This document shows, piece after piece, positions 1-64,000 of a stretch of DNA of 64,000 nucleotides. Each line of letters opens with the position of its first letter. Position 1 is the stretch's first letter. Under the pieces are notes generated by a model, which was not told where the DNA came from, did no database searches, and saw nothing but the letters and a program-made list of their open reading frames with translations. Position numbers and translations under genes: made by a program. Source of the stretch: Magnolia sinica (Eukaryota; Streptophyta; Magnoliopsida; Magnoliales; Magnoliaceae); the NCBI RefSeq assembly GCF_029962835.1, contig NC_080574.1, positions 21,364,001 to 21,428,000 of the forward strand. Direction: 5' to 3'.

Positions 1-138
1 ACCAATCCCATCGGGTCTATATGTGTTACAAGCACGACCCCTTCTCTAGCTTTTACATTTTCATGTCTCACACTTGTAAAAATAAAACAACGAGTCATTA
101 TGTTTACTTCGAATTCATGGTGGGTACTTACAAACGGA

Positions 139-596
139 TTAGCCAATGGCTAGTGGTCGGTGTTATGTGGACCCCACCATGATGTATGTGTTTCGTCCAT
201 GCCGTCCACCCATTCTTCCATATCATTTTATGGAATGAGCCCAAAAATTAGGTTGATCAATATCTCAAGTGGACCGCACAGTGTTGATTGAACGCCCAGT
301 ACTGTTAAAAAGTTCTTGGGGCCACAAAAGTTTTGGATCAAGCTGATTTTTCTTTCCTTCATCCAAGTTTGTGTGACCTAATAAATAGTTTAGAGGTCAA
401 ATAACAGTTATTGTGGGCCCTAGAAGGTTTTTAATGGTGGACATTCAATCACTATTGTTTTCCCATGGTGTGGTTCACCTTTAGATTTAGATCTACCTCA
501 TTTTCAGGATCAAGCCCTAAAATTATCTTTCAAAATGGATGGACGGTGTGGATAAAGCACATACATCATGGTGGGGTCCACATAGCACCGACCATG
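139..596. mobile_element. MITE family A, near full-length copy
   Basis: The two ends are inverted copies of about 50 bp: the left reads GGTCGGTG then a GTGGACCCCACCATGATG core, and the right is its reverse complement ending GCACCGACC. There is no coding capacity. The interior has lines shared with the other copies in this window (a 'caagtggacc' block, a 'gttttggatcaagctgat' block, and a right block ending in 'ggatggacggtgtggat'). The outermost TIR segment seen in other copies (GGCTACTCCCC) is missing here, so the ends are trimmed. The long TIRs suggest a Mutator-like non-autonomous element, but I see no convincing 9-bp target duplication, so the superfamily is open. Confidence 0.7.
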
Positions 597-599
597 AAA

Positions 600-1340
600 C
601 GGTGTGAATCACCATAGGGTGGGCCACACTTGCATGGTTCAACACCACTATAGTATCACGCACCGTGCATATTGCTGTAGTAGCATAAACATCTTGAACA
701 CATTCCCATTGAATTGTTTCCTCACTGACGATTCTGATTTGCCGCTGAGAAAATGTGATTGCCGATGGTCCTTTCATTCAACGGTCTTGATTGAATGTTG
801 GAGGGCTTATTGGGTGGTCTCAATTTGGATCATCTATGGTCATGATCAAACTGGGGTGGAACGAACTTCCTGGGCCCTAAACTAGCATTGTAGACACTTC
901 AGTTTTTACAACAACAACTGGGCTTGGAGAAGGCTCGGAGGTGGCCCAGTGATCTTTCTTCTATCTATCGACCAATAAAGATGACTGCACTGAGTTCTTG
1001 GATGATGTGTTGATCAAAGCTTGGACCCATAAATAGAAAATAATTGATAAACACTCGAAAAACCTTAAAAATTACTTGGGTAGGCATGGGGCAACCATGT
1101 TAGACCGATTGCATGCCATACACACACTACAGTGGGCCCACACCTCAATTGATTTGTGTGTCACATATACTCTGTGTGCACTTGATGAATGGATTGGATG
1201 TCACGCCACGTTGGGCCCATACACATGATTTAGATGGTTTTTCATAAGTGGGTGTCCCTTCCCACGTTGGCCCCAAGCCCAAAAGTTAGGCATGGAGGGC
1301 GACAACATAGGAAACAATTGACGGGGCATGTCATTGATTT
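600..1340. other. Non-coding spacer with MITE-like scraps
   Basis: No credible gene is seen. Short open frames on both strands lack family resemblance. Scattered phrases such as 'gtgggcccacacctcaattgat' resemble eroded MITE sequence. Confidence 0.4.
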
Positions 1341-1344
1341 TTTA

Positions 1345-3270
1345 TCCAAGGTTTTTTACGTTCAATTCATTCATAATAAATTGTAGATACATAAGATAAG
1401 CAGAAATTAACTTTATATTAGAATCATTAAAATTCTGCAAATAAAGTTTCTTAAATGAGAATAAAACACACTCAACTTACATTAATTGGATATATCTGTG
1501 GTGTCAATGACTCTTATAAATATTACATGTTCCTAAAATGGCGTGATAAGGAGCTTTTTAGTGAACAGATTCGCAATCATCTACTTAGTGATGATGAACT
1601 CTACATACATTAGATGATTTTGAGTTTTTTCCTTTACAATAAGATATTTAATGTTAATATACTTCAACATTAATGAATACTTGTTGTTATTTGAAAAGAA
1701 AACCGCAATTAAGTTATCACAAATTTTTTTAATGGTTTCAGAATATGCTCTAATATCCGCAAACCTAAGAAAAAAATGCTTTAATCACAATATCTGATTT
1801 AATGCTTCATGACAAGCAATGAACTCAACTTTTATGGTGGATAATGTTATTGTCGATTATTTCACGCCTTTCCAAGACAGCCCTACCAACCATCATAAAG
1901 ATATGCCCTAAGGTGGGCTTTTTTGTTTTAATGCAATTACATAATCCGCGTCTGAATATCCAACTAACTCTAATTGATCAAACCTCTTGTATGTGAGTTC
2001 CAAGTTTTTTGTCCTTTGCGAGTAGCACAACACCTTTACAACTATCTAATACTACATTCCTAGATTGGATATATACCTATGTAACGTTCCAATTGCAAAG
2101 GCAATATCTGGACGTGTACAGATTTGAGTATACATAATGCTCCTTAATACTGACGCGTATGGAAAATCCTTCATTCCATTCTTTTTCGAATCATTCTTAG
2201 GATACTGGAACTAGCAGAATTTATCACCATATAATGGGCGATTGTCGAGAAGCATAGTTTTACATGTCATACCTTTCGAGTATCCTATCAATATAGGTCA
2301 TGTATGATAAGCTAAATAGTCCGCGTGATCTATCACGGAGTATCTCAATGCTAATGACATAACCGACGTCACTAATATCCTTAGTATTACTCAACATCCT
2401 AACGTCATTGCTAGCCAACAAAATATCATCAATATACAAAACCAATATGACGATCTTACTTTTACTGATTTTAACTTAAATATACTCGTCTGTAATGTCT
2501 TCTATGAAATCATATGAGGAAATCGTTTCATGAAACTTCAGGTACCATTGTCGTGATTTATGTTTCAGCCTATAGATAGATTTCTTCAGTTTACAAATCA
2601 TATGTTCTAAGTCATCATTTACAAAATCTTCAAGTTGCAATTCAATTGAGAAACGTAATCTTTATATCCATTTGATGCAGTTTCAAATCCATATGAGCCA
2701 CAAGAGCTATTATGATCTTGAATGAGTCTTTCTTAGATATTTGTGAGGAAATCTCCTTAAAATTAATGCATTCACGTTAGTTAAAATTCGGAACAACAAG
2801 TCTAGTTTTATATATTTCGACATTATCTTTGGAATTCCGTTTGGTTTTAAATACTCATTTACAACCAATCAGTTTTATTCTTTAGGGTAACTCAACAAGA
2901 TTTTATATTTTATTGTCCTTCATAGATTTCAACTCATCCTTCATGGCATCAATCTATCAAGAAGGGTTGACATTTTTTTTAAAGCTTGTGAAAAAAAATT
3001 TGGATCCTTTTCTATCTCTATGTCAAACCTGTACTCCTACAAATATACAATGTAATCATCTGGAACCGAATGTCTCCACTCCATTTTGGATCTTCTTAAT
3101 GGTTTGCCATTTGGAGTGTGATAGGGTTTTTCCTCCTTAATGGGTTGTATAGGACTCTCATCATGGTGATATGTAGTATTAACATGTTCAACTACAAGAT
3201 TCATAACCATGTGGTCCAGAATGACTGCGATGGGAGTCATAGTCATTTCTTCCTCAAATAGAAAATTCAT
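1345..3270 (-). pseudogene. Ty1/copia retrotransposon fragment (integrase-RT hinge, RT, RNase H), decayed
   Basis: Read on the minus strand. The stretch at 3037-3309 ends in a typical copia hinge between integrase and reverse transcriptase (arginine/serine block, then SVPDDYIVYL). At about 2260-2445 the catalytic RT core is visible as MVLYIDDILLASND, with the YIDD form of the YVDD box, followed by RDRSRGLFSLS and YIDRILERY. An internal deletion is evident because the residues between the YIDD box and the RDRSRG block are too few. Further down (about 1830-2200) phrases of the RNase H end and the 'TRPDIA' region can be followed in broken frames. Many stops and shifts make it a dead relic. Gag and LTRs are not recognised. 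Confidence 0.75.
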
Positions 3271-3640
3271 AATGTCACGTCCCAAAATCCGGGTACAGAG
3301 TGTGCACACTCAGACTCGAGTTTTAGTTCGTAACTCATACACAAAGTGTACTAATTTAATTCCTTAATCAATTTAATCAGAAATGATAAGTATATTCAGT
3401 CTAAGTTCCATCATAATCTCAATCACACATACATAACACTTAACACCAATTAACTAGGCATATATAGATCTTGACAACCCTTAAAATAAAATAAATCTTA
3501 AAAATTATTTATTTATTATATCATTGTATTATAATTATGTTTATTTCATACTAACATTGTTTCAATAAAATAAATCTAAATAATTTTTTAAAATCTCAAA
3601 ATCAATACCGATATGCATTTTACGTTAATCAAACTATGCT
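3271..3640. repeat. Possible LTR start or LTR fragment
   Basis: The phrase TGTCACGTCCCAAAATCCGG resembles the first bases of many plant Ty3/gypsy LTRs (TGTCACGCCCC...). It sits exactly where copia similarity ends, so it may be a later insertion. No matching second end is found, and the following sequence is AT-rich without further signal. Confidence 0.3.
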
Positions 3641-3981
3641 AGCAAGTAATGAAAAATGGTCTAATGCTGTCACTTCATCTTCAGATGAGTATGGTCATAT
3701 TTTATGTGGATCGTGTTCAGGTACAGTGTATCATTTTGGTTCTTACATCACATTATCCCATCTCTCCCTTGTATCTCGTATTCTCCCAACAAACCCTTTC
3801 TCTTAGGGCCTGTTTATTTTTTCAATGCGCTGGTAAATGCCTTTTCCCTGAGCATTTATTACTTGCTCAGGTAAATGCAGTAAAGTGGCGGAAGCCATCA
3901 TTTGGATTTCACGTATTTAAAAATTTTCTAAAAAGGAGAGAAATGGCAATTCCCGTGTTTGCTGAGGCAAGGAAAATGAGT

Positions 3982-4185
3982 GGGAACGGATTGGCTACTC
4001 CGCCCTGACACCAGCCATTTCGCGGCTGGTCGGTTCTCTGTGGGGCCCACCATGATGTATGTGTGTCATCCATGCCGTCCATCTATTTATATATATTATT
4101 ATATGATATGAGAAAAAAATGCAATCCTATCTCAATCTCAAGTGGACCACATTACAGGAAACGTGTGCTTACGTGTAGATGGGCA
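3982..4185. mobile_element. MITE family A, one terminus only
   Basis: Starts GGGAACGGATTGGCTACTCC, followed by the inner part of the TIR with a small palindrome (CCAGCC...GGCTGG), and the CCCACCATGATGTATGTGT core. Similarity fades after the 'caagtggacc' block, so the rest is lost or replaced. It lies inside the left part of the Harbinger element. Confidence 0.6.
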
Positions 4186-4189
4186 GGGT

Positions 4190-5700
4190 TCTCACGTCCT
4201 AGCAACCGTCCTTTCAGTAATCCAGATCGTTCATCTATCTAGCCCACTGCGGTGTACCGTCCTACTAATTTCATAGTTTCATCGTCATCGATTAGACTGC
4301 AAGGGATTGATGGACTAGGGATCTGCTCCATCCACACTGTGGCCCATGATTTGGACCATTTGAATTGTTACGCAAGGATGTCACGTGTCAATTTGAAACA
4401 CGTGTGAGATCTGACCTTTCCATTAGGTAGGGCACATTGTTTGGAAATTTTTAAAAATTTCAGCTGTCAATTTGAACATACATATCAAACTGATTGTTAA
4501 TAATTTTCAGTATGCATCCATTTATTTTGAATAGTGTGGCCCACCTAAGGTGTGAAATGGCCTGATTTTTGAAGCAAAAGATCTAAGCATTATGTCCAAC
4601 CATTTGGAAAGCTCGAATCTTGTACACGTGTTTCTTGTTGGCAATTCGACTGTTGTGCGGAATGTGGATGGTAACTATACCGTGGATGCTTTGGAAAATG
4701 AACGGTCATGAAAGTTAACTAATTTAATGGATGGATGGATGCATTGTGGTCAATATCACTGTCTCCATAGAACATAGCCGTATATCCGCATGGACTGCAT
4801 CAGACACGGTGGTGTGATATAGGTATATCACAACAGATGTACGCCAGTCGAAAATGTCCAAATATATGAAAACATGAGAAGCAAAAGAAAATGTCTATCA
4901 TAAGTTGTGCGGGATTAGATGGAATAGAAAAGAAACAAGTGGCGGATAAAGATATACAATCATCCTATAATTTAAAAATAACAAGGAAGGTAAGAAAAAG
5001 GACACCGACGCCAACTACAAGGGCACAGAATATCTCTGTCTGTTGGGTGAAGATCATTAGTCGACATGGCCCTAAAAACCATGGCCGGGGTCGCCGATGT
5101 CGTCTGTATCGTTTTTCGGATGGACGATGATGTACAATGACGGATGTCCAGGTCATCAGAAAATGCAGCATACTGAACTATATGAGAATCTTAAGTTTCT
5201 GACTCAACTTGAAGCCATCAAAACCCTCAACCTCAATAGATTCCCACCATTCTCTGATCAACTTGGAAAATCCCTCCACCTCCAACCACATGAGCACCTA
5301 AGATACATATATTCCAGGCCTACATCCCACCAACACGACGTAATACTTCTCCTTGCCCATCTGCATTGACATATCATTAATTGGCACAAGTCATTAATGA
5401 TCTTTATAGTATCCATAATTATAACCAATTACCTACTGAGTAATATGTCAGTGACGCAAGTGTCACCATAACTTGCGCGAAACAAAAGCCTGCATATAGT
5501 TCAATTTAATAACAATAATCTCTATCAATGCATGTGTTGTGTTCAAGTATTAATAACAAGTGATGTGTTATCCAAAAGTGCAACAAGAAACAGGTAGAAA
5601 TATCCAAAATTAAGTTTTACAAGTCTAAAAAATAATATAGTTAATGACTTGTCTTAAAGGCAAAGCCTACGAATGATTGCTTCCAGCCAGTCAAATTAGG
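4190..5700. other. Harbinger left interior, non-coding
   Basis: No gene recognised. The open frames here are short and without family resemblance. Phrases such as 'tgtggcccacctaaggtgtgaa' suggest further eroded MITE sequence. Confidence 0.4.
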
Positions 5701-5712
5701 GAAAATGTTCTT

Positions 5713-6883
5713 TCATACGTGCGGTCCACCCCCATTCAGTAACATTCTTATGAATGAAATTCTCTTCTCTTTGGAAAAGTTAAGGAAGGAGGCCCCATAC
5801 GCTTCTTCTTCTAATAGCAACTTTGTTGCCCGTAAGACCTCATCAGCCGTCAGTCCCTCTAACTCTTCCAAAGCCGGTATAATTTGTGCCATTTGACCAA
5901 AGTTCGGACCCCTGTCGATGAAAATGGCAATTGACTTCATGGCACCCCCAATATCGACCATCCCGGTGCCAATCTGATGTTCAGGTCGCTCGACCCTCGG
6001 TCTCTTTTTAGAATTAACCGTGGAATTCATGTTGCAGGAGGCATTCCCATGCTGTGTCGGACTCGGACGAGGAATGTTGTCGCCTCCAGGGCTGTCGTCA
6101 GACCAATGGATATGCGGTGCATCATCGCCACGTTCTTCAGAAGATATTATATTAATATCATCATTCAGATCAACAGTGTGGTTAGACGACACATCTGTAT
6201 CTCTCCATCGAGGAGTGGTTGCACAGGGAGGGAAGTTACCAGTGGCAGATGCCTTACCAGTAGCCCTGTCGTTTCCAAAAATGAAGTCGAGATCATCATA
6301 TCTGGGTATGGGTTTGCCGCGAAACTGGGCAGCATCTGGATGAGACTAGACATAACACAAAAAAAAGAACTAGTCATTAACATTGCACTTTCTATGATGA
6401 GATATGATGTAACTGTTAAAGAAACTACACCTTAACGTAGTCCATCCACGCTTCATCTGATGCGACGACAATTTGTAGGTCTGGGTCCCATCCAAAACCA
6501 GACGCACTCCGTAGATCTTTGACAGTGAAGAAGTTTTTTTTCACCGTGCGGATGCGATTTTTTACGTTCGCATTAGTGATCTTGAGGCATAACTTCAACA
6601 TCATATTTTCAACGATTCCTGTAAATGATTCTATTTTAAATCCAGCACCACTTCATCTTCCAGCAATGACTAACTCCATTAATCCATCAATTAGGATGTC
6701 GTCCATGTCGTCCGTCCAACGAAGGACACCTCCATAGGACTGGTCCTTAGTTCCACTGTTCAGTATATGTTTCCTGGGCGATCTCCGTGGGGTACTAGTA
6801 GGTGATCCCACGTGATATTTCGTCGAAGTAGATAGTATAGAGTCTCTATTCGATGATATGGAGCCACTTTGGTCTACCTCAAT
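5713..6883 (-). pseudogene. Harbinger ORF1: Myb/SANT-like DNA-binding protein, broken
   Basis: Two exons are readable on the minus strand: 6883-6431 (151 codons, acceptor catag|att, donor aag|gtgtag) and 6345-5713 (acceptor tctag|tct, to a stop). The first holds the SANT-like motif around RWTDDMDDILIDGL, followed by a GFKIESFTGIVENMML helix. The join reads DYVK-SHPDAAQFRGKPIP and then YDDLDFIFG and RATGKA, the conserved block that follows the Myb/SANT-like domain in the plant transposase partner proteins and their domesticated relatives. The C-terminal end (EELEGLTADEV, then a leucine/glutamate-rich helix) also fits. A TGA at 6653-6655 interrupts the domain after VIAGR. Any upstream exon and the start codon were not found. 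In the family this protein binds the transposon ends and brings the nuclease to the nucleus. This copy cannot do so as it stands. Confidence 0.75.
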
Positions 6884-7173
6884 CTATGAGAAGATAAATG
6901 ATGCGACAACAAGTTAAAAAAATTATTCTACCGCATGAGTAAATAATATGAAGTCCAAAAAAGCTTGCATATTAAATAAAACAAAATATGTCACACAAAA
7001 AATAGTGATCTAATTTGACAGTCTTGAATAATACTCAGTTAAACCATCTTTGATGTACGTCTCACTACAATGCATTTAATTTGTTTAACTCACTAGATGA
7101 GCTTGGTTCCACATTCTGGAAGCTATTTCATCGCGTTTTCTAGCCCACTCCTCTCTTTCATGTGGAGTGACAT

Positions 7174-8482
7174 TCAATAGCACACGACCTTCATCGAGGA
7201 CAATACTTCTGTAAGTGATGGGATCACACCATCAGTACCACAACTTGACGACTCCTCAACCTCAAACATGTCATCGTCTCCAGATATTCTTATGAAGTTG
7301 TGTAACACACAACAAGCTAGCATTATCTTTACTTGAGTTTGTATCAGATATTGTGGAGCAATCTTCAGAATTGGGAACCTGTCTTTCAAAACTCCAAAAT
7401 ATCTTTCTATTATATTCCTCAGTTGTGCATGGCGATAATTGAATAACTCCCAAGCATTGGATGGTTTCCGACCGGTACGATACTCATTGAGATGGTAACG
7501 TACACCGCGATATGGGGCCATGAAACCAGGTAAGTGCGCATATCCTGCATCAACTACGTAGTATTTACCTACATTTTAAAAATAATTTCTGATCAATATC
7601 AATTCTTATTCGTTTGATGTTATAAAGCCATCAGAGTATTTGATGTCCATGGGTTTTACCACTGGGCATTACGAAAGGATCGCTTGAGTGAGTCAAGGCA
7701 CTTTGCAAAACGCGTGCATTTGATGCGGAACATTCTCATCCCGCTAACATGTACACGAACTTCATGTCGAACTTGCAAGCAGCCAGGACATTTTGTGATA
7801 TATATCCTTTCCTATTTCGATAGACAGCACTATCTGCGGATGCTACAAAAGCTGGGATGTGTGTCCCATCAATTGCTCCGATACAATCCTAAGTTAAACT
7901 TATTAATCATTATGTGATATTGGCATATGTAATTCAATCCCGACATATCGTAATTAATTGTGATGAGTATATGTATTATCATACCTGAAAGTAATCCACC
8001 CAATGTGGGTTGGATGAAATCTCAGGTGCGGTATTGAGTGTAGGTAGTGTAACAAAGTCTACATATAAAGAGACGACTGCATCCAAGACTCGATTAAAAT
8101 ATCGACTTACGGTTTCGCCTGACCTTATAAAATGATGTCCAATCACTCAGTTCCGGACATTGTGGCTTAATGTATGAAGAAACATGACAAGTTATTCTTT
8201 CATACTTACGTGCTTCGCATCCGCTAACAGTCCCTTATCTCGCAAGATTGAGGAAAGATTGAAGAACGTGATCTTTTTCATCCATAGTTGCGAAACACAA
8301 TCAATCTCCCTTGCCCTAATAATCTCATTGATAATACGGGCACGGTCATAATCAGCAGACCTGGGAGGGTTTTGAAAGAGGTACGTGTGAGAATACTCCC
8401 CAGCAGCAATTGCAGTAGATCCCGCAGCCAATATAACCGCGAAGAATTCTAACTCTTCGTTCGACCAGTCGCTCCCAGCCAT
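7174..8482 (-). pseudogene. PIF/Harbinger DDE transposase (HARBI1-like nuclease), three nonsense codons
   Basis: Three exons on the minus strand: 8482-7985, 7888-7660 and 7568-7174, with GT-AG introns and phases that agree. They give about 373 codons, usual for this nuclease. The catalytic triad is visible: D in GAIDGTHIPAF (about residue 173), D in YYVVDAGYAHLPGF (about 249) and E in LRNIIERYFGVLKDRFPIL (about 297). The end VKIMLACCVLHNFIRI is typical. The start MAGSDWSNEE is the first in-frame ATG. Breaks: TAA at 8192-8194 where the family has glutamine, TGA at 8147-8149 where arginine is expected (HNVRN*VIG), and TGA at 7736-7738 where tryptophan is expected (YMLAG*E). All three can be explained by C-to-T changes. 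It lies upstream of the Myb-like partner gene on the same strand. Confidence 0.85.
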
Positions 8483-8484
8483 AT

Positions 8485-10230
8485 TGATTCACCCCTCTCT
8501 ATATAGGATGCATGTGACTTTGATTAGGACGAGGACACGACAATATGTATTTTAGGACAAAAAATTACATTGATGGGTTTTAATGGAAAAGCTATGAAAA
8601 CCGAAACAGATTAATGGAGAAGAGATTAATGGAGAAGAAGAGTTGTGGTTCAGAAAATAAATAATGGTTAAGAAAAAAATATACAGTAATGTCTCTGATT
8701 CAACCAGAAAAAAGATCAAAAAACCTATTACTACGATTTTCCAATATGACAAATTTTAATGCATTTGCCATCCAGGTTGCAGTGAATAGGGCTGTCAATG
8801 GGCCAAGCTCAGGCCTACCGAAATCAAAACTCATAAAGCAAATCAGACTCTCAAATGGTAATGCCACATCAGCACTTGTGTGATTAAAGATCCTGCTCTT
8901 GCAAGCAGCCATAACAGTGCTCGTCTATTGGTAATTCAGAAGAGAAGTTACTGGATTTACCTAACAATCCTAATTTTTGACATTTTCAATCTTCTATCAA
9001 TTGCAGCAAATGAAAATAAGAGACAATACTTGATCATGCCACCCGTAATGGTGCCCCATACAAGATCTTGCTAGACTTTAACAAGATATTGGATCAGCTC
9101 CTAGCAGTGAGCTGAAAATTGCACTGTGGTTAAATCTTCCTAACTGTCCAATTGGTGGGGACTACTCAATAAATTATTCACCAGTGCAAGAGTAATGGGA
9201 AATCAGATGGTTAAGATTGCCCATTCAGTATGATTTTTGGGCTAAGTTCATCCACAATAGGTTTGGTTGTTTGGATTGCCATATGTGTATGCCATTAGTT
9301 CTGAGAATCTAATCTTAATCAAATGTCTTCATCCTTAAAACAAAAAAAAAAAAAAAAAAAACACTAATAATAATTTGAAGAGATGGAGCATGCCAAGAAA
9401 AAGAAAAAGAAAAGGCAATTAGAAGCAAAAAGTTGTAGTAATCCCAAATTTTCAAAACACCCACCTGAAAAAGAAAAAGAAAAACCTGAATAGCACGACA
9501 AAACCCAATAGCAATCAGAAGCAAAAAGTTGTAGTAATCCACCAATATAAGAACCCAAATTACTCAAATAAAAAAACAAAAAATAGGAACCTGATACAAT
9601 GCATGGATTTTGTAGTTGCTAACATCCACTAAATTAGCAAATAACTGGGTCAAGATAAGAACCTGATACAATGCATGGATTTTGTAGAATAGGCCAGAAC
9701 AAACTGGCAACTGACCTTTCCATTGACTGATGATCTGCTCCATTACTGAACTCTGCCCACTTCTCCATGGATAATGACGAGGCCATATATGTCATCTTCT
9801 ACCCTTTTGAATATGATGTTTAGGTAGGGACAGCACAACAGCATAGTTTAAAAACTGGACTTGATATCCAATTAGGTTGGGTCAAAGACTCAATTTTACT
9901 AAACCACAGATATTTAATAACTAAACCACAGATAAGATTTTACTAATAATAAGCACTTGGAAAAGCAATGAGTATAAAAAGAAAACCCCACATCAGAAAT
10001 GCTCCAAATATCTTAGAAAATTCCAGAATGCAGAAAATAAATTAAATAAATAAAGAAGAGTAACAGAATCTGAAAAACCAAGTAACCAGACCAACGCACC
10101 ATTTTCCATAACACAGCCCATCTCAGAAAAGAAAATAAAACTAAAAACTGAAAACCGACATCTATAAAACCACAATTTCCATGCAATCCTTCTCTTCAAA
10201 ACAAAACAAAACAACAAGAAAAAGAAAAAA
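8485..10230. other. Harbinger right interior, non-coding, with short internal duplications
   Basis: No protein family is recognised. A 23-bp phrase (gaagcaaaaagttgtag...) occurs twice (about 9423 and 9518), and another (cctgatacaatgcatggat...) occurs twice about 73 bp apart (about 9591 and 9662). A run of A's sits near 9342-9361. The minus-strand frames here are T/F-rich translations of A-rich DNA and look spurious. Confidence 0.4.
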
Positions 10231-10479
10231 AAAAACATTTAGAATCTCAATTCAAAATTCACAGCAACAAAACCAAAATGAATAAAAATGGAGAGAGAGA
10301 GAAGCAAAGCAGCAGCTAAAAACGAGCATAATTTCCATACTCTCCCACCCACCATAGAGGAGAAAACAAATAAAAAAATAGAAATAGAAAAAAAATGAAG
10401 CTTCAAAAACCAACCTGCTGCTTTTGAAGCTTTGATTTCCCAATGAGAATAGGAATCTTCAAGAGATTTTCTCCTCACC

Positions 10480-10800
10480 TCTGCTCTGCTCTGCGGGATT
10501 CTGCTATCACATTCTCTCTCGCTCAATCCTGAGCACACAGTGTTGCGACCGGCCTTGTTCCCGCCCAAGTACGGCAACCTGTCTAGAGGAAGACGATAGG
10601 TCAGGCAGGATTGCAAATGCGAAGTCGGAGCGGAGCGGGAGTACATGCGAGATGAGGTTTGCAGGAAGACATACCTGTGAGGGAGCGTTGCGAGAGATGG
10701 ATATGCGGTTTGGGCGGGGACACTGATATATAGATGGAGATGAGCCCGAGGTGTTACGTGCTCTCGCGGACCACCATCCCTTCCGTCCAATCTTGTAGTC
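10480..10800 (-). promoter_or_regulatory. Candidate promoter and leader of the Harbinger genes
   Basis: On the minus strand, a TATA-like CTATATATCAGTG near 10720-10733 lies about 250 bp inside the right end of the transposon and upstream of both minus-strand genes. It is followed by a GC-richer, leader-like region with possible splice signals (an ACAG/GTATG near 10675). Placement is as expected for this kind of element. There is no direct evidence of transcription. Confidence 0.3.
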
Positions 10801-11011
10801 TTGAAACAAATCTCGCCCGAATCGCTGAGATTCCCAGCGAATCCCCCGTCTTAGAAACGTGAAATCACCCCTGCCATCTGCACGCCGCCCGTCTATCAAT
10901 CAAACGTGCGAAATGATCATAAATACCTATTTCGCGGTGATTTCACCCTACCCGCAAAAACAAACAGGCCCTTATATTAGAAACTTTTTAAAAAGACCAG
11001 TTGATGTTAGT

Positions 11012-11125
11012 AAGTTTTGTAGGTCCCATCATGATGTTCAGGCATCTACATTGTCCACCTACATTTTGAGATCATTTTAGTATGGGCTCACAAATTGGGC
11101 CGATCCAAAGCTCAAGTGGTAACGC
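11012..11125. mobile_element. MITE family A, end fragment
   Basis: Contains the diverged core GTCCCATCATGATGTTCAGG and the 'gatccaaagctcaagtgg' block, in the usual order and spacing, then similarity stops. Confidence 0.45.
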
Positions 11126-11129
11126 TTTA

Positions 11130-12680
11130 CCAGGATCGACATTTCTTCTAGGAAGGGCCCCTATGATCGACCATGCATTATGTAAATGTAATGAATGATG
11201 GATGATATGTAAATGCATATTTTTCATATTTAACATAATTGTCTTGATTAGAATATTCACATATGAATTTAATGTACAATTATCATAACAAAATACTCAA
11301 ATCAGTATATCAATCAATTAAACAATTACAAACGATTTATTTTAATTTTAATGAATTATGAAACAAGTTGGGTTACTCACTTGAGTCTGGTAGTGTAGAA
11401 TTCACAAGGTAATCAGGTTGGTTTGAATTCAAAGATCCTATCAATTATATTAACAACATTATTATTCATCTAGTTATTTTATACGGTGGGGTCCACCTTG
11501 ATATACAACCTAAGTGGTCAAATCCTAAATGATCAAATAATTAAAATTATATTTTTATTTAAATTTAATTATCAAGATTTAGATTTTCTTTTTAAGATCC
11601 TGAAATTGAATGTCAAATAATTAATCGGGGTGACCCACCGGATGATTAGATCATCCAGATTTTTCAGGTGTTACCATGTTTTGTCTCTACACATTAGATG
11701 GATGGTGTGGATCTAACCACACATACACTGATGGCCCATCCAATGGTCGAATTGATATGAAAATTAGGGCTTTTGTATATTTCAGCCTTACGGATCATAT
11801 GATCTGTACAGATCTATCTTAACATAATTACATTCCATCTATTCAATTTATTTATAAAATATTACTAACCATATCTGAAATCATAAAAACATCATTTTAT
11901 TAAAATTAACTCTACACACCTATATAATGATTGTGTGGATGATCCACACCATCCACTGTATAGGTCAAAAAGAAATTAACAACATAATTAAAAAGATCCG
12001 ACGATTAGAACTTATCTAATCGAGCTTTCTAAGAATCCCCTCTCCCTTATTCTCCAGAGCTTCTTATTTTTTTAATTAAGCAGAAACTTCTCCGATTTTT
12101 TTTTTAAAAAAAAACTTCTTTTGATAAGATATGATGAGCACATCCTCCCTTTTCCTGAATTTGAATTTTTTATATGACATTTGATAAAAAAAATTTATTA
12201 TTACTACTTCAACAAACAATCTGTAAACCTCTTTTTCAATTAAGAATGACTCTACCAACTCAACTATTAACTTATTTTTATTTTTTATTTAAAATTAAAA
12301 TTTTTAAATATTTATTTTAATTTTTTTAATATACCAAAATTTATAGTTGTTCCAGATAATGTTTGTACTCCCAATATTTTTAGCACTTTTTGATCAATTC
12401 AATAGTCAATATAGATTTTTCAAATATTCTTGATATGATCGAGCTTTTGTTAACAGCATCGGCATTTGCTCGATTGCATTGAGTGATCTGTCAATAACAT
12501 TGATACACTCCATTGCTGATCAACTCGAAACAAAATGAAAATTTTAAAATTTTAACTTGGTTTTTAAAAAATAAAAGCATTACTCTATTTAATCAAATAA
12601 GACATTCTCAACAACATCTAGGATCCCACTCACCTCCGTCGATCTGGGATCCATCGAAGCCGCCCCTGGCTTGCACACGT
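11130..12680. other. AT-rich intergenic region
   Basis: No gene seen. MITE-like phrases appear around 11485-11520 and 11690-11760 (ggatggtgtggatctaacc). The remainder is A/T-rich low-complexity sequence. Confidence 0.4.
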
Positions 12681-12683
12681 AAG

Positions 12684-12970
12684 CGTTTCACTCTTGCCCA
12701 CACGCATTCCACTTATTAGATCCACCAGTATCACGTGACTCCTGCATTCGTTTGTCAGAAGGCAGCGTTTTACTCTGGCTGCACGCGCGTTGCACGTACC
12801 AGATCCACGAGTATAACGTGACTCGCAGATGGTAATAGCAACGCTCCAACGTTCGTTTATCAGAAGTTATCCTTTTCCTTTTTGCTGCACGCGCATTGCA
12901 CGTGCCAGTTCTAGAATATCATGTGACTCGGCAAATGGGGATCGCAATGGTCCAGTGCGCGTGTCAGAAG
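12684..12970. repeat. Three-unit diverged tandem repeat with ACGTG cores
   Basis: Three related units start near 12684, 12766 and 12871. Each has a 'ctgcacgcgcattgcacgt' type block, a 'ccagatccac' type block, a [AT]ATCACGTGACTC variant and a TTCGTTTGTCAGAAGG variant. Unit lengths run from about 82 to 105 bp. The repeated CACGTG/ACGTGAC cores match the G-box/ABRE type of plant promoter element. The block lies about 2.7 kb upstream of the NADK2 start, so any regulatory role is speculative. Confidence 0.6.
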
Positions 12971-13522
12971 GTATTTACTGCGTGGAAAGCGCCAAGCGGT
13001 AGGCAATACGTCCACGTCAGGCAACTGAATCCAGTCCGTCAAAACTGTGGGCGGGACATAAACCGAAAATTACGCCGGTCAACAATCAGACCATGCAATT
13101 GATGGCTATCAAATGGATGGACAAAAAGCAAAAATAGATGGCTCAAATTTGCTGCCATGAATCAGATGGTTAGGATCATCGGATCAGTGCGACTTGCTGC
13201 AATTATCCATCTACACTGGGGCCCACATTTCGACGGTCTCTGTTGCTGTGAAGGTCAACAGTCCCAAATTAGTCCGGTACCAATGCTTCTTACCTTATCT
13301 CGGTGGAACTTATCACGTTTGATCAGGTGGGCCGCATGAGTTCATGATCGCCGGTTGGATAGTCAGAAACCATGAATTGCATGTATTTTAGTTATATATG
13401 CCACGTGTACAAAAGCATGTGACTGCGTATCGTCCATCTCACTGCCAGAGTATCGTGTGCGTCGTCGCACTAAATGAAGACGCGAACATCTGTTGCAGGG
13501 AGCCCGTGCCAGGCGAAAAGCT

Positions 13523-13790
13523 CTGTGGGCCCACCTTGATGTGTGCATGACATCTAGTCTGTACACATGCTTCATTTCACGGGAGAATGCAAGTACAAAA
13601 ATCAAGCCACTGCAAAACTCAAGTGGGGACTAGGACAGCCACATTTGGATCTACCATTTGTGATTTTCCTTCATTCAGGTTAGAATAACCTTATGAACGG
13701 GTTAGATGGCAAATAACCATGCACTACAAAGGTTTTAGCGGTTGGATCTGCCTCAATAGACATTTTTCTCCCGCTATTTCCTGCAGTCTA
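13523..13790. mobile_element. MITE family A, truncated copy
   Basis: Begins with a CTCTGTGGGCCCACCTTGATG core and continues through the 'aaaactcaagtgg' block and a 'ttcattcaggttagaat' block. The opposite terminus is missing. Confidence 0.5.
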
Positions 13791-13894
13791 CTTTAGCTTT
13801 GGTTCGGTTTAAGCTTATGTCCTAATGAGCTAGGTGCGGACTTTAACGAGCGCGACTCGGCTGCGACCCTGAACCAGCAACGTGGTTGGGAAAC

Positions 13895-14350
13895 CTGACT
13901 ATAGGGCCCACCTTGTTGTATGCATTGTATATCTACGCAGTCAATCTATTTTTCCAGTTTATTTTAGGATATGGTCCCAAAAATAAAGCAGATATAAGTT
14001 TCAGATGGACCGCATCACAAGAAACAGTGGTCATTGATCATTAAAACCCTTTCGTGAGCCACTAAAGTTTCTGATCTAAGTTGATATTTGTTTTTACCTT
14101 TCATCTAGGTCTTCTTGACCTTATTAATAGGTTGGATGGTCAAAAAACATTACGATAGACCTTAGGATGTTTTAACGGTGAGTATACAATGACCACTGTT
14201 TCCTATGGTATATTCCACATGAAACTTGTATCTGCTTCGTACCATTCCTTAAAATAACCCGTAAAAACTGATTTATAGGGTGGATCTATAACGCATACAT
14301 CGAGATGGGCCCAACTGTCAGGGTGCAGCCCACATAACTGGTTCCAGGGT
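13895..14350. mobile_element. MITE family A, old full-length copy
   Basis: Both ends are present but diverged: GGGCCCACCTTGTTGTATGC on the left and CGCATACATCGAGATGGGCCC on the right, with the usual internal order (caagaaacagtgg, gatctaagttgatat, ggatggtcaaaaaacatt, ggtgagtatacaatgacc). Confidence 0.6.
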
Positions 14351-14397
14351 CTCACCAAATTGGTGCTCGGACATAATACATCAACGTGGCACAGGTA

Positions 14398-14690
14398 GCT
14401 TAGGTTCCTGGAAAGGGACTGGCTACTCCCCCTGTTAGATGTCCAATAACCATTACAGTAGGCCCTAGGAGGTTTTTAACGGTGGACATTCAATCACTAC
14501 TGTTTTCCCTCAGTGTGGTCTACCTGAGATTTAGTTCTACCTCATTTTTAGAATCAAGCCTTAAAATTATCTTTTAAGATGGATGGACGGCGTGGATAGA
14601 CACATACATCATGGTGGGGTCCACATAGCACCGACCATTAACCACCTGGCTGGTGGGGGCGTCACTAGCCAAACCGCGTCTTAGGTTCCT
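14398..14690. mobile_element. MITE family A, internally deleted copy
   Basis: The left terminus GGACTGGCTACTCCCCCTG runs directly into the second half of the element (ccattacagtaggccctag...), then the right TIR (ACATACATCATGGTGGGGTC, GCACCGACC) and a final CACTAGCC-type end. The 5' half is deleted, which shows where the outer TIR segment lies. Confidence 0.65.
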
Positions 14691-14699
14691 GCTGCTGCC

Positions 14700-15698
14700 C
14701 ACCTAGCGCTTTAGGCCATTTTCATCCGAAAAACGTTTGTAAGGGATCTTTTAGATGCCGTCCAATCCGTTCACAAGGTAATTCTCATCATCAAGATGAA
14801 GAGGATAACCAAGTACCAGTCTGGCACTAGGCATCCACATCCTCCTGTGAAGTGGCCCACTTGAGTATCGGATCCGACTTATTTTCGAAGCTCACATCCA
14901 TGACTGGCACAAATGATGAACGGTGTGGTGCCACGCATACATGACTGTGGGCCCCGCAACTTTGCGTTGCCCGGGTACCAGCCAGCATCTGTTGTAGGGT
15001 ATTCGCGTGTTTCACGCACAGTAAATAAAAGGCGGATAGAACTTTGATACTCCGGCATACTCCAACGGATGATACACAGACACTTAGAAATCAATTAGGA
15101 ATTGCATAAATTAGTCAAATCAAACCGTAATCTGTGTAGATCTATCCTGAACCAAACATTAAGATTTTTCGATCACCTGGATATAGAATTAATGGACATT
15201 TATTGGACAGTTAAAAATGAAAAAAAATAAAATCCAATGGTCCTATTTCCACAAACAAGTGTTCACGAATCAGAGGTTAGGATTATTCAGAAAAATCTGA
15301 TTTTGTATTTGTAACTTGAAGGAGGTAGGATGCAAACTCTATGCGGTTATATCTAAGTTATTATATGCCACGTTTACAATATCTGAGTGCCGGCGTATCA
15401 AGCGTCATAAACAGCCTGAGTATCATATAACTCCTCTAGAAGGCTGGCCTTCAGATCACCCATGGTGGAGAGAGAGGAAGAAAAAGCTGATAGCGAGAGA
15501 AGACATTTTATCCGTTAGGACCGAGAGACGATGGCATCTTGCGTGACTCACCCTCTATCTTTCTTTCCAGCGACAATTCTCCACCATCGAATTCGTGGCT
15601 ACAAACGATGGTGGCCCACCTCTGACCTCCCTCATCCTCCCAAATCTTCCGTTATCCACTTCCCTTCTTTCTCTAACTGATATAGAAGCAAAGGCACG
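14700..15698 (+). promoter_or_regulatory. Upstream region and 5' leader of NADK2
   Basis: No other gene is seen between the MITE and the NADK2 start. The last 140 bases are C/T-rich (tttctttccag, cctccctcatcctcc, cacttcccttctttctct), as is common in plant 5' leaders. I cannot place a convincing TATA box or transcription start. 'tgatatagaa' lies close to the ATG but would leave almost no leader. Confidence 0.4.
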
Positions 15699-15956
15699 AT
15701 GGCAGTGGTGGCATGTCCATGTCGCCTTTGCTTATCATCATCTCATCACCATCACATGAACCCGTTCGCCGTCCCTCTCGGCCATGCCCTGGCCCCTCTC
15801 CATCTCTCCCCCTTCCCCAGGGAGACTACCAATCTCTTCGGTGCTCCCGCGCACCACCGGAAGGAGAGTGCCGCTGCCGCACTCAGGTTCGTTGCCGCCG
15901 CCGCCGCGACCCGGCTGTCCACCTTCTTCTCCTCCAAGATTGGCCTCGACACCCAG
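15699..15956 (+). CDS. NADK2: NADK2 exon 1: start and transit peptide
   Basis: Eighty-six codons ending in GLDTQ before CAG|GTTTGC, phase 0. The first ATG after a pyrimidine-rich leader gives [15 protein letters not shown], rich in Ser, His, Ala and Arg and poor in acidic residues, as expected of a chloroplast transit peptide. A second in-frame Met at residue 20 is possible but less likely as the main start. Confidence 0.9.
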
Positions 15957-18900
15957 GTTTGCTTGTTTGCCACTTCGTCTTGCATTTGATTTCAATGATT
16001 CTTGTTGAATTCCGGCGTAATTCAATCTCTTAGTATCTGAGAGTCGAGGTTGGGAATTTTAACCGTTCTGTTCGTAGAAATGCAGATGAGAGGAATTACA
16101 GTGCCGTGATGTATCGGAACATGAATGGGATCCGAAGATTGGGCCACTTTATACGATTTTACCCATACTAGATGGGGGATGAGCTGAAACTCTTATGTGC
16201 TGTAACGTCCCAGACATATAATCTTGGTTAGGAACATTTGATCCAGGAGATTTTTGTTGAATCCATATCGACATTAGGACCCATCAGATCAACAGCCTGG
16301 ATTACTGAACCATGGGCTCTGTTTGTGCAGACTCGTGCGTTAGGATCCTGTTCTCGTTCTGATGCATTGGGACTCTATAATTCCTCTATAAATATTACGC
16401 ATATGCAGAAACAGAAACTAGATTGCAAGATGCGGATGTTGTATGTTGTACAAGTATGGGCCCCTGTGGTGCTCAACTGCTCATTGGCATTGAGCATGTG
16501 TTCATTACACTAGATTGGGAAGCATGGAATTCGATGACTTCACACTTGTGCCTTGGGAAACATGGATCGATATTACCTAAATTGCCAACCCACCTTGCAT
16601 TTCCCATTTCGAATCCCGCAATCTGGATCATGGGTCATTTGCTATCCAGATCACTGTTTTTACCATTTCAAAATATAATTCTATACTCTTAGTGTGCATT
16701 AACTTATAATTTCAATCCATATTCAGAACATGGAGATTCATATTTTGATATATGTAACAACGTACTTACGCATAATATTATGCATGTGGGACCCATAATA
16801 ATATTTATAATCTCATATATAAATTACAATATCTATTCGTGTATAAAACCATACTGTATGCACCTAGTGTATGTACTGGAGTGACCCACGCGATCCTACT
16901 CTAATGTACCACATGTTGGTGGAAGTAACGTACCAAGTACCAGCAAACAACGATCCAGTTGATCTTGACTTGGATATTGTACAACGGTGTTGTCCATGTA
17001 TTCTTCCATGCTCTTACTGTTATCATTGGATTCTCCATATTTTCACATTCACATCAATGTTTAAATATCGACGATAACGGCCGACATATCCCATGATATA
17101 TCTTGTGTCCCACTTGTGCGATACGAAATACATAGATAGTGCCGGTACATCCCATATGTTCGATCCGGTGAACATTTTCAATATTTGATCTGTTTTTTTG
17201 GTTGAAATTATTTTAAATCACAGTTTTTTTTTTTTGAAAGATAACTTGTATTAAAAGGAGGAAAAAAGAAAAAAAGAAGAAGAAAAGGCCTGCTGAGATA
17301 GTAGAACCAGTTAAGCCTTTAGAAAGGCGAGATCTACATTGAACCCATCCATATGGGATGCCCATTCAGCAATCAAACATTTCACAAAAGGAATAAATCA
17401 CTGTTAAATAGTTACAAATCCATTGGTTCTTCATGTTTTGCATGAAAAATCATGGAGTTGGAGTTTTGATTTCGATATCCATTGGTTCTTCATGTTCTCC
17501 ATTTTTTTTTTTTTCAAAATTTTCCTCCAACCAACTTCAATTGAGACTAATTTCGAAGTATTATATTTTACCCAACGAGGTTTGGGCAAATGGTCTTCAC
17601 CATAGGTTTGCTCCCTATAGGTGAGGGTTCGATTCCCCTCCTTGGCTTTACCCGATGCACGTGGTTGTGGGTGACTGCGTGTATCCGCAGGGATTAGTCT
17701 CACTTCAAAAAAAGAGGTGGGGACACCCTATCTTAAAAAAAAAAAAAATAATAATAAAATAAAAAAAATCACATACACTCTAATTTCGAAATTTGAGTGT
17801 AGGTGGGTCCGATTTGGAAAAAATTGGGGAAATTTTAAAATTTCCCCAATTTGTTCCAAATTGCTTACAATGTTGCACTCCAAACATGAAATTATGCATG
17901 CATGAGAGCTGATCTATTGATTTGTTAAGTCCTTGTCAATTTTCGAAAAAAAATTATTTTTTAATTTAAAACAATTAAAATAATACTCCTTTTTTTTTTT
18001 TTTGAAATTTCCCTTCAACTAGCTGTCAATTGAGGCTAATTTCGAAGTATGTAGGAGTGGTTGATGAAATGATCATCACATACACTCTAAATGTTATGCA
18101 TTTAATTTGAATATAGTTGCATTAGTTCAGCCAAACAATGCATAGCTTAGGAATCTAAACAAAGGAAACCTATGATGTGCACTTTTTTTTGAGATGTTAT
18201 GATTTAGTGTGTTAAAGTCTTTTTTAATAATTGCTGAAGTTTCATTGAAAAATTCAGTCATTTTCCCAATGCTTCCCCGTGTTTCCCAAAAAGTGTGATA
18301 AATTACCCGATACAAACGATATGTCCCTTGCAATAACTAATACGTATATGTATCCCAAGGATGTGATATGTAACACGATACCGATATTTTGAACACTGAT
18401 TCCCATATCAATCGTAGCTATATTCCTTGTAAGAATGCCTAATCATCAAATGGGTTAATGGAAGTTCCATATGAAGTCTGAAATGTGCCCATTTGTAGGT
18501 TTCTTACTTCTTTTTTTCAGAAAATCTATGGTGGCATCCTTTGTAGAATTATTTGGACCTATGGCCCTGGCATTTTAGCTTGCTTTTCTGGCAGCTATGG
18601 GCTTATTTCTTTTGCTCCTGTAGCTTCCACATTCTTGACCTGAGCGGACTTCTTTAACTTGTTTTCCACATGGCTTATTTTTTAATGCTTGAAATTTGTT
18701 TTCTACATTTTCTTTTGGTACAATACATTATTTTTTGGTCACATGGACTCGAATATGTAGGTGATCCTCTGTTTTTACGAACAGAATATTATATATTTTC
18801 TCTCTTGAATACAGATATTTTAAGGGAATTTTCATTTTATGGACTAACTTGTGCTCTTGCTTGGATTTGCAGACCTTTCATACACAGGATTTATCTCAGT

Positions 18901-21900
18901 TGCCTTGGGTTGGTCCCATTCCTGGGGACCTCGCTGAAGTGGAGGCCTATTGTAGAATTTTTAGAGCTGCAGAACAACTTCATGTGGCTGTAATGGAGAC
19001 ATTATGCAATCCACTGACCGGAGAATGTACCATTTCTTATGAAATTCCATCTGAGGATATGCTCGTGTTGGAGGAGAAAGTGGTAGCTGTGCTTGGCTGC
19101 ATGGTCGCTCTACTTAACAGAGAAAGGGAGGATGTTCTTGCTGGTAGATCTTCTCTAATGAATTCATTCCAGATCTCAGATGTGAATATTCTTGATGGTA
19201 AGCTTCCGCCACTTGCCATTTTCAGGGGAGAGATGAAAAGGTGCTGTGAGAGTTTGTTTGTTGCACTTGAGAAATATTTGACACCCTTCGATGACCGAAG
19301 CACTAATATATGGAGAAAATTGCAGAGGCTAAGGAATGTTTGCTATGACGCTGGCTTCCCATGTGGACCAGATGACCCCTGTCAAATGGTATTTGCAAAC
19401 TGGACTTCTGTATGTTTAACGCCAACGAAAGAAGACATAGGATCCAATGATTGTGAAATAGCTTTTTGGACTGGCGGGCAGGTGACGGATGAAGGTTTGA
19501 AGTGGCTAATGGAGAAGGGGTATAAAACAATTGTAGATCTTAGAGCAGAGGCTGTCAAGGATGAATACTATCAAGCGGCTGTTGAACGTGCTGTTGCATG
19601 TGGAGAAATTGACTTGGTGAAATTGCCAGTTGAAGTTGGAACTGCACCTTCAATGGAGCAGGTTGAGGCGTTTGCAGCAATGGTATCGGATATCAGTAAA
19701 AGACCACTTTATCTCCATAGCCAGGAAGGAGTTCGCAGAACCTCTGCAATGGTCTCAAGATGGAGGCAGTATTCGGCACGCTATTTATCTGTCATTCCAA
19801 CTCAACCAGGCAATCTCAATGAAGTGCCATCTAAAAATATGAAGGAAAATGGGAATGGAAATTTAGGTGCCCAAAACCTCATCCCTCAGGAAGGTTCACT
19901 TTTAAAGGATGCTAATGGTTCGCTGCCAAAGGAGTTGGATAGTGTGCATAGTTCCAGCAGAGTATTTCACAAGCAAGGCTATCAAATACTTGAGAAAGAG
20001 CATCATAGTGGAAATGGGGCCCCTGACGCTGTTGCTTGTCAATATAGCGGATCAATACATGGAGCTGATGGGGTTGAGGTAGGAGCTCTTATGAACTTTT
20101 CTAGGGAGATCGACCCACTCAAGTCTCAGGTTCCTACCTGTGATGTTTTCTCCAAAAGAGAAATGTCTGGTTTCTTCAGAAATAGAAAGATCTCGCCCGT
20201 CACATTTTTCAATTGTCAACGAAAAAGATATGAGTCATTGCTTGTTCCAAGAGAGAGACGGGCAATACTAGTTCAGGACAGACAAATCATTGTCGATGCC
20301 CGTGCATCAGGGGAAGTGCAATCAAGAAGTTCAAATGGGGCAGTTGGTGAGAAGGGCTTATTTTCCAGGCCACACAATTCCAGTTCTACCAATGGGAAAT
20401 ATCTCACTGATGATACTCCTGCTTCTGTTGGTTTAGCTGTAAATGGTTTTGGTGAAGGGGAAAGCTCCATGGACAGAAAACCCAAGATCTCTACCCATGG
20501 GGGCGATAATTTGACAAAGAAGATTGTATCTACCAGTGTGGAAGTAGACAAAAAGAACACAGCTAAAGTCTCTTTACCTTCAGTTGATGTTGGTTTGGAG
20601 ATTGACGGTGGGGACATGTGTACTTCTGCAACAGGTGTTGTAAGAGTGCAGTCCAGGAAAAAAGCAGAGATGTTCTTAGTTCGCACAGATGGGTTTTCTT
20701 GTACCCGGGAGAAGGTGACGGAATCCTCCTTGGCTTTCACCCATCCTAGCACCCAGCAGCAGATGCTTATGTGGAAATCAACACCAAAGACCGTATTATT
20801 GTTGAAGAAGTTGGGACAAGAGCTCATGGAACAAGCTAAAGAGGTATGATATTATGTCATTTTATTCATGTGGAGAATTGCCAATCAATAGAAAATTTTC
20901 ATGTGGAAAATTTTAGCTAAGTTCTGATGCTCAAAAAGAAGAAGAAGAAGAAAAAGGAGGAGAAGAAAATCTTAGCCACGTTCTACTGACGATGCAGTCT
21001 GTGAGTGTTTTGTGAGTATGGGTAATGACATGAATTACATTGTTTGGAGAAATGGTGAAGGGAAAAACATCTAAAACTTTCAACAGGAAAGGAAAATGAA
21101 AAAAAGCTAGCTGAACTATAGGTACTATGTGGGATTTTTAGGTTGTGGCTTATGCAATGCCAGTATTTGATACAGTACCAGTTTGGTTTAGTAGTTGAGT
21201 ACTATGAAGATCGTTTATAATTATCAAGTGATCCAATCAAGTATAATGTATACATGAAAAATTCTACTAGGAAACACACTTTAGAGAATTTAATTAAGTG
21301 TCATCTACACCACACGTGGAAAAACATTATGGCGATCAATACTGCTGGTCTAGTGGGCCACCATGTGGTTCATGTTCTTGAGATTGACAGTGAACATGTT
21401 CCAACAATGTGCACACTGCAATCATGCTTTTTGATACATTGGCCTGATTTGTTTCTCAAAAGTAAACTTGAAAATTAAACAGCATTCAAAATTTACATAT
21501 GCACGTCTCCGGGCTCTTTTCATTATTATTTTTTTCTTTTTTTTTGAGGTCATATGCAATTACTAGTTAGGTCCACAATCACATTATCTAGCACATGCAG
21601 ACTGGGTACTGATGTCTTCTGCATACTGTCTCTGCAATATGTACTATTTTTCCACTTCAGTGGTTTCAGCTGTCTTCTGTATCTGTAGGTTGCTTCTTTC
21701 TTGTATTATCAAGAGAAAATGAATGTTCTTGTAGAACCTGATGTGCATGATATATTTGCGAGAATCCCCGGATTTGGTTTCGTCCAAACCTTTTATAATC
21801 AAGATACCAGGTAATGAAAGTTACAGATCTAAATAACAACACTGAAATAATTTTTTATATCATGCCTGCTATCGGGGTCACTACTAATGATTGTTGAACA

Positions 21901-24900
21901 TCTTGAATCCAGTGACCTTCATGAGAGAGTGGATTTTGTGGCATGTTTGGGAGGAGACGGAGTCATACTGCATGCATCAAATTTATTCAGGGGTGCAGTT
22001 CCTCCGGTGGTCTCGTTTAATCTTGGGTCTCTTGGATTTCTGACTTCACATACTGTATGTTCCTTTATTCATCTGTTAAAGAAAATCCAAATATGTCCTT
22101 TCCTTCTGACAAGTTTTTTTCTTTTTTCCCCTGACATGAGCTTTTCATGCCACAGTTTGAAGAATTTAGGAAGGATTTAGGGGCAGTCATACATGGAAAC
22201 AATACAGTGGATGGAGTATACATAACTCTGAGAATGCGCCTCCGGTGTGAAATCTTCCGAAATGGGAAAGCAGTACCTGGGAAAGTATTTGATGTCTTGA
22301 ATGAGGTTGTCGTGGATCGTGGTTCTAACCCTTACCTGTCAAAAATTGAATGTTATGAACACAACCGCCTTATAACCAAAGTAAGATCAACAGACTGATT
22401 GGATCAGTTCATTGGGAGATAATACTCTCAGTCTGCTCCTTTATATATATATAAATGAAGGCATGTTTTCTGTTAAGCTGGTGTGAAGGTCTGTTCTTGT
22501 TGTTTCAATCAATGTTTTTAGCAAACAATCTCTCTCTCAAAAAAAGAAAAATGAAAAAGTCTTTAGCAAACAACATTATCAAGTATTAGAACCACACATG
22601 CTAATTTTCTATACTAACAACTTTTTCCCTTACTCCATTAAATGATACCTTCCGCTTTTGATTAACTTCAATGTATTTTTTAGGTGCAAGGTGATGGGGT
22701 AATAGTAGCCACGCCTACAGGGAGCACGGCTTACTCTACGGCCGCTGGAGGTTCCATGGTAAGCCAGTTTGATCCTTGCATTATCAGTGCAACTTTTCCT
22801 TCATACTTTTTAAATTAGCCAATAAAAAATGAGAGGCACTCTCCAATGGTACCAGTACCTTACGGTGGTACTAGGCTGATGTGGATGTATGAAGGGCGTC
22901 CAACCTATCCATTAGACAAGTCACATCATATTAACCCTAGGCAATGTTTTCCGTATCGTTATTGCGTAATGTATCACACCTGTGGATATGGAATCATGGA
23001 TACATATCAGTTATTGCATGGGATACATCCGTTGTTTCGCATAATGTATCGCTATTGTTGAGAAACATGGGGAACATTGGGAAATTGGTCAAATTTTTTT
23101 AATAAACCTTTTGGTCTTGTTAAAAAAGACATCAATACACATTTAGAGATCAAAACATTGTAAAAAACAAGTGCACATAATAAGTTCCCCTTGCATGGAG
23201 TCCTAATCTATGCGTTGTCTGACTGAACTGATCCAAGTGTATTCAAAGTCTATTCATATAATTTATAAATGTAAGAAAACATGTATGGAAATATAAGCAA
23301 TAAATTCAAAAGCAAAAGAAGTAGAAAACTAGAAATATACCTGTAAATAATGTGTAGTTGTGGCTCAAACCTACATAGAGCTGCACGGTGGCTTAAAATC
23401 ATCAACTCTATCTCGACAGGGCTAGGCATAGTACAGTGATGTAGATCGGGTCGCAGACACTTTCATGTCTAAGATGGATCAGAGAAGGCATGATCGGAGG
23501 CAAAAATTATCAAGACCGTCAGAACCTTAAAACAGGCATATCTCGCAAACCGGAATGGGTTACTCGACATACCATATATGATTTTGGGGTAAGACGAGCT
23601 ACTTTAGCCAACCAACCCAGACATGCCTGGTTGTCTACGCCGAATTTGCGAGATTCCATCAGATCAACGATCGAAAATCAATTTTATTTCCGTTTTTACT
23701 ATTTATAGTAAGTTTTAGTTTGATTTTAACTCTTCATTCGTTGGGCTTTAGGAGTTGTGTCCAACATGAAAAGTGTTTAGAAAAATTAGGAGAATAGCGT
23801 GGTAAAGCCACATATGACCCTTACTATAAATAATAAATTTACTATTTATAGTAAGTTACGAATTTTAGGGAGTTTTAGTTGTAGTTTAATTCCGAAACTT
23901 CTTCAAAGCTTGGTATCCTTATTTAAAGGGTTGTAAATTCGTTTTTATTATCAATCAATCAATTTACGAATTTTCATGAATACTAGTTCTATTTTCTTGC
24001 TTTTTCCTCGTGGATTCGAGAAGTCTCTGTGAGGAGTCCAGAGAAGCTTCATGGATTCAAAGTAGTTACTCTTGAGGAAGACGGTGGTCGACGTTATCAC
24101 GTTCATCCCTGTGTCATACTGCTGCTCCACAAACCAATAATATTATGCCCAGGTCATAGTAGAATAATACCAATGAAGATACTTTCTAATATAACACTGG
24201 TTCTCATCTTCTCCATTTTGAGAAAATTTTGGGAAATTTCAAAATTTCCCCTTCCCAATTTTCGGCAAATTGATCCATCTTCCCCCAAATCCCAAAATTA
24301 GAGTGTATGTTATGATGATGGTTTTATTAAACAGTCCTGAATACTTCGAAATACGGGTCAATTGACCGCTGATCGAAATGGAATTTTGGAGATTTTTTTT
24401 AAACATTTTAATTAATTTTTATTTTTATTTTTTGAAAATCCCCAAATTACCAAGAATCACTAGATCAAGTTAAATACATGTTTGAGTTTGTATTTGGACA
24501 TAAATATTGTAGTCGATTTGCAATAAATAGGAAATTTTCAATTTTTTTCCAATTTTTCGCAACTCATCCTCTCCCTTAAATTTCAAAATCGAAGCTCTAA
24601 ATACATGATTTTTCATGCAAAACATGAAGAACCATGGATTTGTAACCATTTGACACTGATTTAACGTGATTTACAGAAAAATAGATAAAAAAAAGAAGCT
24701 CACCAAATCGAATAGGTGAGATATATTGACAGTACCTATGCGCTTTGTATCACACAGGTGGAATATAATATATATCATGGGATATATCGGCCGATATTGT
24801 CGATACTGAAAACATTACCCCTAGGTGTAAAAAAAAGCCTGATTTGGTACTCAGGTGGGCCACAACACAGAAGAATGTGAGAGAGAACACCCACCCTTGA

Positions 24901-27900
24901 TTTGCATAAGGGCCCACACCAATTGCAAAATAGCCTGAGTTTTGGCTCGATGATTCAAAATTGCCTAGATTCTGTATGCATAACATGGTGGGTTGTCCAT
25001 GCAAATCAAAGGTGTGCATTCCCTTGCAACTTGTACTCCTTGGTGTGGTCTGCCTGATTCACGTATGATTTTCTGGCACTGGAGTTAACATGCTTTGATG
25101 CATTTGACAGACATGTTGGATCTCATTCATGCATCAGGTGGGCCCCACATCTTCCTGGTACCACCATAGCTCATGGTGGTACCAATACCACCGAATTAAG
25201 CCCCTGAAAAAATAACACATTTTGGATTGCTAAAAAAAAGTACCTTTTAGATCACTAATTCAGAACATCTACTTTTGTTTAAGTTGGATGTTTTCTTACT
25301 ACTGATAAACAAATTTCTTACTTTATATGAAAACCTCACCCTTTAACATCAATTGGGTTTTGGTTTTCTTGGTCAAATGGACAAATATTACTGCAACAAG
25401 TATAATGGTAGTCGAATGTAGTTAGCCTGACGTCACCGGTGATGAACATGTTAGAGTATATTAGGTAGGTTAGGATATTGTCTCTTTTATTAATACCTAT
25501 CTATTAAGATCTCCTTAGATCTTTAAAGATCTCAATTTTCTTCTATATATTCTTGTCATTGTTAATGAAATAAGCAAGTTATAATTTTTTATTTTTAATT
25601 AATTAATTAATTTATTTTTTAAATGCAGGATGGGTGATCTAATCTAGAATGATGTGCTGAAACTAAATAACGGATTAATTAAAGCATTCAAAACACAAAT
25701 AAAACCACTCTATCACAAAGTTAAAGAATCCAAGTAACAAAACATGTTTCGGTTCAAAGCTGTAAACAAACCCACAATGCAGATTTAATAAAATATGAAT
25801 TGATTAGGATCAAGGTGTTCTTTAACGGCCACCATCGTTATTGTTATGATACGGGCCGTATCGGCTGTTACAGCCCCCGTATCGGCCGTTACGACCATTT
25901 TTTATTTTTTGAAAAATGTGCTTCCTGGACTGTTACGGGCCTGTTACGGGACCAATACGGGGCCGTTACGGCACGTTTTTCTGTAATGGCCGTTACGGCC
26001 ATTTCGACCTCGTAACGCGTAACGGTTATGACCGTTACCGTAACGTAACGGCCGTTACGTAACCGATTTGGAATACCATGATTAGGATCTATGGAAGGTA
26101 GGACTTCCATCTAGCATAGGGATTAATCTTGCTTCAAAGGGAATCACCTGTCCTAGTTAGGGTTAATTTTAGGAACTAAGAAATTTGGAATTTAGATTAG
26201 GGTAGTTAGGATTTGAGAATTAGGGTTTCTGATTAGGGTTTGGGGAATCTAGGTTATAGGATTGGGCTTTAGGGTTTTAGGCTTAACGGTATTGGTTTTA
26301 AGGAGAAAGGAACAATGATTAAAGAGGGAAAGAAATGGGAGAGAGGCAAATTACACGGAAATTTCTCCCAATCCGTTGTCCTGTTTTAGCCATTTTCGGT
26401 AGGATCAAAGGCGGGTTCCGTGAGACGAAAGGTTGTTGAAACTGTACAGTTTTTCCAGCAACACGGGACCTCTAAAACCAATCTAAGGATGGTCAATTTA
26501 GGCTACTATGGCTTAAGGGATGATCAATAAAAGGTTTACTTATCATGTTTAAGATCATCTAGAGGTTTAAGTTGTTTTGGGTTAAGGGTTAGGGTTACCA
26601 AGGCACCGCATTTACCTGTTCTTTGCTCCTTGATGCTTCACCTTCACTTATATCTTTGGTCTTCAGCTTCAAAGGGTTTAACTAACTACATGACACAAGG
26701 ACTCACGTGATTGACAAATAGGATGCATAAATCAATGTACTAACAATCTTTCCCTTTGTCAATTACATGACAAAAACCTAACCTAGATCATGTTATGGTC
26801 CATGCCAATGACATATCAAAACAACACAAAATATTACATGTCCAAGATACAATTATATACAAATTTAAATACACAGCTCGAGACACGTAATATTAGCAGT
26901 GCTCCCCCATAATTGCTCCCCCTATCTCATCAATTCCAGCAAATAACAAACCAATCATGTAAAACATAATTAAAGTTGTGTTGAGGCAAAGATATGACTA
27001 TCAAGTTCAAATCCTCTACTGTCGCCAAAAGGCTACCCATTCTAGATTTACAAATAAGTTCATGTTCTTGGGTAACCTTAGCTTTTCCCTTGTAGGAAAA
27101 CATCATTCCAAGGCACCTTCGAATCTTACTCTAGGCGGTTAAGCCTTTCAGGAGGAACCCTCTATGATACTAATTGAAATTGCACATGGTGGGTCCACGG
27201 GATATGTGCAGGGGGGGTCCAATCGCATAAACTACAAAGGATGTGGCAATTAAGCAACTAGTCTATAAACATGATAGTGTACATGTGTGTGGGATGTGCT
27301 ACCTATCAATTACTAGCATTCATCTGATCATACATACATGTAATTAAACATTCAATCACATAAGCATAATTAATCAAGTGCTCAAAGACAATTTCAATCA
27401 CAAGCACGTATAGTAGTTCGGTTTCCCTACTCCACTCTCAATGGATGCACTCAACGCATGAGTGTATCAGATTTCACTATCGGAGGTTTTAAATTAGGTT
27501 CATTTCTAACCTTTACAATCCTACACAAGGACCGGCTCTTGCAAGAGACTCTACGTGGTTTTCTATAGGCTTGCCATAAACCTTGGTCATACATAAGAAT
27601 TTACTGACGTACACTCTTGCCGAAGCCTCCCGTTAGATACTTAAGTTGGTTTTCTATTGGATAACTAACAACCTTAGTCCTAGTCCAAGGACCTATGTTT
27701 ACACTTGCCGGATGCTCTCATGGAGAATAACACGTACACACCTGTGTCCGATGAATTTGACCCTACACAAGCGCCTAGGTCTTACACAAGAACCTATCGA
27801 GTTTGGGTCACAAACACTCACCCTCAATCCTACACAAGGAAAGAGAGTATGGACTCACTCAATGACACTTATCGAATTGAGCCCCTTGATGTGTCGTTCC

Positions 27901-30900
27901 TGAGTCGCTTCTTCAAAGCTCTCCCTTGCTTGAATCCGCTCCTAATTGCTCACCTGATCATGATGTCGATGTATTGCCAATGCTTTAACTCCAAGATCAA
28001 ACACATTGCATGCGATGCTCCAATGTGGTGACTAAGGTGATGGGAGGTAGGGTAAATCTTCTACAACTAATGGGAGTTGTAATGCCTAGGAGATTCACCA
28101 AGAAGGGTCTTTTAGATGATTTAGACAAGGATATACCTACAGAGGTTGGGTTTAAACTCTAGAGAATGGTGGAGATTGAGTTCATCTTCAATATTGAGGT
28201 TGGAATTCTCATTAAAGTGGTAAAGCTCAAGAAGATGAATCAAATCTCATGGAATATGAGGCTTAGGATGTGAGATATGATTCAAGATTCACCTAAGCTT
28301 CATTTGCACAAAAAACCCTTCAAAATGCCTAAAGACCGGATCTCCTATATAAAAAAATTGAGTTCCAACAGTCATAAAACGGACAGAAATGGCTAGTCTT
28401 CGACCGCAACGAATTTAGGTTCGGTTGCACCGAATTAGACAAGAAAGCCGTTGGACAGACGTGGGCACTTTCGGTCGCATCGAAAGTGGTCTTCGGTGAG
28501 ACCGAATGTGTCACTTGGTTGCAGCCGAATTACCCAGAATTCTGAGCCCAACCTGCACCACACATTCTTTGATTGAAATGAGACTTTTTCTCCACTCCGG
28601 AAATTCCAACAGACAGACGATAGATTTCCAGTCGGGGAGAGCGGAACGAGAGACCTTGCTGAACCTTCACAAAAACAGCCAATTGGAAAGCAATAGTCAT
28701 GCTTGTAATCCTCCAAACTACCAACAAATGAAACTATACCATTTGATCCCTTTCTCACTTAGTTAAAATTGTAATAAAAAATTAATCATGGAGCACTAGT
28801 TCGTTGTTATGTTTTAGCCGTTTTCAGTCGGACCGAAGGTAGGTTCGGTGGGACCGAAGGTTGCTGAAATTGTGCAGTTTTTTCAGCAACACAGGACCTC
28901 CAAAGCCAATCTAAGGATGACCAATTTAGGTTCCTATGGCTTAAGGGGGATGATCAATAAAAAGTGTACCTATTAGATTCAATATCACCTAGAAGTTTAT
29001 GTTATTTTGGGTTAAGGGTTAGGGTCACCAAGGTACCTTATGTACCTGTTCTTTGCTCCTTGATGCTCCACCTTCACTTGTGTCTTCGGTCTTCAGCTTC
29101 CAAAGGCTCAACCGACTACATGACACAAGGACTCACTCGATTGACAAATAGGCTGCATAAATTAGTGTATTAACAGGGTTCCGTACGGTTGTACGGTTAT
29201 GATGAGTTTAGGTTTAGGTGGGTTTTGGAGATGATTGGGATAGGTTTAGAGGGAAACGAAAGGAAAATAAATGAATAAAGAGAGAGGGAGCTCGAGGGTG
29301 GTAGAGAGAGAAAAGAAGAGAAAAGTGTAGATAATACCTTAAAAGAAGAGAATAAGAGAGAGATAAGATGGAATCACTTCATAGCTTCACACTAACCCAA
29401 TCACAGGAGGTTTTCTTTGCTCGAGCAAAAGTGATTTTTTTTTTTTATATATAATATTCAATACATCATAATGCTAGGGCATTCACACGCCCATTCCTTT
29501 ATAGTCTTTTGGGGGTTTTTTTTTTTTTTTTAACAAAATTACTCCTATGGCTAAAAAAAGTCCAAAATACCCCCTAAATCAACTATAACATAAAACAACC
29601 CACAAAATAAATAAAATAACTAAGAAAACAACTAAACTAAAGTCCCATAATGTCCACAACCAAGATGGGCCAATGATCAAAATGCGCCAATGGTCCAGAT
29701 GATCCAACGCGCGAAACCCAATGGTTTGATGCAAGTGTCCACTCAATCCAATGGTCTAGATTTGTTCAATAAGCTCCTATATGCAACTTACATGCATCTT
29801 TCCAGTATGGGGTTTTCAAAGATGCATAAACATGCATGTGGAGTCTTCCAACGCGGTTACGTCCTCGATCTGGGCTCCAAATAATGATCATCTAACCATA
29901 GAGATGCTGGAATTGGGGCCAAAGATCTCTTCCTCTGGTATACTCTAACTGCCGCTCAGATGTCCTCATCAATTTTCCACAATGTAGTCCTTGTGGTTTA
30001 ACAAAACATTTATCTATATCTATGTGCATTGTATTTATAATGCCCATATACACATACAATTCTGGTACATACACATCGCACCTTAGCTCTCATGCATCCG
30101 CATGTTTGCAAGCATGCATATACCATGTAAACTCCACAATCCCCCTTGACTGACACAATGAATGATTTGGTTAATATTTTGATATTGGAAAATTCAGGAG
30201 CTGAAACAATTTCAACACAACCTGAGAGTCACGGGAGGAGAATAACATGAGATAGTGATGAAAATGGAGATGGGGCTACACGATTAAAATTATTTCTTGA
30301 TAATGTGAACTTAGCCAAGTAGCCGCGTTAGCCCTGCCAATTATGCATACAACTAGAACGCCTCAATTTCTGTGGTAGAATCGGATGACATAAATATGTT
30401 ATAAATGAATTTCCTGACACCGGTCCTTTGCAGTATCTCTCTGTTTAAAGATTTTATTTTATCTTATTTTTTAATTTATGTGGTATTCTTGGATATCCTG
30501 TTCTGCTGTCATTTGGGTGTTAGAAAGGGAATAGAAAGATCTTGTTTGTGATTTTATTTTTATTTTTCCTTTTTTCTTTCATTAGCTTCAAATTTTGGTT
30601 CCAATGGCTGTATGTTATGTTAGGATCTCATTTGTGATCTTCTTTCATTCTATCAGTTACTTTTACAGTATGCCATTTCTAGTGTTTATATATAGCTTGT
30701 TGCATCTAAATGAATTGGCATGATTAAAAATGCAGGTTCATCCAAATGTTCCATGCATGCTGTTTACTCCAATCTGTCCACACTCCCTTTCATTTAGGCC
30801 TGTGATACTTCCAGATTCTGCACAACTTGAATTAAAGGTGAAACTACTTTTATCTTCTGTTACATTATCCATATCTTGCTGTTGTTTTCACTTTCCTTAT

Positions 30901-33113
30901 TTATCAATGATAGTAAATTTCGAGGAACATATAACTGAGGAAGGAATTGATATATGGTAGTGAATGAGTAAAATTAGCTGAACTAATCGGTTTCTTGACT
31001 TGCATAGTTGCATGTGGGGGAAACCACCTCGGGCGAAAGATTCCACCCAAAACACAACCTTTGCAACTAACTCGAATACATGCTTCCTAGAAGGAACTTT
31101 CCCCTTTGGTCCAAGAGGAATTATAGGATCTTCAGCCCGAAGAGAGGCACAGCGCACTCAGGCTTTCAATTTGGACAAGTGGGCCCATGGTTCCAGGAAA
31201 TTAGCATGTTGGGCCCCACCATGGAAGGTCCATGCCCCAACATCTCCACAAGGGGTCTATCTAAACTTTCAGATTATTGCCTGCAATGGAAAGGAGAAAT
31301 GTAGTAATGGTCCACACTCAACTGAAAAAAAAAACCCAAGATTGATGACTAGGACTTTTCCAACTTGGGCGTTTTCTGGGGCATGGCTCATGCACAGTTG
31401 ACCGAACAGATCTATGGTATGGATAACTAAACCAATAAACCATGAGAACACTTGTTCAAATCTGAATACCTAACCATACTGTGCATGTTCTCCGGTTGTG
31501 GTCCTATATAGTCCCTTTTGCTCCAGCCCTACTCACTTCTAATAATTGGCTTCATGATTAGCTTATTACTTAATTCCCGCCTCATTCACATTAAGGACCC
31601 AATCACACTCCAACTCAAATCAGGAAACACCTTGATTTCCAACCTATCTTAACAACCTTGGTCACTAGACTATTTCATCATCAACATCTTAGACTTTCTC
31701 CCAGAATTTTGTTGGCTTTTGGTGGTAGATTGGTAAAAGTTTTTGATCAGCTTCCCACTGAACATTAACCTTCCTCAATTATCCACGGTCTAGGAACGGG
31801 CCATGTCAGAGGATCACATTGACACCACTGTCATGCCAACATGGTCCCACCCAGTATTGATCCTCAGTTGTACGTGTATGCCCCAAAGGGGGAGCAAACA
31901 TAGCACGGTTGCAGTGGGGCAGTTACCAGGTAAACCGCTAAGTACTAGTAGTTGGCCGAACAGACAAGTTCCACACCGCACCTTTCCACAATTGTTGCAT
32001 GCCTACCCATAGAGGAAAATTTGTGAATAGATGATGTCTAGAGCATGCAGTGACAAGTGAGCCTGATGAGCGTAAGGTTGTTACTTAAAGAAAAATAATA
32101 TCAATTAATACTAGGATACATCTCAAAAAAAAAAAAAAACTAATATTTGTACTTGTCAATGCTGGAGTAATCTTATCAATCTCTTTTGATAGTTTTCAAG
32201 GCTAAGTTATCTAGCTGTTTCTGTTTGTCTTGTTGTGCAAATAAATCTTTCTTCTGCAAATTTTTTCTGAGTGGGGACATGATCAGCTGTTGGACATCAA
32301 TGGTGTAACTTTGCTATTAGTGGCCCTTATTTACCATCTGCTCAGATCAGATGGTTATAGGAAGTGAACCCACTTGCTTTGGCTTTTAAACGGTGGGTTC
32401 TTGTTACTATCTGATCTTGACCAGGCAACATAAGCTTGTCAATAGTGGAAGTTTCAGTTCTGGTGTACCATACCAGATCATTCCTTTTCTGAATGTGGTG
32501 AGTATCCATTAATTTCACAACTTGCTAACTTGGTTGACAGCTCTAGTCAATTCATCTTAGGAAGTAGTAAAAGTAATTGGAGCTGGTTGACTCAGCTTGT
32601 GCAACCAGCAAGTGGGTCACAAATCAGCATTTTAATTAGGTCTTCTCTATCAAATACTTTAGGTTCTGAAATAATAAAAGATTTTAGCTCGCATGCTTGT
32701 GGTTTCAGTTCACATCAGGCTACCATTCTCTATCTTTCGCTCTCTCTCTTTTGGGTAATTGAAGTTTGTCTGAAGTTGTATCTAATGTGCTTTTGAGCCA
32801 TTGCTAATTTTCCTTGCATTTTATCATTCTATCTGGTCTTAAGTGGCATGATAGATTATCATCCTTCTTCCAAATTCAGTTTTGGCTGTTTCACACATGG
32901 ATTCAACAGATACCAGAGGATACACGAAGTAATGCATGGGTGTCATTCGATGGGAAGAGAAGGCAGCAGCTCTCAAGAGGAGACTCAATTCGGATATCCA
33001 TGAGTCAGCATCCTCTGCCCACGGTCAACAAACGCGATCAAACAGGTGATTGGTTCCGTAGCTTAATACGCTGCCTGAACTGGAACGAGCGGCTAGATCA
33101 GAAGGCCCTGTAA
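15699..33113 (+). CDS. NADK2: NAD kinase 2, chloroplastic (eight coding exons)
   Basis: Phosphorylates NAD+ to NADP+ using ATP, supplying the photosynthetic NADP(H) pool in the plastid stroma. Coding exons: 15699-15956, 18873-20843, 21689-21810, 21913-22054, 22156-22380, 22684-22758, 30736-30837, 32910-33113. All junctions are GT-AG, phases agree, and the joined frame has 1032 codons without a stop, close to the approximately 985 of the Arabidopsis enzyme. Order of parts: an Ala/Arg/Ser-rich transit peptide (about 1-80), a conserved N-terminal plant extension starting [20 protein letters not shown], a phosphatase-like fold segment (about 290-390), a low-complexity linker, a conserved [20 protein letters not shown] block, and the C-terminal catalytic domain. 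Catalytic signatures: [13 protein letters not shown] (GGDG at about 797-800), FNLGSLGFL (about 819-827), and [16 protein letters not shown] (about 909-924). The end [16 protein letters not shown] and [13 protein letters not shown] is as in orthologues. The Arabidopsis protein binds calmodulin through its N-terminal extension. The basic stretch near 374-390 is a candidate here by inference. Confidence 0.97.
16715..16965. repeat. Dispersed repeat R1, intron 1 copy
   Basis: Shares about 250 bp in the same order and orientation with 33955-34205: 'caatccatattcagaa', 'taatattatgcatg', 'tataaaac' and 'gatcctac' blocks. Copies are clearly diverged. No terminal motifs or coding sequence seen. Confidence 0.65.
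17064..17900. repeat. Dispersed repeat R2, intron 1 copy (interrupted by a SINE)
   Basis: Blocks in order: 'atatcgacgataacggccga', 'ccattggttcttcatg', a T-run with 'ttgagactaatttcgaagta', then (after the SINE) 'cacatacactctaatttcg' and an inverted AAATTGGGGAAATTTT / AAAATTTCCCCAATTT pair. The same blocks recur in reverse order and strand at 24205-24810 and 37195-37600. Confidence 0.65.
17572..17755 (+). mobile_element. tRNA-derived SINE, resembling Au-SINE at its 3' part
   Basis: Has a Pol III B-box-like GAGGGTTCGATTCCCCTCC after a weak A-box region ('caaatggtcttcacc'), then a 3' body with GCAGGGATTAGTC and GGGGACACCCTATCTT, and an A-rich tail with AAT repeats. The GGGATTAGTC and GGACACC phrases are those I know from the plant Au-SINE family; assignment is from memory of that family. 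It splits repeat R2 between 'cgaagtatt' and 'cacatacactc', so it is younger than R2. Confidence 0.7.
17980..18120 (+). repeat. Dispersed repeat R2, second partial copy in intron 1
   Basis: T-run, 'gtcaattgaggctaatttcg', then uninterrupted 'atcacatacactctaa'. This gives the empty-site version of the R2 segment that the SINE has split 300 bp upstream. Confidence 0.6.
18120..18410 (+). repeat. Dispersed repeat R3, intron 1 copy
   Basis: Contains 'ttagttcagccaaacaatgc', 'gatgtgcactt', 'ttaaagtctttttt', 'cccaatgcttccccgtgttt' and 'gataccgatatttt'. The reverse complement of the same series lies at about 22935-23235 in intron 6. Confidence 0.6.
18873..20843 (+). CDS. NADK2: NADK2 exon 2: N-terminal regulatory extension and phosphatase-like segment
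   Basis: 657 codons in one exon, acceptor TTTGCAG|ACC, donor AAAGAG|GTATGA, phase 0 at both ends. It holds the plant-specific part of the enzyme. [18 protein letters not shown] and [10 protein letters not shown] resemble the start of a dual-specificity-phosphatase fold, and [18 protein letters not shown] (about 366-383) its phosphate-binding loop. The middle (about 390-640) is polar and low in hydrophobic residues, probably disordered. It ends with [20 protein letters not shown], highly conserved. Confidence 0.95.
21689..21810 (+). CDS. NADK2: NADK2 exon 3
   Basis: Acceptor CTGTAG|GTTGCT, donor ACCAG|GTAATG. Encodes [20 protein letters not shown] and then [14 protein letters not shown], the entry to the catalytic domain. 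Ends with two bases of a split serine codon. Confidence 0.93.
21913..22054 (+). CDS. NADK2: NADK2 exon 4: GGDG motif
   Basis: Acceptor ATCCAG|TGACC, donor CATACT|GTATGT. Completes the split serine codon and encodes [19 protein letters not shown] plus [12 protein letters not shown], the ATP-phosphate-binding signatures of NAD kinases. Confidence 0.95.
22156..22380 (+). CDS. NADK2: NADK2 exon 5
   Basis: Acceptor CCACAG|TTTGAA, donor ACCAAA|GTAAGA, 75 codons. Encodes [20 protein letters not shown] and [20 protein letters not shown], the central part of the catalytic domain with the conserved NE-VVDRG motif. Confidence 0.95.
22684..22758 (+). CDS. NADK2: NADK2 exon 6: TPTGSTAYS motif
   Basis: Acceptor TTTTAG|GTGCAA, donor TCCATG|GTAAGC, 25 codons. 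Encodes [20 protein letters not shown], the glycine-rich NAD-binding motif. It is followed by the 8-kb intron 6. Confidence 0.95.
22935..23235 (-). repeat. Dispersed repeat R3, intron 6 copy, inverted
   Basis: Read on the minus strand it repeats the intron 1 copy block by block (gttcagtcagacaacgcata, gtgcacttgtttttta, cccaatgttccccatgtttc). It lies opposite in orientation to the copy 4.8 kb upstream. Confidence 0.55.
23380..24130 (+). mobile_element. LTR-like segment, possible solo LTR
   Basis: Has features of a retrotransposon LTR on the plus strand: a TATA-like TATTTAAAGG near 23917, then 'ttattatcaatcaatc' and a short downstream region. A 20-bp phrase (TTTACTATTTATAGTAAGTT) occurs twice (about 23694 and 23838). 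Boundaries and target duplication were not found, so it may be a fragment. Confidence 0.35.
24205..24810 (-). repeat. Dispersed repeat R2, intron 6 copy, inverted
   Basis: On the plus strand the blocks run in reverse: 'aaatttcaaaatttcccc', 'agagtgtatgttatgatg', 'gaatacttcgaaatacgg', 'catgaagaaccatgg' and 'gatatatcggccgatattgt'. It is the mirror orientation of the intron 1 copy. Confidence 0.65.
25430..25600. mobile_element. Short LTR-like fragment
   Basis: TGTTAGAGTATATTAGG is a common copia LTR beginning in plants, followed by 'tctatatattcttgtcattg' as in an LTR promoter/R region. No second copy or end is identified in the window. Confidence 0.3.
25820..26070. repeat. Dense block of GGCCGTTACGG-type palindromes
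   Basis: About 250 bp filled with variants of GGCCGTTACGG, ATCGGCCGTTACG and TTACGTAACG in both orientations, including TAACGCGTAACG and CGTAACGTAACGGCCGTTAC. It is CpG-rich against an AT-rich background. The self-complementary units could fold into hairpins. No coding sense. Confidence 0.6.
26377..26755. repeat. Left direct terminal repeat
   Basis: Contains TTTTCGGTAGGATCAAAGG and GTTCCGTGAGACGAAAGG, decayed versions of the TCGG..GACCGAAGG palindromes kept in the right copy. Confidence 0.6.
28805..29175. repeat. Right direct terminal repeat
   Basis: Carries two well kept palindromic modules, TCAGTCGGACCGAAGG and TTCGGTGGGACCGAAGG. Related modules (TTCGGTTGCACCGAA, TTCGGTGAGACCGAA) also occur just inside the element at about 28420-28510. 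Confidence 0.6.
29180..30735 (+). other. 3' part of intron 6, no gene
   Basis: Purine-rich stretch (29230-29360), T-runs, and sequence without recognisable protein or element. It ends with a normal acceptor, AAAATGCAG. Confidence 0.5.
30736..30837 (+). CDS. NADK2: NADK2 exon 7
   Basis: Acceptor ATGCAG|GTTCAT, donor TTAAAG|GTGAAA, 34 codons. Encodes [20 protein letters not shown] and [14 protein letters not shown], the conserved segment after the TPTGSTAYS motif. Confidence 0.95.
30838..32909 (+). other. NADK2 intron 7 (2.1 kb)
   Basis: GT-AG intron. It has MITE-like phrases (gtgggcccatggttcc, ttgggccccaccatgg near 31180-31230) and an A-run near 32130, but no element with defined ends and no coding sequence. 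Confidence 0.6.
32910..33113 (+). CDS. NADK2: NADK2 exon 8 and stop
   Basis: Acceptor TCAACAG|ATACCA. 67 codons and TAA. Encodes [31 protein letters not shown] and [16 protein letters not shown], ending DQKAL as in other plant NADK2 proteins. Confidence 0.96.
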   Translation: MPEDTRSNAWVSFDGKRRQQLSRGDSIRISMSQHPLPTVNKRDQTGDWFRSLIRCLNWNERLDQKAL

Positions 33114-33119
33114 TTAATA

Positions 33120-33950
33120 GAAGAAACACTGGTAACCCAGACATTGTAAATGCTTGTACAGAAGAAAAAGGAAGTACATATATACAAGGTTAAAGAGAGA
33201 TTATATTCATTCCCCTTCACATTGGATCCCTAGAAGGGTTGCCCCAAATCTTCATAAAATCCCAAATGTATTTCATATACTGCCTTTATATTCAATACGC
33301 AAAACGGCTGCATATCTTGCATTCCCCGCTTCAATGATAACAGATGAAATAAATCTTGCTGCCTTCTCTTTTCTTTGCATTTCATTCAGAACAGTCACCA
33401 CCCACACCGATTGTTTTATATAGTGTCACCTAAATTGCCACCCGACATTTTATGCTCCAAATCCCGCCATGCGGATTGCGAGTCATTTGTGATCAGGATC
33501 AAGGTTACCTAGGTCGTGGGTCACTTTGGTACATGGTCCAGGAACGTGTATGCGGTGTGCTTCTTCCTCCAATACGTACACTAGGGGTAGGATCATGTGC
33601 ATCAGTCCATATACTGTGTTTGCAATATCGTTCTATGCATGACCTCATATCGCAATTTATATATGAAATGATGAAAGTTGTTGTTATAGATCCTACATGG
33701 TTAGTGTTGTATTATAACTAAATAAATAAAGTTATAAATCTCTACATTGTAAATATAAATTTGCATTAACTGAATCAATAGTGAGAACGAAGTGCCCTAA
33801 TTCGGGTCACTAAAAATATCGATCTGGATTGGAAATAACCCATAATCTCAAACGCTCAATCCAGAAAATAAATTGCTGGGGGTTTTGTTTAGGTAACATT
33901 GATCCGCAATTTTTTCCGATCTGAAATTATGGTTTTACACTCAAGTGCAG
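33120..33950. other. 3' UTR and spacer
   Basis: No second gene is recognised after NADK2; open frames here are short and unlike any family I know. Confidence 0.4.
33348..33353 (+). terminator. Candidate polyadenylation signal of NADK2
   Basis: AATAAA about 235 bases after the stop codon, a usual distance for a plant 3' UTR. Other AATAAA copies occur near 33720, so the choice is tentative. Confidence 0.3.
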
Positions 33951-33954
33951 ATTT

Positions 33955-34205
33955 ACTTGTAATGCCAATCCATATTCAGAATATAGAGATGTATAGTTTA
34001 ATTTATGCAACTGCATAGTACATGCATACATATAATATTATGCATGGGGGACGTATAATAATGATATTCGTTATTTGATAAATAATTACAATTTCATTTC
34101 GTATATAAAACTGGACTGTATACCTGATATAGACATACATGATCCTACCCCCACGGTATCGCACATTGGAGGAAGTCATGTACCGCATACTCGTTCTTGT
34201 GTGAG
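33955..34205. repeat. Dispersed repeat R1, copy downstream of NADK2
   Basis: Same orientation and block order as the intron 1 copy: 'ccaatccatattcagaat', 'taatattatgcatggg', 'gtatataaaac', 'gatcctac' and 'ggaggaagtcatgtacc'. Confidence 0.65.
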
Positions 34206-34467
34206 GTGATATGCTATCCAGGAGACTGTGTATGACCTTTTTTTTTTCCCCAAAGCAGAAAATGGGTGTGTGCAAAGTGACGGGTTGGGGTTAACTGTTA
34301 TGGCAAACCTTGTTCTTGGAAATTTCTGGGTTCAGGAATTTCTTGGGAATTTTTAAGATTTTGGAGGTCTTTTCAAGATATTATTGGAAAATCTCATTGA
34401 AAATAAAAACTAATAATTCTAATTATAAATTGATAAATAATCTTTAAATTTTAAATATGCATGTATA

Positions 34468-34759
34468 TAGAGCTAGGCAGGGGACGACTCGACTCGCATG
34501 ACTCGACTTGTCCGACTCGACCCGAACCGAGTAGGCTTCGCCCAATCCAAACTCAAACCGAGTCGAGTTTGAGTTACCCAGTAACTTGACCTGACTCGAC
34601 CTAAAAATTGATCTGGTCATACTTGACTCGATCCGAAACTGACTCAACTTGGATTCGGGTATACATATAATAAAAAACCCCGACTTGATCCCAAACTTTC
34701 TCTTCCTCCCTCATCCTCCTCATCTTTCAATCCCGTCAACCACCCACCTCCATCACCAC

Positions 34760-34809
<50 letters not shown>

Positions 34810-35078
34810 CCACGCCCACCACCACCCTCCTCTTTCTCTCTCCTCTCCCCTCCCTCCCTCATCTCTCAATCGGAATCAGTGCTAAATCGAACCAACTCGG
34901 TTCTTTTAACTGGGTCAGACTCGGTCCGGATTAGTCCAGGCCAGACCCGAATTCGGATTGGTTTAGGCATGCTGGACTCAGTACCAAGTCGAGTCGAGTT
35001 CGGGTCAGGCCTATTTCAAAATTGGATCAAGTCGGGTCAGCCCTAACTCTGTCCGACTTGACTCGATGCCTAGCTCTA
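34468..35078. mobile_element. Non-autonomous hAT-type element with TAGAGCTAGGCA termini
   Basis: Perfect 12-bp inverted ends (TAGAGCTAGGCA and TGCCTAGCTCTA) flanked by CATGTATA and CATTTATA, an 8-bp target duplication with one mismatch. The arms are full of GACTCGACTCG / CGAGTCGAGT phrases in both orientations, so the element can fold back on itself. No coding sequence. A CT microsatellite sits in the middle. Confidence 0.75.
34763..34804. repeat. (CT)n microsatellite
   Basis: About 21 uninterrupted CT dinucleotides inside the hAT-type element, in a C/T-rich stretch. The serine/leucine and arginine/glutamate frames across it are artefacts of the repeat. Confidence 0.95.
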
Positions 35079-35239
35079 CATTTATATGATGAAATGAAAA
35101 AATAAAAAATTTGTGATATTTCCTGTTAAATTGTGGAAAATTAAAACTGCCTAGATTCTTGATATATTGCAATATTATTATTTAGTTATATTTTTTTGAG
35201 GAAGTATAAAAAGATTTTAAAAATCTTGGGGATATTTGT

Positions 35240-35490
35240 TACATAGGTTATAAGTGGAGTGTGTGTACTGACATGGTTGTGTACTAACAAGCTGATCCAC
35301 CTCTCTTGGTGGGATTATGAATGTGAATTATCAGGCCTAACAAACTATCAAGTGTTTTTATTTTTTTCTTATTCTTTTTTATACGCACCCATACCACATG
35401 GGCACTCGATCTCAGGGTTGAAACAGAATCTGTCCACCGCTATGCCGTAGAGCTAGACCCAGAAACGTGTGTAAAAAAAAAAAAAAAAAC
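35240..35490. repeat. SINE-like or eroded repeat with A-rich end
   Basis: Ends in 'ccagaaacgtgtgtaaaaaaaaaaaa' and shares 'gtgtgtactgac' and 'actaacaagctgatcc' phrases with the tail of the SINE at 35.9 kb, but lacks recognisable Pol III boxes. Probably a fragment. Confidence 0.3.
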
Positions 35491-35839
35491 TGCCTTTTCT
35501 TTATCATCATTATCACCGTAGCCTTTCACTCAGAAATTACAGGTGCAGTTTTATGATCGTGAATTTATGAAATCTAGCCATTGGCCTGGAAGAAAAAAAG
35601 AAGATTAAATCAGGGATATTAAGGGTCTGGTTGGTTAGGGTATCCGGCATAATTGGGAATAAGTCTAATCCTGATTTTGGTGGGCCCCATGCCCTCACTG
35701 CTGGATTTGCCACCTGAAAGATGGGGCTGCGTACTCGCCTCTCAGACTACGGCCCACGTGATAAGATAATTGGACGGTTAAGATAAATTGATTAATATGA
35801 AGCTATCAAATGAGAGGGCAACCTAAATTTTAGATATAT

Positions 35840-35995
35840 AACAACCTGATCCATGGCTCAAGTGGTAGATGGAGTGAAAGATACCTCGTTTCGACAATGA
35901 GGTCTTGGTATCGATCCCTAGTGAAATGGCTAACAGTGAAGTGTGAACTGACAGTGGGGTGTACTAAAAAGCTAACCGGAAGAAAAAAAAAAAAC
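35840..35995 (+). mobile_element. tRNA-derived SINE with 15-bp target duplication
   Basis: A box ATGGCTCAAGTGGTAGA and B box TGGTATCGATCCCTAG at tRNA-like spacing, a short body (aactgacagtggggtgtac) and an A-rich tail. It is flanked by AAATTTTAGATATAT (35825-35839) and AAATTTTAGATACAT (35996-36010), which differ at one base. The near-identical duplication implies a fairly recent insertion. Confidence 0.85.
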
Positions 35996-36038
35996 AAATT
36001 TTAGATACATTGAATCTACACGGTTGGTTCCACGGACG

Positions 36039-36730
36039 TGGATTATGTGGTGACCCCAACATGTAGCTCTAGGTGGTGTTGGGAGTCGCAAGGTTTGATT
36101 GGGACACGTGCTATTGTCAGGGATGAGACTCACATAAAGCCTGTTTGGAAGTTTTTAGGTCAAATTCTTTTTTTACAGCTGCAAGTAGCCCTATCAAATC
36201 CCGCCATATCCTAACACATGGAGTTATGGTGTTTGGCAGATGATATTAGATGGAATTAAGTGGGATAGAATTGCATTGGTTCATGTGCAAACATTTGAAG
36301 AGTATGGGAAAGGTTGGGATTAGGTGGGATGGAATGCATTTAGTCCCATGGAATTGCATTTGGTCCCATGCATGATTTCCGTAGATTTTGAAATCCACTA
36401 CACATGGGCCCCACATTGACGCATGCATTTATCCATGTCGTCCATCCATATCATTCTGGTTATATATATGTACAAGTGAATGACATCCATCATGAATTTG
36501 ATCCGTGGTTTACAATTCCATGGTCCACCAAACATGAATTTGTGTAATCGAGTGTAATCATGTAGCAAAAGTTTTATCCTAAACATGGGATTGGATGGCT
36601 ACAACAATACCATGATATTTCCTAACATGCAATCATTGTGCAATTATGATGTTAATCCCATCTAATACAATTCAATACCATTCAATTCCACGGACCAAAC
36701 ACTCCGGTGTTGGGGTCATCACACAATCCG
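36039..36730. mobile_element. Inverted-repeat element enclosing a MITE (family B)
   Basis: The 22-bp ends are inverted copies with about 19 matches: left GGATTATGTGGTGACCCCAAC, right GTTGGGGTCATCACACAATCC. Inside, 36138-36706 carries MITE family B: 'gcctgtttggaag' at one side, 'gaccaaacactcc' at the other, and internal blocks 'ggaattgcatttggtcccatg', 'gccccacattgacgcatgc', 'tcctaaacatgggattggatgg' and 'gcaatcattgtgcaat'. These blocks recur at 49145-50108. Confidence 0.5.
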
Positions 36731-36739
36731 CATCCTCCA

Positions 36740-37190
36740 CCTGATGAGTGACTAGATCACGGGCACTTGGTATTGAAATCTAATGAAATTCGTGTGGGCA
36801 GAGGTGAACCTCGATGGACTCAAGTGGCCTACATGCACGATATCTTTTGTGGGACATACATAAGCCATGGATTTGTGAAGATGGTCCGTTCAAACTGAAG
36901 CTAGACTGGTGTAAATATTCGGTTTTGGCATTTTACTAAAGAGTATGATGTTTAGTCATATTTAATTACTTTCAGGCAATAATTTTCTACATTTATCAAT
37001 TGTCAATTGCTTTCATGTTCTCCTTCATACACAATCTTGCATCATTCAGCTTCCTAGGACTCCAAAGAAAATTCAATATGAGAGCTTGCATACACAATCA
37101 TGCATCATTTAGCTTCCTTAGGAATCTATCAAAGAAAATTCTATTTGAGAGAAGACAAAGTTTAATATAATCTCATAAAATTAATGGCAT
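36740..37190. other. Spacer without recognised features
   Basis: A phrase (tacacaatc.tgcatcat.tagcttcct) occurs twice, about 60 bp apart, near 37027 and 37090. Otherwise nothing seen. Confidence 0.4.
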
Positions 37191-37194
37191 TTTA

Positions 37195-37600
37195 GGTATG
37201 TTAGACCACCTACACTCAAATTTTGAAATTAAAGTATACGTGATGATTATTTAATCAAATACTCCTAAATACTTCAAAATTAGTCTCAATTGTTAGCTAG
37301 TTAAAGAAAAATTTTGAAAAAAAAAGAAGAAGAAAACATGGAGAACATAAACAACTAATGGATATTGAAATTAAAGCTCTAGCTACATATTTTTTCATTT
37401 AAAACATGAAGAACCAATAGATTCATAATTATTTAACATTGATTTAACATAATATCAACAAAAAAAAGAAAAAAGAACTAAAAATTAAAAATATTGAACA
37501 AATTGAACATATAAGATATGTTGATACTATTTGTATATTTCATATCACACATGTGAAATACAAAATATATCAACCGATATCGTCGATATTTAAAAAATTG
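37195..37600 (-). repeat. Dispersed repeat R2, intergenic copy
   Basis: Same block order as the intron 6 copy: 'cactcaaattttgaaatta', 'cttcaaaattagtctcaatt', 'catgaagaaccaatag' and 'atcaaccgatatcgtcgata'. Confidence 0.6.
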
Positions 37601-38365
37601 AATAAAATTACTTGCCAATAGCCACTATTCTAGTGCATGTAAGGAATACTCTTATACAGTAACATGCATCACTCTTATGCAACTGTCCAAGTTCAAGCAC
37701 CTCATATGCACAAGTGCCATAATTAATCTTTAAGCACCATCACATGCGTGAATGTATCACAATCTATATTAAATGCTCCACAAGTGTCACAATTCATCCT
37801 CCCATTACGAGAGATTTTACAAACAAAAAATAAGACAATTAGTCGCAATAACAAATCTATACCTGTCAATAGACTGACTAAAAAATTCAGGTGGTTTACT
37901 TAGCAAAGGAGCCACACGTAAGGTAAATGTGGACTGAACTATTTTATTTTCTTGCTAACCATCTATTGTCATAATACATGTGTGGTCTACCTGATGAGTC
38001 AATTGGCTAAAGGGATTTTTACTCTAACCTCTACCTGTAATTTAAAATACCTGCTTCTATGAAATTTAAGACCATACGCCACTCTTTTCCTTCTAAAGTA
38101 AGAAAACCAAACATGTAAATCCACATGGAGACAAGTCACACGTGTGTACGATCGGATTGACTCATCAAGAGATCCTCTTGTACAGAAAGAGGTTTGCTAG
38201 TTCTGTATCCCACCTACATGGAGCTATGATGGTCCCTACATGATGTAGGGTCTAGATCTTACATACGTAAATCGCCAACATGCAGCAATCCCTCACGCGA
38301 TGTATGGTCTAGATTTTAAATAGTTATATGACCATTCACCATTTCACTCACGTGAAACCAGATTA
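37600..38365. other. Spacer before the satellite array
   Basis: No gene or element recognised. Confidence 0.4.
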
Positions 38366-38369
38366 CAGA

Positions 38370-41300
38370 GGCTGTTGCACGAGATCGATCGTAGCTAAGT
38401 TATGGTAAAATCAAAATATGGTAGAGCAGTGTCGTGAGATACCATCAGGGACCGTCCATGGAGTCGGCCTCATTAGGGACGGTCAATGTTTCCAAAGTCT
38501 GTTTATTAGAACACTCCAACCATCCTTCATGATGTTTGGTTGAATATATACATCAAACGTACGTCTTGATTTTAACCTTTGAATTTAGACCGTCTTTGAT
38601 GAGTCTTAACTTGTATGATGGATAGAAAACAAATAAAATATGTTGAAGTTGCATTATTTCAGTCATTTGAAATTTAGCTCTTTTGTTTGAAAAATGAACT
38701 GTCAGTATAAGTTTTGTCGTAATTAATGGGTTGCGATATTCAATTTGAAAATTTCCCAGGCATTCCTCGCTCAGCAAGCCCTATCATATAAACAGTTTTT
38801 GTCATTGAATAAAATATAAATTACGATGAATAAAAACCATGATGCATCATATTGCAATACATAGTAAACCTCTCAATTCACCTGCATATCATTAGTTTGT
38901 TTTATTTTATAGTCTACTTAAATGCCATTGACAAAAGCTTCAGCAAACTGCTAAGGTGAGGAATGCTCATATCTCACATCCTAGTTCCATGCAATTCCCA
39001 CCTAATGGTACCACCGGAAATCAATGGTGATTAGGTGGGCCACACGTTGATGGGGTACATGAGTTTTGACTTTCGCCATCGAAGTTAGGTTATAGAGTAG
39101 TGTGGTGAGATACCATCGGACACTGTCCATGTAGAAGACCTGATTACGATATATGGTTAATATTTCAAAAGCGTGTATTAAACATTGAATACATCAAACG
39201 TCATGATTTTAACCTTTGAATCTGGATTATCTTTGATGAGTCTCAACTTGTATGATGGGTAGAAAATAAATAAAAAAATGTTAAATTGGATTATTTCAGT
39301 CATTTGAAATTTGACTCTTTTGTTTGAAAAATGAGCTGTCAGTATAAGCTTTGTGTAATCAAAGGGTTGCGATATTCAATTTGAAAATTTCTTCAGGCAT
39401 CCCTCGCTCAGCAGGCCTTATCGTATAAACAGTTTTTGTCATTGAATAAAATATAAATTTCGATGAATAAAAACCATGATGCATCATATTGCAATACATG
39501 GTAAACCTCTCATTTCACCTGCATATTATTAGTTTGTTTTATTTTATATTGTCTACTTAAATGCCATTGACGAAAGCTTGAACAAACTGCCAAGGTGAGG
39601 AATGCTCATAGATCACGTTTTAGTTCCATGCAGCTCCCTCCAAATGGTACCACCGGAAATCATTGGTGATTAGGTGGGCCACACGTTGATGGGGTACATG
39701 AGTTTTGACTTTCGCCATTGAAGTTAGGTTATAGAGTAGTGTGGTGAGATACCATCGGAGACTGTCCATGTAGTCAAACTGATTACGATATATGGTTAAT
39801 ATTTCAAAAGCGTGCATTAAACATTGAATACATCAAACGTCATGATTTCAACCTTTGAATCTGAATTATCTTTGATGAATCTCAACTTGTATGATGGGTA
39901 GAAAATAAATAAAAAAATGTTAAATTGGATTATTTCAATCATTTGAAATTTGGCTCTTTTGTTTGAAAATTGAGGTGTCAGTAGAAGCTTTTTTGTAATT
40001 AAAGGGTTGCGATACTCAATTTGAAAATTTCTTCAGAAATCCCTCACTCAGCAGGCCCCTGTCATATAAACAGTTCTTGTCATTGAATAAAATATAAATT
40101 TCGATGAATAAAAACCATGATGCATCATATTGCAATACATGGTAAACCTCTCATTTCACCTGCATATCATTAGTTTGCTTTATTTTATATTGTCTACTTA
40201 AATGCCATTGACGAAAGCTTGAGCAAACTGCCAAGGTGAGGAATGCCTATAGCTCACGTTCTAGTTCCATGCACCTCCCTCCTAATGGTACCACCGGAAA
40301 TCAATGGTGATTAGGTGGGCCATACGTTGATGGGGTACATGAGTTTTGACTTTCGCCATCGAAGTTAGGTTATAGAGTAGTGTGGTGAGATACCACCGGA
40401 GACTGTCCATGTAGTCAACCTGATTACGATATATGGTTAATATTTCAAAAGCGTGTATTAAACATTGAATACATCAAACGTCATGATTTGAACCTTTAAA
40501 TCTGGATTATCTTTGATGAGTCTCAACTTGTATGATGGGTAGAAAATAAATAAAAAATGTTAAATTGGATTATTTCAGTCATTTGAAATTTGGCTCTTTT
40601 GTTTGAAAAATGAGCTGTCAGTATAAGCTTTGTGTAATTAAAGGGTTGCGATATTCCATTTGAAAATTTCTTCAGGCATCCCTCGCTCAGCAGGCCCTAT
40701 CGTATAAACAGTTTTTGTCATTGAATAAAATATAAATTTCGATGAATAAAAACCATGATGCGTCATATTGCAATACATGGTAAACCTCTCATTTCACCTG
40801 CATATCATTAGTTTGTTTTATTTTATATTGTCTACTTAAATGCCATTGACGAAAGCTTGAGCAAACTGCCAAGGTGTGGAATGCTCATAGCTCACGTTCT
40901 AGTTCCATGCACCTCCCTCCTAATGGTACCACTGGAAATCAATGGTGATTAGGTGGGCCACACGTTGATGGGGTACATGAGTTTTGACTTTCGCCATCGA
41001 AGTTAGGTTATAGAGTAGTGTGGTGAGTAACCATTGGAGACTGTCCATGTAGTCGACCCGATTACGATATATGGTTAATATTTCAAAAACGTGTACTAAA
41101 CATTGAATACATCAAACGTCATGATTTTAACCTTTGAATCTGGATTATCTTTGATGAGTCTTAACTTGTATGATGGGTAGAAAATAAATAAAAAATGTTA
41201 AATTGGATTATTTCAATCATTTGAAATTTGACTATTTTATTTGAAAAATGAGCTGTCAGTATAAGCTTTGTGTAATTAAAGGGTTGTAATATTTCATTTG

Positions 41301-44300
41301 AAAATTTCTTCAGGCATCCCTCGCTCAGCAGGCCCTATCGTATAAACAGTTTTTGTCATTGAATAAAATATAAATTTCGATGAATAAAAACCATGATGCA
41401 TCATATTGCAATACATGGTAAACCTCTCATTTCACCTGCATATCGTTAGTTTGTTTTATTTTATATTGTCTACTTAAATGCCATTGACGAAAGCTTGAAC
41501 AAACTGCCAAGGTGAGGAATGCTCATATATAGATCACGTTCTAGTTCCATGCAGCTCCCTCCTAATGGTACCACCGGAAATCATTGGTGATTAGGTGGGC
41601 CACACGTTGATGGGGTACATGAGTTTTGACTTTCGCAATCGAAGTTAGGTTATAGAGTAGTGTGGTGAGATACCATCGGAGACTGTCCATGTAGTCGACC
41701 TGATTACGATATATGGTTAATATTTTAAAAGTGTGTATTAAACATTGAATACATCAAACGTCATGATTTCAACCTTTGAATCTGGATTATCTTTGATGAG
41801 TCTCAACTTGTATGATGGGTAGAAAATAAATAAAAAATGTTAAATTAGATTATTTCAGTCATTTGAAATTTGGCTCTTTTGTTTAAAAAATGAGCTGTCA
41901 GTATAAGCTTTGTGTAATTAAAGGGTTGCGTTATTCCATTTGAAAATTTCTTCAGGCATCCCTCGCTCAGTAGGCCCTATCGTATAAACAGTTTTTGTCA
42001 TTGAATAAAATATAAATTTCGATGAATAAAAACCATGATGCGTCATATTGCAATATATGGTAAACCTCTCATTTCACCTGCATATCATTAGTTTGTTTTA
42101 TTTTATATTGTCTACTTAAATGCCATTGACGAAAGCTTGAGCAAACTGCCAAGGTGTGGAATGCTCATAGCTCACGTTCTAGTTCCATGCACCTCCCTCC
42201 TAATGGTACCACCGGAAATCAATGGTGATTAGGTGGGCCACACGTTGATGGGGTACATGAGTTTTGACTTTCGCCATCGAAGTTAGGTTATAGAGTAGTG
42301 TGGTGAGATACCATCGGAGACTGTCCATGTAGTCGACCCGATTACGATATATGGTTAATATTTCAAAAGCGTGTATTAAACATTGAATACATCAAACGTC
42401 ATGATTTGAACCTTTAAATCTGGATTATCTTTGATGAGTCTCAACTTGTATGATGGGTAGAAAATAAATAAAAAATGTTAAATTGGATTATTTCAGTCAT
42501 TTGAAATTTGGCTCTTTTGTTTGAAAAATGAGCTGTCAGTATAAGCTTTGTATAATTAAAGGGTTGCGATATTCCATTTGAAAATTTCTTCAGGCATCCC
42601 TCGCTCAGCAGGCCCTATTGTATAAATAGTTTTTGTCATTGAATAAAATATAAATTTCGATGAATAAAAACCATGATGCGTCATATTGCAATACATGGTA
42701 AACCTCTCATTTCACCTGCATATCATTAGTTTGTTTTATTTTATATTGTCTACTTAAATGCCATTGACGAAAGCTTGAGCAAACTGCCAAGGTGTGGAAT
42801 GCTCATGGCTTACGTTCTAGTTCTATGCACCTCCCTCCTAATGGTACCACCGGAAATCAATGGTGATTAGGTGGGCCACACGTTGATGGGGGACATGAGT
42901 TTTGACTTTCGCCAAACCAAGTTAGGTTATAGAGTAGTGTGGTGAGATACCATCGGAGACTGTCTATGTAGTCGACCCGATTACGATATATGGTTAATAT
43001 TTCAAAAGCGTGTACTAAACATTGAATACATCAAACGTCATGATTTGAACCTTTAAATCTGGATTATCTTTGATGAGTCTCAACTTGTATGATGGGTAGA
43101 AAATAAATAAAAAATGTTAAATTGGATTATTTCAGTCATTTAAAATTTGGCTCTTTTGTTTGAAAAATGAGCTGTCAGTATAAGCTTTGTGCAATTAAAG
43201 GGTTGCGATATTTCATTTGAAAATTTCTTCAGGCATCCCTCGCTCAACAGGCCCTATCGTATAAACAGTTTTTGTCATTGAATAAAATATAAATTTCGAT
43301 GAATAAAAACCATGATGCGTCATATTGCAATACATGGTAAACCTCTCATTTCACCTGCATATCACTAGTTTGTTTTATTTTATATTGTCTACTTAAATGC
43401 CATTGACGAAAGCTTGAGCAAACTGCCAAGGTGAGGAATGCTCATAGATCACGTTCTAGTTCCATGCAGCTCCCTCCTAATGGTACCACCAAAAATCATT
43501 GGTGATTAGGTGGGCCACACGTTGATGGAGTACATGAGTTTTGACTTTCGCTATCGAAGTTAGGTTATAGAGTAGTGTGGTGAGATACCATCGGAGACTG
43601 TCCATGTAGTCGACCTGATTACGATATATGGTTAATATTTTAAAAGCGTGTATTAAATATTGAATAAATCAAACGTCATGATTTCAACCTTTGAATCTGG
43701 ATTATCTTTGATGAGTCTCAACTTGTATGATGGGTAGAAAATAAATAAAAAATGTTAAATTGGATTATTTCAATCATTTGAAATTTGGCTCTTTTGTTTG
43801 AAAATTGAAGTGTCAGTATAAGCTTTGTGTAATTAAAGGGTTACGATATTCAATTTGAAAATTTCTTCAGAAATCCCTCGCTCAGCAGGCCCCTATCGTA
43901 TAAATAGTTTTTGTCATTGAATAAAATATAAATTTCAATGAATAAAAACCATGATGCATCATATTGCAATACATGGTAAACCTCTCATTTCACCTGCATA
44001 TCATTAGTTTGCTTTATTTTATATTGTCTACTTAAATGCCATTGACGAAAGCTTGAGCAAACTGCCAAGGTGAGGAATGCTCATAGCTCACGTTCTAGTG
44101 CCATGCACCTCCCTCCTAATGGTACCACCGGAAATCAATGGTGATTAGGTGGGCCACACGTTGATGGGGTACATGAGTTTTGAGTTTCGCCATCGAAGTT
44201 AGGTTATAGAGTAATGTGGTGAGATATCATCGGAGACTGTCCATGTAGTCAACCTGATTACGATATATGGTTAATATTTCAAAAGCGTGTATTAAACATT

Positions 44301-47300
44301 GAATACATCAAACGTCATGATTTCAACCTTTAAATCTGGATTATCTTTGATGAGTCTCAACTTGTATGATGGGTAGAAAATAAATAAAAAATGTTAAATT
44401 GGATTATTTCGGTCATTTGAAATTTGGCTCTTTTGTTTGAAAAATGAGCTGTCAGTATAAGCTTTATGTAATTAAAGGGTTGCGATATTCCATATGAAAT
44501 TTTCTTCAGGCATCCCTCGCTCAGCAGGCCCTATCGTATAAACAGTTTTTGTCATTGAATAAAATATAAATTTCGATGAATAAAAACCATGATGCATCAT
44601 ATTGCAATACATGGTAAACCTCTCATTTCACCTGCATATCATTAGTTTGTTTTATTTTATATTGTTTACTTAAATGCCATTGACGAAAGCTTGAGCAAAC
44701 TGCCAAGGTGAGGAATGCTCATAGCTCACATTCTAGCTCCATGCATCTCCCTCCTAATGGTACCACCGGAAATCAATGGTGATTAGGTGGGCCACACGTT
44801 GATGGGGTAGATGAGTTTTGACTTTCGCCATCGAAGTTAGGTTATAGAGTAGTGTGGTGAGATACCATCGGAGACTGTCCATGTAGTTGACCCGATTACG
44901 ATATATGGTTAATATTTCAAAAACGTGTATTAAACATTGAATACATCAAATGTCATGATTTTAACCTTTGAATCTGGATTATCTTTGATGAGTCTTAACT
45001 TGTATGATGGGTAGAAAATAAATAAAAAATGTTAAATTGGATTATTTCAGTCATTTGAAATTTGACTCTTTTGTTTGAAAAATGAGCTGTCAGTATAAGC
45101 TTTGTGTAATTAAAGGGTTGCGATATTTCATTTGAAAATTTCTTCAGGCATCCCTCACTCAGCAGGCCCTATCGTATAAACAGTTTTTGTCATTGAATAA
45201 AATATAAATTTCGATGAATAAAAACCATGATGCATCATATTGCAATACATGGTAAACCTCTCATTTCACCTGCATATCGTTAGTTTGTTTTATTTTATAT
45301 TGTCTACTTAAATGCCATTGACGAAAGCTTGAACAAACTGCCAAGGTGAGGAATGCTCATATCTCACATCCTAGTTCCATGCAGCTCCCTCCTAATGGTA
45401 CCACCGGAAATCATTGGTGATTAGGTGGGCCACACATTGATGGGGTACATGAGTTTTGACTTTCGCCATCGAAGTTAGGTTATAGAGTAGTGTGGTGAGA
45501 TACCATCGGAGACTGTCCATGTAGTCGACCTGATTACGATATATGGTTAATATTTCAAAAACGTGTATTAAACATTGAATACATCAAACGTCATGATTTC
45601 AACCTTTGAATCTGGATTATCTTTGATGAGTCTCAACTTGTATGATGGGTAGAAAATAAATAAAAAAATGTTAAATTGGATTATTTCAATCATTTGAAAT
45701 TTGGCTCTTTTGTTTGAAAATTGAGGTGCCAGTATAAGTTTTGTGTAATTAAAGGGTTGCGATATTCAATTTGAAAATTTCTTCAGAAATCCCTCGCTCA
45801 GCAAGCCCTATCGTGTAAACAGTTTTTGTCATTGAATAAAATATAAATTTCGATGAATAAAAACTATGATGCATCATATTGCAATGCATAGTAAACCTCT
45901 CATTTCACCTGCATAGCATTAGTTTGTTTTATTTTATATTGTCTACTTAAATGTCATTAATAAAAGCTTGAGCAAACTGCCAAGGTGAGGAATGCTCATA
46001 GCTCAAGTCCTAGTTCCATGTAGCTCCCTCCTAATGGTACCACCGGAAATCAGTGGTGATTAGGTGGGCCACACGTTGATGGGGTACATGAGTTTTGACT
46101 TTCGCTGGTGAGATACCATCGGAGACTGTCCATGTAGTCGACCTAATTACGATATATGGTTAATATTTCAAAAGCCTGTATTAAACCCCTCCAACCATTC
46201 CTCATCATGTTTGGTTGAATACATCAAACGTCATGATTTTAACCTTTGAATCTGAATTATCTTTGATGAGTCTCAACTTGTATGATGGGTAGAAAATAAA
46301 TAAAATATTTTAAATTGGATTATTTCAACCATTTGAAATTTGGCTTTTTTGTTTGAAAAATGAGCTGTCATTATAAACTGTGTAATTAAAGGGTCAGAAT
46401 ATTCAATTTGAAAATTTCTTTGGGCATCCCTCGTTCTATAGGCTCTATCATGTAAATAATTTTCGTCATTGAATAAAATATAAAATTTGATGAATAAAAA
46501 TCATGATGCATCATATTGCAATGCATTGAGATGTGTGCATAAACCTCTAATTTCATTTGTGTATCATTAACTAGTTTTATTTTATATTGCCTACTTGAAT
46601 GCCATTGACAAATGCTTAAGCAAACTGCCAAGGCAAGGAATGCTCCTAGCTCACATCGTAGTTCTATGCTGCTTCCTTCTAATGGTACCACTGGAAATCA
46701 ATGGTGATTAGAACTTGATTCGGAGGGCCACATGCTGATGGGGTGCATGAGTCACAGTGTGTTTGACTTCCACTATCGAAATCAAGTTATAAAGTAGTGT
46801 GGTGAGATACCATCGAAGATTGGCCATGTAGTCAGCCTCATTACGATGGTTAATATTTCAAAAGCATGTATTAAACCACTCCAACCATCCCTCATGATGT
46901 TTGGTTGAATACACTAAAAGTCATGATTTTAACCTTTGAATATGGATTGTCTTTGATGAGTCTCAACTCATACGATGGATAGAAAACAAATAAAATATTT
47001 TAAATTGGATTATTTCAACCATTTGAAATTTGGATCTTTTATTTGAAAAATGAATTGTCACTATAAACTTTGTGTAATTAAAGGGTCGAAATATTCAATT
47101 TGAAAATTTCTTCGGGCTTCCCTTGTTCTACAGGCTCTATCATATAAACAATTTTTGTCATCGAATAAAATATAAAATTTGATGAATAAAAATCATGATG
47201 CATCATATTGCAATACATTGAGATGTGTGTGTAAACCTCTCATTTCAATTGTGTATCATTAGCTAGTTTTATTTTCTACTGTCTACTTGAATGCCATTGA

Positions 47301-48120
47301 CGAAAACTCGAGCAAACTGCAAATGAGAGGAATGCTAATAGCTCACGTCCTAGTTCCATGCAGCTCCTTCCTAATGGTACCGCAAGAAACCAATGATAAT
47401 TGATTGGGTACATGAGTCATGGTGTGTTTGACTTTCGTTGTTGAAGTCTATTTATAATTCAGTGTGGTGAGATACCATCAGAGACGGGCTATGTAATCGG
47501 TCTCATTATGGATGGTTAATATTTCAAAGTTCTGTGTATTAGACCACTCCAACCGTTCCTCATCATATTTGCTTGAATACATCCACCTTCATCATTTTAG
47601 CCTGTGAATCTACATTGTCTTTGATGAGTCTCGGCTTGTATGATGGATAGAAAACAAATAGAATATTTTAAATTGGATTATTTCAGCCATTTATAGTTTA
47701 GCCCTTTTGTTTGAAAAATGAGCAATTACTATTAATTGTGTGATTGAAGGGCTGTTATATATATTCAATTTGAAATTATTATTTTTCTAGGAATCTCTCG
47801 TCCAAAGGAGCTTATTATATAAACAATTATTATCATTGAGAAAAATATAATTTTTGATAAATAAAAATCATAATGCATCATATTGCAGTACATCAGGATG
47901 TATTCAAGTAAACCACTCGTTTCATTTGTGTTATTAACTAGTGTTATTTTCTACCTGTCTACCTTAATACCACTAGAAACAGCTTGAGTGCAAATTGCCA
48001 AGGCGAAGAATGCTCATAGCTCACATCCTAAGTCCATGCAGCTCTCCTATCGGTATCCATGGAAACCAGTACTAGGACTGTTGATTTTGTAGGCTACAAG
48101 TTAATGGGCTACATGTGAAA
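38370..48120. repeat. Satellite array, about 15 tandem units of about 639 bp
   Basis: Following the marker GGTACCACCGGAAATCA, units begin at 39007, 39646, 40287, 40925, 41577, 42205, 42843, 43482, 44121, 44759, 45397, 46036, 46684 and 47376 (the last diverged), with a partial unit on the left and a decayed one near 48.05 kb. Most spacings are 638-641 bp. Inner units are nearly identical, while the left partial unit and the last three to four on the right are much more diverged, as expected if homogenisation acts mainly inside the array. Each unit contains GTGGGCCACACGTTGATGGG and GTATAAACAGTTTTTGTCAT. No open frame is conserved between units, so it is not a gene family. AT-rich. Confidence 0.95.
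39646..45397. repeat. Higher-order repeat: three satellite units per period (about 1.9 kb)
   Basis: Units at 39646, 41577, 43482 and 45397 are of one type (CAGCTCC before the marker, AAATCATTGG after it). The two units that follow each of the first three are of another type (CACCTCC or CATCTCC, AAATCAATGG). The pattern B-A-A therefore repeats three times, with spacings of 1931, 1905 and 1915 bp. Three of the four B units also share TTGA(G/A)GTG(T/C)CAG and CTTCAGAAATCCC where A units have ATGAGCTGTCAG and CTTCAGGCATCCC. Confidence 0.8.
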
Positions 48121-48244
48121 ATCACAGTGATTGGCAAAAATCTCAACAGTCTTAGTGAGCTTTGCTGGTTGAATGTGGACTGTTCCTCTTGTTGCCCTTT
48201 TAGACCACTGATAAGATGGATTCAATCGATGCATTATTAGTGTA

Positions 48245-48485
48245 ACGAGAGGTCGTTCTACCTGGGTCCTTACTCATGCCTCAATGGTAGACTCTCAAGA
48301 GTTTCAACACTAGGTCATGGGTTACAATATCCACTGTGGTGAAATTCCACTGTGGTATGAGTGTGTGTTTTAAAAATAAAATTAAAAATAAATAAATAAA
48401 TGATGGTAGTTGAATATGGTGAAATTCTATTGTGGTATGAGTGTGTATAAAAATTAAAATTAAAATTAAATAAATAAATGGTGGT
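48245..48485 (+). mobile_element. SINE-like sequence with duplicated tail
   Basis: A tRNA-like A box (CATGCCTCAATGGTAGA) and a weak B box (TGGGTTACAATATCC), then 'gtggtgaaattccactgtgg', 'tatgagtgtgtg' and an AAAT-rich tail. The last about 80 bp (gaaattc..., tatgagtgtgt, AAAT tail) occur twice in tandem, at about 48341 and 48421. Confidence 0.5.
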
Positions 48486-48489
48486 GGTT

Positions 48490-49140
48490 CTACCAGTTCC
48501 CATTTTCAGATATAGTAAGATGATGAATTGGTCTGCGCAAGGATGGATGGTTTTTGTTTTAAAAACAAAACCCATGAGATTATCTTATATCCCTTACCTT
48601 CTCCACAGTTAGAGCATTGCACATTTGACTGTTAACAGCTTTTTTTTTTCATCCTTATTCTAGCATTACACATCAGATTGATAGTCACACATTAGATAGA
48701 TAGATTTGTTTAGTGGATGTATTTTTGAAGACATAAACAATCCATACGCTAATGGCATGGGTCACTCTCATCAAATAAAAAAACTAAATGTTCTACCACA
48801 AGAAAGATCTTAAGGATTTTTTAGGCACTTACGCATAGAAGGCCCGATAAAGTCCTTGGTTGTGTGGTCTAAGATAAGGAGCTTCATTTCTCATTCTTAT
48901 TCACTACGGCTGAAGAGGTCCTGAATTGAAATATACAAAAAATGCTGACCCACAACTATAAGAAATGTTCACTAAATTATTACAGCAGACAGGCTTTTTC
49001 CATGTGTGTGTGTCATCTTCTCTCTGGAAACGGTGTCATGAGAGAGGACTGATTTGCATATTATCACTTTGCGATGCCTAATGTAGAGACAGACTCCACT
49101 ATTTTAAGTCAGGTGGTGAAAAAGCTCTATGCCCCTACTT
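48490..49140. other. Spacer without recognised gene
   Basis: No coding or element signal that I can defend. Confidence 0.4.
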
Positions 49141-49144
49141 TAGG

Positions 49145-50108
49145 TGATATGGAATTGCACTTGGTCCCATGCAAATTCCATCTCGATTGGATCAATGAAG
49201 GTATTGTATAGTAGATACTATAGGAAATTTGATGGATTCTAAAATTAATTATATATGTGAACCCCACATTGATGCATGTGTTTTATCCACACCTTCCATC
49301 CATATGCGCCATTTACATGTGACATTTAAATTCATGTGTCCAGGTGACTCCAGTTGTGAAAACTAATCTATTGATTATAATTTCATTAGAGGTGTACACT
49401 AGTCGAGCTTGGCACAACTCGACTTGGCTCGGCCACTAGCCGACCCCATCTTGAACTCGGCTTGGCTCAGTCCTCGAGCTTGACTGGCCAGCTCGGTTCG
49501 GTTCAGTCAGCAACTCGGGGCAATTCGAGCCGAGTTCGCCAATGCAGCATTTTCACAAACACATGAACTGCACCTTCAAAATCTCATTGTATGTAAAATG
49601 GCAACAGTAGTTTTACAGGTATTTAATCAAACGCCTTGTAAGCAACATCAAAATCAGGAAAAAGGTATTTGTTTCATATACATACCTTCCTTGTCACCAG
49701 CTGATACTTCGTTGAGTCATTTCGTCAAACACTTGGTGAGCAACATCAATATCAAAGTAAATGAGTCACCAAACTGGTTCGATCCTAGTTGAGTGGAGCT
49801 CGGCCAAGCTTGAACTTGGTTCAAAAATTTTTTGAGCTAAAAAAATCAGCTTGACTCGACTCGAACTCAGTTTCAAACCAAGTCGAATCGAGCTTTTTCG
49901 AGTTGAGTCGAGCAAGCTAACTGAGCTAAATTGGTTCGTATACCGCCCTAAATTTCATGGTCTATTAAACACAAGTTTCACTTAATACTGTAATTTTTTC
50001 AAGAGAAGAATTTGATCCTAAACATTGGAATGGATGGTCAACATACTATCACATTTCCAGATATGCAATTATTGTGCAATAATAATAGTAATTCTATATC
50101 ATTTAATC
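49145..50108. mobile_element. MITE family B copy, split by a hAT-type insertion
   Basis: Left part: 'atggaattgcacttggtccc' and 'ccccacattgatgcatgtg'. Right part after the insertion: 'catggtctattaaacacaag', 'atcctaaacattggaatgga' and 'gcaattattgtgcaat'. The order matches the uninterrupted copy at 36138-36706. Confidence 0.65.
49387..49950. mobile_element. Non-autonomous hAT-type element with perfect 8-bp target duplication
   Basis: Termini TAGAGGTGTACAC and GTATACCGCCCTA are imperfect inverted repeats of the hAT style, flanked on both sides by AATTTCAT (49379-49386 and 49951-49958). The arms carry CGAGCT / GACTCGAGC-like phrases in both orientations. There is no transposase. The insertion split a family B MITE. 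Confidence 0.85.
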
Positions 50109-50279
50109 TCTTGTTCCAAGAGTTTAAATATGAGGCAGATACGAAGCTCAAGTGGGAATTGAATGAGTTCAGAGCTGAAGACTTCCCGGAGGTCAACCAC
50201 AGTGTACATTTATTAACCTGTTCATATAAAGTCATATAAACATGAGTGAAGGGAGGACACAGATATTAACTTATCCAAG

Positions 50280-50500
50280 AATGGTAGGCATTCAATCCCC
50301 ACTCTTTCTTATGGTGTGGTCCACTTGAGCTTTGGATCTGCTTCAATTTTGAGCTCATGCTATAGACTGAACTGGCAAAATGGATGGACGGTGTGGATAA
50401 AACCATACATTGTGGTGGTGCCCATACAGCTTTTCCACTACGAATTGAGCAGTGGAGGGGTCGCTACTCACTATTCACTACCCAGTCCGATTTTGTAGAC
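50280..50500. mobile_element. MITE family A, half copy
   Basis: Second-half blocks 'tatggtgtggtccacttgag', 'aaaatggatggacggtgtgg', 'aaccatacattgtggtgg' and a diverged outer end (gtcgctactcactattcac). Confidence 0.55.
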
Positions 50501-50504
50501 AGGT

Positions 50505-51050
50505 AGATCTGCCTCGTTCCATTCTCCCAGCGGGCGCCTGACCAATCATTGTACGGTCGAGCAGTTTTCTCCGGACTAGTCCTCAACGTTACATGTGGTT
50601 CACTGGGGCCAATATAGAATCATATGAAATCCACTCCGTCCATCAGGCGTGCTTTCTTATTTGCACCGTATATCACAAAAACAAGCCTGATCTAGTCCTT
50701 GGATCCGGATTCATGTTTCAATGATCCAAACTGTTTATACGGTGGGCCTCGTCGTGGATGGGTATAAGGGAAAATAATCGCAGTATCTGAATATTCCAAC
50801 CCTTTTATCATGTAACTCTTTTCTGAGCCACTGATAGGATCTTTCAATCTTAGACGCTCATCTGGGTCGCCCATCCACCCTGACAGAGATCATATAAACC
50901 GTTTGGATCATCGAAAAAATGATCCCAAGTAATAATAATAATAATAATAATAATTGTTGATATATATTGATTTTTAATATATTTTAAAACAAAAAATATG
51001 ATATTATAAAAGGTTTGCAAAATACATTTTTTCTTGTGTCATGGGAATAG
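50505..51050. other. Spacer with MITE-like scraps
   Basis: Phrases such as 'gtttatacggtgggcctcgt' hint at old repeats. No gene seen. Confidence 0.4.
50931..50954. repeat. (AAT)n microsatellite
   Basis: Eight AAT units. Confidence 0.95.
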
Positions 51051-51053
51051 TAT

Positions 51054-52090
51054 GTTGGAAAAAGAGGAGGATTTTGAGTATAAATGTGGAGAGTGGAGTA
51101 TTATAATATTTACCCACATGGTCCAAGGAGTATGGAGCTTGCGTGTTCCAGTGCGTAAGCGCTCGGGATCGGGCACTGGTATGGGCACGGTCTTGGTCTC
51201 AGTCTCGGGCACGCGCTCGGTGCGAGAGCGTGAGCATATGAGGTAGTGTGGCTGTAGAGGCGCTAGTGGCACACTTTGCACGTCTGCATTGTGTCGCAGA
51301 TGATCGCTCCTTCGCGAACCGGCATGAGACGAGTGCGAATCGTAATGCGACAGAGAGCTAAGGCGGATGGCTGGCTGGAAGAACTAAGGACTAAATGAGG
51401 TCCCTTGGCTTATATAGAGTCTGGAAATATAGCTGTTGTAGGAAGGTGTAACTCCTCATGCAATTGATCGCTGACCATGTAGAAATTGCTGCATGTGGCT
51501 AGCCTAACAGCTAGAAACGGCTAGTCAGTGTCTTACAACGGTCAATATGCAATAGCTGTTACAATGCATAACGGTCAGAAACTACCAATAACAGCTAGTT
51601 TCTCCCAACAACCAGAAACGGTCAATTGGATTAATTTCCATGGATCATAACTCCCAGCTACCATTACCTATATAAACAGGGCCTAGATGGGTTTCTAAAC
51701 ACCACAACACACTCTAACAGACCTATTCAAACCACATCTTCTCCTAGAGAACCAGAAGTTTCAGTAAAATAACAAGGTTCATCTGAACCATTGCCTGAAG
51801 AACAGACCAACGGTGTAGTATAGAATGGTTCATCTGAATCATTAGCTGAAGAACTGACCAATGCAGTGGTCTAATTCACGTTTTTTCTACTCATTTTCTA
51901 TTTAGGATTTTTCTTTTTATTTCTGCAAGAAATTGTGTAACAGAGTTCCATTAGTGGGTCTTCGTGTTTGCTGAACGCAGATCCACACCAGGCTCGTTGT
52001 ATCCTAGGAGCAATTTGCCTGTAACCTTTCAGCACACTCAAATTACTTGAGTAGGGGCAAATAATGTTTTAAGGACAACGTTCTACATGT
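51054..52090 (+). mobile_element. Probable 5' LTR of a Ty1/copia element
   Basis: Begins TGTTGGAAA, the usual start of copia LTRs, and lies just upstream of a copia gag. A TATA box (CTATATAAACAGGGCC) near 51670 is followed by a region with twin phrases (ggttcatctgaa.catt.gctgaagaac) and ends in sequence like 'tcgttgtatcctaggagcaa'. The right edge is approximate because no second LTR is available for comparison and I could not identify a primer-binding site. Confidence 0.55.
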
Positions 52091-52196
52091 GCTTTAGCTT
52101 ATCATGATTTCAGATTATTTTGGTTTCCTGCTTTCATATTTTACAGAAAATATCATTTCTGTATAATTTCTTAACAATCTTAAAGCGTTATTTTTT

Positions 52197-54937
52197 ATGG
52201 AAACCGATAGTATATTATCTATCAAGTTAATGAATCAGGACTTGATTTGTCATGATCGGTTCGATGGAACCAATTTTACCAGATGACAAGACAAACTTAA
52301 GTTTCTTCTGACGGTGCTGAAGATATACTACATCTTAGATCCAACTCTGTAACCACTACCTGCAGCAACTGAAGCAGGCACACCTGAACAGATCGCTGCC
52401 AGCACCAAACAAGCTGAATATGAACTCCTGTATCGTGGACACATCCTGATTGCGCTCTCCGACCGTCTATACGATTTGTACACACAAACATCATCAGCAA
52501 AAGAAATCTGGACCACTCTGGAGTTCAAATACAAAGCTAAAGAATAAGGTACCAACAAGTTTCTGATTGTCAGGTACTTTGACTATAATATGGTAGATAA
52601 CAAACCGTTGTTAGCTCAAATTCAAGAACTGCAGCTTATAGCAAACAAAATCAAAGCCATTAAGATTGATCTTCCTGAATTATTCCAAGTCGGGGCTATT
52701 ATCGCTAAGTTGCCCCCGATGTGGAAAGATTATAGAAAGAAGTTGCTGCATAAGACTGAGGACTAAACACTAGAACAAATCAAGAAACATCTCAGAATTG
52801 AGGAAGAATCTCGGAACCGCGATAAAAAGAATGACAACGAGAATTTCTTGTCCAAAGTATATGCAATAGAAAATACAAATAACTTGAATCCCGAGAAGGA
52901 CGATTCCCTGAAACCCAATAAAGGAAAATTCAAGAAAAATACCTAGAAGAAGAACAGAAAGTTCAAAGGCTCATGTCATGTCTATGAGAAAAACGGTCAC
53001 TATACTCGAGTTTGCCGATATCGCAAATCTAAAAAAGAAGCAAGTGTAGTAGAATGCGATATTGTGGCAATGATCACTGAGGTGTACACCATCCAAGAAA
53101 AGGTTCCCAGTTGGTGGTACGATACTGCCGATACCATACATGTCTGTTATGAAGATTAGCCTTCAAAACCTATGAGGAATTGACTGATGGTCAAGAAGTC
53201 CAAATGGGTAATGAAGTCTGATCGAAAGTTGTCGGCAAAGGAATCGTCAAACTGATATTCACCTCTGGGAAGAAAGTGATTCTGATAAACATACTGCATG
53301 TCCCAGACATGAGGAGAAACCTAGTTTCAGGGGATCTTCCGGGCAAACCAGGAATAAGGGTGATGTACAGGTCATGAAAACTGATTCTATCGAAGAATGA
53401 GAATTTTGTCAGAAAGGGATATGCTTGTAACGATATGTTCAAGTTTTCTCTGAATGAATGTATCACTTCTGCGTATATGGTTGAATCTGTTGGACTATGG
53501 CTAGCCTATATAGGATATAGTACCTTGAAGTTCATGGATAAGAATGGTTTAATCTCATACACAGAAAATGAAACCGATAAATGTGAAGTGTATATACGAT
53601 CCAAAATTACAAAGAAACTTTTTTCAAGTATCAAGAGATCATCTCAAGTGTTGGATCTTATGGACAGTGATATTTGTGAGTAAAACGACATTCTTACTTA
53701 TGGAGGTAAAATGTACTTTATAACCTTTATTGATGATTGCTCTAGATATGTGTATGTGTACCTATTAAAAAGAAAAGATGAAGTATTGAACATGTTTAAG
53801 GTATATAAAGCAGAAGTAAAAAATCAACTAAACAAGAAGATAAAGATTCTCCGTAGTGATAGAGGAAAAGAATACTTCTCTAATGAATTCGATAACTTCT
53901 GTAAAGAACATGGACTAATACATCAATGTACTGCGCTATACACACCTCAACAAAATGGAATAATAGAAAGAAAGAACAGAATATTAGTAGAGATGGTCAA
54001 CTCAATGCTAATACGAGTAAAGTTGCCACTCAGTCTATGCGGTGAAGCATTCCTTGCAGCGTGTCATATATTAAACAGAATTCCGTCTAAGAAAAATAAA
54101 ATGTCGCTATATGAAATATGGAAAGGTTAAAAACCTAACCTAGGATATCTTAAAGTGTGGGGATGTCTTGCATATTGCAGAACTCCTGATCCAAAAAGAA
54201 CTAAGTTAGGACCCAGAGCCATTAAGTGCGCTTTCGTAGGGTATGCACAAAATAGTAAAACTTATAAACTTCTAGATCTAGAGTCTAATACCATAATAGA
54301 ATTAAGAGATGTTGAGTTATTTGAGAACTCACTATCCTTAGAGTCAAATGATAATGAAGTCCAAACTCCTGATAGAGAACCAGATGGTACAGCTCCACAA
54401 GTAGTGGAAGCTCCTATTGAACCTCGTAGGAGTCAAAGGACAAGAATATAGAAAAATCTAGACGGTGATTATATAGACTCTTAGTGCATCGTTTTTCCAT
54501 CTTGTAGATGGAGATAGAAAAAATATTATAAGAAAAATACTTATAGTAATGACTATAAAAGATAATCCTAAAACATATAAAAAGGTTGTATCCTCTAGAG
54601 ACCCAGCTTCTTGGAAATAAGCTATTAATGATGAAATGAAATCTATAATGTCAAATTAAATATAGGAACTAGTAAACTTACCTTTAGGTTCTAGACCTAT
54701 AGGTTGCAAGTGGGTACTTAGGAAGAAGTATCACACTGATGGGACTATCCAAACTTTTAAAGCTCGATTAGTAGCTAAGGGTTTTAGACAAAAAGAATGG
54801 ATAGATTATTTTGACACATATTCTCCTATAGTTAGGATAACATCCATTAGAATATTATTTGTGTTAGCTTCCATACATCATCTTCATATCCACCAAATGG
54901 ATGTAAAGACCGTATTTCTGAATGGTGACTTTAATGA
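52197..54937 (+). pseudogene. Ty1/copia gag-pol, decayed and truncated in the reverse transcriptase
   Basis: From ATG (METDSILS) the gag can be followed through in-frame stops (for example FTR*QDK and KAKE*GT) to a damaged zinc knuckle (CHVYEKNGHYTRVC, where the second cysteine is lost) and a damaged protease site (WWYDTADTIHVC). The integrase zinc region is also degraded (LWLAYIGYSTLKFM). The integrase core is open at 53711-54130, with D in TFIDDCSRYV, D in LRSDRGKEYF and E in QQNGIIERKNR. The C-terminal part continues at 54155-54451 (KVWGCLAYCRTPDPKRTKLG). The reverse transcriptase starts (PIGCKWVLRKK, KARLVAKGF, IHQMDVKTVFLNGD) and stops at 54937, where a CACTA terminus begins. No catalytic RT aspartate box, RNase H or 3' LTR follows in the window. 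Confidence 0.9.
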
Positions 54938-55275
54938 CACTACGTCAAAATCGCTGATTTACGACGGACTAAATCCGTCATAAAACCAAATAAACGACGA
55001 ATTTCGTCTGTCGCTGTTTACTGGGTCATTTTTTCTTTTTTGACGGAAAAATCTGTCGTTTAATATGCGACGAATAAGGTCCGTCGTAGATTACCAACGA
55101 ATAAAATCCGTCGCAAAAAATAAAAAAAATTCGTCGCTGAAATTCGAAAAAACACTCGTCGTCATTTAAAATATTTGCGACGGATAAAGTCCGTCACTAA
55201 TATGAAGAGAACGACGGCCCAAATTCGTCGTTCAATTTCTTGTTTAGAAATTAACGACGAATAAAGTCCGTTGCT
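54938..55275 (+). mobile_element. CACTA (En/Spm) transposon terminus
   Basis: Begins CACTACGTCAAAATCGC and continues with eight to ten subterminal palindromes of the type ACGACGGA..TCCGTCG (for example TACGACGGACTAAATCCGTC and GCGACGGATAAAGTCCGTCA). These are the hallmark of CACTA ends, where the element's own DNA-binding protein attaches. The junction lies inside copia RT coding sequence, so CACTA inserted into copia. The three bases before it (TGA) would be the target duplication. I found no opposite end (…GTAGTG) in the remaining 9 kb, so the element either runs past the window or is truncated. Confidence 0.85.
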
Positions 55276-56256
55276 AAAATATGTGTGAATAAAATAAAAT
55301 TATCAGATTTTTTTATTTTTTTTATTTGGTTTAATCTTACACCTGATAGTCATTCAAAAAATAATTCACACAATTGTTTAATAAGAATCCTATTCACAAA
55401 ATTGCTAGAGAATGTCCCAAGTGGGGTAACCCAAACAATAGTTCCCATAGGATGTGAAACATGGAATTGCAAAGAGAGAGAGGTTGTCGCTGTCTCACCT
55501 CTACTACGGTCAAATTTCTACATATTTCATTGCAATATAGCAGACTTGTTCCCATTCCTGCAAACTCTGGAAAATCAACAACAAAATTAGTAAAACACAT
55601 TCTTTCAAAGGATTCTGAATACACAAAAATAGAAGTAAATGGATAACAATAACTTTAGCAATAACAAAATTATATTTAGGGTAAAAGACCTAAAAATTAC
55701 CTATAACAAGAAGATATAAGTGAAGCAGCAGAGTATGCTGTTGTGAATGCAAGTATTAATAACAAAAGTACAAATTTGCTGTTATGAATCTTATGATATT
55801 TTAGTGCAGGAAAGGAAGTATAATGTTATGAATGCAAGTTATGCATTCACCATTATTTTTTCTGACTTATGGCCCTTGATGGAGTGGAATAGAGGGACAT
55901 GATTCATGTAGATGATTTCAACTAGTTAGGTAAGCCTTAGATGATGATGATGCCATAGTTTGGCATACTTTATGTTATTTCCTATAGGAGTATAGTCATT
56001 TTGTCACAGTCAGAATGAAACTCAAAAATGGGTAAACTATTCTAGAGTAAAGAGCACTCGATGCCTGTTATTTCATCTTATAAATGTTTAACAGTTGCAC
56101 CTCGTATCCTAGGAGTTCCCTGAAGTCTCTAGAAGTTTTAATCTAACCAATCTACTAACACAGGTGCTTATATTTGACAAGCATGCAAATACATAAAGCT
56201 CAAATGAAGGATTACAAGAACTTTCATCATTTCCTGTGCAAAAAGTGGCGCCATAC
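55276..56256. other. CACTA interior or spacer; unidentified possible exon
   Basis: On the minus strand around 55400-55600, one frame reads SHPMGTIVWVTPLGTFSSNF, with plausible splice signals nearby. I do not recognise it. The rest is AT-rich. Confidence 0.3.
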
Positions 56257-56370
56257 CTCTTTCAAAACTATGGAATTTTTGAGCCCTGGAAAGAGTTTCT
56301 TTTCCAGTCTGCCTATGATCTCATCTGCAATTAGCTCCTATTGTGCTTCATAGTCTTTTGTTGGGAGACC
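56257..56370 (-). pseudogene. Single exon of a carotenoid isomerase (CRTISO)-type gene, with a stop
   Basis: 38 codons between a good acceptor (GGAATAG|GGTCTC) and donor (AAAGAG|GTATGG): GLPTKDYEAQ, a TAG codon (56338-56340), then ELIADEIIGRLEKKLFPGLK and NSIVLKE. This corresponds to the WEGLS-KEYEAKKE...RLEKKLFPGL...FKEVG segment of plant prolycopene isomerases. I see no other exon of that gene nearby, so this is a fragment rather than a gene. It lies 1.3 kb inside the CACTA terminus. Confidence 0.7.
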
Positions 56371-58310
56371 CTATTCCAATGAGTATGCAAATAAAATAAA
56401 TGCATTTGTTGGTTGAAAGAAATCATCCTACTTGTTTATTTTACACTAACAGAACACGATGAAAATGACTATAAAGACAGTTCCATCAGCAAACCTTGCA
56501 GTTTAGTGAATCTGTTTTAAAAAACTAATGGACTTTTATGAAGAATGTATGGTCATGATTAAAGAACTAATGGACCATTCCAATATAATTTGGTGAAGAT
56601 TGAGTGTTTGAAGAATGATAGAGCCAAATTTAAGGTACCGCAGCAAAGAACTCAGCTTCTACAACAAAGAGAAGACTCGTCATTAGTCATGGAATCCATT
56701 TCCTCTTAAAAGCTAACATGTTGGGCAGTTTCCATTGGCCATCAAGAAGTTCCATTGTAGTTTTTCCCCAGCTTTACTTCTCTTTATCAATCTAGGAAGG
56801 CCAACCACGGTTCCATTGGAACCCCCACATTGACCATGTGACAAGAACACAAGTTTAACAAGATGATTTGACGAATTGGTTGGAGAATCAGCTATGAGTT
56901 GATCCAATAGATGTAAACAACTGTATAGTTGTTTCTTAGTGAATCAACAACAATTTATCTCAACAATGAACTATAAAAAAAAAAAAAAACTAACAACGGT
57001 GATGCATTATGCCAAACAAAAACAGGAATTCGAAATCTAGAATAAGAAATTGATTGAATATGACCATTTACTGTCAAATATCACAGAATCAACCAAATAC
57101 AACAAAAGAAGGAAAAAAAAAACCAAATTCGTAAATCACTTAAAGTCTCTACATATCCAGAAACCAATCCATTCAGATCTTAACCTATCATCAGCATAAT
57201 CATATCCCCAATGCATTTGGAACATCAACTCATACAAACTAAATGCATTAATCACCCATGATTTAATCAGACAAAATAATTAATCAAAAACTCAAACATC
57301 AAATCTTAAAAGTTCAAACCACACTAATAAATGGCCCATCAACATTGCCCTAATCACAATAACAATCATGAAGTAAAACTTCCAAAGTGGCGTCCATTGC
57401 GCAACTCAATCCTACTGATTGTTGGCCATCAAATTGACATTTGAAAGGAAAATGGTCCTTGGGCAAAATCCACCAATTATTGTATGATTAGTATGATGTT
57501 TAGGCCACGCAAAACCACAACAGGACTTATGATTAGTATGATGTTTAGGCCACGCCACTTGTACAGTGGTTGGATGCACTAGTATGTACCATAGTCAGCT
57601 TGAGGAAGGTATTTTTCCTAACAAATGAACATCATCAATTACATTGCTAAGTTCAAACCTAACAGAAAGGGCAACAAAAAAAATACAATAAAATAAAATA
57701 AAAAAATAAAAAATAAAACATCAAGCATTAAAATAAGACATTAATTGAAACCTCAAATGCTGTTGTCTAATCATTGAATCAGTCCAATGTTTGAAGCGAA
57801 ATGTTGTATTAGTTCCATCGTTGATTTTGTTGTCTAATCAAGAAACAAAACACTATTAGTTCCAACATTATATTGTAAAGTTCAGCATATAATAGAAGCA
57901 GCATGTCTTTGGGGGTTATTTGTAAAGTTCAGCAGTATCTAAGGGAGTGGGTGCCTTAATTGGCTTGGTTGTTTTTTCTTTCCTTTTTCCTTTGCTTGTA
58001 TATTCTCTGTTCTCTCATTTTATTTCCTTTTCTTTCTGCCTTTGTGGCCTAATAAATCAGTACCATTCAAAAAAAGATAACATTATATGGTATGCACTAC
58101 AAATGCAGTATACAATAGATGAAGCAGTATCCACAAAACTCTCAACTTCAGCAAAATGTGCCAACTCTGCTTTGAAATTTCTGCATGTTTTCATTTGTCA
58201 TTACTTTCCTCAACGATGACCATGATCCAGAACTAGCTTTTTGTTTATCAAGAATGTGATTTACATTGTGTAGTTAATAGGTGTGATGACTGAGCGTGCA
58301 CAACTGTGAT
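56371..58310. other. Region between captured fragments
   Basis: A minus-strand frame at 56713-56907 (HGQCGGSNGTVVGLPRLIKR) looks protein-like but I cannot place it. A 25-bp phrase (gattagtatgatgtttagg...) occurs twice, 46 bp apart, near 57486 and 57532. At 57960-58070 a T/C-rich stretch followed by 'cctttgtggcctaataaatc' resembles the 3' end of a plant LINE. Confidence 0.35.
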
Positions 58311-58320
58311 GGATTTTGCA

Positions 58321-58382
58321 GTCATCTGAGAAACTGCAACTTTTGTCGTTCCCCATGGACTTCCAATCTTTAATGGAGAGTG
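58321..58382 (+). pseudogene. Possible orphan exon, unidentified
   Basis: Between TTTTGCAG and GTAAGC the plus strand reads SSEKLQLLSFPMDFQSLMES. The open frame and good splice sites suggest an exon, but I do not recognise the protein and see no companions. It may be chance. Confidence 0.25.
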
Positions 58383-58989
58383 GTAAGCATCCCATTTCCT
58401 AGACTATCTATATTATCTCGTGGTTCTTATTTCTTACATCAGGAGCATATTGGTCATAATTCTATCACTGGTAGCTGTCCAAATGTCGTGTTCTGTTTTA
58501 GAAAATTCAAGTAGAAAATTCGTTTTCTTCTGATTTAAGAATGGGCTAATTTGGATCATCCTTGTAAGTCATGTGTTGATATTGTTTCGTATAATTGTAT
58601 CAACTCATTACATTGACAAAGTAGGATAGTTTAGGACATCGAGAATGGTTCTGAGAACTGTTATGTCATCTCTTGTGCTCTATATATTCATCTTGGACCA
58701 TTATGGATATGGTTTCAGGCTCCATTTAACATGGTATTAAAACCATGCATTGGTAGACAATAATCTTCAGGCTTCTTCACCCCAAAGGCTGAAGTTCAAG
58801 ATTCATCCATTGGAAAGAGGGAAGAGGAATGGAGGGAAGTCTTAGGATTTCTATTTGTCTTCATTAGAGAGGGATGGAGAGCAGGTTTTTAAGGTATCGA
58901 TTTACCCTAGTTAGAGATGTGATCAATTTACCATGTTGTGCATCTTTCATCAAACCCATTGAGTGCAACTCACCAGGATGAAATGAAGA

Positions 58990-59240
58990 TACAAACATTC
59001 AGCCTGATATAAAGCTTAGGTGGGCCATACCATGTGAACCTAGTAAAATTTTGAAGCGATAAAGATATAAATGATTCAAGATTAATTTAAGGTTCCGAGA
59101 ACTTACATCCACCTCACTCTTACTGCCAAGTAGTCCTGATGAAAGCTCACCTGATGGATATGAAGATGGGCAAGGGCAACACACCACAATCACATCTATT
59201 AAACAATCTTGACCATTCAATTAGAGGGTTGTCATAGATA
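58990..59240. repeat. MITE-like fragment
   Basis: Phrases 'taaagcttaggtgggccat', 'gaagcgataaagatataaat' and 'aaacaatcttgaccattcaa' are in the style of the local MITEs. No ends defined. Confidence 0.35.
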
Positions 59241-59539
59241 AAGAAATTTGGGTCTCACAAAACATAAGCTGCATAACAACAATATGTATCGTATTTTTCA
59301 TGCAAACAACAACTACAATAATACAATATACATCTTTCCAAACACCATCCAACTACTCAGAGATTCTATATATTCTCACAAAAATGGTACCTGTTTCTCT
59401 TCTATTCAACTAATTTTTGTCTCTTGAGACATGGCAAAGCTTAATATTAGTCTTTGCTTATCCAGCAAAAAGATCATTTGCTAAATTCAACAATAATAGC
59501 TGAGTCATGTTGTCAAGACATCCAATATATAAGACTTAC

Positions 59540-59705
59540 CAAATCCTCATCATAGACACCAACAACTGTGAAAGGTACCTGCACTGGATTCAACACAGGT
59601 CCCAAGATATTGAAGACTGTCTTCACTTTGAGCAGTTTCCTCACAAGACCAACAATTTTCATCGATGGGTGGCGTATTTGGGAGACATCATAAAACCAAT
59701 TCCTA
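59540..59705 (-). pseudogene. Single exon of anthranilate phosphoribosyltransferase, frameshifted
   Basis: Acceptor AAAGACAG|TAGGAATTGG and donor GATTTG|GTAAGTC frame an exon encoding GIGFMMSPKY, then, after a 2-bp shift, HPSMKIVGLVRKLLKVKTVF and NILGPVLNPVQVPFTVVGVY-DEDL. This is the tryptophan-pathway enzyme that joins anthranilate to PRPP (plastid PAT1/TrpD type); the NILGP-LNP motif is diagnostic. A normal exon would lack the two extra bases after KY. Neighbouring exons, including the GTGGDG-containing one, are not found within several kb on either side, so it is an isolated fragment. Confidence 0.8.
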
Positions 59706-61730
59706 CTGTCTTTATACATTTATTTACCACCTAACTCCAACAAATATGAAGGCAGTTATTAGTTCATTGCAGATATTCACAATGCCTAACAAATGGAAGA
59801 AAAGGAAAAGCTCAACATGTGTCATTATCAAGCTGTTTGCACAAGTTTTATATATGAAACAAGGCCTACATTTGTTCAAAGATAACAACGTATGAGTACA
59901 GTTTGTAGAAAATCACAACTGTTGCCTGTGGTGTGGCCCACCTAAGTCAAGAAGGTTTCACTGGGCAGGCATCCACTCTTATCTGTTGCTTGTGGTGTGG
60001 CCCACATGAAACATTCGAAGTGAGTGCAACGGTAACATTCTGACTAAGGGTAGCAAGCATCTACTATAGCAAACTGATTCTCCTGCCATTTTAACAAATC
60101 CAGTTAAGTCAATTTCGAATTACAACATAGCAGAAACAACATTTAGAAGAAACATATAAATAAATAAAATAAATAAAATAAATAAATAAACTGTGATTGA
60201 AACAGGATCTAGAATAGACTGAAATAAAATTTGAAATAAATGAGGAACTTTGAAAATGATGCAAGGTGCTAGGGACAATTATATACCAAAGTGCAGTGAA
60301 TACGGATTTACCATGGATTAAGCAGTCACTTTAATAACAAGAACAGATAGAAACAAGTAGTCTCTTTACTATGAATTATGCCTATTACGGGAGTGTAAAG
60401 CAATTTAAATTCTAACATGACTTACCAGGAATAAAATTTGAGTAAAAATGGGTAACATCATATAACACTACACACCAACTTTCAAATGGACTATGAAGCC
60501 ACCTTGTTTTTTATTTGTCATCTAACCCTGTTAGCAGGTGAAACTGAGCAGAATTAGTAGGCACATAAAAACTGAAAATATTCCAAATTTTAAGTGGGCC
60601 CAACAAGGGAATGTATAGGATGTAAGCTTGATGCTCACTGATACCAGTACATCTTAAATGGGTTGTAAGCCAAATATCCTAGTAATTGAAAAAAAAAAAA
60701 AAAAAAAAACACTTAACCATCCAGCACTTGCCAAATATCTGATGATCAGTGGTCCAATCTGCCTGACTTCTGGCATATGGCCCATCCACTGGGCAAAAAC
60801 AAAATCAATTACACTAGGTGAAAATGTAGTCCTCAACCAGAGCTTGCGTCCTGTGAGAAAACACCAAAATGAAATTGATAAACTAAAGTTTGAGAACAAA
60901 CATTGGTATCAAATAAGAGCGCACAAAAAGGAACCCACCAAGCATTTCAAAGAGCACCCTCAAGCAATTAATGCATACATGAATTCAAGCGTATCATCAC
61001 CAACATGGTTGGTCAAAAATAAGTACGCTAGATTCAAACTGACCAATTACACCACAAATATCAAAAGTGCAAGTCTTGAATGTGCAAGCAGTCAATGTGC
61101 TGTTGAATAATATCCGAAGTATTGAGCATGGCTATGAAAGAAAAATTCATTTCATCCTCCCACATTGCCAAATCTCGACATTGTTACAATCAGGGGTTTT
61201 GGAATAAGAAAAGAGAGAAGAAAAGAGAAAGCCATGACAGATGGAATGGATTTTGGAATAAAAACAGGGATTTTGAGAGAAACTCACCCACGGCAGGAGA
61301 GATGCCTGAAATCCTTCAGAGATTTGGAGCTCACCCACCGGCGGAAGAAGAAAATGAGAAACCAGGTTGCAGAGGGCGTCGTTCGAAAGAGTGATCCGTA
61401 AAGGCAGGGGCGTCGTTCGAAAGAAGAAATCCCTATTATGAAATGAGATGTTACTTTCAAATCCAAAACTTGTGTGTTTTCCACAATTTAACACATCAAC
61501 TACATTAATAGCCATACATTTAAGGGACCATTTATTGAATTATTAAGATAGTTTTATATGGAAAAAAGTATAAATATTAACATTAACAACCAGACTCATT
61601 ATTTAGATGGTCTAGATAAATATATATCATTTCCACTATTATTATAAATGAGTCACCACTAATTTACTTCAAACACAAAACTCACAAACTGAATTGTCCA
61701 ATATATAACGTCACTTGCTCTATGGATCTG
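59706..61730. other. Non-coding interior with simple repeats; GC-richer block at 61.2-61.44 kb
   Basis: An A-run lies near 60690-60709. The block at 61250-61440 reads on the minus strand like a 5' leader (cttcttccgccggtgggtg, then CCGTGGGTGAGTTT as a possible donor), and a phrase 'gggcgtcgttcgaaag' occurs twice there (about 61375 and 61409). It could be the first exon of a captured or transposon gene, but I cannot name it. Confidence 0.35.
60158..60191. repeat. (AAAT)n microsatellite
   Basis: Imperfect AAAT/AAATA run. Confidence 0.85.
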
Positions 61731-61732
61731 GT

Positions 61733-62175
61733 AGGGCTCAATGGGCCCCACCAAGATGTATATGTTTTAATCCCTCCGTCTATCCATTTATAAATATCAT
61801 TTTATGATAGATCCCAAAAACTGAGATCTATATAAATCTCAATTGGATCACACCACGGGGAAAACGGAAAGTGATTCCCACCGTTGAAGCTATCCTAAGG
61901 CCCATCATAATGTTTATTTGAAATCCAACCTGTTCAAAAGTTAAAAAAGACATGAAATAAGGGAAAATACAAATATCAGCTTGATCTAAAACTTTTATGG
62001 CCTTTAGAAAATTTTAATGGTGGGCGTCACTGTCCCACTGTTTTCTGTGCTGGGGTCCACTAGAGCTTTGGATTTAACTGGTTCTTTAGATATTGCCCTA
62101 AAATGATCTCTCCAAATGGATGGAAGGTACGGATACAAAATATACATCATGGTGGGGCCCACGGAACTTGCTGAT
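61733..62175. mobile_element. MITE family A, near full-length copy
   Basis: Inverted ends GGGCCCCACCAAGATGTATA and ATACATCATGGTGGGGCCCA, with the full internal order (aatctcaattggatcacacc, cagcttgatctaaaac, ggtgggcgtcactg, ggatggaaggtacgg). Confidence 0.75.
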
Positions 62176-62192
62176 GTCACTTCAGTAGCTAA

Positions 62193-62712
62193 TCTCGCTA
62201 CTCCCCTGACACCAGCCCGTGGTCGGTACTCTGTGGGCCCCACCATGATGTATGTATTTCATCCATTACGTTCATCCACTTTTTAAGATCAGTTTAAGCA
62301 TTTATTCCAAAAATGAGAGGTATATAAATCTCAGGTGGACCACACCACATGAAAACAATAGTAATTGGATATCCATCATTAAAATCCTCCTAAGGCCCAC
62401 TGTACTGTTTATATGACATCCAATCTGTTTATTAGGTCATACAGGCCTAGATGAAGGGGAAAAATAAAAATCATCTCGATCTAAAACTTTTATAGCCTCC
62501 AAAATGTTTTTAATGGTTGACGCTCATTCAACACTGTTCCTGTAATGTGGTCTATTTCAGATTGGGATATACCTCATTTTTGGTCTCATTTCGTAATATG
62601 ATCTTTAAAAATAGATGTACCGCATAGATGAAACACATACATCATGGTGGGGCTCATAGAGCACCGACCACCCGCCATTGGCCGGTGTTAGGGGGAGTAG
62701 CCATTCTGTTCC
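62193..62712. mobile_element. MITE family A, complete copy with longest TIRs
   Basis: Left end GCTACTCCCCTGACACCAGC, right end GGCCGGTGTTAGGGGGAGTAGCC, continuing inward as long inverted repeats through the CCCACCATGATGTATGT core on both sides (about 80 bp per arm). This copy best defines the family. Confidence 0.8.
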
Positions 62713-62714
62713 CC

Positions 62715-63180
62715 TTAATTGTGTGTGGTCCATTTAATCTTTGGATTTTTTTAGATAATTCTCTAAAATTATCTCAAAAAATGGATGAATGGTGTGGGTT
62801 GATCCCAAATTTTTAGTAAATCCAAAATTTAAGTGGACCATGCCACACGAAATAGTGTGGAATAATGATTTCCACTGTTGATACTTTCCTTGGGCCCACT
62901 GTAATGTTTGTTTGTCATCCAACCTGTTCATAATATCAAAAAGATATGAATGAAGAGAAAAGACGAACATCAGCTTGATCCAAAACTTCTATGGCCTTCA
63001 AGAAATTTTCAGTGGTAGAGGTTCAATCACACTATTTCCTATGGTGTGGTCCACTTGAGCTTTGGATATGCTTCCTTTTTGTTCTTTAGACCTCAAATTA
63101 TCTGTTAACATGGATAAATGGAGTGGATAAAATAAATAAATAACGGTGGACCCCATAGAGTTTACTTTGGTACACCTATG
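62715..63180. mobile_element. MITE family A, rearranged copy
   Basis: Begins with a second-half fragment (gtgtggtccatttaatcttt to atgaatggtgtgg), then restarts in the first half (aagtggaccatgccacacg) and runs to a right end, ACGGTGGACCCCATAGAG. Either two fragments joined or one insertion into another. Confidence 0.55.
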
Positions 63181-63209
63181 TAGTGGGGAGGGGTTTCCTT
63201 AAAACATTC

Positions 63210-63515
63210 ATAATCATATATTGGGCTTGCCTTAATGTGATTCATATATCCAACCCACTCATTATGTGTGTCTCACTTGGATGAGGGGTCAGACCAAGTT
63301 TTAGCCGCATCCAAAACTCATATGGGCCCCACCAAGTGCTTTTATATTTTTTAAGATGTCTTGACATAGTTTTAGATGGAATGGCCCACCTGAGTTTCGT
63401 TTACAGATGATTTTTGAAATATCTCATAACCTAAAGGGGACACATTAAATGCATGGTGTTGATGTTCGACATGCATCATGATGGGGCCCACAAAACTTAT
63501 TAACATCAATTCGTA
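63210..63515. mobile_element. MITE family A, partial old copy
   Basis: Blocks 'tccaacccactcattatgtg', 'gcatccaaaactcatatggg' and 'gcatcatgatggggcccac'. Left end missing. Confidence 0.5.
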
Positions 63516-63519
63516 GGTT

Positions 63520-64000
63520 CTCGCAAGGTCAATAACTTGGGTCACAATTTTGACAATAATATTTAACCCATTTTATATGTCTAGTCCATTCACTTTATTT
63601 TATTGATTAATACCATCAATTTGACTAGTTACTCGCCCTAATCAGGCTAGTTGCATATGAGAAAGGTATTGGGCATACAAGATTGGTCAACAATTTGAGT
63701 GAAATTTGATTTAAATATATGAAGTTATTTACACTTCAATCGAGACTATTTTGATTGTCCAAAAATGGTAAAATGTTCAATTAGTGGATGTGCCTAATAA
63801 TTTATTAAAAAATATTTTTTTTTCACAGATAAATTATAATTTCCATTTAAAAATAACATTTTTTTTTTTCAAAATGTGTATTTTTTTACTCTTAATTTTT
63901 CTTTGAAAACTTTCAACAAAATATCATTTTTATTATAAAATATTTTAAAAAATAAATTAAAATACATATTCTGAATTTTTATTTTCAAAATATCTTAAAT
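63520..64000. other. AT-rich end of window
   Basis: No gene or element recognised. Very A/T-rich, with T-runs. Confidence 0.4.

Follow-up and report, generated by a model that had tools for sequence, protein, structure and literature searches.

The interval from 54938 to 68303, numbered in the frame of the window (the whole 64,000-nucleotide stretch of Magnolia sinica DNA that was analysed), is very probably a Pack-CACTA, a non-autonomous CACTA element of the En/Spm kind, which holds gene pieces captured at the DNA level and has spread to several chromosomes. The element is 13,366 bp long, with a nested hAT-like insert of 3.1 kb counted in; its left part (54938-64000) lies in the window and the remainder, up to 68303, corresponds to L009:1-4303. 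Its cargo comprises at least four pieces, each with a donor-like locus elsewhere, namely AnPRT (anthranilate phosphoribosyltransferase), CRTISO (carotenoid isomerase), PNSL4/FKBP, and a C5 locus without a name, whereas the sequence-only reading had named two genes. The genome-wide searches were performed on the source genome's own assembly (1.84 Gb).

CACTA transposons move by a cut-and-paste mechanism that leaves 3-bp target duplications, and their ends are recognized by the transposase. The present element is bordered by TGA, CACTAC...GTAGTA, and TGA, in this order, with the two copies of the TGA target-site duplication at 54935-54937 and 68304-68306. The left TIR, CACTACGTCAAAATCGCTGATTTACGACG, occupies 54938-54966 on the plus strand and the right TIR is the reverse complement, TACTACTCCAAAATTGCCAATTTGCGACG; CACTACGTCAAAATC at 54938 is the sole perfect match on both strands of the window. 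At the right junction, GTAGTA is followed by TGAGGAGATACACATAGAACAACC, and the empty site is MDVKTVFLNGDFNEEIHIEQPEGF. The right end is degenerate, its CACTA core differing at one base (TACTA), and the C13 and C19 copies terminate in CACTACGCC. The C19 sister element is flanked by CCA/CCA, and the flanks of the C11 copy (GCG vs GGC) show no clean match.

The copia gag, integrase, SH3-like domain, and positions 3-92 of 244 of RVT_2 lie to the left of the CACTA terminus. The copia reverse transcriptase is split by the element and its frame continues across the empty site once the element is omitted, in agreement with the sequence-only reading that a CACTA terminus interrupts a copia element. That reading had also placed the fragments inside the CACTA with one end in view; this now holds, because the opposite terminus is located at 68303, 4.3 kb past the window edge, and carries subterminal repeats and the TGA duplication. 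Within the window alone, only one CACTA end is present, and the fragments could be read as what is left, in place, of pseudogenes at an old gene-rich site, with the CACTA end as a mere neighbour. This explanation, which we consider to have practically no chance of being correct, is refuted because the opposite terminus, a target duplication, and the continuing copia frame have all been found, and the same combination of pieces is present at other sites. A search for a second CACTA end in inverted orientation, allowing up to 4 mismatches in 15, found none in 54938-64000. A GTAGTG near 63180 was rejected as the second end for want of both repeats and a target duplication.

The left end (54938-55760) contains subterminal repeats at 54957-55280, which are CACTA family sequence, and 55301-55760, repeated elsewhere in the genome, is likewise taken as probable CACTA family sequence. 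Six subterminal motifs gave 15 matches in the bin 54001-56000 and 0 in the four bins of 56001-64000; counted along the element, matches numbered 11 in the first 500 bp, 1, 3, 1, and 4 in the right-end bins, and 0 between, the right-end repeats being split by the nested insert. The left end is a member of a large family, with 41 matches among 40 scored of 673 genome candidates. Repeats of about 500 bp of the GGGCCCACCATGATGTATGT type, at 61741-63160, are found in sister copies and elsewhere in the window. An Rfam scan of the window at gathering scores gave no match. A Transposase_21-type transposase is expected of autonomous CACTA members only. No transposase was detected in six frames of 54938-64000, in three minus frames of L009:1-4310, or on the plus strand of one related 8-kb CACTA stretch, and the element is taken as non-autonomous on the basis of the frames scanned.

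The captured AnPRT segment (59487-60005, minus strand), which matches the AnPRT gene at C19:3.04 Mb, contains a single exon with part of the intron on each side. The exon (59540-59730) is recognized by PF00591 (E=2.4e-11), TIGR01245 (E=1.6e-13), and PDB sequences (best E=5.5e-10). When set against open gene exons, it begins at 59730 with AG directly ahead; the sequence-only reading, which had proposed an anthranilate phosphoribosyltransferase exon at 59540-59705, was thus correct at the 3′ end and misplaced the start. Twelve genome matches to the exon were found, and 8 of these share a +2-bp insertion that shifts the frame; those lacking it are the C19 gene, the C2 gene, and two C16 pseudo-exons. 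Seven of the 8 frameshifted copies also hold other modules of the element, and the eighth, on C14, contains the AnPRT region only, so that its placement in the lineage depends on the insertion itself. The genome-wide AnPRT family search revealed exons one after another at two loci, C19:3.04 Mb and C2:137.21 Mb, and one match at the site of the element, where no further AnPRT exon was seen nearby. Exon identity to the window copy is 93% for the C19 gene and 93% and 91% for the C16 pseudo-exons, and the C16 copies match the piece across longer flanks than the C19 gene does. Either the C19 gene or the C16 copies may represent the AnPRT donor, and the AnPRT gene seems to have been copied more than once into repeated DNA; attempts to identify what carries the second AnPRT piece gave no result.

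The captured CRTISO segment (55867-56472, minus strand) has the same make-up, a single exon bordered on each side by part of an intron, and 55867-56440 aligns to L030 4601-5165 with 94.6% identity. The exon, of 38 codons with one premature stop, extends over exactly 56257-56370 as first read, with AG before and GT after, and matches TIGR02730 with E=4.7e-5 (whole frames) or 1.5e-6 (peptide with the stop as X). Among six genome matches, all 5 element copies contain a 9-bp stretch absent from the C18 gene, a change termed an insertion by comparison with this one gene copy only. The gene at C18:52.03 Mb shows eight TIGR02730 stretches in three frames. Candidate parents have thus been found for both genes named at the outset (CRTISO on C18, AnPRT on C19 and C2), and both frames are indeed disabled, that of AnPRT by the +2 bp and that of CRTISO by the stop. 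A PDB search with a 28-residue CRTISO piece gave no match, and an NCBIfam scan found no second CRTISO stretch on the minus strand of 54938-64000. Pfam detected neither gene again in 54938-64000 (both strands), 46000-54937 (plus strand), or L009:1-4310 (minus strand). The sequence-only reading would have been contradicted by a second CACTA end to the left of 56 kb or by full-length CRTISO and AnPRT genes continuing on either side; no second end lies in 54938-64000 and no further exon of either gene was seen nearby in these scans. Processed (retroposed) copies were considered and rejected, because the exons are still bordered by introns, which correspond to those of the genes. The genome supports the original claim of DNA-level capture by a CACTA.

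Adjacent to CRTISO lies a captured PNSL4 (FKBP-type) segment (56473-57806, minus strand), which includes an intron together with the initial 39 nt of an exon (56473-56511); two stretches of L035, 1700-2535 and 3936-4436, align to it in reverse complement, and the donor-like locus is a PNSL4-like gene at C2:5.52 Mb. The fourth piece (57889-58927, plus strand) is 95.7% identical to L037 2074-3106, a donor-like locus at C5:14.92 Mb, and the similarity picks up again past a gap, to about 57864. This locus would be the donor and not another copy, as judged from its sharp ends and from a stretch resembling an exon, two frames of which are open. The corresponding exon-like piece (58322-58382) is on the plus strand, and this piece is apparently in the opposite orientation to the others. 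Pfam gave no match on either strand of the C5 locus (the minus-strand scan leaving aside the first 399 bases), nor did a PDB search with a 21-residue C5 peptide. The fragments had been read as lying on one strand, which is true of AnPRT, CRTISO, and PNSL4 and apparently not of the C5 piece. Of the additional exon-like stretches mentioned there, 56473-56511 proved to be the partial PNSL4 exon and 58322-58382 the C5 exon-like piece, whereas 61240-61440 is repeated sequence, common to sister copies and others.

The AnPRT and CRTISO pieces are linked at four places, the C2 window, C18, C13, and C11, and the C11 copy retains each module and recognizable ends. The frameshift shared by 8 AnPRT copies and the 9-bp change shared by 5 CRTISO copies point to one capture each, followed by spread. 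In the C19 sister, an exon of ADP-glucose pyrophosphorylase (AGPase) replaces the CRTISO half, and its 5′ half has a deletion common to the window and C18 copies, which suggests that elements may exchange halves. This suggestion comes mainly from the shared deletion, scored with C9, C16, and C14 set aside, because support is low in the tree of the 5′ module (55% for C19 with window, C18, and C9). No credible match was obtained for the middle of the C9 copy in three minus frames. The first 363 bp show 76-87% identity to six sister copies and about 3 kb of cargo shows 94-97% identity to four copies; the ends are thus less alike than the cargo, whereas section 9 of PMC8903248 leads one to expect the reverse. 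The ends could have diverged because CG-rich repeats decayed or because ends were exchanged.

A segment of 2.1 kb that holds the AnPRT piece (59144-61240) is missing from the sister element at C13 43.6 Mb. Helitrons and Pack-MULEs often carry several gene pieces, and Helitrons have TC...CTRR ends, a 3′ hairpin, and A/T insertion without target duplication; the outer unit here has TIRs and a target duplication. Such an absence would be seen if a second gene-capturing element of one of these kinds were nested in a CACTA that itself captured nothing, and both are named as gene capturers in the abstract of PMC1947982. This explanation is very improbable. The C13 joint is only a CATC micro-overlap without a long inverted repeat at the segment ends, as in a deletion; and other genomic matches run past the joint point, reaching positions 281-313 of the query. 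Furthermore, the CRTISO and PNSL4 pieces are joined directly at 56472/56473, the CRTISO piece stops about 107 bp from the repeated sequence taken as putative CACTA family, and the C5 piece is seemingly inverted.

Capture by the CACTA itself most probably proceeded as follows. A transposase supplied from elsewhere would recognize the element ends, and the interior was patched with DNA-level copies of the AnPRT, C5-locus, PNSL4, and CRTISO pieces, whose introns came along because the pieces were copied as DNA. The pieces may have entered through template switching while a break or gap was being repaired, as suggested by junction filler and by pieces of different chromosomes joined without transposon DNA between them. 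The composite then transposed to several chromosomes and decayed, and related elements would later have swapped halves. In the tandem-insertion route (Catoni 2019 model), proposed in PMC8903248 and PMC13317346, two adjacent Pack-CACTA copies move as a unit together with the DNA that separates them. This route, to which we assign a modest chance, accords with the hybrid-like C19 sister; against it, the PNSL4-CRTISO joint in C11, C13, and C17 is free of transposon DNA and contains about 4 nt of filler, and template switching fits those two pieces better. Both routes, template switching and tandem insertion, may have operated. A broader idea, that the family is a recombining cassette system combining template-switch stitching, exchange of halves, and a preference for nuclear genes of plastid proteins, is doubtful. 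The four nameable donors (AnPRT, CRTISO, PNSL4, and AGPase) are presumably all genes for plastid proteins, and this trend may be a bias because the libraries favour proteins of bacterial descent.

Gene capture by CACTA elements is already known, and this family is a new example of the Pack-CACTA kind. The soybean Tgm-Express1, described in PMC1947982, is similarly a CACTA with several unrelated gene fragments that keep exons, introns, and splice sites; its five host gene fragments (unknown protein, CDC2, FPK, malate dehydrogenase, and cysteine synthase) differ from the set found here. It measures 5.7 kb, is inserted into a flower-colour gene within an intron, and gives chimeric transcripts, whereas the present element breaks a copia and exists in several copies. 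The PIF and Mariner examples in section 9 of PMC8903248 are 0.3-0.5 kb long, compared to about 10-13 kb here, and the Pack-CACTA and Pack-TYPE elements of that section differ from the present one in its fusion of unlinked pieces without transposon DNA, its apparently exchanged halves, and its less similar ends. Gap filling or replication fork switching, proposed in PMC8277862 as the origin of the Pack-TIR elements of animals, would fit the junction filler. Chenopodium CACTA-like elements also hold host gene pieces, which according to PMC8978399 lie upstream of transposase coding regions; none of the latter was seen here in the frames scanned.

The route by which DNA transposons capture genes is debated between fusion of neighbouring insertions and template switching during repair. 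Because one assembly contains candidate donors, capture-specific markers, diverged copies, and sisters with swapped cargo, the junctions could separate these routes, and both the filler at junctions and the exchange of cargo are informative about the way in which Pack-CACTA-like elements acquire DNA.

The window corresponds to C2:21364001-21428000 in a genome assembly that totals 1.84 Gb in 127 contigs. The CACTA terminus that the sequence-only reading had placed at 54938 was confirmed: CACTACGTCAAAATC, unique in the window, stands there with dense palindromic subterminal repeats. It interrupts a copia element, as had been claimed; the break falls within reverse transcriptase, so that the part to the left keeps the gag, integrase, and SH3-like domains together with RVT_2 positions 3-92 of 244. 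The opposite terminus, sought rightwards, was located by aligning sister copies to the 20 kb beyond the window, where the element ends in ...CAATTTTGGAGTAGTA followed by TGAGGAGATACACATAGAACAACC. The copia frame resumes directly after this right end, and removal of the element with one TGA kept yields MDVKTVFLNGDFNEEIHIEQPEGF. The element therefore extends over 54938-68303 (13,366 bp). Nested within it at 65058-68151, in the stretch adjoining the window (L009), is a 3.1-kb insert that is absent from the sister copies on contigs C11 and C19 of the same genome; we take it to be hAT-like because its inverted ends resemble TAGAGGTGGGCATT and its flanks carry a duplication that matches at 7 of 8 bp (GTTGTAAA/GTCGTAAA).

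Elsewhere in the window, a tandem array at 38561-46105 consists of a 638/639-bp unit with copies ~95% alike; the repeat finder, which handles periods of up to 500, did not report it. Another repeat, a common one with GGGCCCACCATGATGTATGT-like motifs, occurs at 142-594, 3982-4166, 13899-14637, 50282-50432, and 61741-63160; some of its copies are inverted, and some follow one another at intervals of about 500 bp. A plus-strand open frame of 694 aa (18765-20849), which presumably resembles chloroplast NAD kinase 2, gave no PDB match at E 0.001.

Both exons named from the sequence were recovered by profile scans. Pfam and NCBIfam, run on whole minus-strand frames of 54938-64000, both picked out the anthranilate phosphoribosyltransferase (AnPRT) exon, as did a PDB sequence search, in which all 25 sequences bear that name; the carotenoid isomerase (CRTISO) exon was detected by TIGR02730. 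No further Pfam families were found in the six frames of 54938-64000, and neither these frames nor the three minus frames of L009:1-4310 gave a transposase. Because the reading frames of the named exons are disrupted, the element shows no sign of encoding a working protein. The genome searches give match counts that are lower bounds. At least six matches to the CRTISO exon comprise five element copies (window, C18, C11, C13, and C17) and a candidate parent gene at C18 52.03 Mb, which has eight TIGR02730 matches spread over three reading frames (E=1.4e-78 for the best of these). A 9-bp stretch is common to all five element copies and absent from this gene, and at least four places carry the AnPRT and CRTISO pieces together.

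Two further pieces of cargo could be traced. The stretch at 56473-57806 matches C2:5.52-5.53 Mb, an FKBP-type locus by PF00254 (E=8.4e-6), whose 32-aa exon peptide shares 30 of 31 aligned residues with PNSL4, the lumenal subunit of NDH (E=1.2e-15). The element holds the first 39 nt of this exon and the preceding intron, which is longer by 1.4 kb in the gene. The counterpart of 57889-58927 lies at C5:14.92 Mb, where 1.04 kb aligns at 95.7% and the similarity ends sharply on both sides. Its exon-like part lies on the opposite strand to the other cargo and is open in two frames at the C5 locus, one being VIGETTTLVIPHALPIFNGEW; in the window copy the VIGETTTLVIPHALPIFNGEW frame has a stop and the other frame has none. 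Neither profile scans of the C5 DNA nor a PDB search of the peptide gave a name. The named donors, AnPRT, CRTISO, PNSL4, and ADP-glucose pyrophosphorylase (AGPase, carried by a sister element on C19), encode plastid proteins; this tendency may be a detection bias, because the libraries searched favour proteins of bacterial origin.

The AnPRT exon has at least 12 genome matches, and the surrounding DNA was compared for each of the 12. A 2-bp insertion is common to eight (window, C18, C19 at 32.5 Mb, C9, C11, C16 at 6.8 Mb, C13, and C14) and absent in two C16 (51.5 Mb) pseudo-exons, C19 (3.04 Mb), and C2 (137.2 Mb). Both element ends are recognisable in the window, C11, and C19 copies; the remaining insertion-bearing copies are partial or incompletely covered, C14 comprising the AnPRT region only. 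The search for parent genes led to multi-exon candidate loci at C19 (3.04 Mb), with stops in some frames, and C2 (137.2 Mb). These two loci and the C16 pseudo-exons are all candidate donors. The pseudo-exons are in tandem, 5.56 kb apart (L029, C16:51521501-51530500), and match the CACTA copies over longer flanks than the AnPRT genes do. A second AnPRT piece, which covers profile positions 48-134 in two mostly open exons separated by ~250 bp, is also repeated in the genome, for example at C1:88752000-88752900 (L033) and C12:70748371-70749103 (L034), among others. The L033 piece has at least 46 matches, including fragments and the two AnPRT genes, most at 91-98% identity, and is 93% identical to the C19 gene. 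It thus appears that AnPRT has entered repeated DNA on two or more occasions.

An array of intron-bearing gene fragments between CACTA ends is the pattern known from Pack-CACTA elements (PMC8903248) and from Tgm-Express1 (PMC1947982). Among the best matches in the open-licence literature, none appeared to describe a CACTA element with the captured gene set, and none on Pack-CACTA in Magnolia or magnoliids, or on CACTA in Liriodendron, appeared to describe the element; as far as found, the family appears not to have been described previously, the capture pattern itself being known. Fusion of neighbouring insertions is one route discussed for capture in section 9 of PMC8903248, and template switching in repair has been proposed for Pack-TIRs in PMC8277862. 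In C11, C13, and C17, the PNSL4 exon extends 16 nt further and is followed by ~4 nt (AGTC) and then the CRTISO intron; in the window and C18, the stretch between two AGTCTTT repeats is lost at this joint. At the C5/PNSL4 joint, just under 60 nt (counted by eye) are filler that could not be placed and that contains an internal repeat, and no CACTA terminus lies between the C5, PNSL4, and CRTISO pieces at the examined joints. Because of this filler and the lack of intervening termini, we infer from a few decayed copies that the junctions fit template switching better than simple fusion.

The window and C18 cargo are separated by a K2P distance of 0.0285 over ~3.05 kb, and the other nine cargo pairs by 0.046-0.068. 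The terminal 363 bp are 76-87% identical between the window and six sister copies, lower than the cargo, which counts against a simple picture and very slightly lowers confidence in the capture reading; the CG-rich repeats may have decayed, or ends may have been exchanged.

The C19 (32.5 Mb) sister element has the AnPRT half together with a 3′ half bearing an AGPase exon (PF00483 E=0.0021, below the Pfam cut-off; PDB large subunit E=2.2e-10). The 501 bp around this exon have at least 11 genome matches, itself counted. For the match on C13 (43.6 Mb), the alignment to the C19 element covers at least 1.07 kb, where it is cut at the edge of the compared stretch, and then 4.9 kb; the AnPRT-bearing 2.1 kb is skipped, and the two sides meet in a CATC micro-overlap such as a deletion would leave. 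One deletion is common to the window, C18, and C19 and absent in C11, C13, and C17, and is the derived state because the C16 pseudo-exon flanks keep the undeleted sequence. The 3′ cargo of the window and C18, however, matches C11, C13, and C17, not C19. Support within the eight copies of the 5′-half tree is weak (29-85%), and the window-C18 pair has 100% support in the 3′-cargo tree. Since the deletion groups the window and C18 with C19 whereas the cargo groups them with C11, C13, and C17, an exchange of 3′ halves would explain the conflict, related elements with different cargo having presumably swapped them.
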